From Selaginella tamariscina (Eukaryota; Streptophyta; Lycopodiopsida; Selaginellales; Selaginellaceae), in the NCBI GenBank assembly GCA_003024785.1, contig PUQB01000189.1, positions 1 through 64,000 of the forward strand: a stretch of DNA of 64,000 nucleotides, given 5' to 3'. Below are positions 1-64,000 of the stretch, piece after piece (position 1 is the first letter of the stretch; every line of letters starts with the position of its first letter). The translations under genes and the position numbers were made by a program. The notes under the pieces were generated by a model that saw nothing but the letters and a program-made list of their open reading frames with translations, was not told the DNA's origin and did not search any database.

Positions 1-1
1 T

Positions 2-475
2 GTACGTTATCCAAACATTACAAGTCAAGCGGCACGGAGCATCGTCAACTTGATCAGGGGTCCTCACAGTGATGCGTGGGTTTTTGACTACTGCACTAGG
101 GGGTCCGTCTTGAAGGAGTGTTACCTTCGGCATACATGTGTGTTTGCCGTTGAAAAGGATAAGACCATGGTTGAGGACCTGAACAAGTGGATAGAGGTTC
201 TCAACTGACTACCCCAAACCATAAGGAGTATTTGAGAAAGTTCCCTCCAGAAGTGCGATAGCTCTGAAGACGAATCTGGTTCAATGTCGGAGTCTGAGGA
301 CGAACTTCAATCAGATATTAGACCGGAAGTTATCTCGAGGAGTACAGAACATTCACACTCCATTACCCATGGAAACATCAATAGAAGATACGAAGATCTG
401 AACCATCTCACAAGCGGCTTAGACCTTCTTCGCCTCACTCAGAAGGTAATAGCGAAGAAGAATTGTTAATGAGTT
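2..475 (+). pseudogene. Methyltransferase-like protein, C-terminal fragment (copy A)
   Basis: The frame from base 2 to about 199 is open and matches the end of the large minus-strand gene of copy C. It contains a segment YPNITSQAARSIVNLIR, then DAWVFDYCTRGSVLKECYL, then VFAVEKD. I read this as the C-terminal part of a class beta amino-DNA-methyltransferase: a helix, the glycine-containing motif I strand, and the strand ending in an acidic residue. The canonical FxGxG glycines are only partly kept. A frameshift near 205 moves the serine- and acid-rich tail (284-469) into another frame. The homology call is inference from motif order. Confidence 0.4.
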
Positions 476-663
476 CTTAGAGTGACGAATAGTTGTAAAT
501 GAGTGTAACATAAGGCATTTTTGTATATTTCTTTATATTTGTACAGAAAATAAATTCTCAAGGATTAATGAAGCTTTTAGTTCAAACATGGGTCACACAT
601 TAACAAGGTAAATAATAAGGTCAGCTAATATCATTTTGCAGATGTAATGAAATAATTGAGAAC

Positions 664-1870
664 ATGGATTTTCAGCATTGCCATGAGGTAAGAGAGGGGT
701 TTGGCGAAAATTTCTTGTGCCACATGTCAGAATGACAGAGTTCATGCAGGAAATGGATAATAATGCAGCTCAAAACATCGTTACCATGGGGGCCACTTCA
801 GTTTTTTCATCACATTTTATTGGCTTCAGTTCCGAAATCAATTTCTTCAGCGCAATATCTGAATCTTGTAAGGATGATGTACAATTAAATGATGAAGGGA
901 TAGGCAACGATAGTGTCAACGATAAATGTGAAAGGGAGCAAACAAGTGATTTGCAAAGTATTCAAGAGGCAACGCTATCCCATGTTACTCATGGCCATAT
1001 TGTGTTGTTGGATGTCAATGGTGTTCTGCTTCATCGACAAAGGCCCGAGGATAGAAAAAAAGAAATCAAACAAGGAGATTTCATTCCTTGTCATGGTAAA
1101 TTTCGATATGATATTATTTTTCGTCCAGGGTTGGATCGTCTCTTTCAAAAGCTTAAGGAGATGGGTGCGCTTGTGGGGATTTGGTCATGCATGCAGATTC
1201 ATAACTTAACACCGCTGTAATTTGCTTAAGAAACATTGTAGTGTTGCAGAAGAGGTGATTCGTAAAGATTGGATTTTTGACCACGAATATGTTATAAACC
1301 TCTCGAATTTCACAATATAAAAAGCAAGCCATACTTCTTCAAGAATGAAAGAATAATTGGGACTCATGGGGAGATCAGTCGCTTAAGGATAATGAAGAAC
1401 ACACATATCTTAGTGGTAGACGACTCTCCTCAGAAGGCTATGCTCAACCAAAACATTGCTTGTATTCATCCAATCACTTTCGATCCATATTCTGATACCG
1501 ATATCATGGATGAGCTAGTGAACTACTTGGATACGTGCCTCAGAAAGAAGAATCTCGAAAATTTTGTGAGCAGTATCCACCGTATCAAATTTCCTGAAGC
1601 TTTTCTTTCTCGTGATTTGAATTTTATAAAATGAAGGATAGCAACCGGGCGCTTTATAATATTATTCTTAAGGAACGTCATTTTTAGATGAGCCTTTATG
1701 CAGACCTTCTTATCACATCTTATGTATTAACAAGGATGGCAACTCCCAATTGCATTCGTGAGAGTGTTAAGTGGTGGCAACAACATCAAGATATTGACCA
1801 AAATGATTTGATTAATCCGGAGAGTGATGATTTAGACAAAATGAGGAAGAAAATATTTATAAAAAATTAA
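664..1870 (+). pseudogene. FCP1/NIF-type HAD phosphatase-like gene (copy A)
   Basis: Two HAD-phosphatase motifs of the FCP1 homology (NIF) family are readable. LLDVNGVLLHR at about 1008-1040 is the nucleophile loop DxDx(T/V) with Asn in place of the second Asp, a variant I associate with some plant FCP1-like proteins. ILVVDDSPQKAML at about 1410-1445 is the late DDSP motif. Between them is a segment with RPGLDRLFQKLKEMGALVGIWS, read in two halves of the usual domain. The reading frame breaks near 1220 and 1634, so this copy is dead. An ATG at 664 is followed by a good donor (GAG|GTAAGAG) and a second ATG lies at 732. Similar copies lie at 40675-41808 and 45424-46886. It is a passenger gene of the transposon. 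Confidence 0.6.
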
Positions 1871-2148
1871 CATGTTGATAAGAAATGATTTCATTTGTAA
1901 TTATGTTTGATAGTATTTCTTATTATTGTAAACTATTTTTAGAATAATATGAATATTCTAAGATATTTTAGGAATATTCCTTACTAAGTAAGGTTATTGA
2001 AGGATTAATTAATTAATTAATTAATTTAAGGCTTAATTACATATTAATTAAAATTAATTAATAATTAAAACTTAAGTATTAATTAGTAATTTATTTTATA
2101 TTCCCATTTTCACGTATCATGCCCACTTTAGTTACAACATGCATATAT

Positions 2149-3200
2149 TTTAACAATGGTTAATATAACATATTAAACATATTCTTTAATGGATGAATAA
2201 TGATATACTTTTATACAGTTTCCGACCTTCCAAACCTCTTATGTACACTTGCATTTTATTATTTAACATAAATATAACTTAATAAATTAGTTAAAATATT
2301 ATTTAATATAAATATTACTTAGTTTCTTAATGTCTTAAAAACGTTTACATACACACGCCCTTAGAATATGCTCTGTTTCACAGTCACAATTAAACTTAAC
2401 AAAACATAAGCTACATAAAACAATACATAAGTTTTATTACAAAAACAGTAAGTTCTCATCCTTGGATATAAAATTTAAAAATTTTATTAACACCAAATTA
2501 TTAAATTAAAAAGTATAATCATTATTGATTAGGATGCATGGTGCGGTTTTTAATTTATTTTAGTAGAGAATGCATAAATATAGATTAAATTAACTTAACA
2601 TAATAAATTGTTGTGAGAAAATAAAGTATATTTATTTCATTAAGTCAAAATATTTAATTATTATCTTAATATCCGGTAAAAAATGTTTACCAATATGCTT
2701 TATTATATTAATATAAATATTACTTAGTTTCTTAATGTCTTAAAAACGTTTACATACACAAATCCACCTTAGAATATGCTCTGTTTGACAGTCACAATTA
2801 AACTTAACAAAACATAAGCTACATAAAATAATACATAAGTTTTGTTACAAAACCAGTAAGTTCCCATCCTTGGATATAAAATTTAAAATTTATATTAAAT
2901 TATTAATTTAAAAAGTATAATCATTATTGAATGGGATGCATAGTGGTTTATTTAGTAGAGAATGCATAAATAAAGATTAATTTTATTAAATTGACTTAAC
3001 ATAATAAATTGTTATGGAAAAATAAATTATATTTATTACATTAACTCAAAAATTTAATTATTGTCTTAATATCCGGTAAAAAATGTTTGCTAATATTCTT
3101 TATTATATTAATTATACTTACTTTAATGATAAGATTGGTGGGAGTGACCCACCAGTTTTCTATTAGGAAACTAGAATTTATTTATAATGTACATAGTAAG
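2149..3200. repeat. F-box upstream AT-rich module with ~400-bp tandem duplication
   Basis: The stretch has no gene. It is the AT-rich module found upstream of every F-box copy (19001-19700, 35165-35800; remnants 14790-15072, 26303-26655, 31450-31810). Here an internal segment is tandemly duplicated with a period of about 395-400 bp. Landmarks repeat at 2331 and 2726 (agtttcttaatg) and at 2671 and 3071 (atccggtaaa). The other modules carry one copy, so this duplication is private to unit I. Confidence 0.75.
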
Positions 3201-3222
3201 GGTTTCTCGCTATGGTTTGTGA

Positions 3223-3340
3223 ACGTGGCAGTTTGACTTAAGGGTTTCTTTATGGTTTGTGATGACGTGGCAGTTTTGGGATCTGAAAAAGGGGAACGAG
3301 ACTAGGGCTAACCGGAAAAAGGTTACGGATAGTATATAAG
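3223..3340 (+). promoter_or_regulatory. F-box1 promoter: paired ACGTGGCAG boxes and TATA box
   Basis: ACGTGGCAGTTT occurs at 3223 and again at 3265, inside a local repeat that includes the text tatggtttgtg. ACGTGGC is the core of plant G-box/ABRE sites bound by bZIP factors (established knowledge). A TATA box (tatataa) lies at 3333-3339, about 35-40 bp before the ATG at 3374. The same arrangement precedes F-box2. The third copy has a mutated, single box. Confidence 0.5.
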
Positions 3341-3373
3341 TGCTATAATTGCTAGGGTTTGCGTAGGAACAGA

Positions 3374-4351
3374 ATGCGTGGATTTAAAAGGTTCAGATGC
3401 CCATTAAACTTTGTTCAACGGCTCCCCGAGGAGCTCTGTTGTAGGATCTTGGCCGGTTTACCAATAGAGAATTTCAGAACATGTCGGTTAGTTTGTAAGA
3501 AGTGGAGATCCGTAATCAATGCCTCCATGGACATGTGGCATGAAAAAAGTGTTATGGCGGTGAGGTTCTTGAGAGCCAGAAGGAACCATGGCACGTACTG
3601 TATGAAAGGTGACATAGCCCGTGCTTACAGCATCCGTAAGAAGAAGGTTATTAACGTAAACATGCAGTTTCTCATGCCGGACGAGTCTACTTTACCAATG
3701 GTAGCTGGAGGGGGCCTCGTGGGGTGGGGTGTTGTAGATAACTTGAACATGATCGACTTTATTGTGGGGAACCCACTAAGAAGAGAAGAATCTGTGCACG
3801 TCCCGACCCTGCCATCCCTATGCCGGACGGTTACCAAGCCTGTCATGACCACATACAACGAGTTTGATAAGACATTCTTCAGGATCATGTCTGGTAACTC
3901 GCTCTTCGATTCTAAGCTGGGCACTTGGTTGACCATGGAGCATGTATTAGGAACGCTATGTTCCAGTACCTGGGCTGAAGTAAGTGGCGCTCACTACAAC
4001 ATATCGTTCTCCGGAACGATGTATCAACTTTTGCAGCTCAACTTGGATGCGAAAGGCGAAGTCAAACATCTCTGTTCATGGACACGATTGCCTGTAGATG
4101 ACATTGGTGAGGAGGACATGCATATGATTGAGATTCAGGGGAAGGTGGGTTTCATTAGTGTGCGCGACTTATCAGTGTACAAACTCAATAAAGACATAGA
4201 CTGGGAGAGAGTTTCAACTGCACCAGATTGCATCAAGGCATCAGCTAGACCGCATTCTCAGACCAACAGACGCTTACGTGGGCCTCCTGTGTTCAGCACG
4301 TTTGGAAGCCTCACTCTTATTACAGTGGAGAATCGTAACAAGGCAACCTAG
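3374..4351 (+). CDS. F-box protein, copy 1 (C-terminally truncated)
   Basis: The ATG at 3374 opens a 325-residue frame. An F-box lies near residues 15-60: LPEELCCRILAGLP, then RLVCKKWRSVI, the usual F-box helices that bind SKP1. The family role would be substrate choice in an SCF ubiquitin ligase; the C-terminal region shows no repeat I can name, so the substrate is unknown. Compared with copy 2, a 19-bp deletion after aaggc (near 4343) shifts the frame and ends the protein at TAG 4349-4351. The lost C-terminal sequence continues as non-coding homology to about 4621. The ATG was chosen because it follows a TATA box and is shared by all three copies. Expression is unknown. Confidence 0.7.
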   Translation: MRGFKRFRCPLNFVQRLPEELCCRILAGLPIENFRTCRLVCKKWRSVINASMDMWHEKSVMAVRFLRARRNHGTYCMKGDIARAYSIRKKKVINVNMQFLMPDESTLPMVAGGGLVGWGVVDNLNMIDFIVGNPLRREESVHVPTLPSLCRTVTKPVMTTYNEFDKTFFRIMSGNSLFDSKLGTWLTMEHVLGTLCSSTWAEVSGAHYNISFSGTMYQLLQLNLDAKGEVKHLCSWTRLPVDDIGEEDMHMIEIQGKVGFISVRDLSVYKLNKDIDWERVSTAPDCIKASARPHSQTNRRLRGPPVFSTFGSLTLITVENRNKAT

Positions 4352-4639
4352 AGTGGAAGCGAATTTGTCAGTACCAAGGCTTCTCTATACATCCTGATAC
4401 GTTGCAAAGCCGGCTACGGGAAGAGGTCTTATTCTTAGAGCTCGATCCAACTGTTGTTCCCACCCTTAACCCATCCATACAACAATAATTACACTGCATC
4501 CCTAAAGTGTACTTTGTTCACGCACAGTTCAACTTCCTTGGTTTAGGGCTTCTCGACACTAGGGTTATGGTGACACGATTGCCTTGTCCACGGGCACAAA
4601 GTATGAAGTTGTACGTGCTTTAGTTCTTTTTATTATTTG

Positions 4640-5118
4640 GATAATAAGAAACAAATAAGTTTCGATGCATTATCAAACATTCGTAAGGAAGCATCCTGTG
4701 TATATATATATATATAATTGTGTATATTATCAGTGTTACTCATATGTAAATATTAGACACAAGAATTATCTATCTTGGTAAAGAGAAAGTTAGTATGTAT
4801 GTATGTAAAAATATGTATAAGTATACACAAAGATGTCACTAATTATCAATATATGTATAATAACTGCACACACATTATAGGGTATCTGGGTATAATTATA
4901 CACACATCATTCTATTGAAGCGCCATTAGAAGTATAAGAAACCCATTAATCTCAATGCAAAAACTCACCCAATCTGATAAATACGTTACAATTGTATGTA
5001 AGTTTCTAGATTTATCCATATAAGTTTTAACACTTGCTCGTATGTCAGTGGCCTCCTAATAGTTTACACATATGTGTGAGAAACACTACACACACACACA
5101 CATACATATATGTGTGTG

Positions 5119-5149
<31 letters not shown>

Positions 5150-5249
5150 ATGTGTGCGCGTGTGTGTGTGTGTGAAATCCCATATACACACAATTGTGTC
5201 TGTATTTTATATCTACACCATTACATCTTTTTATACATATTCTCATATC

Positions 5250-5288
<39 letters not shown>

Positions 5289-5552
5289 TTGTAATATTGA
5301 TACATTAAAGTATGGAATGAATGTTGCTTTTGTACAAAAATTGAGGCTGTGTCTCTTATTACTAAGTAATCACTTATGTGTATTAATCTACCGAAGTCCA
5401 TTAGAGGTAAATGTAATATAAGAATCATGTAAAATCGATATATATATAACCGTTATGTGCTATATATATATATATATATGGCGTAGACATATATAATTCT
5501 TGCGTTTAACACAAGAATTACATACCCTGGTTGTACTCCGTATATATGTGTA
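4640..5552. repeat. Microsatellite belt downstream of F-box1
   Basis: The stretch holds CA/TG, TATG and TA tracts, for example CA-rich 5088-5105, TATG-rich 5126-5152, TG 5159-5174 and a TA run at 5253-5286. Open frames here translate to runs of His/Thr or Tyr/Ile and are not genes. The same belt, with different tract lengths, occurs at 21180-22070 and 37080-38204. Confidence 0.8.
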
Positions 5553-7925
5553 TGTGAATCGACTACGACACACCACAAACATGAAAATGATGTTTACGCA
5601 TTAAATATATATTTAAAACTTTTAAGCAAACTGTTAAATATGTGTTCATGTGGTAAAAGCATCTCAATGTTAAAAAAGTGTTAAGAATTGAAAATGTTTC
5701 CAAACGATGCAAAATGCTCTAATTAACCCACATTTTTAATAATTAACAGTATTTTAAATAAAATTAGCACTCATATGGAATATTATTAACAATTTTTAAT
5801 AATGATGAAAAACTTTAGAAATTAATTAAGAATGAAGAAAATTTATATTTATAAATCACAATGTTCTTCAAATTATTTATATCTATTGCACAATCATCAT
5901 CGTTTTAATCTAATATATTCATTATTTCATTTAAGATCACATCCATAATTGAACATTAGTTTTTTTTATCAATTTTCTTTTAGGTTCACCAATGATAACG
6001 GTTTCTCTTTGCTTTTTAATTAATCATCCATGCTACTCTTCATCATTAACGATTCTCTTAAGGTACTCACTTGATATTATTCTTACTCTGTTTAAGATAT
6101 TTATGTATTAAAGTTTAGTAATATATAATTAGCATCTATTTTAATATATTATCAGTACTCAAAAAATCCGTTATAATAATGTATTCTTCGTCGAAAAGAT
6201 GCAAATTTCTTGCAAAAAGACAACACATGACAAATAAAATAATATGATTTTAAATTTAAAAGAATTTAGTCAAAAGGCAATCAACAAATTTTATCGATTC
6301 AATGGTAAATGTTTACTAAAAAACATTTCTTAACTTTTTAAGGTATATAATTCCTAATGTAAAAATGTTTGAAATTTTTATAAAGTTTGACTAAATTTTC
6401 TTAAATATGACAGGAGCATGACTATTTAGATTAATTGGTTTTTCTTTTACATTTTAAAAATTTAACTTACAAAATGAAAAGTTTTGTATAAACGAAAGGT
6501 AAAAAAAATGGAACACACAAGTGTTTCATTATATTTAAAATGTAATACTAAAGTCAAGTCAAAAGTTAGGTTTGGTCATTAAGAAATTAAAGTTAATAAG
6601 ATAATGTATATAGTTTTTTAATTGTGAATAAAATAAAAAAGTAAAAGTAAAATTGACATAAATAATTATTTATAGTTTAAATAATTGATATATAATTATT
6701 TCAAAATGAATTACCATATCATTTTAATTGGCTTTAAAAGATTAATGTGTTTTTACTTCATATATTAGTAAAGAAGTTTTTATGACTTATGATTTTTTTT
6801 GTAAACATGTGTACTTTTTTAACATTCTTGTGAATAAGGAGAGCTTAACGATAAAATATATAAAATATGATCCAATAAAAATGCTCAAGTGCATCCTAAT
6901 GATAAAAATAATTATTTAAATAATGTTGCATTCTTATTTATATAAATTTATTATAATTTTAATAGTCCTGGTGCCTTCTTATAAAGTATTTGTGAAAAGA
7001 CCATTTATGTGTGCATGTATTCTTATTTCACTTTTCTTATAACTATAGTAAAATTATTAATAATATCCTCAACACTTTCTAATAGTAACCTTTTCTTTAT
7101 AAAAATAATATTGTTTTGTCGCTTATTTATAAAACTTATCTAGTTAACAATTAAATTAATATTTACACAAATATAAATAAGCAAATCATCATGCAACAAG
7201 AACATTTCACATGCAACATTTGATTATTCATCTTTAACCAAGGTGATAAATGCAATTTCTTATTGATCTTTCTTAATATAGTACTTTGCACATTAGTGAA
7301 GTTCATTGAAGTATTAAATTAAATTTCTCAAAAATTATAATATAGAATGTAACTTTTCTTTTAATAATAATATTATAATTTTTACTTTTTATTTCTTATA
7401 ACCTTTGACTTTACACTTGGTTATATATGTGAAGAATGTAGACATAATCTTTATAATGCACTTAAGATTGAGAATTTGGATCCGATTAATCTAGGTTATC
7501 AGGGCTAAAGTAGTACTTATTCATAATCAAACTTATTTATATCTTAAGGAATTTTAAGTAAATGATATTTAACATGGAGATTTCATATTAACTCACTTAT
7601 CAATTTCTTAAAGGGGATTCAAATCCATAACTATAATGTTAGTGTCTTTAATTTATAGTTGAAGGTGCTAAATAATGTCCCCTAATACATTGTTAAAATA
7701 TTAATTTAGTATATATGCACACTAGTTTTGTCGACCCTTCTTACTCTTTTGTGGTACCTCAACTTGGAGCATGAGTGCTTAACAAATAGGTCCTTTTACC
7801 TAGTACTTCAGCATTCGTATAAGGTTGGCATTTGCGAATCTTGGGGTGAAACCCTTTACTCTAAGAAGTTATGACAATAGCCACAAAACAATGTGACATG
7901 TTAGATGTTGCAAAGTATAACAACC
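5553..7925. other. AT-rich spacer, unit I
   Basis: I see no gene here. The sequence is a close paralog of 22080-24500 (unit II) and, in part, of 42183-43600 and 60300-60900. It is strongly A+T-rich with scattered short repeats. Confidence 0.75.
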
Positions 7926-8103
7926 AACTTTACATAACACGCCCTTAGGTCAAATCCCTAGCCACATGTGCACCGAGAGACCTAACTTCCCTGGGCAGAT
8001 GCCCAAGGCTCAGCACCTCCCACTTCAAAACATATGCATGTGCTTGTTAGATCCACCAACCACTCGCAATTGAACCCATGACACAATCCTAAGGGTCATG
8101 ATT
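7926..8103. repeat. 178-bp segment, opposite orientation to unit II
   Basis: This segment begins aactttacataac and ends gggtcatgatt. It is the reverse complement of 24501-24677, while the flanks on both sides (tataacaacc before, atacgtacttcaatctac after) are collinear between the units. It is therefore a small precise inversion or a flipped short element. No open frame. Confidence 0.8.
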
Positions 8104-8183
8104 ATACGTACTTCAATCTACAGGTGTTGTGAGTTGTGAAAACGAAACAAGTTGTACGTGCGATTGTCTTACGACTGTCGGAG

Positions 8184-8190
8184 TATATAA
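8184..8190 (+). promoter_or_regulatory. TATA-like box before SOS1-alpha exon
   Basis: The text gagtatataaaaa lies about 105 bp before the splice acceptor of the first recognisable SOS1 exon. It is conserved at 24757-24765 in unit II. It could drive a transcript of the 3' fragment only. That is inference from position. Confidence 0.3.
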
Positions 8191-8291
8191 AAAGCGTGGA
8201 GAAATCTGGTTTACTGGAAGAGAGAGAAACAATCCATAACATCTAATTAAACATTAATTAAATTCTTAATTAAATAATGTTTGTTCTGCAG

Positions 8292-8487
8292 CGTAGTTGG
8301 AAAAGCCTCTCAGGCATTCTTCAACTGTGAAAATAAAAACTCCGGTATTTTACGTGATCAACCTTCCATTGCAGAACTTCCTTACCATGTTCAAGCTCAA
8401 CTGGTGGGATATGATCTCAAAATGAGAGGGAATATACTTTACAAACAAGGCTCCAAAGCAGAGGGTATATGGCCTAACAAAAGTTAA
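8292..8487 (+). pseudogene. SOS1: SOS1-like pseudogene alpha, cyclic-nucleotide-binding exon
   Basis: After an acceptor (ttctgcag) the exon reads in pieces as the SOS1 segment before and inside the cytosolic cyclic-nucleotide-binding-like domain: LEKPLRHS, then LPYHVQAQLVGYDLKMRGN, then LYKQGSKAEGIW. SOS1 is the plasma-membrane Na+/H+ antiporter of plant salt tolerance; its N-terminal membrane half is absent here. A missing G after the acceptor (cgtag against cgtgag in gamma) breaks the frame at once. The frame then changes again and ends at TAA 8485-8487. A gypsy element at 8506 separates this exon from the next at 13583. Confidence 0.65.
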
Positions 8488-8505
8488 ATAAGTAAAGTAC
8501 ACCTC

Positions 8506-8707
8506 TGAAAGAGCCGATATATTCAAGATGTCAGATTTCATTCAATTACAAAAACCCTGCTTATATACAAGAGACCTCCTGCCACGTGGCATACATGCGA
8601 CACGTGGTGCTGACACATGGGGCCAGATCACCACCCATGTGTCACTACGCATGTGTGTATATACACATGCGTATATACGTATGTTACCTAATATACAGTA
8701 TCTTACA
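8506..8707 (-). repeat. 3' LTR of the gypsy element
   Basis: The LTR is 202 bp and pairs with 13210-13411. It differs from its partner at roughly a dozen positions and a few small gaps by eye, so the insertion is moderately young. Immediately inside it, 8708-8725 read on the minus strand is a purine-rich polypurine tract (GCAGAGGGGAGGATAA). Confidence 0.9.
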
Positions 8708-9731
8708 TTATCCTCCCCTCTGCGGCTGTGTAGATGGTGATGGATCTGATGGTCCTGGATCCGTGTGAGCTGGGCCATCTAAGGTATGACCAAATGTACT
8801 CAACGAGTCTCGAACGACAAACCGTTTCATTCGAACCACGTGAACTATCTCAACCTCATGAGATCCCACCAACTGTACTTGATATACCTGAGGACCAACC
8901 TTTCGGAGTACTCGGTAGGGACCAAGCCACTTGTGTAATAAACCAGTTGCAAGCCCAGGTGCAGTCAGCTTGGGAAAACGTACCAGGACTAAGTCACCGT
9001 CAGCAAAATCTGGTGGAATTTGATGTCGTGCATTGTAAGAAGATTGCTGCCGCATTTGAGCTCGACCAAGATGTTCAGCAGACTCTGCACGCAGAAGAGG
9101 CAAAACAGCATCCAAATGTCGAGCCCACATCTTTGCATCCTCGGCACGTGGCAGATTCGATGATAACCCCAATTCACTAGGCAACTTAGGATCATATCCA
9201 TACAATGCCTTGAATGGAGAGATACCAATCGAACTCTGAATGCCTGTTACATAAGCAAATCTCAAACATCGCAAATACCAATCCCAGTCCGTGTGATTGA
9301 AGTTCACATACTTCGAGATCATACCCTTGAAGGTCCGATTCAATCGCTCCACCAAACCATCAGTTTGTGGATGATATGGAGAGGCAAATGAATGTTTTAC
9401 CCCTAACCTCTCACACAACACTCGGAATACCTCTGCAATGAAAGCGGGGCCATTGTCTGATAACATCCGCTCTGGACAAGAATGCTGCAAAACCACATTA
9501 TCGAACAAAACAAAGCTGTTGACATGGCAGTTGCATCCGGAAGAGCACCAACCTCCACCATCGAGTTAAATAATCAGATACAACAATGATGTACTGGTTA
9601 CCTTGAGAAGAACGTGGAAAAGGTCCCATTAAATCCACTGCAATTAACTCAAAAGGGCGAGAGACATTGATGGATTCCAACACCCCATGGCCCGAGTCGT
9701 AGAGGAATTCCGAGTTTGACAAGTGGGACAA
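8708..9731 (-). pseudogene. Gypsy integrase (core and C-terminal domain)
   Basis: The integrase core is split in two frames. The first Asp region (VDLMGPFPRS, then IIVVSDYLT) is in 9731-9498. The second Asp and the Glu region (MLSDNGPAF, then SPYHPQTDGLVERLN) are in 9508-8708. Downstream is the GPY/F module (GPYRVLRKVGPQVYQV) and a Ser/Pro-rich tail. These are the D,D-35-E residues needed for DNA strand transfer. The break near 9500 makes the present copy non-coding as a whole. Confidence 0.9.
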
Positions 9732-10826
9732 CTTTGAATATACCTGATCACATCACCACGCATGCTGGCCAATAAAATGATCGGGCAGCTTCTCCAACAC
9801 TCGTTGGTGACCAAGATGACCTCCAACAATAGGTGAATCATGATATGCTCGAAGAAGGTGTGGAACATATGTAGAGGGTACAGCCAAACGCCATCTGTCC
9901 TCTGGATTTGTCCCAATAAAATACAATAAACCATCCTGAAGTCGAAACTGAGCATGATATTGTCGAAACCGAGGTTCGGAAGACGGATTTGCAAACGCAT
10001 CGCGTAATTGCCTCGTCCATGGTTCATGTTTTTAGCATCCTGCCACTGTTCCAAGGATGGTAAGTCGGCATCGAATACCTGAGGGGCTTGTATCAAACCG
10101 AATGCTGCAGCTACAGGCAAAGTGGAATCGGAGGGGTGCTCGAGAAAGTGCATCCGCATCCACCATTGTTCGCCCAGGCCTGTGCACCACCTTAAAGTTA
10201 TATACCTGGAGACGTAATGCCCATCTGGCTACGCGACCCACTAAATTCTTCCGTTTTAATAAGGAAGTGACAGCAGCATGATCACACTCCAAAAGTGTTT
10301 CACTCCCATGTAAGTAGGCATGAAGTCGTTCAAAACCCCAAACAGCAGCAAGGCATTCTTTTTCAGTAGTGGAATAATTCCGCTCAGCCGGCGTGAGTAC
10401 TCGACTAATGTAAGCCACCGGGTGTCGAATTGAAGAATCCACAGCATCAGTTTGCATCAATACACCACCAATACCAACATCTGAGGCATCTACTCGTAAA
10501 ATGAACGGACGAGTAAAATCTGGGTATTGAAGCAATGGTGGAGTTGTCAGGAACTCTTTTAACTGGTCAAATGCCTGCTGACACCTGCGAGTCCACCTGA
10601 AAGATACCTGTGGACGAACTAACTCCCGAAGAGGGGCAGTTCGATCAGTGAGATGATCGATGAATCGACCCAAGTACTGCACCGTGCCCAAGAAACGCTG
10701 GACTTCCTGTACTGTACGGGACGAGGGAACTCTCGAACAGCTCGCAACTTCATTGGATCCACCTGTAAACCCTCTCGAGATATACGGTAACCCAAGTAAG
10801 TGGTGTCGGTCGAACCAAACACACAC
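9644..10826 (-). pseudogene. Gypsy RNase H and integrase zinc-binding region
   Basis: The RNase H domain reads RVDASDVGIGGVLMQ, then TEKECLAAVWGFERLHAYLHG, then HRPGRTMVDADALSR. This gives the usual D, E, D residues (about 10826-10170). After a frame change the integrase H2C2 zinc finger follows, with GGHLGHQRV and CPTCQTRN (about 9850-9740). Frames change several times. Confidence 0.85.
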
Positions 10827-11464
10827 TTTTCAAGTTTCAACTTCAGGCCAACTTCTCGAAATCGATCAAGAACGCGCCGTACATCACGAATGTGATCCTC
10901 CCAAGAACCAGACCCATGAATGAGCACATCGTCGATAAAATCGGCAGTGATATCAGGCATATCGGAAAGAAGCTCATCCATCATGCGTTGAAAGGTGGCA
11001 GGAGCTGAAGTCAATCCAAAAGGCATGACCAAAAACTCGTAAAGACCAAATGGTGTCCGGAAGGCCGTTTTTGGAATATCCTCCTCAGCCATAGGAACCT
11101 GCCAATATCCTGATGCCAAATCCAACTTAGTAAACCATCGACTCTGACCCAAACGATCTAATAGATCGGCAGAGTTCGGAAGTGGATAGACATCTTTGAT
11201 GGTAACATCGTTAAGAGGTCGGTAATCCACACAAAATCGGAGAGATCCATCAGGCTTGGGAACCAAATGAGGTTCACATGCCCATGGACTCCGTGACGGA
11301 CGACACACTCGTTTACCAATCATATCAGTAACAGCTGTTCGCATGGCTGATAACTCCTTTGGTGACCTGCGTCGAACCGGGACTTTGAAAGGCTTTGCAT
11401 TGCCGGTGGGTATACAGTGTCGAGTCTTCACACGTGCACCTTGGGACAGATCAAATTTGAACAA
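10619..11464 (-). CDS. Gypsy reverse transcriptase
   Basis: This 281-residue open frame covers most of the reverse transcriptase: PHLVPKPDGSLRFCVDYRPLN, then KLDLASGYWQVPM, FGLTSAPATFQR and the catalytic FIDDVL (the YxDD position). It copies element RNA into DNA. It is the best-kept part of the element but is cut off from the protease upstream and RNase H downstream by frame changes, so it is a fragment of a pol polyprotein. Confidence 0.9.
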   Translation of the reverse strand: MFKFDLSQGARVKTRHCIPTGNAKPFKVPVRRRSPKELSAMRTAVTDMIGKRVCRPSRSPWACEPHLVPKPDGSLRFCVDYRPLNDVTIKDVYPLPNSADLLDRLGQSRWFTKLDLASGYWQVPMAEEDIPKTAFRTPFGLYEFLVMPFGLTSAPATFQRMMDELLSDMPDITADFIDDVLIHGSGSWEDHIRDVRRVLDRFREVGLKLKLEKCVFGSTDTTYLGYRISREGLQVDPMKLRAVREFPRPVQYRKSSVSWARCSTWVDSSIISLIELPLFGS

Positions 11465-11990
11465 ACTTGCATACTGTTTTAAGTTGTTCGATGCAGTGTG
11501 CTCGACACTCAGGTGACGGATCCGGCATTTGAACCTGTTGAGATGAACACCACCCCAAGACCGGAATCAAAGGAGCTGTATGCGTGATACAAACAGCAAC
11601 AAACTTCTCTGGACGTAAAGGAACAGACTGCAAAGACACAGACTCCAAGCGTAATACAGGAGGAGAGAGTGAAAAATCACATGTACCTTTCGACTGCTTT
11701 AACCAATCACATCCCAGAATGATGTCAAAGACCTGGGAAGGGACAACCCTAAGAGACCCAGAGGGAAACTTACAGTTGGCACCCATAACCAGCGTAGTCG
11801 AAGTGGTGTACTGTGATACTGCACGAGACTGCCCATTACCATATAAAATGTGCAAGACCTTATCTGCTCGTCTCAAGGGTAATGAGCACCGATGCGCCAG
11901 AGAAGTAGTTATGGAAGACATACTGATCCTGTATCCACAAGTACTGTGACTGAAACATCATTCACTCGTGCAGAAAATGTGAAAACTGGA
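11451..11990 (-). pseudogene. Gypsy aspartic protease region
   Basis: VLVDTGS, the active-site Asp loop, sits at the end of the gag-side frame near 11920-11940. The matching second half, IILGCDWLKQS, is near 11720-11760 in the next frame. Together they form one retropepsin domain split by a frameshift. It would cut the element's own polyprotein. Confidence 0.8.
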
Positions 11991-13158
11991 TGATTTGGTG
12001 GAACTTGCAACCCTTGATATGCATAGCGGAAAAAAATGGAGGTGGAGTTTCCATCGCACGGGATCCCTCCGTCGCCCGTACGATTACTGGTTTTCCGCAA
12101 CAGATCCACCCGCAAGAGAAGCGTCATCATCTGGAAGCTCATCATCAGACATAATGGCCGCCACAGGTACACCATCCGGAACATATGGTCGCCAGCCTGG
12201 ATGTGGTGGACGCCAATCAGGATACACATCGCATGCCCGCCAAGTATGTCCAGGTGCCCAACAGGCCCAACAATGAACTTGATTGGGTTGACCTGCATTG
12301 TTCCGATTCCTCCTGTCACGAATCCGTGGATTTTGACCACCACGGGCAGGAACTGGAGCAGGTGCAGGACGATTTCGTGGAGGTGGTCCACGGGGTGGGC
12401 CCCGAGGTCGACCACGAAAGGCTTGTCGTGCGGGCACATATGCAGCAGCATCAACCTCCATTGGATCAGCACGCTGAATAGAGGAGCAGGTAACCCAAGG
12501 GGAACACGGCCCTCACCAGGCACCAACTCAAAACGTTGAGCTAGTGCAAAAGCTTCCTCCAATGTGGTAGGACGAAGAGCCCGAACGAATCGAACAAGTT
12601 CGGGTCGCATAGTTGGCCATAACATACCGAGCTTAATGGGCTCAGGCATGTTAGGATATGCACGCCGAACTAAATCCCCGAACCTAATACTGAACCGCAT
12701 AACAGACTCACCAGGATGTTGTCGTATCGCATGCAGTTGTTGGAAAGCATCATCTGAATCCTCAACTTTGCCAAACGTACGTTTGAGGCATTCCGTTAAC
12801 CGATTACTATTGGCTTGAATCTCCGCAGCCAATCCATTATACCACTTGAGCGCAGGGCCTTCCAAACATGTAGGGAATTCTCTGAGAGCACGGGCTCATC
12901 CCAACCATGGTAACGAACAATGACTTGGAAATGATCAAACCAGTGGTATACATCATCTCCCGGATCACCACAAAAAGATCGGGGTCGAACCCTCGGATTT
13001 GTGGCTGTGAAGAAGACAAAGGAGCACTAGAAGCAGATCCCCGGCAGGAGGCTCAGGCGGGGAAGATGAGGACGAACCCTCAACAAAGCGCTTCAACAAC
13101 TTCGTTTGTGCATCAATAGCAATAATGCTAAAAGTCGTCTCCATATTCATTGTCATGG
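11950..13158 (-). pseudogene. Gypsy gag with CCHC zinc knuckle
   Basis: The capsid-like region reads GPALKWYNGLAAEI, then GESVMRFSIRFGDLVRRAYP (12865-12500), a Retrotrans_gag pattern. A zinc knuckle CWACWAPGHTWRAC (C-x2-C-x4-H-x4-C) lies in another frame at about 12250-12290. The N-terminus is probably near 13158, in a third frame. Three frames mean at least two frameshifts. Confidence 0.85.
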
Positions 13159-13209
13159 AAACAAGAAAAGGAAGAGACAAAAGAAAGGGATACCCAACTT
13201 CTCCACCAA

Positions 13210-13411
13210 TGAGAAAGCTGATATATTCAAGATGTCAGATTTCATTCAATTACAAAAACCCTGCTTATATATAGGAGACATCCTGCCATGGCATACATGC
13301 GACACATGGCGCTGACACATGGGGGCCAGATCACCACCCATGTGTCACTACGCATGTGTGTATATACACATGTGTATATACGGTATGTTACCTAATATAC
13401 AGTATCTTACA
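13210..13411 (-). repeat. 5' LTR of the gypsy element
   Basis: It is the 202-bp partner of 8506-8707 and ends TG...CA in element orientation. The downstream sequence (TTGGTGGAGAAGTTGGG) is the expected primer-binding position, but I could not match it to a common plant tRNA primer site. Confidence 0.9.
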
Positions 13412-13582
13412 CCTCTTATTAAACATATTAATAAATAATATAATATAAGCATAGAATTATAAAAATAAGCATATTAATAAATAATATAATATAGCATAGA
13501 ATTATAAAATAAGCATATTGATAAATAATATAATATAAGCATAGAATTATTAAAAATAAGCATATTAATAAAAATGTAACAG

Positions 13583-14769
13583 TGGAGCAAGATGGACTCG
13601 AACCAGCTACATCCAATATTTGCTCATGGAAGTACATTGGGGCTATATGAAATCCTCGTGGGAAGACCTTACTTATGTGACTTAGTTGTAGAGTCTGTGG
13701 TTGAGTGCTTTTTCATTGAGGATTCTAAACTCCTCTCGCTTCTTCAATTTGAACCAAACGTGGAACAGTTATTCTGGCAGGTATGTTATAAAATATTTAT
13801 TTATAAACATAGTTTTACAAGTTTAAATTGTACTTGATATATTTTATTAACAAATATTTTATTTAATTATATAGGAGAGCACTCTTGCTGTGTCAAAGAT
13901 AATACTGACCAAGAGTTTAGAATAACTGCCTATACATGAGCTGAGGTCACTCATTCAGACCTCGCGAAGTTATCGAACTACGACCTGGTAATTATTATTA
14001 AATTTATTATATTAAATATAGATCAAATAAATTATAAGTTATGCACAAGTTTTAAGTTTGACATTCTGTTTAAAACAGGTGCACCTTCTGCAATAATATT
14101 TGCAAATCCACATCCTGGTAACATACACATACATTTTACTTACACATCGTTAATAATATATATACATTTTGCCTTAAGACGTATCTGACCTGTGTGTGGT
14201 GTGAGAGAGAGAGAGAGAGAGAGAAATCACTCACCACCTTAGATAACTTGTATGTCAATATTGTACAGATTCTACAAGTGCTGGAGTGTACTATGGAAAT
14301 ATTATAAATATCGAGGCTCGTTCAAGGCTGGTTATTTGTTGAAGAGGTTTCACACACGGCTTCTTCCATGTCCTTACTTCCTCGGAGATCCAGTGTTCGA
14401 AGCCGAGGAAACAGTTTTTATCGGCAAACTATCAGCCCTGTTCATTTCTACGATTTATGCAAATCACACCCACAGTGTGTACACACACATATACACACGT
14501 ATACGGTGCATTATGTATTCATAAAACAGGAGAGAGGGAGTACAGGGCAGATAGTGATGGTTCAGGAAATAACAAGAGAATGGGAGAATATACCAGCATC
14601 CAGTATGCAGAATATTCCAGTACCACGGCCTCTGAGTAGGTCACCAAGGCCGCAAGCTTCAGGTGAGTCGAGTGAGGACGAGGATGAGCACATTGTACAG
14701 ATTGAGTCCCCAAGTAGTCTATTTCATAACACGTTTAATGACAACGTAAGGTGTTTTATATGGTTTTGA
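13583..14769 (+). pseudogene. SOS1: SOS1-like pseudogene alpha, C-terminal exons
   Basis: Five exons continue SOS1. 13583-13780 (WSKMDSNQLHPIFAHGSTLG, LYEILVGRPYLCDLV) is the rest of the cyclic-nucleotide-binding-like domain and ends at a clean donor (CAG|GTATG). 13875-13987 has an in-frame TAA (TTAGAATAA) and a deletion. 14079-14117 has lost most of its sequence. 14269 to about 14454 has lost its donor. 14530-14769 carries the acidic tail and the ESPSSLF motif, matching the SOS1 C-terminal DSPS phosphorylation site region. Several lesions are shared with gamma. The gene is dead and lacks the whole membrane domain. Confidence 0.8.
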
Positions 14770-14789
14770 CGAGTTTTGTATATGGTTAA

Positions 14790-15072
14790 TATAACAGATT
14801 AAGCATGTTCTTTAATGCAAGGTCCTGATGGATAAGTACATACTTACCTTCCAAACCTCTTATGTACACTTGCATTTTATTATTTAACATAAATATAACT
14901 TATAGAATAAATTAGTTAAAATATTATTTAATATAAATGTTACTTAATTCCTTAATGTCTTAAAAACGTTTACAAGCAACGTATACAGATACATACACAT
15001 ATATTAGAATATACTCTATTTGACAGTCAGTGATCCGTAGTTGGATATAAAATTTAAATTTTTTATTAACAC
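14790..15072. repeat. F-box upstream module remnant (left part)
   Basis: The sequence matches the start of the F-box upstream module (atgtacacttgcattttatt, then ttaaaaacgtttaca). It stops at attaacac, where gypsy copy G2' begins. No F-box gene follows. It shows that an F-box copy once stood, or was deleted, between SOS1-alpha and SOS1-beta. Confidence 0.7.
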
Positions 15073-17385
15073 TACCAGAGTTTGGAATATACAAATGTAT
15101 ATTAACCTAAAACCCTAATTTATATATAGGGCGAGTGGTATATATTGAAACCAATTTGATTGTTATTAAAATTTCACTATATTAATAATAATATGTATGC
15201 ATATAGCCATACACGTAGACTTTACATCATCCTCTCCTCTCGAAAAAATGGAAGGTGGTTAGGGTTCTCTAATAGATGGATCTCGATTTATAGGAACATC
15301 GTAAGGAGGCATTTGTGGATATGTAGGTGGCACAACTTATTCTTCACCCCATTGTATAAAATGCTTCAATCGTTGCACATGCATAATCTTTGAAGGATCA
15401 TGTTGAATGTTGTGTCAAACCTCATAAACTTGCAGTCATACCCATTGCAACACTTGATATAGTCCCTTCCACTGAGCAAGGAGATTCTTGACTAAATCAC
15501 ATACCATAAGTTTGGGAAAACGAACTAGCATCAATTCATCCACCTTATACTCCATAGGTGGACAATGATGAGAGTTGTAGCGTCGTTGTTGTCCCACTTG
15601 TACGCGACCCAAGTCTTTTGTAAATTCCGCTTGGACTAATGGAAGAATGCTTCTCACCCAGGACCTAGCATCAACAGCTCGTGACAAGCGAGAAGGTAGA
15701 CCCAACTTCGTCAGCAACACTTAATAATGACTATACAAGAGCTTATATAGTGAAGTACCAATGGGACTCTGTATTTTAGTGACATAAACATATCAAATAA
15801 ATGGTAAATAACCATTTCAATCCGAATGTTGAAAGTTCACATACTTTACAATCATCCCCTTGAAAATCATGATGAACCATTCCCCAAACCATCTGTATGA
15901 ATGATAAGTACTTGTGAAGGTGTGGCGTATCCCCAACCAAGATGTCAAGATATGAAATGCCTTAGCCATAAATGTCAAAGTATTATCCAAGAGAATATGC
16001 TTTGAATAAAATGTTGAAACATGACTTGATTAAGGAGAAACTAACTAACAATAGAGGTAGTTGCACTAGCAAGAGCACCAACTTTCACCCAGCAAGTTAG
16101 GTAGTCAGAAGCAATAATAACATACTCGTTACTAACAGTCGATCACAAAAAAGGTTCTATCAAATCAAACACCACTAACTCAAATAAACGAGAAACTGCA
16201 ATTAACTCCAATCGTCTTTCCGAAGTACACAAGGGAGTATTGCGAGCTTGACACCACACACAACTACACACATACCAAATCAGATCTCTTCGCAACTCTA
16301 GCCAATAGAAAGATCTATGCAACTTCTTAATCATATAATGATGTCTCATGTACCCGCTGAGAACAAGAGAGTCATAGTAAACGTGGAGGAAGTGTGGAAC
16401 GAAGACCGAAGATACCACCAACAGCAAATGATCATTCGCATCAGTTCCCACAAAATAAAGAAGGTCACCCTAAAGGCGATATTGCGAATGTAAGTGCCTG
16501 AAAGGTAAGTCATCATCAAGTAATGTAGGATTTTCAAACCCATCATGAAACTTCAAATTCAAGGCTTAACCTTTTAAACTTCCTGAACCTCATCCAAAAA
16601 TGGTAAATCTAACTCTGCACCTTACGGACACTAAATGTCAAGCACAACAACTGCTGATAATACTCAATCCTTGTCTAAAAAATCTACTAATGCTAGAACA
16701 ATTGGCTCCTTAGAAACAGAAGAAGAGAGAGAGGGTCAAAGAGGAGCTCGAGAAAGAGCGTCAGCATCAATCATGGAACTCCTTGGGTGATAAACAACCT
16801 CGAAGTCAAAATCTAAAGCTTCAAAGCCCATTGAGCATTACAACCGACCAAGTTCGTCCATTTCAATAACAAAGTGAGTGCAACATGATCACCTTCCAAT
16901 AGCGTCCAAGAACCATGCAAGTAGCATAAAGTTCTTTAAAACCCCAAACCGCTGCTAGACACTTCTTTATCGTGGAGTAATTCACCTCTATTAGGTGGAA
17001 CTTATGGTTGATGTACACAATGGGATGTCGTTGATCATGTACACTCATACTCTTCTGCATCAATATGCCCCTAAGACTAATGTCAGAAGCATCCATGTGC
17101 AATACGAAAGGACAAGTTAATCAGGGTATGCCAAAACTAGATAAATATCAACAACTCTTTAAGATTACAAACGCTTACTTGCAATCTTTAGACTAGACAA
17201 AAGATGACATTGATGACTTCAACAACACCCGCAACAGTGTAGTACAATCTGAAAGATGATCCATAAAACGACTAAGATATTGTACCTTGCCAAGAAAGTG
17301 TTACACATCATTCACACACTTCAGCGTATGAAACTTCAGAACTGTAACAAGTTTGTCAAGATCGACTTACAAACCTTTCTATTGC
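15073..17385 (-). mobile_element. Degenerate Ty3/gypsy element G2' (3' part)
   Basis: A left LTR at about 15073-15236 is followed, on the minus strand reading back, by a GPY/F-like region (15720-15436), integrase remnants (16546-16143, with CVWCQARNTPLC and LFELVVFDLIEPF) and RNase H remnants (17102-16863, HMDASDISLRGILMQ). The rest of pol, gag and the other LTR are gone. A deletion joins the element at about 17385 to sequence that in unit II lies beyond the element at 33495. Insertion point and sequence match G2 at 26656. Confidence 0.85.
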
Positions 17386-17832
17386 ATTCCATGCGTAAAT
17401 TCTACTCAACGTATGCTATGGAGAAGGAATGTGATGATAATGGAAGAAAGTAGCTCCAAAAAGGAACAGATGCCTTCCAAGCACAACGACCACACGTAAT
17501 AAAGTTCATATATATTAGATTTATTATAATTAAGCTTATAATTAAGTAAGCTAGCTTTATATAATTTAATTATATACATATCTAACCTATCTACAATAAT
17601 ATTGATTTGTAATAGTGCAATGTTAATATTAATATTATACTATATTGTCATTATTCTCGTTATAGATATATAATATATATTCATACTATATAGAATAAAG
17701 TTGATATATATTAGATTTGTTATAATTTAGCTAAATATAATTTAATTATATACATATCTATTCTATCTATAATATATTAATAAATAATATAAATTAAAAT
17801 AAGCATAATAATAAAAAAATAAAATGTAACAG
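17386..17832. other. AT-rich spacer before SOS1-beta
   Basis: This is a paralog of 33495-33944. The first 110 bp (gcattccatgcgtaaattc onward) are less AT-rich and conserved between the units. The rest is TA-rich. I recognise no gene. Confidence 0.6.
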
Positions 17833-18416
17833 TGGAGCAAGATGGACTCGAACCAGCTACATCCGATATTTGCTCATGGAAGTACATTGGGGCTATATGA
17901 AATCCTCGTGGGAAGGCCTTACTTATGTGACTTAGTTGCGGAGTCTGTAGTTGAGTGCTTTTTCATTGAGGCTTCTAAACTCCTCTTGGTTATTCAATCT
18001 GAACCAAACGTGGAACAAGTTTTCTGGCAGGTATGTTATAAAATATCTATTTAAAAACATAGTTTAAAATGTACTTAATATATTTTACTAATAAGTATTT
18101 TATTTAATTATATAGGAGAGCACTCTTGCTGTGTCAAAGATAATACTTGTTTACGTGGTGAAGTTATTGAACTCCGACCTGGTAATTAAATTATATTAAA
18201 TATAGATTAAATAAATTATAAGTTATGCACAAGTTTTAAGTTTGACATTCTGTTTAAAACAGGTGAAACTAGTTTGTTGCTTGAAGGCTTTGTGAAAACG
18301 GGGAACAGCAATGAAATTATTGCAGCACCTTCTGCAATAATATTTGCAAATCCACATCCTGGTAACATACACATACATTTTGCCTTAAGACGTATTTGAC
18401 CTGTGTGTGTGTGTGT

Positions 18417-18448
<32 letters not shown>

Positions 18449-19000
18449 TCACTCACCACCTTAAATAACTTGTATGTCAATATTGTACAGATTCTACAAG
18501 TGCTGGAGTGTACTATGGAAATATTATAAATATCGAGGCTCGTTCAAGGCTGATTATTTTTAAGCTTGAAGAGGTTTCACACACGGCTTCTTCCATGTCC
18601 TTCCTTCCTCGGAAATCCAGTGTTCGAAGCCGAGGAAACAGTTTTTATAGGCAAACTATCATCCCTGTTCATTTCTACGATTCCCGAAAGGTATGCAAAT
18701 AATACAGATATAATCACGTATACACACACACATACACACGTATAAGTGTATATATTAAACGAATTCATAAAACAGGAGAGAGGGAGTACAGGGCAGATAG
18801 TTCAGGAACATAACAGGAGAATGGGAACCAGAGTTGGATCTTTGCAGAATATACCAACATCCAGTATGCAGAATATTCCAGTACCACGGCCTCTGAGTCC
18901 GCAAGCTTCAGGTGAGTCAAGTGAGGACGAGGATGAGCACATTGTACAGATTGAGTCCCCAAGTAGTCTATTTCATAACACGTTTAATAACAACGTATGA
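17833..19000 (+). pseudogene. SOS1: SOS1-like pseudogene beta, C-terminal exons
   Basis: Exons: 17833-18030, 18116-18181, 18263-18361, 18491-18690 and 18776-19000. This is the best-kept copy. Exon 3 reads LLLEGFVKTGN and APSAIIFANPHP. Exon 4 reads INIEARSRLIIFKLEEVSH and SFLPRKSSVRSRG. The last exon ends DEDEHIVQIESPSSLF and a TGA at 18998. This matches the SOS1 cytosolic C-terminus, including the DSPS-type site that the SOS2 kinase acts on in the family. Exon 2 has lost 73 bp relative to delta, which shifts the frame. The membrane domain and the first half of the nucleotide-binding domain are missing. Confidence 0.8.
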
Positions 19001-19720
19001 TGATGTAAGGTGTTTTATATGGTTTTGACGAGTTTTGTATATATTTTAACAATGGTTAATATAACAGATTAAGCATGTTCTTTAATGGATGAATAATGAT
19101 ATACTTCTATACAGTTTCCGACTTTCCAAACCTCTTATGTACACTTGCATGTTATTATTTAGCATAAATATAACTTAATAAATTAGTTAAAATATTATTT
19201 AATATAAATATTACTTAGTTTCTTAATGTCTTAAAAACGTTTACATACACACGCATATGAAATCCACATTAGCAATATGCTCTCTTTGACAGTCACAATT
19301 AAACTTAACAAAACATAAGCTACATAAAATAATACATAAGTTTTATTACAAAACTAGTAAGTTCCATCCTTGGATATAAAATTTTAATTTTTTATTAATA
19401 CTAAATTATTAAATTAAAAAAGTATAATCATTATGCATGGTGGGGTTTTAAATTATTTTAGTAGAGAATGCATAAATATAGATTAATTTTATTAAATTAA
19501 CTTAACATAATAAATTGTTGTGAGAAAAAAATTATATTTATTTCATTAAGTCAAAACATTTAATTATTATCTTAATATCCAAAATGTTTACCAATATTCT
19601 TTATTATATTAATAATTAATATTAAACTTACTTTAATGATAAGATTGGTGGGAGTGACCCTAGATTATTCTGATTTTTTATAATCGGATCTTTTTAAGTT
19701 TTTAAATGTACATAGTAAGC
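19001..19720. repeat. F-box2 upstream module
   Basis: This is a single-copy version of the module at 2149-3200, collinear from tatattttaacaatggtta (empty site of transposon A, near 19036) to catagtaagctatgg. No gene. Confidence 0.75.
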
Positions 19721-19731
19721 TATGGTTCGTG

Positions 19732-19842
19732 ACGTGGCAGTTTGACCTAGGGTTTTTTCTACGGTTCGTAGTGACGTGGCAGTTTGACTTAGGGTTTGAA
19801 GAAAAAAGGAAACGACGGAAAAAGGTTAGGACAGTATATAAG
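19732..19842 (+). promoter_or_regulatory. F-box2 promoter: paired ACGTGGCAG boxes and TATA box
   Basis: ACGTGGCAG lies at 19732 and 19774, and tatataa at about 19834. The layout is the same as for F-box1, although the gene behind it is frameshifted. Confidence 0.5.
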
Positions 19843-19875
19843 TGCTATAATTGCTAGGGTTTACGTAGGAACAGA

Positions 19876-21148
19876 ATGCGTAGATTTAAAAGGTTCAGAT
19901 GCCCATTAAACTTTGTTCAACGGCTCCCGAGGAGCTTTGTTGTAGGATCTTGGCCGGTTTACCAATAGAGGATTTCAGAACATGTCGGTTAGTTTGTAAG
20001 AAGTGGAGATCCGTAATCAATGCCTCCATGGACATGTGGAAAATCTACCATGAAAAAAGTGTTATGGCGGTGAGGTTCTTGAGAGCCAGAAGGAACCAGG
20101 GCGCGTACCGTATGAAAGCTAACATAGCCCGTGCTTACAGCATCCGTAAGAAGAAGGTTATTACCGTAAACATGCAGTTTCTCATGCCGTACGAGTCTGC
20201 TTTACCAATGGTAGCTGGAGGGGCCTCGTGGGGTGGGGTGTTGTAGATAACTTGAACACGATCGACTTCATTGTGGGGAACCCACTAAGAAGAGAAGAAT
20301 CTGTGCACATCCCGACCCTGCCATCCCTATGCCGGACGGTTACCAAGCCTGTCATGACCACATACAACGAGTTTGATAAGACATTCTTCAGGATCATGTC
20401 TGGTAACTCGCTCTTCGATTCTAAGCTGGGCACTTGGTTGACCATGGAGCATGTATTAGGAACGCTATGTTCCAGTACCTGGGCTGAAGTAAGTGGCGCT
20501 CACTACAACATATCGTTCTCCGGAACGATGTATCAACTTTTGCAGCTCAACTTGGATGCGAAAGGCGAAGTCAAACATCTCTGTTCATGGACACGATTGC
20601 CTGTAGATGACATTGGTGAGGGGGACATGCATGTGATTGAGATTCAGGGGAAGGTGGGTTTCATCAGTGTGAGCGACTTATCAGTGTACAAACTCAATAA
20701 AGACATAGACTGGGAGAGAGTTTCAACTGCACCAGATTGCATCAAGGCATCAGCTAGACCGCATTCTCAGACCAACAGACGCTTACGTGGGCCTCCTGTG
20801 TTCAGCACGTTTGGAAGCCTCACTCTTATTACAGTGGAGAATCGTAACAAGGCCATAATATTTGACTCGTCTAACCTAGAGTGGAAGCGAATTTGCCAGT
20901 ACCAAGGCTTCTCTATACATCCTGGTACGTTCCAAAGGGTACGGGAAGAGGTCTTATTCTTAGAGCTCGATCCAACTGTTGTTCCCCCCTTAACCCATCC
21001 ATACAACAATAATTACACTGCATCCCTAAAGTGTACCTTGTTCACGCACAGTTCAACTTCCTTGGTTTTAGGGCGTCTCGACACTAGGGTTATGGTGACA
21101 CGATTGCCTTGTCCACGGGCACAAAGTATGAAGTTGTACGTGCTTTAG
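19876..21148 (+). pseudogene. F-box protein pseudogene, copy 2
   Basis: The ATG at 19876 corresponds to that of copy 1. A lost C in the run before GAGGAGC (near 19927) shifts the frame in front of the F-box. A lost G in a G-run near 20221 shifts it again. The two open parts are 19899-20246, with the F-box EELCCRILAGLP and RLVCKKWRSVI, and 20228-21148, with the rest of the protein through MKLYVL. The second part lacks the 19-bp deletion of copy 1, so it shows the fuller C-terminus. Use of the internal ATG at 19899 could give a short F-box-only peptide of 115 residues, but I have no evidence that it is made. Confidence 0.75.
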
Positions 21149-21179
21149 TTCCTTTTTATTTAAGTTTCAATGCATTATC

Positions 21180-21200
21180 AAACATTCGTAAGGAAGCATC

Positions 21201-21258
<58 letters not shown>

Positions 21259-22013
21259 GTGTATATTATCAGTGTTACTCATATGTAAATATTAGACACA
21301 AGAATTATCTACCTTGGTAAAGAGAAAGTTAGTATGTATGTATGTAAAAATATGTATAAGTACACACAAAGACGTCACTAATTATCAATATATGTATAAT
21401 AACTGCACACACATTATAGGGTATCTGGGTATAATTATACACAGATCATTCTATTGAAACGCCATTAGAGGTATAAGAAACCCATTAATCTCAATGCAAA
21501 AACTCACCCAATCTGATAAATACGTCACAATTGTATGTAAGTTTCTAGATTTATCCATATAAGTTTTAACACTTGCTCGTATGTCAGTGGCCTCCTAATA
21601 GTTTACACATGTGTGAGAAACACTACACACACACACATACATATATGTGTGTGTATCTATGTATATTGTATGTATGTACGTATGTATGTATATGTGTGCG
21701 CATGTGTGTGTGTGTGAAATCCCATATACACACAATTGGGTCTGTATTTTATATCTACACCATTACATCTTTTTATACATATTCTCATATCATATCGTAT
21801 CGTATCATATCATACCATATCATATATATATATATATAGTTTTGTAATATTGATACATTAAAGTATGGAATGAATGTTGCTTTTGTACAAAAATTGAGGC
21901 TGTGTCTCCTTATTACTAAGTAATCACTTATGTGTATTAATCTACCGAAGCCCATTAGAGGTAAATGTAATATAAGAATCATGTAAAATCGATATATATA
22001 TAACCGTTATGTG

Positions 22014-22047
<34 letters not shown>

Positions 22048-22070
22048 CATAGACATATATAATTCTTGCG
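21180..22070. repeat. Microsatellite belt downstream of F-box2
   Basis: Collinear with 4640-5552. It includes a TG run then a TA run (about 21204-21256), CA and TATG tracts (21625-21715), a CATAT/CGTAT run (21785-21835) and a TA run (22016-22046). Tract lengths differ strongly from unit I. Confidence 0.8.
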
Positions 22071-22079
22071 TTTAAACAC

Positions 22080-24500
22080 TCCGTATATATGTGTATGTGA
22101 ATCGACTACGACACACCACAAACATGAAAATGATGTTTACGCATTAAATATACGTTTAAAACTTTTAAGCAAACTGTTAAATATGTGTTCAGGTGGTAAA
22201 AGCATCTCAATGTTAAAAAAGTGGTTAAGAATTGAAAATGTTTCCAAACGATGCAAAATGCTCTAATTAACCCACATTTTTAATAATTAATAGTATTTTA
22301 AATAAAACTAGCACTCATATGGAATATTATTAACAATTTTTAATAATGATGAAAAACTTTAAAAATTAATTAAGAATGAAGAAAATTTACATTTATAAAT
22401 CATAATGTTCTTCAAATCGTTTATATCTATTGCACAATCATCATCGTTTCAATCTAATATATTCATTATTTCATTTAAGATCACATTCATAATTGAACAT
22501 TATTTTTTTTATTAATTTTTTTTAGGTTTATGAACGGTAATGGTTTCCTCTTTGCTTTTTAATTAATCATCCATGTTACTCTTCATCATTAATGATTCTC
22601 TTAAGGTACTCACTTGATGTTATTCTTACTTTGTTTAAGATATTTATGTATTAAAGTTTAATATATAATTAGCATTTATTTTAATATATTATCAGTATTC
22701 AAAAAATTCATTATAATAATGTATTCTTCATCGAAAAAATGTAAATTCCTTACAAAGAAACAACACATGACAAATAAAATAATATGATTATAAATTTAAA
22801 AGAATTTAGTAAAAAGGCAATCAACAAATTTTATACGATTAAATGGTGAATGTTTACTACAAAAACATTTCTCAAATTTTTAAGGTATATAATTCACTAA
22901 TGTAAAAATGTTTAAAATCTTTTATAAAATTTGACTACATTTTCTTAAATATGATAGGAGCATGACTATTTAGATTAATTAGTTTTTCTTTTACATTTTA
23001 AAATCTAACTTACAAAATAGAAAATTCTGTATAAACGAAAGGTAAAAAAAATGGAACACACAAGTGTTTCGTTATATTTAAAATGTAATACTAAAGTCAA
23101 GTCAAAAGTTAGGTTTGGTCACTTAAGAAATTAAAATTAATAAGATAATGTATATAGTTTTTTAATTGTGAATAAAATAAAAAAGTAAAAGTAAAATTGA
23201 CATAAACAATTATTTATAGTTTAAATAATTGATATATAATTATTTCAAAATGATTACCATATCATTTTAATTGGCTTTAAAAGATTAATGTGTTTTTACC
23301 TCATATATTAGTAAAGAAGTTTTTATGACTTATGGATTTTGTTTGTAAACATGTGTATTTTCTTAACATTCTTGTGAATAAGGAAAGCTTAACGATAAAA
23401 TATATAAAATATGATCCAATAAAAATGCTCAAGTGGATCCTAATAATAAAATAATTATTTAAATAATGTTGCATTCTTATTTATATAAATTTATTATGAT
23501 TTTAATAGTCATGGTGCCTTCTTATAAAGTTTTTATGAAAAGACCATTTATGTGTGCATGTGTTCTTATTTCATTTTTCTTATAACTATAGTAAAATTAT
23601 TAATAATATCCTCAACACTTTCTAATAGTAATTTTTTTTATAAAAATAATATTGTTTTATCGCTTATTTATAAAACTTATCTAGTTAACAATTAAATTAA
23701 TATTTACACAAATATAAATAAGAACATTTCACATGTAACATTTGATTATTCATTTTTGACTAAGGTGATAAATGCATTTTAAAATGTAATTTTTTATTGA
23801 TCTTTCTTCATATAGTACTTTGCACATTAGTGAAGTTCATTGAAGTATTAAATCAAATTTTTTAAAAATTATAAATTAAAATGTAACTTTTTTTTTAATA
23901 ATAAGTATTATAATTTTTACTTTTTACCTCTTATAACCTTTGACTTTACATTTGATTATATGTATGGGGAATGTAAAAAATCTTTATAATGCATTTAAGA
24001 ATTGAGAATTTAGGTCCGATTGATTTAAGTCATTAGGGCTGAAGTAGTACTTATTCATAATCAAACTTATTTCATGTCTTAAGGAATTTCAAGTAAATGA
24101 TATTTAACATGGAAATTTCATGTTAGCCCACTTACTAATTTGTTAAAGGGGTTCAATTTATAATTATAATGTTACTGTCTTTAATTTATAGTTGAAAGCG
24201 CTACGTAATGTCCCCCTAATACATTTTAAAATATTAATTCAGTATGCATGCACACTAGTTTTGTTAACCCTTCTTACCCTTTTGTGCCACCTCAACTTGC
24301 AGTATTCATGAGTGCCTAACTTGGAGCATGAGTGCTTAGCAAATAGGTCCTTTTACTTAAGTACTTCAGGATTCGTATAAGGACTCCAAGGTTGGCATTT
24401 GCGAATCGTGGGGTGAAACCCTTTACTCTAAGAAGTTATTACAATAGCCTATGTCCTACAAAACAATGTGACATGTTAGATGTTGCAAAGTATAACAACC
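22080..24500. other. AT-rich spacer, unit II
   Basis: Paralog of 5553-7925 with scattered small gaps. No gene recognised. Confidence 0.75.
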
Positions 24501-24677
24501 AATCATGACCTCTAGGATTGTATCATGGGTTCAATTGCCAGTGGTTGATGGATCTAACAAACACATGCATGTGTTTTGAAGTGGGAGGTGTTGAGCCTTG
24601 GCATCTGCCCATGGAAGTTAGGTCTCTCGGTGCACATGTGGCTAGAGATTTGACCAAAGGGCATGTTATGTAAAGTT
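24501..24677. repeat. 177-bp flipped segment, unit II
   Basis: This is the reverse complement of 7926-8103 between collinear flanks (see that entry). It begins aatcatgacc and ends atgtaaagtt. Confidence 0.8.
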
Positions 24678-24851
24678 ATACGTACTTCAATCTACAGGTG
24701 TTGCGAGTTGTGAAAACGAAGCAAGTTGTACGTGCGATTGTCTTACGACTGTCGGAGTATATAAAAACGTGGAGAAATCTGGTTTACTGGAAGAGAGAGA
24801 AACAATCCATAACATCTAATTAAACATTAATTAAATAATGTTTGTTCTGCA

Positions 24852-25732
24852 GCGTGAGTTGGAAAAGCCTCTCAGGCATTCTCCTGGTGGGATATGATCT
24901 CAAAATGAGAGGGAATATACTTTACAAACAAGGCTCCAAAGCAGAGGGTATATGGCCTAACAAAAGTTAAATAAGTAAAGTACACCTCTTATTAAACATA
25001 TTAATAAATAATAAATATAAGCATAGAATTATAAAATAAGCATATTAATAAATAATATATATAAGCATAGAATTATAAAAATAAGCATATTGATAAATAA
25101 TATAATATAAGCATAGAATTATTAAAAATAAGCATATTAATAAAATGTAACAATGGAGCAAGATGGACTCGAACCAGCTACATCCAATATTTGCTTATGG
25201 AAGTACATTGGGGCTATATGAAATCCTCGTGGGAAGACCTTACTTATGTGACTTAGTTGTAGAGTCTGTGGTTGAGTGTTTTTTCATTGAGGATTCTAAG
25301 CTCCTCTCGCTTCTTCAATTTGAACCAAACGGGAACAGTTATTCTGGCAGGTATGTTATAAAATATTTATTTATAAACATAGTTTTACAAGTTTAAATTG
25401 TACTTAATATATTATTTAATTATATAGGAGAGCACTCTTGCTGTGTCAAAGATAATACTGACCAAGAGTTTAGAATAACTGCCTATACATGAGCTGAGGT
25501 CACTCATTCAGACCTCGCGAAGTTATCGAACTACGACCTGGTAATTATTATAAATTTATTATATTAAATATAGATCAAATAATTATAAGTTATGCACAAG
25601 TTTTAAGTTTGACATAAAACAGGTGCACCTTCTGCAATAATATTTGCAAATCCATCCTGGTAACATACACATACATTTTACTTACACATCGTTAATAATA
25701 TATATACATTTTGCCTTAAGACGTATCTGACC

Positions 25733-25771
<39 letters not shown>

Positions 25772-26302
25772 TCACTCACCACCTTAGATAACTTGTATGT
25801 CAATATTGTACAGATTCTACAAGTGCTGGAGTGTACTATGGAAATATTATAAATATCGAGGCTCGTTCAAGGCTGGTTATTTGTAAGCTTGAAGAGGTTT
25901 CACACACGGCTTCTTACTTCCTCGGAGATCCAATGTTCGAAGCCGAGGAAACAGTTTTTCGGCAAACTATCAGCCCTGTTCATTTCTACGATTTATGCAA
26001 ATCACACCCACAGTGTGTTACACACACTATACACACGTATACGGGTGCATTATGTGTTAATGAATTCATAAAACAGGAGAGAGGGAGTACAGGGGCAGAT
26101 AGTGATGGTTCAGGAACATAACAGGAAATGGGAGAATATACCAGCATCCAATATGCAGAATATTCCAGTACCACGGCCTCTGAGTAGGTCACCAAGGCCG
26201 CAAGCTTCAGGTGAGTCGAGTGAGGACGAGGATGAGCACATTGTACAGATTGAGTCCCCAAGTAGTCTATTTCATAACACGTTTAATAACAACGTATCAT
26301 GA
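24852..26302 (+). pseudogene. SOS1: SOS1-like pseudogene gamma
   Basis: The first exon (24852 to about 24969) opens with RELEKPLRHS, has lost about 95 bp, then continues through the KMRGN and GSKAEGIW region. The next exon (25154-25350) lacks a proper acceptor (AG changed to AA) and has a 1-bp deletion near 25332. Exons at 25428-25540 and 25623-25659 carry the same stop and deletions as alpha. The last exons are 25814 to about 25994 (donor lost, as in alpha) and 26077-26302, ending with the ESPSSLF tail. Without the gypsy insertion found in alpha, it shows the original spacing of the exons. Confidence 0.8.
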
Positions 26303-26655
26303 TGTAAGGTGTTTTATATGGTTTTGAGGAGTTTTGTATATATTTGAACAATGGTTAATATAACAGATTAAGCATGTTCTTTAATGCAAGGTCCTGATGG
26401 ATAAGTACATACTTCTAGTTTCCAACCTTCCAAACCTCTTATGTACACTTGCATTTTATTATTTAACATAAATATAACTTACTTATAGAATAAATTAGTT
26501 AAAATATTATTTAATATAAATGTTACTTAATTCCTTAATATCTTTAAAACGTTTACAAGCAACGTATACAGATACACACACATATATTAGAATATACTCT
26601 ATTTGACGGTCACTAATCCGTAGTTGGGTATAAAATTTAAATGTTTTATTAACAC
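26303..26655. repeat. F-box upstream module remnant (left part), unit II
   Basis: Matches 14790-15072 and the start of the F-box modules. It ends at attaacac, next to the G2 LTR. No gene. Confidence 0.7.
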
Positions 26656-29600
26656 TGCCAGAGTTTGCAATATAGAAATGTGTATATTATATTAGCCCTA
26701 AAACCCTAACTTATAGATCTAGACTGAAACCAATTTGATTGTTATTAAAATCTCATTATGCTAATAATAGTATGTGTGCATATAGCCATACACATAGACT
26801 TTACATCATCCTTTCCTCTCAGAAGAATGGAAGGTGGTTAGGGTTCTCTAGTAGATGGACCTAGATCTATAGGAACATCAGGAGGAGACATTTGTGAATA
26901 TATAGGTGGCACAACTTATTCTTCACCCATTGCATAAAACGCTTCAATCGTTGCACATGTACAATCTCTGAAGGATCATGTTGAATGTTGTGTTGAACCT
27001 CATAAATTTGCAGTCCTACCTATTGCAGCACTTGATATGGTCCCTTCCACTGAAGGAGACTCTTGGCTAAACCACGTACCGTAAGTTTGAGAAAACGAAC
27101 AAGCATTAATTCATCCACCTTATACTCCACATGTGGACAATGATGAGAGTTGTAGCGTTATTGTTGTCCCACTTGTACACGACCCAAGTGTTTTGCAAAT
27201 TCGGCTCGGACCAATGGAAGAATGCTTGTCACCCAGGACCTAGCATCAGCAGCTCGTGGCAAGCGAGAAGGTAGACCCAACTTCGTCGATAACACTTGAT
27301 CATGACCATACAAGAGCTTATATGATACCAATGGAACTCTGTATTTTAGTGACATAAGCATATCAGATAGATGGTAAATAACCATCTCAATTCGTGTTGA
27401 AAGTTCACATACTTTACAATCGTTCCTTTGAAAATCATGATGAACCATTCCCCAAACCATCTGTCTAAGGATGATAAGTACTTGTGAAGGTGTGGCGTAT
27501 CCCCAACCAAGATGTCAAGACATGAAATGCCTTAGCCATAAATGCCGGACTATTATCCGAGAGAATATGCTTTGGATAAAAATGTTGAAATATGATCCGA
27601 TTAAGGAGAAACTAGCTAACAATAGAGGCAATTGCACTAGCAATAGCACCAACTTCCACCCAGCAAGTTAGGTAGTCAGAAACAATAATAACATACTTGT
27701 TACCAACAGTCAACCGCAAAAAAGGTTCCATCAAATTAAACACCACTAACTCAAATAGACGAGAAACTGCAATTAACTCCAATTGTCTTTTCGAAGTACA
27801 CAAGGGAGTATTGCGAGCTTGACACCACACACAACTACGCACATACTAAATCAGATCTCTTTGCAACTCTAACCAATAGAAAGATCTATGCAACTTCTCA
27901 ATCACACAATGATGTTCCATGTACCCACTGAGAACAAGAGAGTCATGATAAACGTGGAGGAAGTGTGAAACGAAGACTGAAGATACCACCAACAACAAAT
28001 GATCATTCCAATTAGTTCCCACAAAATAAAGACGGTCGCCCTAAAGGCGATATTGCAAATGTAAGTGCCTGAAAAGTAAGTCATTATCAAGTGATGTAGG
28101 ATTCTCAACCCATCATGAAGCCTTTGAATTCATGGCTTAACTTTTTAAACTTCCTAAACCTCATTCAAAAATGGTAAATCTAACTCTGCACCTTACGGAC
28201 ACTAAATGTCAAGCACAACAATTGTTGATGGTACTAAATCCTTGTCCAAAAAATCTACTGATGCTAAAACAATTGGCTCCTTAAAAACAAAAGAAGAGAG
28301 AGAGGGTCAAAGAGGAGCTCAAGATCAACCATGGAACTCCTTGGGCGATAAACAACCTCGAAGTCAAAATCTAAAGCTTCAAGACTGGATGAGCATTACA
28401 ACCGACCAAGTTCTTCCATTTCAATAACAAAGTGAGTGCAACATGATCACCTTCCAATAGCGTCCAAGAACCATGCAAGTAGCATGGAATTTCTTAAAAC
28501 CTCAAACCGCTGTTAGACACTCCTTTATGGTGGAGTAGTTCACCTCTACTAGCTGCAACTTATGGTTGATGCACACAATGGAATGTCGTTGATTAGGTAC
28601 ACTTATACTCTTCTTCATCAATACGCCCCTAAGACTAATGTCAGAAGCATCCATGCACAATATGAAAGGACAAGTGTAATCAGGGTAAGTGCCAAAACTA
28701 GACAAGTCATCAACAACTCTTTAATATTTACAAACGCTTACTTGCAATCCTTAGACTAGACAAAAGATGACGTTGATGACTTCAACAACGCCCGCAATAG
28801 TGTAGTACAATCTGAAAGATGATTCATAAAATAACCAAGATATTGTACCTTGCCAAGAAAGCGTTACACATCATTCACACACTTCAGCGTAGGAAACTTT
28901 AGAACTGCAATAAGTTTGTCAGGATCGACTTACAAACCTTCACGAGAAATGCGATAACCATGATAAGTGATGTCTTTGGATCCAAATACACACTTAGACC
29001 GCTTCAACTTCAAACCAACTTCCCACAATTGATTCAAAACCTTGCATACATCACCAACATGCTCCTCCCACATTTCTTCTAAGTAGACCAAAACATCATT
29101 GATGAAGTCGATAGTCACCTCTGACATATCGAAAAGAACCCTATCCATTATATGTTGAAAATTTGTTGGAGCATTGCTCAAACTGAAAGGCATCATCAAG
29201 AACTCATACAAAGCAAATGGTATTTGAAAAGCAATCTTAGGAATGACCATGTCAGCCATCTAAACTTACCAATATCTAGATGCGAGATCTACCTTGGTGA
29301 ACCAACGGATTCACCCTAGTCAATCCAAAAGATGTATAGTATGAGGAAGTGAGTAAACATTTGAAATAGTCACATCATTTAACAGGTGGTAATTAATGCA
29401 AAATCGAGTGCTCCCATCCAACTTTGTCACAATATGAAGTTCGTACACCCAAGGACTTCAAGACTTCTGGATAACACCCTTCTCCAACATCTCCTTAACA
29501 TTTTTTTGTAAGATCTTAAACTCCTTTGGTGATCGATGCCAAACAAGTACCTTGATTGACCTAGCATCCTCAATTGGAATAAGGTGACATGTTGCAATCT

Positions 29601-31449
29601 TAGCTTCGGATAACAAGTCAAAGTCGAAAAGATCAGCATACTTTTTCTTAAGTTGATTAATAGCTGTCTCATGACAATTATCTGAGGGATCCAAAAAGAA
29701 AATGGAAGAACATAAATGAAAGACGATAAGAAGTAAGGGTGAAACAAAAGTGATGAAACTATAAGTAAAAGCAAATGAACGAAGTGGAATAAAAGTAAAA
29801 AGAATAAAAGAAAGATGAGGGAGAGTCAAATAAGGGGCACACTTTTCAAAATCACACTTGGCATGATTGCAAATCAACCACTCCATACAAAGAATAAGGT
29901 AAAAAGCTTAACTTGACACCACCCGTAAAGATTGAAGCTTAAGTTCATAATCATTCACATGAACAACGATGTCAGTCTTATCCCGCAAATAAGCATGAGA
30001 TAAAGAATGAAGACTAGTTCGATTGCACGGCACAAATGAAAATTGTAACATGTATCAATAGACTACGAAATAGAAGCCAATCTCAAACCTGTATCAACCA
30101 ACAGTGAAAGGAAAACATGTTATTGAATTGAGTTTAAAATATAAGACCGGATGAATTGGTGCCGAGTGAACCCCTTGATGATATTCTCAAAAGAAAGATG
30201 AAGGGGTCACCAACTTATTCGCATAAGGACCCTCCTCTATTGGTGCGATTCTTTTTTTTTAAAAGATCCACTACATCAAGACCTCCACTACAACGGCACC
30301 AATAGGACATTGTTGTTGCCAAAGCCTCCACCCCTGAAATGGAGGACGCCAATTAGGAAAACATGAACAACGCCGATACATGTGTCCAACTCATCACACG
30401 CTCAACAACAAACTTCACATTCACATCTATGGCCCCAACCTTGTGTTGGTATACGGGTAGCAACAGCATCAACCTTCATTGGAATAGGACCATCCCAACA
30501 TGAACTGGAACTAAAGAACGTGAAGCTGTAAGCTGAAGAGGCAATGTCTCATATTGTTGTGCCAATTGCATAGCATCATCAAGAATCATTAAAGCCAATG
30601 CATGCACAAGCCCCATGAGGTCTTAATGAAGTTCTAGCCACAACATATTTAACTTGATGCGCTCCGACATGTTAGACTTTGCACGTATAAAAGGCTCCAA
30701 AAGCGAACACTAAACTGTATCACTGATTCAGATGGCTTTTGACAAATACAATGCAACTACTAAAAGGCATCATCACAATTGTCAATATGCCCAAATGCAC
30801 GTTTAAAGATCGTTAGAAGAATACTCCAATCCCCATAAGTTGCAACATTCAGACTATTGTACCATTGTAACATTATCCCTTAAAGACAAGTAGGAAACTC
30901 ACGCAAACGCTGAGCATCGTCCCATAAATGATATGTGACAACCACGGTGAAGTGATCAAACCAATGGTATACATCATCCCTAGAATTTTCGCAGAAGAAA
31001 TTTGGTTGAACTCAAGGATTCACAACATGAGCAAGAAAAGTAGTACCATGAATTGTGAGCCCCACCATCAATTGAGAATGATTGTTCAATTGCATTTGTA
31101 TGGCATTTAATAATTGCATGAGTAATTGTTCTATAGACAAAGGATTTACATGTTAGGTATTTGTAAACAAAAAAGAAAAAGAAGAAATCTACAAGAACGG
31201 AATAAATTTAAATAATAGAAAAGTTAGATCTAAGAAGATAAAGAAGATATATAAAAAAAACACAAATCTAAGCGCTTCATAAGAATAATTAGAGGTGCCC
31301 CATCCTCCACCAATGTGAAAGCTCTGTATATAGAAATGTGTATACTATATTTACTCAAAACTTTAATTTATATACAGGAGCGAATGGTCTAAATTAAAAT
31401 CAATTTGACAGTTATCAAACTCTCACCGTGCTAATTAATATATGTGCAT
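26656..31449 (-). mobile_element. Degenerate Ty3/gypsy element G2
   Basis: LTR remnants lie at 26656-26805 and about 31316-31449, with CAC/ACAC at both outer flanks as a probable target duplication. Read on the minus strand, gag remnants (about 31100-30300) are followed by an RT start (29886-29458, SPKEFKILQKNVKEML), RT core (29259-28930, FALYEFLMMPFSLSNAPTNF, then FINDVLVYLEE), RNase H (28705-28440), integrase (about 27842-27158) and a GPY/F-like end. It is full of stops. G2' (15073) is the same insertion, carried along by duplication. Confidence 0.9.
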
Positions 31450-31810
31450 CACTAAATTATTAAATTCAAAAAGTATAATCATTATTGAACGGGATCAATT
31501 AAAGCATGGTGGGTTTTATTTGAATTTAGTAGAGAATGCATAAATATAGATTAGTTTTATTAAATTGACTTAACATAATAAATTGTTATGCAAAAATAAA
31601 TTACATTTCATTAACTCAAAAGATTTAATTATTATCTTCATATGCTAATATTCTTTATTATATTAATAATTAATATTTTACTTAATTTAACGATAAGATT
31701 GGTGGGAGTGATCCACCAGTTTTCTATTAGGAAACTAGATTATTCTAATTTTATGCAAAATCTGTTTTAAAAAACTATTTATAATCGGATCTTTTTTACA
31801 AATAGAAGGT
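31450..31810. repeat. F-box upstream module remnant (right part)
   Basis: The module continues after the G2 LTR: ctaaattattaaattc, ttagtagagaatgcataaat, ccaccagttttctattagg. It stops at 31811, before the promoter and F-box. Together with 26303-26655 it forms one interrupted module. Confidence 0.7.
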
Positions 31811-33325
31811 TCCCAATTCCACTTTGAACGATAATCGTATTAAAAACGAGAAAACAAATATACAAGAATATTCTGTATGCTAAACTATATACTGTCTCCA
31901 AGATACCCAAGAATATTCAAAGAATATCCCATATACTTTGGAGTCTTGGACTTGAAAGCTCAAGCTCGCAGATACCTGGTTTTGTCATGCTTCAGACCTT
32001 TACCGATCTCTGTCAGGATACTGTTGCATGCCGGTCCACGAACTAGTCCACATACAGAACAATCCAGATGAAAACAACCCAAAGAACCTGCCCCATGTAT
32101 ATACCTTTTGGAGACCTGTATATACTGCAGAAATATACTGCACAGAGCAGCATATTCTATCAGCATCTTCCCAATAGCATATGCCAAGAATATCCCTTAA
32201 GAATATTCATCCCACTCCAAAGAATCTTCAAGATGGTGAACTAGGTAAAAGATATCACCAAGGAGGATGAGACCAACTCACACCTCACACCAAGAAAGTA
32301 CCGGCAAATGCCTAACCCACACCCACCAGCACTGTACACAACCCCAAGAAGCCCACAAGTCCGTCCTCCATGGAGCATCGAAAGGTGCCTAACCCACACC
32401 GACCAACACCCCTTCAAAACCTCTCACCACCTGTGCTACCTTGAACAACGACCCACATGAGCCAAGCCAATGGATGAGTCATCTGGCACACCACACCACA
32501 CGCAAACGTGCCACAATAGCACCAGCAAGTGTCTAACCCACACAAACTAGCACCATCAGCAGCAAAAAGAAAAGCTAAAAACAAACTGCCACGCAAACTC
32601 AATCATCCTGTGTAAACCAACTAAACTGGCAACACAACCGCTTATCCCAACCTACAAAACCCACCTTATCTTTCACTAAGTGCGTCCACCCATGTTGAAT
32701 GATACACTCACTTCTAGAACCCACAACTGGTAATCGCTCATCTGATAAACAAGTCAGAATGAGTCAATACCTATCAACGGTGCGCAACTATCAGAGGATT
32801 AAGACAACGGGAGGAGGAAGATCCAGCAGGTGCAAAAGCGGAACAGAAGGAGCCCACGCAGCAAAAAACCGAAAAGACAGGCCTTAACCACCGAAAAGAC
32901 CTGTCGAAATACTGTTTCAGAACGAAAACATATCCAAAGTCACCACACGTCCAGCCCAGGCAATGACCATACATCCCTATACCCTCAATCCCAAGCCGAA
33001 CTTCTGAAACAGCAGCATTTGGGAGAAGCCAAACTCTCCCCGCAAATGCCCAAAGGGGGAAGATGCGGTCGTCCATCAAACTAAATGTACTTCACTGTTT
33101 CCAGAGAAGAATAATCATAAACCGGCCCATGTCTAGCACCTACTAAGCCTATAGAACAACCTCAAAGCATCACAAGTACCACTAGACCACTGGAACAGCC
33201 GTTATACATCAAGCAACATGCCCCCCCGCACATGCCCGAAGGAGGGAAATGCAGCATACCAAGCCTCATTAACAGCGTACACACTTCAGGCAAATGCCCC
33301 CACAAATGTCCCAATTCCACTTTGA
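31811..33325. other. 1.5-kb GC-richer insert flanked by a 17-bp direct repeat
   Basis: The direct repeat TCCCAATTCCACTTTGA lies at 31811-31827 and 33309-33325. Between them the base composition is visibly richer in C than anywhere around it. A loose internal repeat (tgcctaacccacacc) occurs near 32308, 32388 and 32535. I see no convincing gene; the open frames are short and unlike known proteins. It could be a retroelement LTR or a solo remnant, but no TG...CA ends or coding domains show this. Confidence 0.45.
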
Positions 33326-33944
33326 TAGTGGTGTCTTAGCACTTCATGAAAACGACGTGCTTGGCCCGCAATGCGCAGGAATATAGAATTTCTTTCCTTT
33401 TCTTTTTGTTTGTTTGTTAGAATATTCATTGTGTGTGTGTGTGTGTGTGCGTGCGTATGTGTGTGTGTATGTGTATTAGAATCCTCTTTCTGCTGCATTC
33501 CATGCGTAAATTCTACTCAACGTATACTACGGAGAAGGAATGTGATGATAATGGAAGAAAGTAGCTCCAAAAAGGAACACATGCCTTCCAAGCACAACGA
33601 CCACACGTAAAAAGACATACATAAAGTTTATATATATTAGATTTATTATAATTAAGCTTATAATTAAATAAGCTAGCTTTATATAATTTAATTATATACA
33701 TATCTAACCTATCTACAATAATATATTCATTTGTAATTAATATTATACTATATTGTCATTATTCTCGTTATAGATATATAATTATATATTCATATTATAT
33801 AGAATAAAGTTGATATATATTAGATTTGTTATAATTTAGCTAAATATAATTTAATTATATACATATCTATTCTATCTATAATATATTAATAAATAATATA
33901 ATTATTAAAAATAAGCATATTAATAAAAAAATAAAATGTAACAG
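33326..33944. other. Spacer before SOS1-delta with TG microsatellite
   Basis: A TG-rich run lies at about 33431-33476. From 33495 the sequence matches 17385-17832. No gene recognised. Confidence 0.6.
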
Positions 33945-34583
33945 TGGAGCAAGATGGACTCGAACCAGCTACATCCGATATTTGCTCATGGAAGTACATT
34001 GGGGCTATATGAAATCCTCGTGGGAAGGCCTTACTTATGTGACTTAGTTGCGGAGTCTGTAGTTGAGTGCTTTTTCATTGAGGCTTCTAAACTCCTCTTG
34101 GTTATTCAATCTGAACCAAACGTGGAACAAGTTTTCTGGCAGGTATGTTATAAAATATTTATTTATAAACATAGTTTAAAATGTACTTAATATATTTTAC
34201 TAATAAATATTTTATTTAATTATATAGGAGAGCTCTCTTGCTGTGTCAAAGGTAATACTGGCCAAGAGTTTCGAATCACTGCCTATACATGAGCTGAGGA
34301 CACTCATTCAGACCTCGAGTACGACTGTTTCCTGTTTACGTGGTGAAGTTATTGAACTCCGACTTGGTAATTAAATTATATTAAATATAGATCAAATAAA
34401 TTATAAGTTATGCACAAGTTTTAAGTTTGACATTCTGTTTAAAACAGGTGAAACTAACTTGTTGCTTGAAGGCTTTGTGAAAACGGGAACAGCAGTGAAA
34501 TTATTGCAGCACCTTCTGCAATAATATTTGCAAATCCACATCCTGGTAACATACACATACATTTTGCCTTAAGACGTATCTGA

Positions 34584-34620
<37 letters not shown>

Positions 34621-35164
34621 AGAGAGATCACTCACCACCTTAGATAACTTGTATGTCAATATTGTACAGATTCTACAAGTGCTGGTACTATGGAAATATT
34701 ATAAATATCGAGGCTCGTTCAAGGCTGGTTATTTTAAGCTTGAAGAGGTTTCACACACGGCTTCTTCCATGTCCTTACTTCCTCGGAAATCCAGTGTTCG
34801 AAGCCGAGGAAACAGTTTTATCAGCAAACTATCATCCCTGTTCATTTCTACGATTCCCGAAAGGTATGCAAATAATACAGATATAATCACGTATACACAC
34901 ACACATACACACGTATACGTGTATATATTAAACGAATTCATAAAACAGGAGAGAGGGAGTACAAGGCAGATAGTTCAGGAACATAACAGGAGAATGGGAA
35001 CCAGAGTTGGATCTTTGCAGAATATACCAGCATCCAGTATGCCAGTACCACGGCCTCTGAGTAGGCTACCAGGGCCGCAAGCTTCAGGTGAACGAGGATG
35101 AGCACATTGTACAGATTGAGTCCCCGAGTAGTCTATTTCATAACACGTTTAATAACAACATATG
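33945..35164 (+). pseudogene. SOS1: SOS1-like pseudogene delta, C-terminal exons
   Basis: Exons: 33945-34142, 34228-34366, 34448-34545, 34670-34863 and 34949-35164. Exon 2 is intact only here (LPIHELRTLIQTSS, then SCLRGEVIEL) and matches the SOS1 region between the nucleotide-binding domain and the LLLEGFVK motif. Exon 3 has lost one G (acgggaac), which shifts the frame. Exon 4 has small deletions. The tail exon has lost the segment joining SGE to DEDEH. It shares features with beta rather than with alpha and gamma. Beta exon 3 and delta exon 2 together show what the parent gene looked like. Confidence 0.8.
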
Positions 35165-35905
35165 AGTTTTGTATATATTTTAACAATGGTTAATATAACA
35201 GATTAAGCATGTTCTTTAATGGATGAATAATGATATACTTCTATACAGTTTCCGACCTTCTAAACCTTTTATGTACACTTGCATGTTATTATTTAGCATA
35301 AATATAACTTAATAAATTAGTTAAAATATTATTTAATATAAATATTACTTAGTTTCTTAATGTCTACACGCATATGAAATTCACTTTAGAATATGCTCTT
35401 TTTGACAGTCACAATTAAACTTAACAAAACATAAGCTACATAAAACAAAACATAAGTTTTATTACAAAACCAGTAAGTTCCCATCCTTGGATATAAAATT
35501 TAAATTTTTTATTAACACCAAATGATTAAATTAAAAAGTATAATCGTTATTGAATGGGATGCATGGGGGTTTTTAATTTATTTTAGTAGAGAATGCATAA
35601 ATATAGATTAATTTTATTAAATTGACTTAACATAATAAATTGTTGTGGAAAAATAAATTATATTTATTACATTAACTCAATATTTATTATCTTAATATCC
35701 GGTAAAAAATGTTTGCTAATATTCTTTATTTAGTGATAAGATTGGTGGAGTGCCACACCAGTTTTCTATCAGGAAACTAGATTATTTTGTTTATTTATAA
35801 TCGGATCTTTTTAAGTTTTTAAATGTACATAGTAAGGGTTTGTTTGGTTCGTGACATGCAGTTTGACCTGGGGTCACATTAGGGTTAACCGGAAAAAGGT
35901 TACGG
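35165..35905. repeat. F-box3 upstream module
   Basis: Single-copy module as at 19001-19720, with deletions. The ACGT box is reduced to acatgcag near 35854. A TATA box (tatataag) lies at about 35910. No gene. Confidence 0.7.
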
Positions 35906-35938
35906 ACAGTATATAAGTAGGGTTTACGTAGGAACAGA

Positions 35939-37064
35939 ATGCGTGGATTTAAAACCCATCAGACTTTGTTCAACGGCTCCCCGAGGAGCTTTGCTGTATG
36001 ATCTTGGCCGGTTTACCAATAGAGGATTTCAGAACATGTCAGTTAGTTTGTAAGAAGTGGAAATCCGTAATCAATGTCTCCATAGACATGTGGAAAATCT
36101 ACCATGAAAAAAGTGTTATGGCGGTGAGGTTCTTGAACGAGGGCACGTACTGTATGAAAGGTGACATAGCCCGTGCTTACAGCATCCGTAAGAAGAAGGT
36201 TATTAACGTAACCATGCAGTTTCTCATGCCGTACAAGTCTACTTAACCAATGGTAGCTGGAGGGGGACTCGTGGGGTGTTCTAGATAACTTGAACATGAT
36301 CGACTTCATTGTGGGGAACCCACTAAGAAGAGAAGAATCTGTGCACATCCCGACCCTGCCATCCCTATGCCGGACGGTTATCAAGCCTGTCATGACCACA
36401 TACAACGAGTTTGATAAAACATTCTTCAGGATCATGTCTGGTAACTCGCTCTTCGATTCCAAGCTGGGCACTTGGTCGACCATGGAGTATGTATTAGGAA
36501 CGCTATGTTCTAATACCTGGGCTGAAGTAAGTGGCGCTCACTACAACATATCGTCCTCCGGAAGCCCTCCGGTGTATCAACTTTTGCAGCTCAACTTGGA
36601 TGCAAAAGGCGAAGTCAAACATCTCTGTTCATGGACACTGGACACGATTGCCTGTAGATGACATTGGTGAGGGGGACATGCATGTGATTGAGATTCAGGG
36701 GAAGGTGGGTTTCATCAGTGTGAGCGACTTATCAGTGTACAAACTCAATAAAGACATAGACTGGGAGAGAGTTTCAACTGCACCAGATTGCATCAAGGCA
36801 TCAGCTAGACCGCATTCTCAGACCAACAGACGCTTACGTGGGCCTGCTGTTCAGCACGTTTGGAAGCCTCACTCTTATTACAGTGGAGAATCGTAAGAAG
36901 GCCATAATATTTGACTCGTCTAACCTAGAGTGGAAGCGAATTAGTACCAAAGGCTTCTCTATACATCCTGGTACGTTCCAAAGCCGGGTACGGGAAGAGG
37001 TCTTATTCTTGGAGCTCGATCCAACTGTTGTTCCCACCCTTAACCCAGCACAGCTCTATTTTTG
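35939..37064 (+). pseudogene. F-box protein pseudogene, copy 3
   Basis: The conserved ATG at 35939 is followed by a deletion of the KRFRCPLN region and a frameshift that meets TGA at once. The F-box itself survives in the open stretch 35998-36246 (ILAGLPIEDFRTCQLVCKKWK). A TTTA-to-TTAA change gives a stop near 36245. Small insertions follow at about 36560 (extra SPPV codons) and about 36640. The 3' end reads PTLNPAQLYF and stops, shorter than copy 2. It is the most damaged of the three. Confidence 0.75.
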
Positions 37065-37079
37065 AAACTTCCTTGCTTT

Positions 37080-37198
37080 TAGGGCTTTTCTAGACTAGGG
37101 TTATGGTGAATTTAGGAACCACGGGCATAAAGTATGTACGATCGATTCATTATCAAGCATTCATAAGGAAGCATCCTGTGTATTTAAGATTTATATAA

Positions 37199-37229
<31 letters not shown>

Positions 37230-38200
37230 CTGTACAACACAATTATGTATATTATCAGTGTTACTCATATGTAAATATTAGACTCAAGAATTATTTACCT
37301 TGGTAAAGAGAAAGTTAGTATATATGTATGTAAAAATATGTATAACTACGTCAATATATAATAACTGCACACACGTGGGTATAACTATACACACATCATT
37401 CTATAGAGATAAATATAGTATAAGAAATCCAAAAACTTTAATATAGTATATGTAAAAACTCTGTCAGAGGCATGCAATCTGATAACATCATAATTATGTA
37501 AGTTCCTAGATTTGCCCATATGCATGACTATCTTAGATATAAATACAGACACAATTGTATGTATATGGGATTTCACACACACACACGCACCACATACATA
37601 CATACATATATACATAGATACACACGTATATAGATGTATGTATGTATGTCTGTGTGTGTGTCCGTATGTGTGTAGTGTTTCTCACACATGTGTAAAGTAT
37701 TAGGAGGCCACTAACATACGAGCAAGTGATAAAACGTATATTCACGCATATGGGTAAAACTAGACAATTGTGTATGTATTTATCAGATTGCATGCCTTTG
37801 ACATACAGTTTTTGCGTTTAATAATGGTTTCCTATACTATATTTACCTATAGTGGGCTTTAGTAGAATGATGTGTGCATATGTACAACCCAAGTGTTAAA
37901 ACTTACATCTTTTTATACATATTCTCATCATTCATATATATATATAATATATAGTTTTAATATTGTAAGGATAAATATCTGATACATTAAGAATGTTGGA
38001 TCGTAAATCAATCGTTGTAGCTTTTGTACAAGAATTGAGACTAAGTAATCACATATGTGTGTTATTCTACCGAAGCCCATTAGAGTAAATGTAATATATA
38101 AATCATGTAAAATCAATATATAACAGTTGTGTTATATATATATATATATAGGGTAGACATATATAATTCTTGTGTTTAACACAACAATTACATACTTCAT
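37080..38200. repeat. Microsatellite belt downstream of F-box3
   Basis: Related to 4640-5552 and 21180-22070 but rearranged: the CA/TG/TATG block near 37575-37690 is in the opposite order. It contains an AGAT tetranucleotide run at about 37197-37229 and a TA run near 38133-38148. It ends at the transposon B target site. Confidence 0.75.
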
Positions 38201-38689
38201 ATATATGCAATTTGTAACTAAAATGGGAATATCTATAGTCTCATTTTTTAAATAATTAACTAATATATGTTTAAAGAAAGAATATTATTTAAAATATATG
38301 TTTGAAGATAAAATATTCTTTAGAATATTTTATTTTTGTAATTGATTAAAAATTAATAACATTATAAAAGTAAAAGGTATTAAGTTATATATATATTATA
38401 TTTAAGATTGTATGGGCCTAATATAAAAATTATTAAAGAGCATGAGAGATACATTATATAAATATTGATGTTGTTATTAAAATATTAATATTTAAATATA
38501 ATTAATTAAATATTTGTACTAGTAATAATATATATATAATATACAAAATCATATATAATCAATCTTCCATATCTTTTTTATAAATTTATATAGTTAAGTA
38601 AACAATTTGATATCATTATTAAAGAGTTTATTATAATTATGAATATTAAATATATTATATTTATAATTTTGTAATTGCTTTAAGCTTAA

Positions 38690-39575
38690 AAAAAAATACA
38701 TTCTCTTGCAGTTTTATTAATCGTAACTTTATTAATGCTTATTGACATCCACCTATATTGAATATATTTAACATTTATAAAACATACTGGGTCTTTTTGA
38801 TTGGGAGACCACATTATATCTTTCGCTCTTATTCTTATGTCGCCTTTTTTGTGGTTTAAACTATGCAACCTTAACCATACTATTTTTGTGATTACTTAAG
38901 TGTGTCAATAATTTAACTCATCTAAATAAGTTGATTATATGACACATCTAGCGTAATGAGAACCATCATTAGTTTTTGAAGATCCTTGCAGTAATCAAAG
39001 TATGCTTTAGGTTTTTTATTTCTTTGTTTAACAAAGTGTGTGGTTTGTACTTCCACATCACTACTGACTTTTATGTCTGTACTTGTGACAGTAGGCCCTT
39101 CTAACTCTCGTACAATAGTCTCCCAATAGTCGATCACATGATTATATAGTTCTAAGTAACTAGTTGCCTTATTAGAATTTTTTGGCATCGATTTTTGAAC
39201 CCATGCCACATATTTTTTGATGCTATCAATAATAAATTTTTGTTCCTTGAGCTAGGCACTTAATGGAATAGGGTCTGGTTGTCCTTCTGGGAGAAGTGGC
39301 TTTCCATCCTTTCCACTTTTGAAAAGCATTAAGCCCTCTTTTGGTAACCACTCCTGCTCTGATGGCCGTAACTTGTACTGCATAATAAGTACCATCTCTT
39401 ATGGAGAAAATAAATTGTAGCGGCATAAGGTGACCAACTAAAGAATCGCTCCTCTCTTTAATATACTCCTTGAGAAACTTTTTGAAGTCTGGCACCTTAG
39501 TCACAAGCAAAACACAACTTTTTCTAAAGATGTAATTTTCAAAAAGATCCATTATATGCAATAAGGTAAGTGCAC
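38690..39575 (-). pseudogene. DUF7869-type protein, C-terminal fragment (copy B)
   Basis: The minus-strand frames 39561-39226 and 39209-38922 match 57297-58050 of copy C. They include a segment beginning ENYIFRKSCVLLVTKVPDF, the MQYK/EWLP-type region in a second frame, and the tail KPKAYFDYCKDLQKL. The GHTHEDID motif and everything before it were removed by the internal deletion of B. Broken by at least two frame changes. Confidence 0.6.
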
Positions 39576-40465
39576 TTCAAATGTTCGTGATGAATCGGTG
39601 GGTGTCAAAAAATCCTTCGTCAGATAGGGCACTAGAGGATTTAGTGGAAAAACTTAGCCGTGCAAGCATGTACAGAGAAGGTATTTATTATTGAATTTTT
39701 GCACTCTTAACTGATACCTATGTTTTCAAGTATTTATTTCTTGATTCTTGCTCATGTCACCAATACTTTGGCTTTCGTCTTCGCCAAGAAGAATAAACAT
39801 CGTTGGACATGATTTTATATGAACGATGCTAATCCCAAGTGCATTAATACAATTGTTCAGTTGGTTGTTAGGAATGCACTAAACAATTTCAAATTTCTAA
39901 ATGATTGGCCAGGCGTTTGTTTGCACTCCAACGGGCCTGAACCTCCATCTGATACATCGATAGCTGAGAAGGACATTTTGGGCAATGTACATTATCCAAA
40001 CATTACAAGTCAAGTTGCACAGAGCATCATCAACTTGATCAGGGGTCCTCACAGTGATGCATGGGTTTCTTACTACTGCACTAGGGAATCCGTCTTGAAT
40101 GAGTGTTACCTTCGGGATACATGTGTGTTTGCCGTTGAAAAGGATAAACCATGGTTAAGGACTTGAACAAGTGGACAGAGAGGTTCTCAACTGACTACCC
40201 CAACAAACCCATACAGGAGTATTTGGGAAAGTTCCCTCCCAAGAAGTGCGATAGCTCTAATGAAGAATATGGTTCAATGTCGGAGTCTGAGAACGATTTT
40301 GAACTAGATATTAGACCGAAAGTTATCTCGAGGAGTACAGAACATTCACTTACTCCATTGACCATGGAAAACATCAACAGAAGATACGGAAGATGTTGAA
40401 TGATCTTCCAAGCGGTTAAAACCTTCTTCGCCTCACTCAGAAGGTAACAGTGAAGAAGAATTGTT
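39576..40465 (+). pseudogene. Methyltransferase-like protein, C-terminal fragment (copy B)
   Basis: The sequence begins at a point equivalent to about 47960 of copy C (gttcgtgatgaatcgg). A short intron is likely at about 39680-39730. The frame 39819-40166 (HYPNITSQVAQSIINLIR, then SVLNECYLRDTCVFAVEKD) is the clearest version of the C-terminal region. A frame change near 40160 leads to the Ser/Glu-rich tail. The FDY of copies A and C is SYY here, so the motif is decaying. Functional call as for 47095-50117. Confidence 0.4.
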
Positions 40466-40674
40466 AATAATTGTTAGAGTGACGAATAGTTGTAAATGAG
40501 TGTACATAAGGCATTTTTATATATTTCGTTTATATTTGTAGAAAATAAATTCTCAAGGATTAAAGAAGCTTTTAGTTCAAACATGGGCACACATTAACAA
40601 GGTAAATAATATACCTTGATAATTATAAGGCCAGCTAACTATCATTTTGCAAATGTAATGAAACAGTTGAGAAC

Positions 40675-41808
40675 ATGGATTTTCAGCATTGGCATGAGGT
40701 AAGAGAGGTTTGGTGAAAATTTCTTGTGCCACATGTCAGAATGATAGAGTTCATGTAGAAATAGATAATAATGCAGCTCAAAACATCCTTATATGGGGAC
40801 CACTTCAGTTTTTACATCACCATTTCTATTGCCTTCAATTCCTAAATCACTTTCTTCGTCGCCTTTAATTATCTTAATCTTGTAAGGATGATGTACAAGT
40901 AAATGATAAAGAGATTGGCAACAATATAACATCAACAGATAAATGTGAAAGGGACCAAACAAGTGAGTTACAAAGCATTCGAGAGGCAATGCTACCCCTA
41001 GTTACCCATGGTTATTGTGTTGTTGTGTTTTGCTTCATTAAAAAGGCTCAAGGATAGAAAAAAAGAAATCAAACAAGGAGATTTCATTTATTGTCATGAT
41101 AAATTTCGATATGATATCATTTTTCGCCCAGGGTTGGACCGTCTCTTTCAAAAGCTTAAGGAGATGGGTGCACTTGTGGGGATTTGGTCATGCATGTAGA
41201 TTCACAATTTGAGACCATTGCTGAATTGGCTTAAGAAATATTGTAGTGTTATAAAATAGGTGATTCGTAAATATTGGCGAATATATTACAAACCTCTTAA
41301 ATTTTACGATATAACAAAGAAAAACAAGCCATACTTCTTCAAGAATGAAAGATTAATTATGCTTCATTGGGAGATTAATTAGTTAAGGATAATAAAGAAC
41401 GCACATATCTTAGTGGTAGATGACTCACCTCAAAAGGCTATGCTTAACCAAAACATTGTTTGTATCTATTTAATTACTTTCGACCCATATTTTAATATCA
41501 ATACCATAGATGAGCTAGTGAATTACTTGAATACGTGCTTTAGAAAGAAGAATTTTGAGAACTTTTGTGAGCAATATCCACCATATCAAATATATCTTGA
41601 AGCTTTTCTTTCTCGTGATTTTGAATTTTATAAATTGAAGAAGAGTAATCGCGCGCTTTATAATATTATTTTTAAGGAACGTTATGTTTTAGATAAGCCT
41701 TTATGCATTCATGTTCTTATCATATCTTATGTATTAACAAGGATGGCAACTCCTAACTGCATTCGTGAGAGTGTTAAGTGGTGGCAACAACATAAAGATA
41801 TTGATTAA
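40675..41808 (+). pseudogene. FCP1/NIF-type phosphatase-like gene (copy B)
   Basis: Related to 664-1870. The DVNG nucleophile loop has been lost by a deletion near 41020, although RYDIIFRPGLDRLFQKLKEM (about 41106-41166) and the DDSPQKAMLNQN motif (41413 onward) remain. Several stops intervene. The final frame to 41808 (ILVVDDSP region to QQHKDID) is the longest open part. Confidence 0.6.
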
Positions 41809-42182
41809 AATGATTCAATTAATTTGGAGAGTGATGACTTAAACAAAATGATGAGATTTCTTTGTATCGTTAAGGAGAAAATATTTACAAATAGATTAAC
41901 AGGTTGATAAGAAAATGATTTCATTTATAATTATGTTTGATAGTATTTTTTAATTATTGTAAATTATTTTTACAATGAAAAATAATATAAAATTCTAAAA
42001 TACTTTAGGAATATTCCTTACTAAGTAAGGTAAATGAAGGATTAATTTGTTAATTAATTAATATTTAAGTCTTAATTATATATTTATTAAATAATTAATT
42101 AATAATTAAAACTTAAATAACAATTTATTTTATATTCCCATTTTCATGTATCATTCTCATTTTAGTTACAACTTACATAAAT

Positions 42183-43600
42183 ATGTGCATGTGAATCTCC
42201 TACGACACACCACAAACATGAAAACATGTTTACAAATTAATATATGTTTACGTTTTAAACATGTGGGTTTAGGTGGTAAAAGCATCTCAATGTTAAAACA
42301 AAGTTTAAACATTGAAAATGTTTCCAACGATGCAAAATACTCTAAATTAACCCACATTTTTAATAATTAATAATATTTAAAATAAAACTAGCACTCATAT
42401 GGATATTATTAACAATTTTGAATAATGATGAAAACTTTAGAAATTAATTAAGAATGAAGAAAATTTACATTTGTAAATCATAATGTTCTTCAAAATCGTC
42501 TCAATATGTTTATTATTTCATTTATGATTACATTCATAATTTAATCGTCCACATGTTAATATTCATTATTAATGATCTACTTTCACATGTTACCAAAACA
42601 CAATCAACAAATCTTATATGATTAAATAATGAATGTTAATTTAAAAATTTTAATTTTTAAACACTAAAACTTAAATTACATTTTCTTTTAAAACTTGATT
42701 ACATTTTCTTAAATATGATAGGGAGCATGACTATTTAGCTCAATTATTTTGTTTTTATATTTTAAAATCTAAAATTCAAAATAAGATATAAAATGAAAAG
42801 TTGCACACAAAATAAAAATACAAAATAAAATGCATAAATGTTTCATTATATCTAAAATGATATTAAAGTTAAGTAAAAAGTTAGGCTTAGTCACTTTCAT
42901 AACTTAAGAAATAAATACTAATAAGTGTATAGTTTTTTAATTGTGAATAAAAGAAAAAAGTGAAAATAAAATTGACATAAATAATTATTTGTAATTTAAA
43001 TAATTGGTGTATAGCTATTTAAAAATGAATACCATATCATTTTAATTAAATTTGAAAAATTAATGTGCTCTGTTTAATTGTTATTCTTTTACGTACTTCT
43101 CAAGATCAAAAAAGTTCATTCCCCAACGCTCCTCGGTAAATTGTTTACAATTTTTACTTTATATATTAATAAAAAAGTTCTTAAGACTTATGAAATTTGT
43201 GTATTTTTTTTATCATTCTTGTGGATAAGAAGATAGAATATACAAATTCGATATGTTCAAGTGCATCCTAATAATAAAATAATTATTTAAATAATGTTGC
43301 ATTCTTTTTTATAACTATAATAAATTTATTAATGATATCTTCAACAACTTTTATAATAATAACCTTTTTTATTATTATAAAACTTATTCAATTAACAATT
43401 AAATTAATATTTACACAAATATAAGTAAATTATCATGCAATCAAAATATTTCACATGCAACATTTGATTACTCATTTTTTATTAAGGTGATGAATACATT
43501 TTAAAAGGTAACTTGTGACTTTCTTATTAATTTTCCTTGAGTATAATATTTCGTATAAAATGGTAAGAAAAGATCAATAAAGTTAGTGTGCAACACATTA
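42183..43600. other. AT-rich spacer, unit III
   Basis: It resumes the unit spacer right after transposon B (gtgaatctcctacgacacacc matches 5555 and 22098) and decays with distance. No gene recognised. Homology to units I and II fades by about 43.6 kb. Confidence 0.7.
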
Positions 43601-44133
43601 AATTAATATTTAAACAACATTGTATGTACGATTTGTAAAGAATTTCAATAAAGACATAACTCACAATTTGATAACATTCATCGTATTGATAACTTATAAT
43701 TTAATAACATTCGTCGTATTGATAAATAGAATTGGTCAGTAATATAAAGAATTATTTTTTAAATTATTCATAAACTTCTAAAAGAGTTAAAAAGTCTTAC
43801 TTTTGTAAGGTCTATATAAACACTTGGGACTTAAGTCTATCTTGATGTCGTAGCTTTATACATTAACATTTTTATATCTTCACATATGAGTTTGTACATG
43901 AGAATCAAGTTAACAATAAAAGTTTTATTTTTTTTAAAGTATATTTGATTTTCATTAACTATCTATATAAAAAAGGATTCTCATGGACGTTACACAATTA
44001 ATTTGGACCATCAAATTAGCATTAGACTAACTAAATGGGTAATATACATAAACATACATCGTGAATTTGTTCACTTCTTTTTCAATACTCTTTATGAAAT
44101 TTCACATACATGTTTGACATTAACACACACACA

Positions 44134-44382
44134 CATTATTTACTCTCTCTGACTCGTATAAATACCCATATGTTTGGTAAGTATACCCTTATATAATTAT
44201 TAGTATAAATTCATTATAGAAAAATTTTAAGTAATTGTTTACACACACAATATATCACACACACTCTAAAAGTGTGTGAATATATATAAAATGTGATGAT
44301 ACAAGCATACATCATAAATTTGTTCACTTTTTTTTCAATATTTTCTATGAAATTTCACACACATGTTTAACATTAACACATG

Positions 44383-44437
<55 letters not shown>

Positions 44438-44463
44438 TGAAAGTGTATGTGACATATATAGTG

Positions 44464-44495
<32 letters not shown>

Positions 44496-45330
44496 GTGTG
44501 TGTGATGATACATAAACATACATCATCAATTTGTTCATTTCTTTTCCAACACTAAATTTTGCACATGTTTGACATTAAAACAAACACACACACAATTTGC
44601 TCTTTCTCATGTGGTCATACACAAAACCACGTAAACATTATCTCTCTCTTGTAATCTCTCCCTCTCTCTCACACACTTTGAAAGTGTGATATATATAACA
44701 TACATCATGAATTTGTTCACTCTCTATGAAATTTCACACACATGACATTAACACACACACACATTATTTACTCTCTCTGACTCGTATAAATACCCATATG
44801 TTTGGTAAGTATACCCTTATATAATTATTAGTATAAATTCATTATAGAAAAATTTTAAGTAATTGTTTACACACACAATATATCACACACACTCTAAAAG
44901 TGTGTGATATATATATAAAATGTGATGATACAAGCATACATCATAAATTTGTTCACTTTTTTTTCAATATTTTCTATGAAATTTCACACACATGTTTAAC
45001 ATTAACACATGTTCTCTCTCTTTCACACACACACACTTTGAAAGTGTATGTGACATATATATGTGTGTGATGATACATAAATATACATCATGAATTTGTT
45101 CATTTCTTTTCCAACACTAAATTTTGCACATGTTTGACATTAAAACAAACACACACACAATTTGCTCTTTCTCATGTGGTCATACACAAAACCACATAAA
45201 CATTATCTCTCTCTTTTAATCTCTCCCTCTCTCTCACACACACACACTTTGAAAGTGTGATATATATATAACGTACATCATGATTTATTCACTCTCTATG
45301 AAATTTCACACACATGTTTGACATTAATAC
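44134..45330. repeat. Tandem repeat with ACTTTGAAAGT hairpins
   Basis: A unit of roughly 560-630 bp occurs twice. The block cattatttactctctctgac is at 44134 and 44762, and ttttccaacactaaattttg is at 44542 and 45107. Each unit has three short palindromes of the type cacactttgaaagtgtg or cactctaaaagtgtg: near 44263, 44434 and 44672, then 44890, 45032 and 45245. They sit next to CA, CT and TA microsatellites (CT run about 44384-44404, CA run about 44405-44434). The repeat continues beyond transposon C near 58556-58750, so C inserted into it. Confidence 0.75.
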
Positions 45331-45365
45331 ACACACTATTTGCTCTCTCTCACTCACGTGGTTAT

Positions 45366-45392
45366 ATGCATGTTGTAACTAAAGTGGGCATG
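45366..45392. repeat. Left terminal inverted repeat of transposon C
   Basis: Pairs with 58529-58555, two mismatches in 27 bp. Preceded by target duplication TTAT. Confidence 0.85.
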
Positions 45393-45423
45393 ATACGTGA
45401 AAATGGGAATATAAAATAAATTA

Positions 45424-46652
45424 CTAATGATAAAGGGATAGGCAACGATACAGTGTCAACAGATAAATGTGAAAGAAGTGAGTTGCAAAGTATTTAAGAG
45501 GTAATGCTACCCCATGTTAACCATGGCTATATTGTGTTGTTAAATGTCAATGGTGTTTTGCTTCATCGACAAAGGCCCGAGGATAGGAAAAAAGAAATCA
45601 AACAAGGAGATTTCATTCCTTGTCATAATAAATTTCGATATATATTATTTTTCGTCTAGGGTTGAACTGTCTCTTTCAAAAGCTTAAGGAAATGGGTGTA
45701 CTTGTGGGGATTTGGTCATGCATGCAGATTCACAACTTGACACTGTTACTGAATTTGCTTAAGAAACATTGTAGTGTTGCAGAAGAGGTAATTCGTAAAA
45801 ATTAGATTTTTGACCAACGAGTATGTTATAAACCTCTTGAATTTCACAATATAAGAAAGAAAAGCAATCCATACTTCTTCAAGAATGAAAGATTAATTGG
45901 GACTCATGGGGAGATCAATCACTTAAGGATAATGAAGAACGCACATATCTTAGTGGTAGACGACTCTCTTCAGAAGGCTATGCTCAATCAAAACATTGCT
46001 TGTATTCATCCAATCACTTTTGACCCATATTCTGATACCGATACCATGGATGAGCTAGTGAACTACTTGGATATGTGCCTCAGAAAGAAGAATTTCAAAA
46101 ACTTTTGTAAGCAATATCTACCGTATCAAACATTTCTTAAAGTTTTTCTTTCTCTTGATTTTGAGTTTTATAAAATGAAGGATAGCAACCGGACACTTTA
46201 CAATATTGTTCTTAAGGAATGTCATTTTATAGATGAACCTTTATGCATACTTGATCTTATCACATCTTATGTATTAACAAAGATGGCAACTCCCAATTAC
46301 ATTCGTGAGAGTGTTAAGTAGTGGCAACAACATCAAGATATTGACCAAAATGATTTGATTAATCCGGAGAGTGATGATTTAGAAAAATAAGGAGATTTCT
46401 TTATATAGTTAGGAAGAAAGTATTTATAAAAAAATTAACATGTTGGTAAGGAAATGATTTCATTTGTAATTAATTTTTTAATTATTGTAAACTATTTTTA
46501 GAATGAAGAATAATATGAATATTTTAAGATATTTTAGGAATATTCCTTACTAAGTAAGGTTATTGAAGAATTAATTTATTAATTAATTAATATTTAAGGC
46601 TTAATTACAAATTAATTAAATAATTAATTAATAATTAAAACTTAAGTATTAA
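45424..46652 (+). pseudogene. FCP1-like gene 3' part, inside an inverted segment of C
   Basis: This 1.2-kb segment of copy C lies in the opposite orientation to the rest. It carries the HAD loop as LLNVNGVLLHR (first Asp changed to Asn, so the nucleophile is lost), the RPG region and, at 45932-46321, the DDSLQKAMLNQN motif and C-terminus (DDSP changed to DDSL). The AT-rich element tail follows to about 46650. The sequence joins the 5' part of the gene (46653-46886, minus) only if the segment is flipped back. Stops are present too. Confidence 0.65.
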
Positions 46653-46886
46653 TTTACATGTACATCATTCTTACAAGATTCAGATATTGCAGGCGCTGAA
46701 GAAAGTGATTTCGAAACTGAAGTCAATAGAAATCGTGATGAAAAAACTGAAGTGGTCCTCATGGTAACGAATGTTTTGAGCTACATTATTATCCATTTTC
46801 CTGCATGAACTCTGTCATTCTGACATGTGGCACAAGAAATTTTTGCCAAACCCCTCTCTTACCTCATGGCAATGCTGAAAATCCAT
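46653..46886 (-). pseudogene. FCP1-like gene 5' part (copy C)
   Basis: On the minus strand from the ATG at 46886 this matches 664-890 of copy A: the MDFQHCHE exon, donor GAG|GTAAGAG, then the MTEFMQEMDNNAAQN region. It breaks off at gatgtacatgtaaatt, the inversion border. Confidence 0.6.
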
Positions 46887-47094
46887 GTTCTCAATGTTTC
46901 ATTACATCTGCAAAATGATAATTAGCTGACCTTATAATTATCAAGGTATATTATTTACCTTGTTAATGTGTGACCCATGTTTGAACTAAAAGCTTCATTA
47001 ATCCTTGAGAATTTATTTTCTGTACAAATATAAACGAAATATACAAAAATGCCTTATGTTACACTCATTTACAACTTTCATCACTTTAAGAACT

Positions 47095-50000
47095 CATTAA
47101 CAATTCTTCTTCGCTATTACCTTCTGAGTGAGGCAAGAAGGTCTAGGCCGCTTGTGAGATGGTTCATGATCTTCTGTATCTTCTGTTGATGTTTCCATGG
47201 GTAATGGAGTGTGTGAATGTTCTGTACTCCTCGAGATAACTTCCGGTCTAATATCTGATTGAAGTTCGTCCTCAGACTCCGACATTGAACCAGATTCGTC
47301 TTCAGAGCTATCGCACTTCTCGGGAGGGAACTTTCCAAATACTCCTGTATGGGTTTGTTGGGTAGTCAGTTGAGAACCTCTCTATCCACTTGTTCAGGTC
47401 CTCAACCATGGTCTTATCCTTTTCAACAGCAAACACAGTAAGGTAACACTCCTTCAAGACGGACCCCCTAGTGCAGTAGTCAAAAACCCACGCATCACTG
47501 TGAGGACCCCTGATCAAGTTGACGATGCTCCGCTTGACTTGTGATGTTTGGATAACGTACATTGCCGAATACGTCCTTTCAGCTATTGGTGTATCGGATG
47601 GAGGTTCAGGCCGTTGGAGTGCAAACAGATGCCTGTCCAGTCATTTGAAAGTTTGAAATTGTTTGGCGCATTCCTAACAACCAAGTGAACAACCGTATCA
47701 ATGCACTTGGATTAGCATCATCATATAAAATCCTGTCCAACGATGTTTATTCTTCTTGGCAAAGGCGAAGGCAAAAGTATCGTGACATGAGCAAGAATCA
47801 AGAAATAAATACCTGAAAACGTAGTATCAATGAAGAGTGCAAGCATGAATTCAATAATAAATACCTTCTTGTACATGCTTGCACGGCTAAGTTTCTCCAC
47901 CAAATCCTCTAATGTCCTGTCTGTCGAAGGATTTTTTGACACCTCGCCGATCCATCACGAACAATTGAAACGGTTTCCTACAAGCAGTGATGTTACCCCA
48001 TAAAAGTCTGAATCCAACAACAAACATCTGTAGGGCTTGTCGTGATTCGTAGCATCCTCCTTTATAAGGTTCAACTCGGTTCTCCGCTGCTGAAGGACTG
48101 CCATAAGAGAAGGCGTCATCGCAATGTTCTCCTTTTTGGCGTTGGCGTGCAATAGATTCTTGCCCAGATCTTCCGATTGATTCACCCATTCGACAAGCAT
48201 ATCATCGTTTGTCACATGCAAATATTTGCTGACCTCTTCGTATGTTGGCCGAGGTCCAACCCAGTTTGTGGCAGTGTATTCCCAACCACTCCTTGAAGTG
48301 CCTGACCGTCTTCAACTCCATTGCCTTGACATGAAAAGGAGAGGTGGGGCTGCTGTTGTTAATTTATAGTTTGCCATCAATCACCAAATCAGCCAAGACT
48401 TCCATCTCCTCCATCGTTGTTCCATTTAAAGGCTTCAACCATGTGAGCTTGAAATCGTTGTCTACATCCTTTGTAGATTGAACAGACTTAGCCTTCGGCG
48501 TCTTACTGGGTTTCTTTGCAGACTTTTCTGAGGCTCCCCTTCACTTGTCTGCTTCTTCTTCAGTGTTCCTTTTGAAAAGGATTCCATAATCCCCAACCAT
48601 TTGGCAAAGATCCTATCCGGACAAGAAATCAACATCATCAAAAAGGATGTTTCCTTCCCGCCCACCTGGGCAAAATCAACTGCTACAATTTCTTCAACTC
48701 TCTGAAAAAAAAGACAGATTAATATACCGGCGAGATAAATCCCCCCAACAATTTACTTACCCGTACATCGCACATTGTGTATTCCCTGCAGTAGCTCTTT
48801 GTGGTCGCTGAAGAGATTCCCACACGGCTGCGTTTGAACTTCTCCCATATTTTGCTGTTGTAGTGGTTGGTGTCGCAGCGTCCCATTCCGCCGATAACTT
48901 ATGGTACTCGATTGTGAGATTCGGCTTAGCTAAAAACGCCGATCTTTTCGTCAGCTTCTCACGGGTATGCTCGGAAAGTTTTGTTGCCATCGTTCCTTTG
49001 TTGTGTTCATCGAGAAGTCGTTGGGCTGCCGTTATTTGTGTTGGCCACTAATGATGTAGTACTTGATTGATTTTCTATTCTCCGTCTGAATTTCATGATT
49101 TGTTCTGTGTTGTGATCCACACTTTGTCAGCGCCTTTGTTTCTTTCGTAGTATGGGCACAAAACAGCATTATGTGGAACGGTGTAAGAATTGTCGTCCTT
49201 CATCTTCTCCATGAGCTCAGCTACACGTTCCTGGTTGAGTGGCCTGTAATTGAAGTTTGGGTTGACGCTGCAATACTTAACCCTACACTCATAAATCCTA
49301 TCATCCAACATCATTTCCTTGTGGCTTATTGCAGCATGGGATGCCACAGGTGCAGCTGACAAAACGACTGATGATTTTCTTTTACGATCCGAATCAACAT
49401 GTGTGATCCCCGATTGATGCTGTTCTAATGTTCTCGGCACACTCTTCCAGCTCCCGAAGTTTTCTAAGCAAATTGAACGTGATCTGTAAAGAACCTGAGA
49501 CCGAGCCACCCTCTCAATCTCTTATGATGTCGCTGTGTTCTTCTTCAATGTGAAGAGGGACGATTGCTCCACTGTATAAGAATACACCTACTCGATGAGT
49601 CTGAAGATCTTCGAAGTAGACATCTAATTGGATCCCCTCCATAGATGGGCTTTCGTTGAGTTGAAGAAGAACTCCACGGTCAACATCATTAGTGAACACG
49701 TGAACATCATTATCCACAAGTCGACAAGACCACCCAAGATTAATGTTGTAACTGGCGACCTCTGGATCCGAGAACGTGACATTGGATGGAACAAGGCATA
49801 TGTGTCGAGCATCGTTCAATCTGGGTTCGCAGCATGCTTTCGGATGCTTACTAGCACATCCACTTTCCATTGTTTTGCTTGTCCATGCGATGTGACAGAG
49901 GTTAGTTTGACAGCAACCATGGTTGTTCCAATGCGCTTCCCGTTTAGTTTGAAATATGGCCAAGTTGATTCCAGAATCCCCCTGCCCATCTCTTCTGCTC

Positions 50001-50117
50001 TCGTCTTCAATGTCACCTCAATTCCACATCTGAATACAAAAATGATTAGTTCTTCAAGCACATATCCGAGTATAGATTTTATTTTAATTCTTACCCAGAA
50101 TTTGACGACGACTCCAT
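47095..50117 (-). pseudogene. ParB-like / amino-DNA-methyltransferase-like gene
   Basis: This is the large minus-strand gene of copy C. The ATG at 50117 opens a short exon; probable introns are 50094-50030 and 48760-48702. The N-terminal part (VTLKTRAEEMGRGI, WPYFKLNGKRIGTT) is unrecognised. Next comes a ParB/sulfiredoxin-like pattern: VNPNFNYRPLNQERVAELMEK (about 49265-49200), then YYIISGQHK and, one frame on, ITAAQRLLDEH (about 49061-48990). In ParB-type domains this is the N-R and GxHR..AA signature. After a linker, LLLDSDFYGVTS (about 48020) could be the DPPY motif IV, and YPNITSQ-like plus DAWVFDYCTRGS and VFAVEKD (about 47540-47410) motifs X and I. The tail is acidic and Ser-rich. Several frameshifts make it a pseudogene. 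All functional reading is inference from motif order. Confidence 0.45.
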
Positions 50118-50286
50118 ACTAATGACTCAATCTCCTTGTTTGATCAAATCGTCCTTCTGCAAAATAATACACTATGAATACAATCATATAAAAACGCACA
50201 CACACTTGTATAAACCCGAATATACAAAATAATACACAGAAAATTCACATACACCCTCTTTATCTCAGAGAGAAGTGGATGGGATT

Positions 50287-50372
50287 AACTGTCCAAAGCT
50301 CACATTTGTGCTAGTGCAAAAGAAAATAACATTTGGTTTTAGAACCACCACAAATGTGAGCTTTGGACAGTT
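50287..50372. repeat. 24-bp perfect inverted repeat (hairpin)
   Basis: The arms 50287-50310 and 50349-50372 are exact reverse complements (aactgtccaaagctcacatt... in the left arm) around a 38-bp loop. It lies between the start of the methyltransferase-like gene and palindrome array 1. It could be a promoter or terminator hairpin or a small foldback element. Confidence 0.85.
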
Positions 50373-50465
50373 TTACATGCTTTTACTCGAAATATTATGA
50401 TAAGATGATAAAAATAAATGAGATATGCAACTTATATATACTAATACACATATATATTACATGAA

Positions 50466-51456
50466 GGTGGGCGGGATTAATCCGCCACCCTTCTATGCCT
50501 CCTAAAGATGGTGGCGGGATTAATCTCGCCACCTTTCTGGAGCCCTGAATGGGTGTGCAGATTAATCCTGCCACCCTTCTCGGTCTCAGAGAGAACTGGG
50601 CAGGATTTATTTGGCACACCCCTTCAGTGGCTCCAGAAAGGTGGCGGGATTAATCTCGCCCACCATGTAAGGGATGGTGAAATGAATCTCGCCACCCTTC
50701 TATCCCCTCCATTAGTATTGTAAACCTTCTACGTCTCAGACAGAGAAGTTTGGGATTGGTTCGACTCACCAATGGAGGAAAAAAAGAAGGGTGGCGGATT
50801 CATCCCTCCACCAGGCATAGAAGGTCGGTGGGATTAATCCCCGCCCAGGCCCTTTACGTAGGCCATGGGCGGCAGATTAATCTCGCCGCACGCCCATGCC
50901 TGCGTGGAATCTAGCGGGATTAATCCTGCTGCCTAGGCCCTTTAAACAGGCCATTGGCGACGGGATAAATCCCGCCAAATTCCATGCAGGGCATGCGTAG
51001 GCGGCGGGATTAATCCCACCGCCCAGGCTCTTCACGAAGGCCATTGGCAACGGGATTAATCCTGCCGCCTGCCGGGATTAATCTCACTGCCTAGGCCCTT
51101 TAGACATGCCATTGGCGATAGGATAAATCCTGCAGGATTCCGCGCAAGGCATGCATAGGTGGTGGGCCATGGGCGGCGAGATTAATCCCGCCGCTCTTCG
51201 GTTAGCCTCATGAGCGATGGAATTAATCCTGCCGCTCATGAGGGTAACCGAATAGCCTGCCTAAAGGGCAGCGAGATTAATCCTGCCGCTCATGAGGGTA
51301 ATGGATAAGTGGTGAGATTAATCCCGCCACTGAGGCTCTAATAATATAGCGGCGGGATTAATCCCGCCACCCGCGGGGCTAACCATATAGTGGTGGGATT
51401 AATCCCGCCGCTCGTGGGGCTAACCAAAGAGTGGCGGGATTAATCCCGCCGCTACA
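50466..51456. repeat. Palindrome array 1 (about 22 units)
   Basis: Variants of the 18-bp palindrome GGCGGGATTAATCCCGCC recur about every 45 bp. Nearly perfect ones lie at about 51349, 51391 and 51432. Degenerate units keep the ATTAAT core and complementary GC arms. Between 50820 and 51140 the spacers form a second palindrome (aggccctttac...aggcc), so hairpins alternate. The array begins about 350 bp upstream of the minus-strand gene start. It is not coding. Confidence 0.9.
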
Positions 51457-51606
51457 CACACATATATATATGTATATGTATATGTGTAGGAAAGTGCGTG
51501 TTGTGCCAGAGATAAACAAATTAGATAAAATTATTGTGATACACACACACATGTATATGTATATATATATCGTGCTAAATAAATTAAATTATACAAATAC
51601 ACACAC

Positions 51607-51637
<31 letters not shown>

Positions 51638-51927
51638 GTATATATATGTATATGTATAGTATATACAGGAGTGTGCGTGAGATAAATAAATAAATAAAAT
51701 TATACAAATACTGATACACATAATATATGTATGTATATATGTACATAGGTATATATATTGTGTATATGTATATAGTGTGTATGCGTGTGTGAGCGAAACA
51801 AATAAAATCATACAGATAAACAAACACACACACACACACATATATATATATACAAGAGTGTGCGTGCGTGTGCAAGAGATAAAATTAATAAATTAATAAA
51901 ATTATACAGATACACAAACACACACAC

Positions 51928-51962
<35 letters not shown>

Positions 51963-52020
51963 GGAGTGTGCGTGTGTGTGCGAGAGATAGATAAATAAAT
52001 TATATTATTAAGATTCATAG
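51457..52020. repeat. CA/TG/TA microsatellites, core of transposon C
   Basis: Repeated blocks of CA, TA and TG tracts alternate with gagataaataaataaaatt, with a period near 130 bp (for example gtgtgcgtg at about 51672, 51852 and 51964). A long TG run is at about 51932-51958. Open frames here are repeat translations only. Confidence 0.8.
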
Positions 52021-52025
52021 CCGCC

Positions 52026-52110
52026 GCCGCCTTGCTTCTTAAAACCCTAAGAATATACCTAAACCCTAAAGGAACAAATATTCCTTCTAAGAATATACTT
52101 AAACCCTAAA
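52026..52110. repeat. Degenerate telomere-like motifs
   Basis: AAACCCTAA-type motifs occur at about 52044, 52060 and 52101, and a separate run of three to four TTTAGGG units (gggtttagggtttaggg) at 52488-52510. TTTAGGG is the usual plant telomere unit. Only a few units are present, so these are interstitial traces. Confidence 0.7.
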
Positions 52111-52324
52111 AAGAATAAAATATAGATTCGCCCTAAACGAATATTCTTTCATTATATTATCAGTGTGTACGTGTGCGTGGGTGTATCACATACACCTCAA
52201 AAATATAAATTATGCAAGGGTTTAACATGTGTGTGTCCATGAGAGTGTTAAAGTTTCACGTGTATAATACTATGTTTATATATATGTATTACTACATATT
52301 ATACATATTAGTACATAATATTAG

Positions 52325-52915
52325 AGAGACAGAGTACATATTATGGATCATGCATGGTGTGTATGTATGAGAGAATTGAGAGAGTGTTAACAAATTAAAT
52401 TCATTATTAATACACATATATACATACACACATGTATATACACAAACATACATACATATTACATGTGTAAATTCAATGTGTTACATAGGGTTTAGGGTTT
52501 AGGGTTTAGGATGGATCATGCATGGTGTGTATGTATGAGACAAGAGAGAGTGTTAAAAAATTAATTTTTTACGCATTGCATATATTAGTACACATATATA
52601 CATACACATATTATACACAGATATACAATGTCATACATAGTACATAATATTGTAACATCAGTACATATTATGGATCATGCATGGTGTGTATGTATGAGAG
52701 AAGAGAGATAGGTTACATATTATGGATCATGATCATGCATGGTGTGTATGGGTGACACTGTGAATGTATGAGAGAAGAGAGAGAGTGTTAACAAATTAAA
52801 ATCGTACACATTGCATATATTAGTACACATATATACATACACATGTGTATACACACAGACATACATATATGTTACATGTGTAAATTCAATGTGTTACATA
52901 CACACAGACTAAGTA
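52325..52915. repeat. Irregular tandem repeat with atggatcatgcatggtgtg
   Basis: The block atggatcatgcatggtgtg occurs near 52343, 52512, 52671 and 52723. It is followed by gtatgtatgagagaagagag and then acacatatatacatacaca. Unit length is roughly 160-190 bp, with one shortened unit. No gene. Confidence 0.75.
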
Positions 52916-53054
52916 CATATAGATCATACATGCGTTGAACATGATGTTTTTTAATAAAGAAGCAACATATTTCTCAAGTTTGGTTTAGGGCAATGTGCAT
53001 GTGTGTGCATATGTGTCTCTGTAAGTTAAATTTATGATTGTGTTTATATATGTG

Positions 53055-53679
53055 TACAAAACAAACATCGAATAATTAAGAAAATAATATTAATAAACAC
53101 ACTATGAACATATTTTAAATTATACATAATAATATATGATTTTATCTAATATATAACCATATATAGTTTTAATAATATATATTAATTTAATATTGATAAT
53201 AAGGTTTAACACTGGAATATTCTTGAAAAAATAAGAATTTAATTGAAAATATATACAAATGTAGATCAAGTACTAAAATAATTAACTAAATTAATTATGA
53301 TAATCATGTTTAATATTGGAATATTCTTGGAATAATAAGAAAATAATAAAGAATATCCAATTAATATAAAGAAGATTAATTACTCAAGTAATTAAGAAAA
53401 TGATATTAATATACACACTATGAACATATTTTAAATTATACATAATAATACATCATTTTATCTAATATATAGTCATATATAGTTTTAATAATATATATTA
53501 ATTTAATATTGATAATAAGGTTTAACATAGGAATATTCTTGAAATAATTAAGAATAAGACTAATTTAATTATGATAATCAGGTTTAATATTTGAATATTT
53601 TTGAATATTAAGAAAGTAATAATAATAAACAGACTTTGAATATATTTTAAATAATACATAATAATATATCAATTTATTT

Positions 53680-53735
<56 letters not shown>

Positions 53736-53760
53736 TAATAATATATACTGGAATATTAAG
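53055..53760. repeat. ~310-bp AT-rich tandem repeat and TA run
   Basis: The block starting with aacacactatgaacatatttt occurs near 53095 and, as tacacactatgaacatatttt, near 53411. A third, degenerate copy begins near 53627. The repeated text includes taatatatattaatttaatattgataataagg. A TA run of about 50 bp lies at 53682-53731. Confidence 0.75.
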
Positions 53761-54314
53761 AATGTAAAATAATTACAAAAATTTCGTAATATTAAACAGC
53801 TTAAATCACTTAAATGATATTAAATGCAATTTTAAAACACTCATTGGAATTGGATAGTATATATATCAGAGTGTCAGTTATTTATGTCAACTCATCATAA
53901 ATTTTATTTTTTGTTCTTTTCAAAAATTTTGAATTTTTGACATAAGTATTGTCGGTCTAACATGTAAATTTAAAAATGCATTTAATTTCCTATTCAAATT
54001 CAATCTGGTTCTTTCTCTGGCAAGGGTTTCTTCATTTCTTTATTTTCACTCTTCAGATTTTCTTTTTTCTTCATAGTGATCAGCTTAGGAGCGACATTAA
54101 ATTAGGTGCGCTATTGTTTATAAGAAAGCACGGCGCCTTCAGTACTGTTTACAAGTAAGTATTATAAACAAATTTAGATATAGTTATAAAGATTCACTCT
54201 CTTACATTCTCTTTGAAAATTAGAATTTAGGGGTTTAGAAATGCATTAGGATTACAATATATTCCATTAGGGATTTATCTTATTTAAATATCCTTTTAAC
54301 TTAATATTTCGGTT

Positions 54315-55040
54315 AGCCGGGGCGACGGGATTAATCCGGCCATTTCTTTTTCGCCTCTTAAAAGAGGTGGCGGGATTAATCCTGCCACTATCTTTTTAAT
54401 AGCCATGGCAGAATTAGTCCGGGCAATGCTTCTCCGCCTCTGAAAAAGAGCAGCGGAATTAATCCCGTTGATAACTCTCTTAACTGATAAAAAGTTACCT
54501 AAATTTATTAAAAAATTGTTGGCGGGATTAATCCCGCCAACCATTCTAGGAGGCAGAGAAGGGGTGGCGGGATTAATCTCACCACTACTTCCCTATTTTA
54601 AAGATTTGTGAGCAGAATTTATCTCGAGATCTCTTTGAAATCATAGCTTTGGAGAGAGTTGTGGGCGGGATTAATCCCGCCACTCATTCCCCGTCATAAG
54701 AGTTGTGGGCGGGATTAATCTCGCTGCCTCTTCCTCGTCGAAGGGAGTTGCGGCAGGATTAATCCCGCTGCCTCTTCCTCATCAGAGGTGTCCGCAGTAG
54801 GATTAATCCTATCGCCTCTCTCCGACAAGGAAGATCTGGTGGCGAGATTAATCCCATCGACTTCTCCGAAGGGGTAGAGTCGTCAGCGAGATTAATCCTG
54901 CCAATCTCTCCGAAGGGTAGCTTCGTCGGCGGGATTAATCCTACCGACTCACTCCAAAGGGGTAGAATCTGCGGCGGGATTAATCCCGCTCACTGTTCCT
55001 CGTCGGAGGGAGTCGTGGGCAGGATTAATCCCATCCATCA
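54315..55040. repeat. Palindrome array 2 (about 16 units)
   Basis: The same palindrome as array 1, spaced about 42-50 bp. Examples are ttggcgggattaatcccgcc at about 54520 and gtgggcgggattaatcccgc at about 54661. Spacers share tcttcctcgtc and gaagggtag text, which array 1 lacks. The array ends about 150 bp before the ATG at 55189, mirroring the place of array 1 before the divergent gene. Confidence 0.9.
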
Positions 55041-55188
55041 GTTGTATTAATGAAAGCATGAGATATTATCTTTATACATAATTATGTATTATTGCACATG
55101 CATATTATTAAGCAACCCCAATTCAGATTTCATAGAAATATTATAAACAGATATCATAAATAACACAATTATTTATGTGTAGGACAAT

Positions 55189-58100
55189 ATGTTTAATACT
55201 GGAGATAAAGTATGTCTTCTTCGGAACAACGAGATAGTTGGCACTGGAACTGTGGAAGTTCGAGATGATAATGCATCATGTCACAATATTGCCCAAGGAT
55301 CTGTGTGTACGTATGGGTGAATACCATTTACAAGCATGTTGAGTTCCAGGAATGGAATTTGAGGAGGGTTCTCCTGTATTGTGGAATTTGGATGAAGTCA
55401 AGGCTGACACAGAATATGTAGAGTCACAAACAAATAGTAGCACGAGTTCACCAGATGATGGCTTGCCTGCTGTGATGGATGAGGTGATTCTCTTTCTTCA
55501 TGAGATTGAGGTTGGGAGAGGCATCATCACAGCTATAAATCCAATGGAAGCAGTGTCAGAAGAGAAACTAGGGGCCGACTTCGTGGGTGTAGTTGTGACA
55601 AGGTTTCACCTAATGGCACATTGCATCCTGGATCCCTCGTGAGGTGGCGAACATTTGAATTAAGACGGCAAGATGGTTCAACATATTCTGGATTGGATTT
55701 CAATAATAACAACCCAGAAGAACTACCCATATTTGAAGGTTCCTTATTTGGTCCTATTATAAGAAAAAGGCGATTCATGGGTTGCAAATTTCCCCTACAA
55801 GTTTCGGCAAGAGGGTCAAGATGGATCCTACATCTTCTGAAAGTGTTACGAGCATTTCCACGATTGACTGCTGTAAGAAGAAGTGTTGTCAGATGGTAGA
55901 CCGGAATGAAATTACCCAATGTAGATATGTCTTTCGTATGCTCACCAAAAGCAAAGGCATGAGTTTGTATATGCTGCACTAACTGGGTGTATTGATGGAA
56001 TGGCCTCGGACACAGGTTATCAGAGTACATCCATGGTATTTAATAAGGTGGCCATCTGCTTCAAAGCTTGGTACAGTATATACAGGGATCCCAAAGACCA
56101 CATTCTACCATCGAGGGATGAGTGGCTAGATGGAGCGCGAACCTCAGTTCATGGGAACACTCGCTTGGTCAAAACCCGCTCTCATATTATGGTAGCCATA
56201 GAGATACTCAAGGCTTTTGTGGAAGCAAATGCAGACAGGATGCCTCACAAAGCCGAACCACAAATGCAGGGGTCAGGGAAAATCTCAAGGTTTTGCCTTC
56301 AATCTACACTCAATTGAAGCTGTGTGAACATGTGAACAAGTGCCTCAGTTTGATGGGGTTCAAGCAATCTGCATTAGTACCTTCAACAACATATGGAATA
56401 CTCATTTTAAGGATGTGGAGATTGCAAAACACTTTAGCTTTTCTAAGTGTGAACTTGTACATCATTGAAGGCTACAGAGGCTTGTGCAAAAACCTTGGTG
56501 GAGATCACTACTATTCAAAAGAAGATGGAAGGCCCACATGATTGCACAACAAACTTGCCGGTCTCAACTATGCACACGCATGCTTTCTGTGTCACGCCCA
56601 TCAGAGTACTTGTGCTTATCCATGACAAGATGGATCATTCAAAGACCAACATTCCAAAGCTCGTTACAACACCAAAGTGCCTTGGAAATGTCATGAAACT
56701 TCCAATTTCATTTACAAGTGTGCTAACACATAGACGGTTGTGAGTCATATGACACTTTTCACTTCCACATTGGTCTAGCGACTCCAATTTCACTATTGGG
56801 TCGTTGGCCATGTATTTCAGAAACCTTGAAGCCCACTTATAAACAAGTCCTATCAGTGATCTCAAAGTGAAGAAACAACACCTTTAACCTTTACATAATG
56901 CTCTCATGAACATGTCTACACTTGAGGCTACTTGGGAATATGAGAGGCATTGTCAGCAGCCTGCACAAAAAATAGATGGCCCTGTTGAGAGTTCTAGTTC
57001 AGTGGAGGGATCTAGCTCAAATAATGTACATGTGTCCTCAACATCAAATAAGCTTCCTCGTCATTTGCTTTTACAGATGGAATAATTGTGCAGGCGAGAA
57101 CAAAAATAAGTAAATCATTTTACTTAAGGGTTTCTCAAGCTCATACTTACTTTTATTTTCTAGATATGTGCTAGCATACTTGTCAATGCTTGTTGCCAAA
57201 GGTGTGTTTGAGACAATCACTCAGTTTCCTTATGGTTGGTCACACTCATGAAGATATTGATGTGTTCTTCAGCAAGGTCTCCAACTCTACAAAAAGGACA
57301 AGTGCACTTACCTTACCGCATATGATGAATCTTTTTAAAAACTGCATCTCCAAAAAAAGTTGTGCTTTGCTTGTGACTGAGGTGCCAGACTTCAAAAAAT
57401 TTCTCAAGGAGTATATAAAAGAGGGAGTGATTCTTTAGTTGGTCACTTTGTGCCGCTACAATTTTTTTCTTTATACGAAATGGTATACCTATTATGCAGT
57501 ACAAGTTACGGCCATCAGAGCAGGAGTGGTTACCGAAAGAGGGCTTAATGCTCTTCAAAAGTGGAGAGGATGGAAAGCCACTTCTCCTAGAAGGACAACC
57601 AGACCCTATTCCATTGAGTGCCCAGCTCAAGGAACAAGAGGTTATTATTGATGACATCAAAAAATACGTGGCATGGGTTTAAAAATTGATGCCAAAGAAT
57701 TCTGATAAGGCAACTGGTTACTCAAACTATATAAGCATGTGGTTAACTATTGGGAGACTGCTATGAGAGTTAGAAGGGCTTACTGTCACAAGTACAGAAT
57801 TGCAACACCCTTTTTGGCCTAAAACAAGGTGGCGAGAGGAGATTGAAATGACATTATTAAGCACAGACAACATGGAAGCTAGTAGTGATGTGAAAGTGCA
57901 AACCCCACACTATGTTGGACAAAGGAACAAAAACCTAAAGCATACTTTGATTGCTGCAAGGATCTTCAAAAACTAATGATGGTCCTCATTACTCCAGATG
58001 TGTCATATAATCAGCTTATTTGGATAGGTCAAATTATTGACACACCTAAGTAATCACAAAAAATAGTATGGTTAAGGTTGCATGGTTCAAACCACAAAAA

Positions 58101-58281
58101 AGGCGACACGAAAGGAGAGCGAAAGATATAATGAATGCCTAGAGAAAACATGGTCTCCCAATCAAAAAGACCCAGCATGTTTTATAAATGTTAAATCCAT
58201 TCGATATGGATGGATGTCAAGAAGCGTTGATAAAGTCATGATTAATAAAACTGCAAGAGAATGTATGTTTTCTGAAGCTTA
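55189..58281 (+). pseudogene. DUF7869-type protein, candidate transposase
   Basis: This is the plus-strand gene of copy C. The N-terminus reads GDKVCLLRNNEIVGTGTVEV, then GRGIITAINPMEAVSEEKLG, two copies of a short beta-rich pattern I have no name for. Then come DCCKKKCCQMVDRNE (55860-55910), a zinc-ligand-like Cys cluster, HDKMDH (56621-56638), an ENKNK segment before a 64-bp intron (57110-57173), YVLAYLSMLVAKGVFE-type sequence, and GHTHEDID (57238-57261). The tail has QYKLRPSEQEWLPKEGLMLF. The order of acidic motifs (HDKMD, then MDN/GENKN, then HTHEDID) is that of the DUF7869 family as I remember it and would suit an RNase H-fold DDE enzyme. Many frame changes and stops make it a pseudogene. 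The transposase role is inference. Confidence 0.5.
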
Positions 58282-58528
58282 AAGCAATTATAAAATTATA
58301 AAATATCGTATATTTAATATTCATAATTATTATAAACTCTTTAATAATAGTACCAAATTGTTTACTTAACTATATAAATTTATAAAACGATAAAGAGTCG
58401 ATTACAAAAGAGAATATTCTAAAGAATATTCTATTTTCAAACATATATTCTAAAGAATATTCCTTTAATATTAAAAAATGCTAATTAAATAGCTAAAATT
58501 GCTAATTATTAAGAAATGGGACTATAGC

Positions 58529-58555
58529 CATGCCCATTTTAGTTACAACTTGCAT
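58529..58555. repeat. Right terminal inverted repeat of transposon C
   Basis: Pairs with 45366-45392. Followed by target duplication TTAT at 58556-58559. Confidence 0.85.
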
Positions 58556-58559
58556 TTAT

Positions 58560-58581
58560 ACACAAAACCATATATACATTT

Positions 58582-58613
<32 letters not shown>

Positions 58614-59570
58614 GTATACATATAAATACATGTATGTTTAGTAAGTATATCCTTAAAATTATTGGTATAATTTAATACCAAAAATTTACATAAAACATTA
58701 AGTATGAATTCAACACATATTTGCAATTGTTTATACAATTTGAAAGTGAATGATATATATGTATATATATATATATAATGTTGAAATTATGTTTATTTGG
58801 AATTAACTATATTTACTAGGCTTTGGCATTTGTGAATTGTGAAAGAAGACTAGGAATGTTGTCAGAGAACTTTTTAAGTGGATAAATATTTCTAAAAATG
58901 TGCAGTTGTTGTACAACTTCTCAGTGCATCTTATTCGCTACTTCCAAAACTTTCCTTTAGGATTTTTAATTTCATTAGTAAGAACAAGGTTGAATGCATG
59001 TACTAATTTTTTTTCAAAAGTCACTGAAATGATTTAAAACAAACAGTTGTATGATTGCAAGGACATATTATATAGTGCAAGGGCTTTTAACCAAGTGGCA
59101 TCATATGAAGTAGTAGGGGAATTAAAGTTTAAAAAGCCTTATGCAAAACATGAAAATATATGGATGAAAATGGAATAATAAAGAAGAAAAAAACATTAAA
59201 GTATTTTATTGTTTAAATAGTTGCATATTTGAAAGGCGTGTTAATGGTTTTTTTAAATGGGGATTATGAAGATTACTAGAAGGATATTAATGAAGTAACA
59301 ACTAATGGTCAAGATGAATTTGATGAACCTCTTGAGAATATGGATACATATGTGTTAAAAATGTTTAAAGATTACATAGTAAGAAAAGGGACAAAGAACT
59401 TATTGTTAAATCAGAATTGAAACATGTCTTTAATATGGTTATTAATGAAAATAAGCATTCATAAAAAATGTAGAAAGTGCAAACACGATTTTGGTGTATG
59501 ACAAAGTCGTTGCTTAGTTAAACGGCAAAGGACAAGTTAACTTAAGTTAGGAGTATCGTCATCTTTGTGA
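58560..59570. other. Hairpin-repeat remainder, then AT-rich sequence
   Basis: The first 200 bp continue the tandem repeat left of transposon C (acacaaaacc, gtttagtaagtatatcc, caatttgaaagtgaatg). The rest is AT-rich with no recognised gene. Confidence 0.6.
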
Positions 59571-59577
59571 ATATAGT

Positions 59578-59895
59578 GTGGCCTCTAAACGCATCAATCT
59601 TGCTTTTTGTAGGTTTTGTTGTGCTCTTTGGTTTGAAAACCATATTCATGAACAAAGACAAAAGAGAAGGTGTGACAATAAGCCACATTTGAGACTTGTT
59701 TGGTACTTTAATCATATATTCAGTATTAGAAAAGAAATTGGAAATGCATGGAGAAATTCTAGGGACAACAATGATATATAGGATTTTCTTACATTTACTA
59801 AAGAAGAGCATATGGAGTTTGTATTTGCTTACTATAAAGAAAAGCATTTGGATGACAAAGTTACTTGGTACCTTATGATTACCACGACAAAAACA
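59578..59895 (+). pseudogene. Zinc-finger-like transposase fragment
   Basis: One frame with a single stop (TAG near 59779) reads ASKRINLAFCRFCCALWFENH, then HLRLVWYFNHIFSIRKEIGN, then DFLTFTKEEHMEFVFAYY. The C-x2-C in FCRFC followed by an aromatic-rich helix resembles the N-terminal zinc-binding domain of some transposase-derived proteins. The second pair of ligands is not clear. Weak call; it may be an unrelated eroded gene. Confidence 0.25.
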
Positions 59896-59899
59896 TAAG

Positions 59900-61999
59900 A
59901 GTTGGAATTGTCAATATCATTGGGCTAACACCATTAACATACAACACTATAACGGAACTATATGCTTTAAAAAATAATGATTAAGAAAAATTTGACAAGT
60001 TTGTAACTCAACAACCAACTCAAACAAATCATGTATGCCATGATAGGTTCACATAGTGAAGCCTTGTCTCTGTTATGCCGCCTCAACTTCCAAACGATAA
60101 AAAACGAACATAAAGTAATATATTATTACTAATAAATAAGGTTTGGGATCACATTTATAAATTGTGACTTTCAAATTTTAAGATAATTACAATAGTAGAA
60201 ATTTCCATATAAGTAAGGGTCAAACTTGCACTTTGTGTGTGCTCATGACATTATATGTATATAAAAAGTGAACTTCCATGCACAACCTAATAAATATAAA
60301 ATAATGTATATAGTTTTCTAATTATAAATAAAATAAAATTAAAAGTAAAATTTGACATAAATAATTATTTATAATTTGAACAATTAATATATAGTTATTT
60401 CAAAATGAATACTACATCATTTCATTACATCATAAGTATTTTTTTTAGCATTTTTGTAAATGAGAAGGGAATGTATAAAATATAATTGAATCAAAATGCT
60501 CGAGTGCATCTTAATGATAAACTAAAATAATTATTTAAATTATTGCATTCTTATTTATATAAATTTATTATACTTACAATTTTAATAATCATTATTCTTT
60601 CTTATAAAGTTCACTAAAGTATGTGTAAAGATTATTTATGTGTGCTTATGTTCTTGTTTTACATTTATCATAACTATAATAAAATTGTTAATAATATCCT
60701 CAACAACTTTTATAATAATAATTTTCTTTATAAAAATAATATTACTTTGTCGCTTACTTGTAAAACTTATCCAACTAATAATTAAATTAATATTTATACA
60801 AATATAAATAACCAAATTATCATGCAATAAAAACATCTCATATATAACATTTGATTATTCATCCTTTATCAAAGTGATGAATATATTTTAAAATGTAACT
60901 TGTAACTTTTTTATTGGCCTTCCCTAGTACAATACTTACACATTAATAAAGTCCACTAAAGTATTAAACAATTTTTTAAAAAATGAGATTGTTAATGAAC
61001 TATAATGTAACATTATTTTTAATAATAACCAATAATAATTCATTATCAGTCTTAACAACTTGATTTATTATGGAAGCTTATAAATCAAGATATGTATTTA
61101 GTCTTATTCATATGCCACTTAAATAAACTTTTAAAAAGCTCTATAATCAAAAGTTGTATAATATATAAAACTTTATGTATGTATTATATGTGTGTGTGTG
61201 TGCACACGTGCATGTGCATGATTTACAAGTTAACATTGAATAATATGTAAAACCTCTAAAATATCACTTCAAAACATCCTGACATATGTATATATCCATG
61301 TGGTTTTTGTTACATTATATTTAAATAACATCATTTTTAACATGAAAGATACAAATGTGGACAAAAATATTAAATATTTTATGTAAATATAAGTGAATAA
61401 CAAAGATAATTTTTGATTTTTTCTTTTCAAGAACTTATAAATAATAAGAAAAATGTTAAAAATGAAATATCACATTAAATCGAGAACATATTAAAATTCA
61501 GAAATGTGCATAAGAGACTTCTTTCACTCTTTTTAAAGTAAAGAATAATACCGGATGTATTAATATATTATATATTTAATATTAAGAATGTTTCCTTTTT
61601 GATGGTTAAGCTTCCGTTAAATGTCATAATGTTGATGAAAATAATTACTAATATGGTTTATAATTATGTCGTTCATTAATAAACATATTTGTATTTTCAT
61701 ACATTTCATGTATATGTATCAATATATATTATGTTTATTGCTTATTTATACAAACCACTAACACAAACATCACACTAGATGTATTACATGTATGTATGTG
61801 TAATCAAAGGAATAAAATATATTAAAATTGATTAATGTTTAATATATGTAAATGTTAATATATTAAAATTAATCTTACATAAGTAAATAATGTTTAATAC
61901 ATTCATTAATTGACCAAATATTAATTAATGTTTAATATATGTAAATATTGGTTAATGTTTAATACATGTAAATGTTTTTAATAAATCTGTCATTATTAA
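59900..61999. other. AT-rich DNA with traces of the unit spacer
   Basis: Stretches such as ataatgtatatagttttcta and gacataaataattatttata (60300-60370) match the unit spacers near 6610 and 23150, with more divergence. No gene recognised. Confidence 0.55.
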
Positions 62000-62070
62000 A
62001 ATAGGTGAAACTTGAATAACAGTAACCACGTTATCATGGTGCCTTCTGCAATTATCTTGCAAGCAACCTC
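62000..62070 (+). pseudogene. Possible SOS1 exon 3 remnant
   Basis: The text aaaataggtgaaact, then ggtgccttctgcaattatcttgcaa parallels the acceptor and ends of SOS1 exon 3 (aaaacaggtgaaact, then gcaccttctgcaataatatt). The middle is lost. It suggests that an older unit of the array extended here. Confidence 0.35.
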
Positions 62071-64000
62071 ACATACATATATGAAAATCTTTTAATTTAT
62101 AAATTGTTAGTTCTTGATATATATCTATAGGTGTGTAAGTGGGCAAGAAAGTGAAAAGAATATTATACTCTCTCTTAAGCTTATGTATTTAATATATGAT
62201 TATTTTAAAAAATCTATTATAAGTGGAATGTACTTATGAAAAATATTGTGACAAAAACTCTTGCATGAGGTTTAATGATCACTGATGTATAAAAAATCTC
62301 ATGAGGATATTCCTTAGCATATCCAATAACTCTTGGGCGGATGCTAGAAAAACAATTACAAAATATAATAATTAATAGTCAATATTTGGAAATAATTAGA
62401 TAAATATTTTTATTATTAGTTAATAGATAAAGATGTACCTCAACACAATCCTATGCATAGTTTCTCCCCCATGATATACCTTGAAAGTTGTGAATAATGT
62501 ACAACTTGATTCACAAAACCTGTAGTTTTTAATACATATAAATAGAGCTATACATTCTTGTAATGCAAGTGCACACACACACACATATATATGTATGAAT
62601 ACCTGTGAGAGCGTGAGGTAAATACCCTGAAGAAATTCTTTAGCTTTGAAATATACTATCCCCTGTATATGTTCTTCCTCCTTAACACAGTAAAATCACA
62701 TTTCAACATTTCTTGACATGACATTTTACAATATTAAAAGTATTAGTACATTTAAATAGTTTAAGTTCTTCCTATAATTTTGTTTTTTATGCAAATATAT
62801 TATTTATATTATACCACTTGTATAAACTATTTTACTAATATTTATTGTTTTGTATAACTTAATTTTGGTAAGGGAGGGGATTTAAAAACCAGTAATGTAA
62901 TATCCTATGAAATAGCTTTTATTTAGCCTTTATCATAAACTAATATTAATATCCTATGTTCAGATCTTAAGATATGAGACCTAACCTCCCTAGCGGATGC
63001 CCAATGTGTATTTGTATTTAGAAACATGGTAATATCTATAATATTTTAAAAACAATAGCTCTCTTAATGTTTTGTGTTTGCTATTTAAGACTAACGTGTG
63101 TTTGTCCATATTACTCCTGACAAGATATAATGTGTATATGCAAATGGGGGTTCTATTTGATAGTTATGTGTGTGTGTTTTAAATATGCTCTATATTATTA
63201 TTAATTAAGGAAATGATAATCATATCGAAATAAACAATACTCAAATATATATTATTCAAACTACATGTGAAAGCACACAACCAACTTGTTTTTATACCTA
63301 CTAAAAATATCAGTACAATTAAATAAAATGAAATATGCACTAGGCATAAACAGTTTGATATAGTTAATTCATTTTTCAAAAACCATTTCAAAACTATTTC
63401 ATTAATATTTATTTTATAAATGCTACTGAAGATATCAGTATAATTAAAGAGATGAAATATGCGTAAGTTTAACAGTTTGATATCAAGCTCTCAATGTATT
63501 TTGTTATTTATAAAAATCCTTTTTTGTATATAAACTATTTATATATTAATATTTATTTTATATTACCTGCCAAAATTTAGAGCCACTCCATGTAGAAAAC
63601 GCTGGAATATATCTGTTTGGAATACATCTATTAGAAATAAGTAACGATTGTAAGTTCTACTTAGATATGTAAATGTATGCAAAAATAATTTAACAATATG
63701 GCATATATATATATATATAAAATGCATATTTCAATACGTTAAAAAAGTTATAATTAATTACAGTACATTGTGTAGTTTGTGAACATAAAATTTACATGCC
63801 CGGCTTTATGTGTAATGTGTGTTTATATATATATATTAATATGAATTAAAATTTTCCTATGATGAAACAACATTACCAATTTCTATTTTAAAGCTCAAGT
63901 CATTTTCCTTAAGATATAGTTCACATCATTTTCCTTTTCTTTTCACTAGAAATAATTGGTAATGCGAAACATATAGGCTAATATAATATAATCTACTATA
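62071..64000. other. AT-rich DNA, no gene seen
   Basis: I see no coding or RNA feature. A short match to the flipped segment (gagacctaacctccctag, near 62977) and small CA and TA tracts (62570-62592, 63701-63719) are the only landmarks. Confidence 0.6.

Follow-up and report, generated by a model that had tools for sequence, protein, structure and literature searches.

A 4-bp target duplication is a feature of Sola1 transposons, and CACTA/EnSpm transposons are defined by CACTA/G ends and a 3-bp duplication. CACTA/EnSpm elements resemble the element described here in their short-motif arrays and N-terminal Transposase_23-like domain but differ in termini and duplication length. VANDAL MULEs with the anti-silencing protein VANC offer a parallel in that an element-coded protein possibly acts on the element's own motif arrays, but no VANC-like protein was seen in the Selaginella element. 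In one study Sola1 is treated as a DDE superfamily, and its members mostly rank with the longest elements of bivalves (PMC10294476). The closest described system is Sola1-1_Ec32 of the brown alga Ectocarpus, presented in the available text as a 21.5-kb element with a transposase and an opposite-strand ParB/methyltransferase protein of 1104 aa, and similar ParB/methyltransferase proteins are cited there from other algae (PMC12477816). Furthermore, SOLA elements are reported to be prominent in the fern Azolla, likewise a seedless land plant (PMC6786969).

Element A, which we describe here, lies in a stretch of 64,000 nucleotides of Selaginella tamariscina DNA (the window). It is a broken copy, and we consider it likely that it is an old one from a giant (about 14.6 kb) cut-and-paste family, most likely Sola1, that is highly amplified in the host plant.

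The element, its ends and its relatives in the window

Element A comprises 13,190 bp (45366-58555) between TTAT duplications. Its terminal inverted repeats pair over 27 bp with two mismatches, and the terminal 21-mer has five sites in the window at up to three mismatches as compared to none in 100 shuffles. The preliminary description had given repeats of about 27 bp with two mismatches, TTAT on both sides and an unoccupied target in the neighbouring repeat, and in all of this it was exact to the base. Left ends at 18 of 19 loci other than element A each have differing flanks, which sets the element boundary at ATGCA. The features of the window are as follows.

1-2144, minus strand: copy C, left 2.1 kb of a copy, cut by the contig start
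38205-42178, minus strand: copy B, internally deleted relative of 3,974 bp, both ends present
about 44607-44650: target without element A in the neighbouring repeat, reading gtggTCATacacaaaacc
45362-45365: left target-site duplication, TTAT
45366-45392, plus strand: left terminal inverted repeat, ATGCATGTTGTAACTAAAGTGGGCATG, from the end-motif search; like the left end at 18 of 19 other genome loci (exception L018)
45419-46654, minus strand: inverted segment of 1.24 kb, seen in element A only
45485-46426, plus strand: FCP1/NIF-like phosphatase gene, decayed in element A
47097-50118, minus strand: left gene block, broken in element A, placed by genome-copy ORFs and motifs
about 47397-48245, minus strand: methyltransferase-like C-terminal part of the left gene
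about 48697-49494, minus strand: ParB-like part of the left gene
50463-51455: first palindrome array, with 16 exact GATTAATC cores set in units resembling GGCGGGATTAATCCCGCC and spaced by about 41-44 bp or multiples thereof
51456-54320: AT-rich, microsatellite-rich core between the arrays
54321-55040: second palindrome array, with 13 exact GATTAATC cores, most of them at a spacing of 43-45 bp
55180-58276, plus strand: probable transposase gene (DUF7869, by Pfam), frameshifted in element A
58529-58555, minus strand: right terminal inverted repeat, inverted partner of ATGCATGTTGTAACTAAAGTGGGCATG
58556-58559: right target-site duplication, TTAT

Copies B and C had escaped the preliminary description. 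Element bases between 2604 and 11935 are missing from copy B, which is flanked by ATAT on the low side and AAAT on the high side. Empty paralogous sites for it are found near 5,540 and 22,080 of the window, and its joined flanks align to the latter with a 4-base gap. For copy C unoccupied paralogous flanks are present near 19,036 and 35,170. Element bases of about 54-1289 run opposite to element A in both copies and at all 18 genome loci mapped for the orientation of this segment (L015 and L021-L037), so that the 1.24-kb inversion looks private to element A, in which it flips the FCP1-like gene. This internal inversion, too, had gone unnoticed before. Searches of the window for tRNAs and Rfam families gave no matches.

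Target duplications could be compared in seven copies read at both ends. A length of 4 bp agrees in five of these, the length found in Sola1, with two of the copies allowing for a 1-nt indel at an end:

element A: TTAT/TTAT
L015: ACTT/ACTT
L034+L039: TTAT/TTAT
L032+L040: ATAT/ATAT, assuming loss of one base at the right end
C904 copy: TCAT/TCAT, if the left end reads ATTGCACG
copy B: ATTT/ATAT in element orientation, three of four bases matching
L026: right end ambiguous, at best three of four bases matching

Terminal inverted repeats, a 4-bp target duplication, empty sites and several copies that share both ends, the marks of a cut-and-paste DNA transposon, are all present, and the earlier view of the locus as a single DNA transposon with divergent gene blocks is borne out. 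A reading as a host gene duplication was dropped, as termini, target duplication and empty sites speak otherwise.

A recently amplified and very abundant family

End patterns were counted with up to two mismatches in the host assembly of 300,702,823 bases, of which the window is contig C492. The left-end pattern matches 1,929 times (966 + 963) and the right-end pattern 1,670 times (869 + 801), and the reversed-pattern controls for both ends do not match at all. Among 100 left ends listed, at least 41 have a partner in correct orientation and within 20 kb among the 82 right ends listed, a lower bound since pairing used ends on the same contig range from the first places of each pattern; wrong-orientation pairs number two among the matches listed. 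The paired ends are a median of 14.6 kb apart (range 7.1-18.6), and 31 of the 41 listed pairs measure 13-15.5 kb. The family is recently amplified and very abundant in the host plant, and further copies bearing both of these ends, whose existence the preliminary description had left to a search, are plentiful. Its share of the genome is estimated at about 3%, if 31% of left ends belong to full-length copies, to about 9%, if all do.

Genes and palindrome arrays

What does the element encode? The DUF7869-type gene proposed earlier is confirmed by a Pfam match at 57175-57435 of element A (E 9.1e-19), and all 62 transposase copies scored in the genome are open apart from one in-frame stop each. 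A relative is modelled with an RNase-H-like D-D-E core, and the gene probably encodes the transposase. The predicted protein of about 1,000 aa would begin with one, probably two, Tudor/SH3-like domains, continue with a helical DNA-binding-like segment and the RNase-H-like D-D-E core, and end in a BAH-like domain at the C-terminus. A search of PDB sequences with the DUF7869 alignment gave no matches, and a PMC search for DUF7869 by name found no paper. For the N-terminal half of the transposase dN/dS is 0.20, a value that comes from 5 differences only.

The FCP1-like phosphatase named in the preliminary description finds support in other copies: the NIF domain (PF03031) is matched in the unbroken L028 genome ORF with E 1.3e-12 (48.1 bits at a Pfam cutoff of 21.8) and in copy C with E 1.1e-7 when stops are read as residues. 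The element A gene, 71% identical to the L028 ORF, has no NIF match in Pfam when read through, and PDB searches with the FCP1-like gene returned nothing relevant. A partial ORF of 261 aa is present in the C904 copy. In other copies, in the usual orientation, the gene shares the strand of the ParB-like block. The catalytic motif of FCP1/NIF phosphatases is DxDx(T/V); the FCP1-like ORFs of L028, L031 and L032 read LDVNGVL at this place, with the second Asp replaced and DxDx(T/V) absent.

More difficult to judge is the left gene, described earlier as ParB/methyltransferase-like. The part of this claim that stands rests on motifs and on the fit to the layout of Sola1-1_Ec32, while every profile search was negative. 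We take the motif order PLNQERVAELM..VP..V..YYIISGQHTITAAQRL to be that of a ParB N-domain, and DAWVFDY..GSVLKEC...FAVEKD is presumably that of a permuted methyltransferase end. N4/N6 methyltransferases have catalytic motifs of the DPPY type and FxGxG, and the genome copies read VMDRR or the like and DYCTRGSV at the presumed places, so that a methyltransferase fold, if present, is probably inactive. Searches of Pfam, NCBIfam, PHROG and PDB with the left gene did not support ParB or methyltransferase, although residues 257-295 of its middle ORF match a designed toroid in PDB at 1e-4. Likewise, no homologues were found at E<=0.001 among 1,091 candidates, and none in a phage collection. The structure model of the ParB exon, built from four near-identical sequences, has a pLDDT of 38.8. 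It could be imagined that the gene is neither ParB-like nor methyltransferase-like and that the likeness arose by chance, as the lack of a supporting match in profile, PDB, phage and database searches would suggest; yet the two motif orders coincide in one left gene block, and this block points away from the transposase, the arrangement of Sola1-1_Ec32, which makes a chance likeness quite unlikely. The block is maintained in other copies: left-gene ORFs of 478, 304 and 266 aa are unbroken in L041 (C904 copy), and on at least four contigs (C857, C607, C803 and C904) transposase and ParB-like matches are divergent and 7.8-8.4 kb apart.

Are these accessory genes of use to the element? They could be captured passengers useless to it, as in Pack-type capture. 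In keeping with this, copies whose frames are open have DVNGV as FCP1-like catalytic motif and degenerate methyltransferase-like motifs, and accessory-gene dN/dS values of 0.48, 0.75, 0.78 and 0.99 do not reveal clear constraint. However, accessory segments recur in the examined copies, many with open frames, and the ParB-like exon matches at all 142 scored genome places (5,535 candidates), 141 of them stop-free with open frames of up to 496 aa, and we hold the passenger explanation to be rather unlikely.

The hairpin-rich core of the preliminary description resolves into two arrays of one palindrome, GGCGGGATTAATCCCGCC: one, upstream of the left gene block, has exact cores at 50475-51438 (n=16), and the other, upstream of the right block, has them at 54329-55023 (n=13). 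The arrays hold 29 of the 32 GATTAATC sites in the window, where 0.08 would be expected from resampling the same 1.86 kb. Core spacings are 40-46 bp in 19 of 27 cases, and the unit period is about 44 bp. Among 17 other 10-kb loci, 11 contain at least 10 cores with a commonest spacing of 40-46 bp and six contain 0 to 4; several of these six miss one or both arrays or are broken up by other elements. The 29 units show 63 differences from their consensus, 50 of which are C>T or G>A changes, 22 of these at the two CG dinucleotides. By position and periodicity, the arrays are likely binding sites of an element protein.

Classification and proposed mode of action

The preliminary description knew of no named superfamily with such a gene combination, a view that does not hold, since Sola1-1_Ec32 pairs a transposase with an opposite-strand ParB/methyltransferase gene. 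Among the matches listed in the literature, only PMC12477816 brings Sola1, transposon, methyltransferase and ParB together. As far as the available text goes, the Selaginella family shares with Sola1-1_Ec32 the form of a giant DNA transposon with a transposase and an opposite-strand ParB-like/methyltransferase-like protein, which is 1104 aa long in the alga, whereas the Selaginella ORFs measure 478, 304 and 266 aa, a likeness of layout (PMC12477816). What it adds to the known Sola1-type layout, as far as that text describes it, is the FCP1/NIF-like third gene, the phasing of palindromes in arrays, catalytic motifs in degenerate form and a copy number of about 1,900 left ends; no description of an FCP1-like gene or palindrome arrays in such an element was found among the literature matches listed.

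Sola1 membership is inferred from this comparison, and the DUF7869 elements could instead form a separate DDE superfamily that has the 4-bp duplication and the ParB/methyltransferase partner in common with Sola1 by exchange of accessory genes. The matching layout of Sola1-1_Ec32 and the reported occurrence of SOLA elements in ferns (PMC6786969) argue for Sola1 and render a separate superfamily unlikely. Far less probable still is a CACTA/EnSpm-like element with N-terminal Transposase_23-like domains and TNPA-type repeat arrays. Motif arrays are present and Transposase_23 is weakly matched in Pfam (0.024, and 0.00066 on P0012, below the curated cutoff), but the ends start with ATGCA and not CACTA/G, the duplications are 4 bp and not 3, and CACTA transposase families are absent from the Pfam matches. 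This reading was accordingly rejected.

There is good support for cut-and-paste movement in which the DUF7869 transposase acts with a 4-bp stagger. Briefly, binding of the transposase to the 27-bp ends would be followed by excision of the element and its insertion with this stagger. The ParB-like/methyltransferase-like and FCP1/NIF-like genes may serve as accessory genes, and an element-encoded protein, the ParB-like protein or the transposase, could bind the palindromes about 44 bp apart and thereby regulate or protect both promoters. A more far-reaching and doubtful proposal is that of a plant transposon with its own chromatin-recognition system, in which the ParB-like protein with its catalytically dead methyltransferase end would bind both phased arrays (18-bp sites, about 44 bp or roughly four helical turns apart) and keep the promoters open against host silencing, and the transposase would read chromatin via its Tudor-like and BAH-like domains. 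If true, such a system could account for the rise of an element as long as 14.6 kb to nearly 2,000 copies.

A concrete role is hereby assigned to the DUF7869 domain, whose function had been unknown: it probably forms the catalytic core of a DDE transposase. In addition, the gene layout of an algal Sola1 element is now seen in a plant genome. The phased palindromes provide a directly testable site for the recognition of its own DNA by a giant element, in a family that is young and abundant enough to be studied, with 62 of 62 scored transposase places open but for one stop each and 1,929 left ends across the 300.7-Mb assembly.

Rearranged and derivative copies

In copy A, the 13,190-bp transposon at 45366-58555, the segment carrying the FCP1-like phosphatase gene (45419-46654) is inverted, as far as seen in this copy only, with breakpoints immediately internal to the left end. 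Elsewhere in the host assembly, a short derivative of 1.4 kb at locus L015 (1346-2754) has a left and a right end and is flanked by a perfect target duplication, ACTT. A further locus, L034, has a head-to-head pair of left ends near 9705-9721, separated by about 16 bases, an arrangement that suggests insertion beside an already present copy.

A BAH-like domain in a transposase relative

The structure model m214c0c38474a of P0012, a relative of the probable DUF7869 transposase, predicts a C-terminal BAH-like domain (residues 931-1043), which is matched by the plant histone readers EBS and SHL.

Surrounding repeats and divergence of the palindrome units

The empty site for copy A comes from a local array of related repeats at 44039-45355. 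Blocks at 3356-4348, 20150-21145 and about 36000-37000 are duplicated in tandem and contain a putative F-box-like gene (RLPEELCCRILAGLPIENFRTCRLVCKKW); the largest blocks (3.5-5.4 kb) share 84-91% identity. Repeats of about 208 bp, 93% identical, bound the following feature:

8500-13411, minus strand, retrotransposon-like ORFs, Ty3/gypsy by eye

Within the palindrome units of copy A (50463-51455 and 54321-55040), 50 of the 63 differences from the consensus are C>T or G>A, with 22 of these falling at CG, the pattern expected if methylated cytosines had been deaminated.
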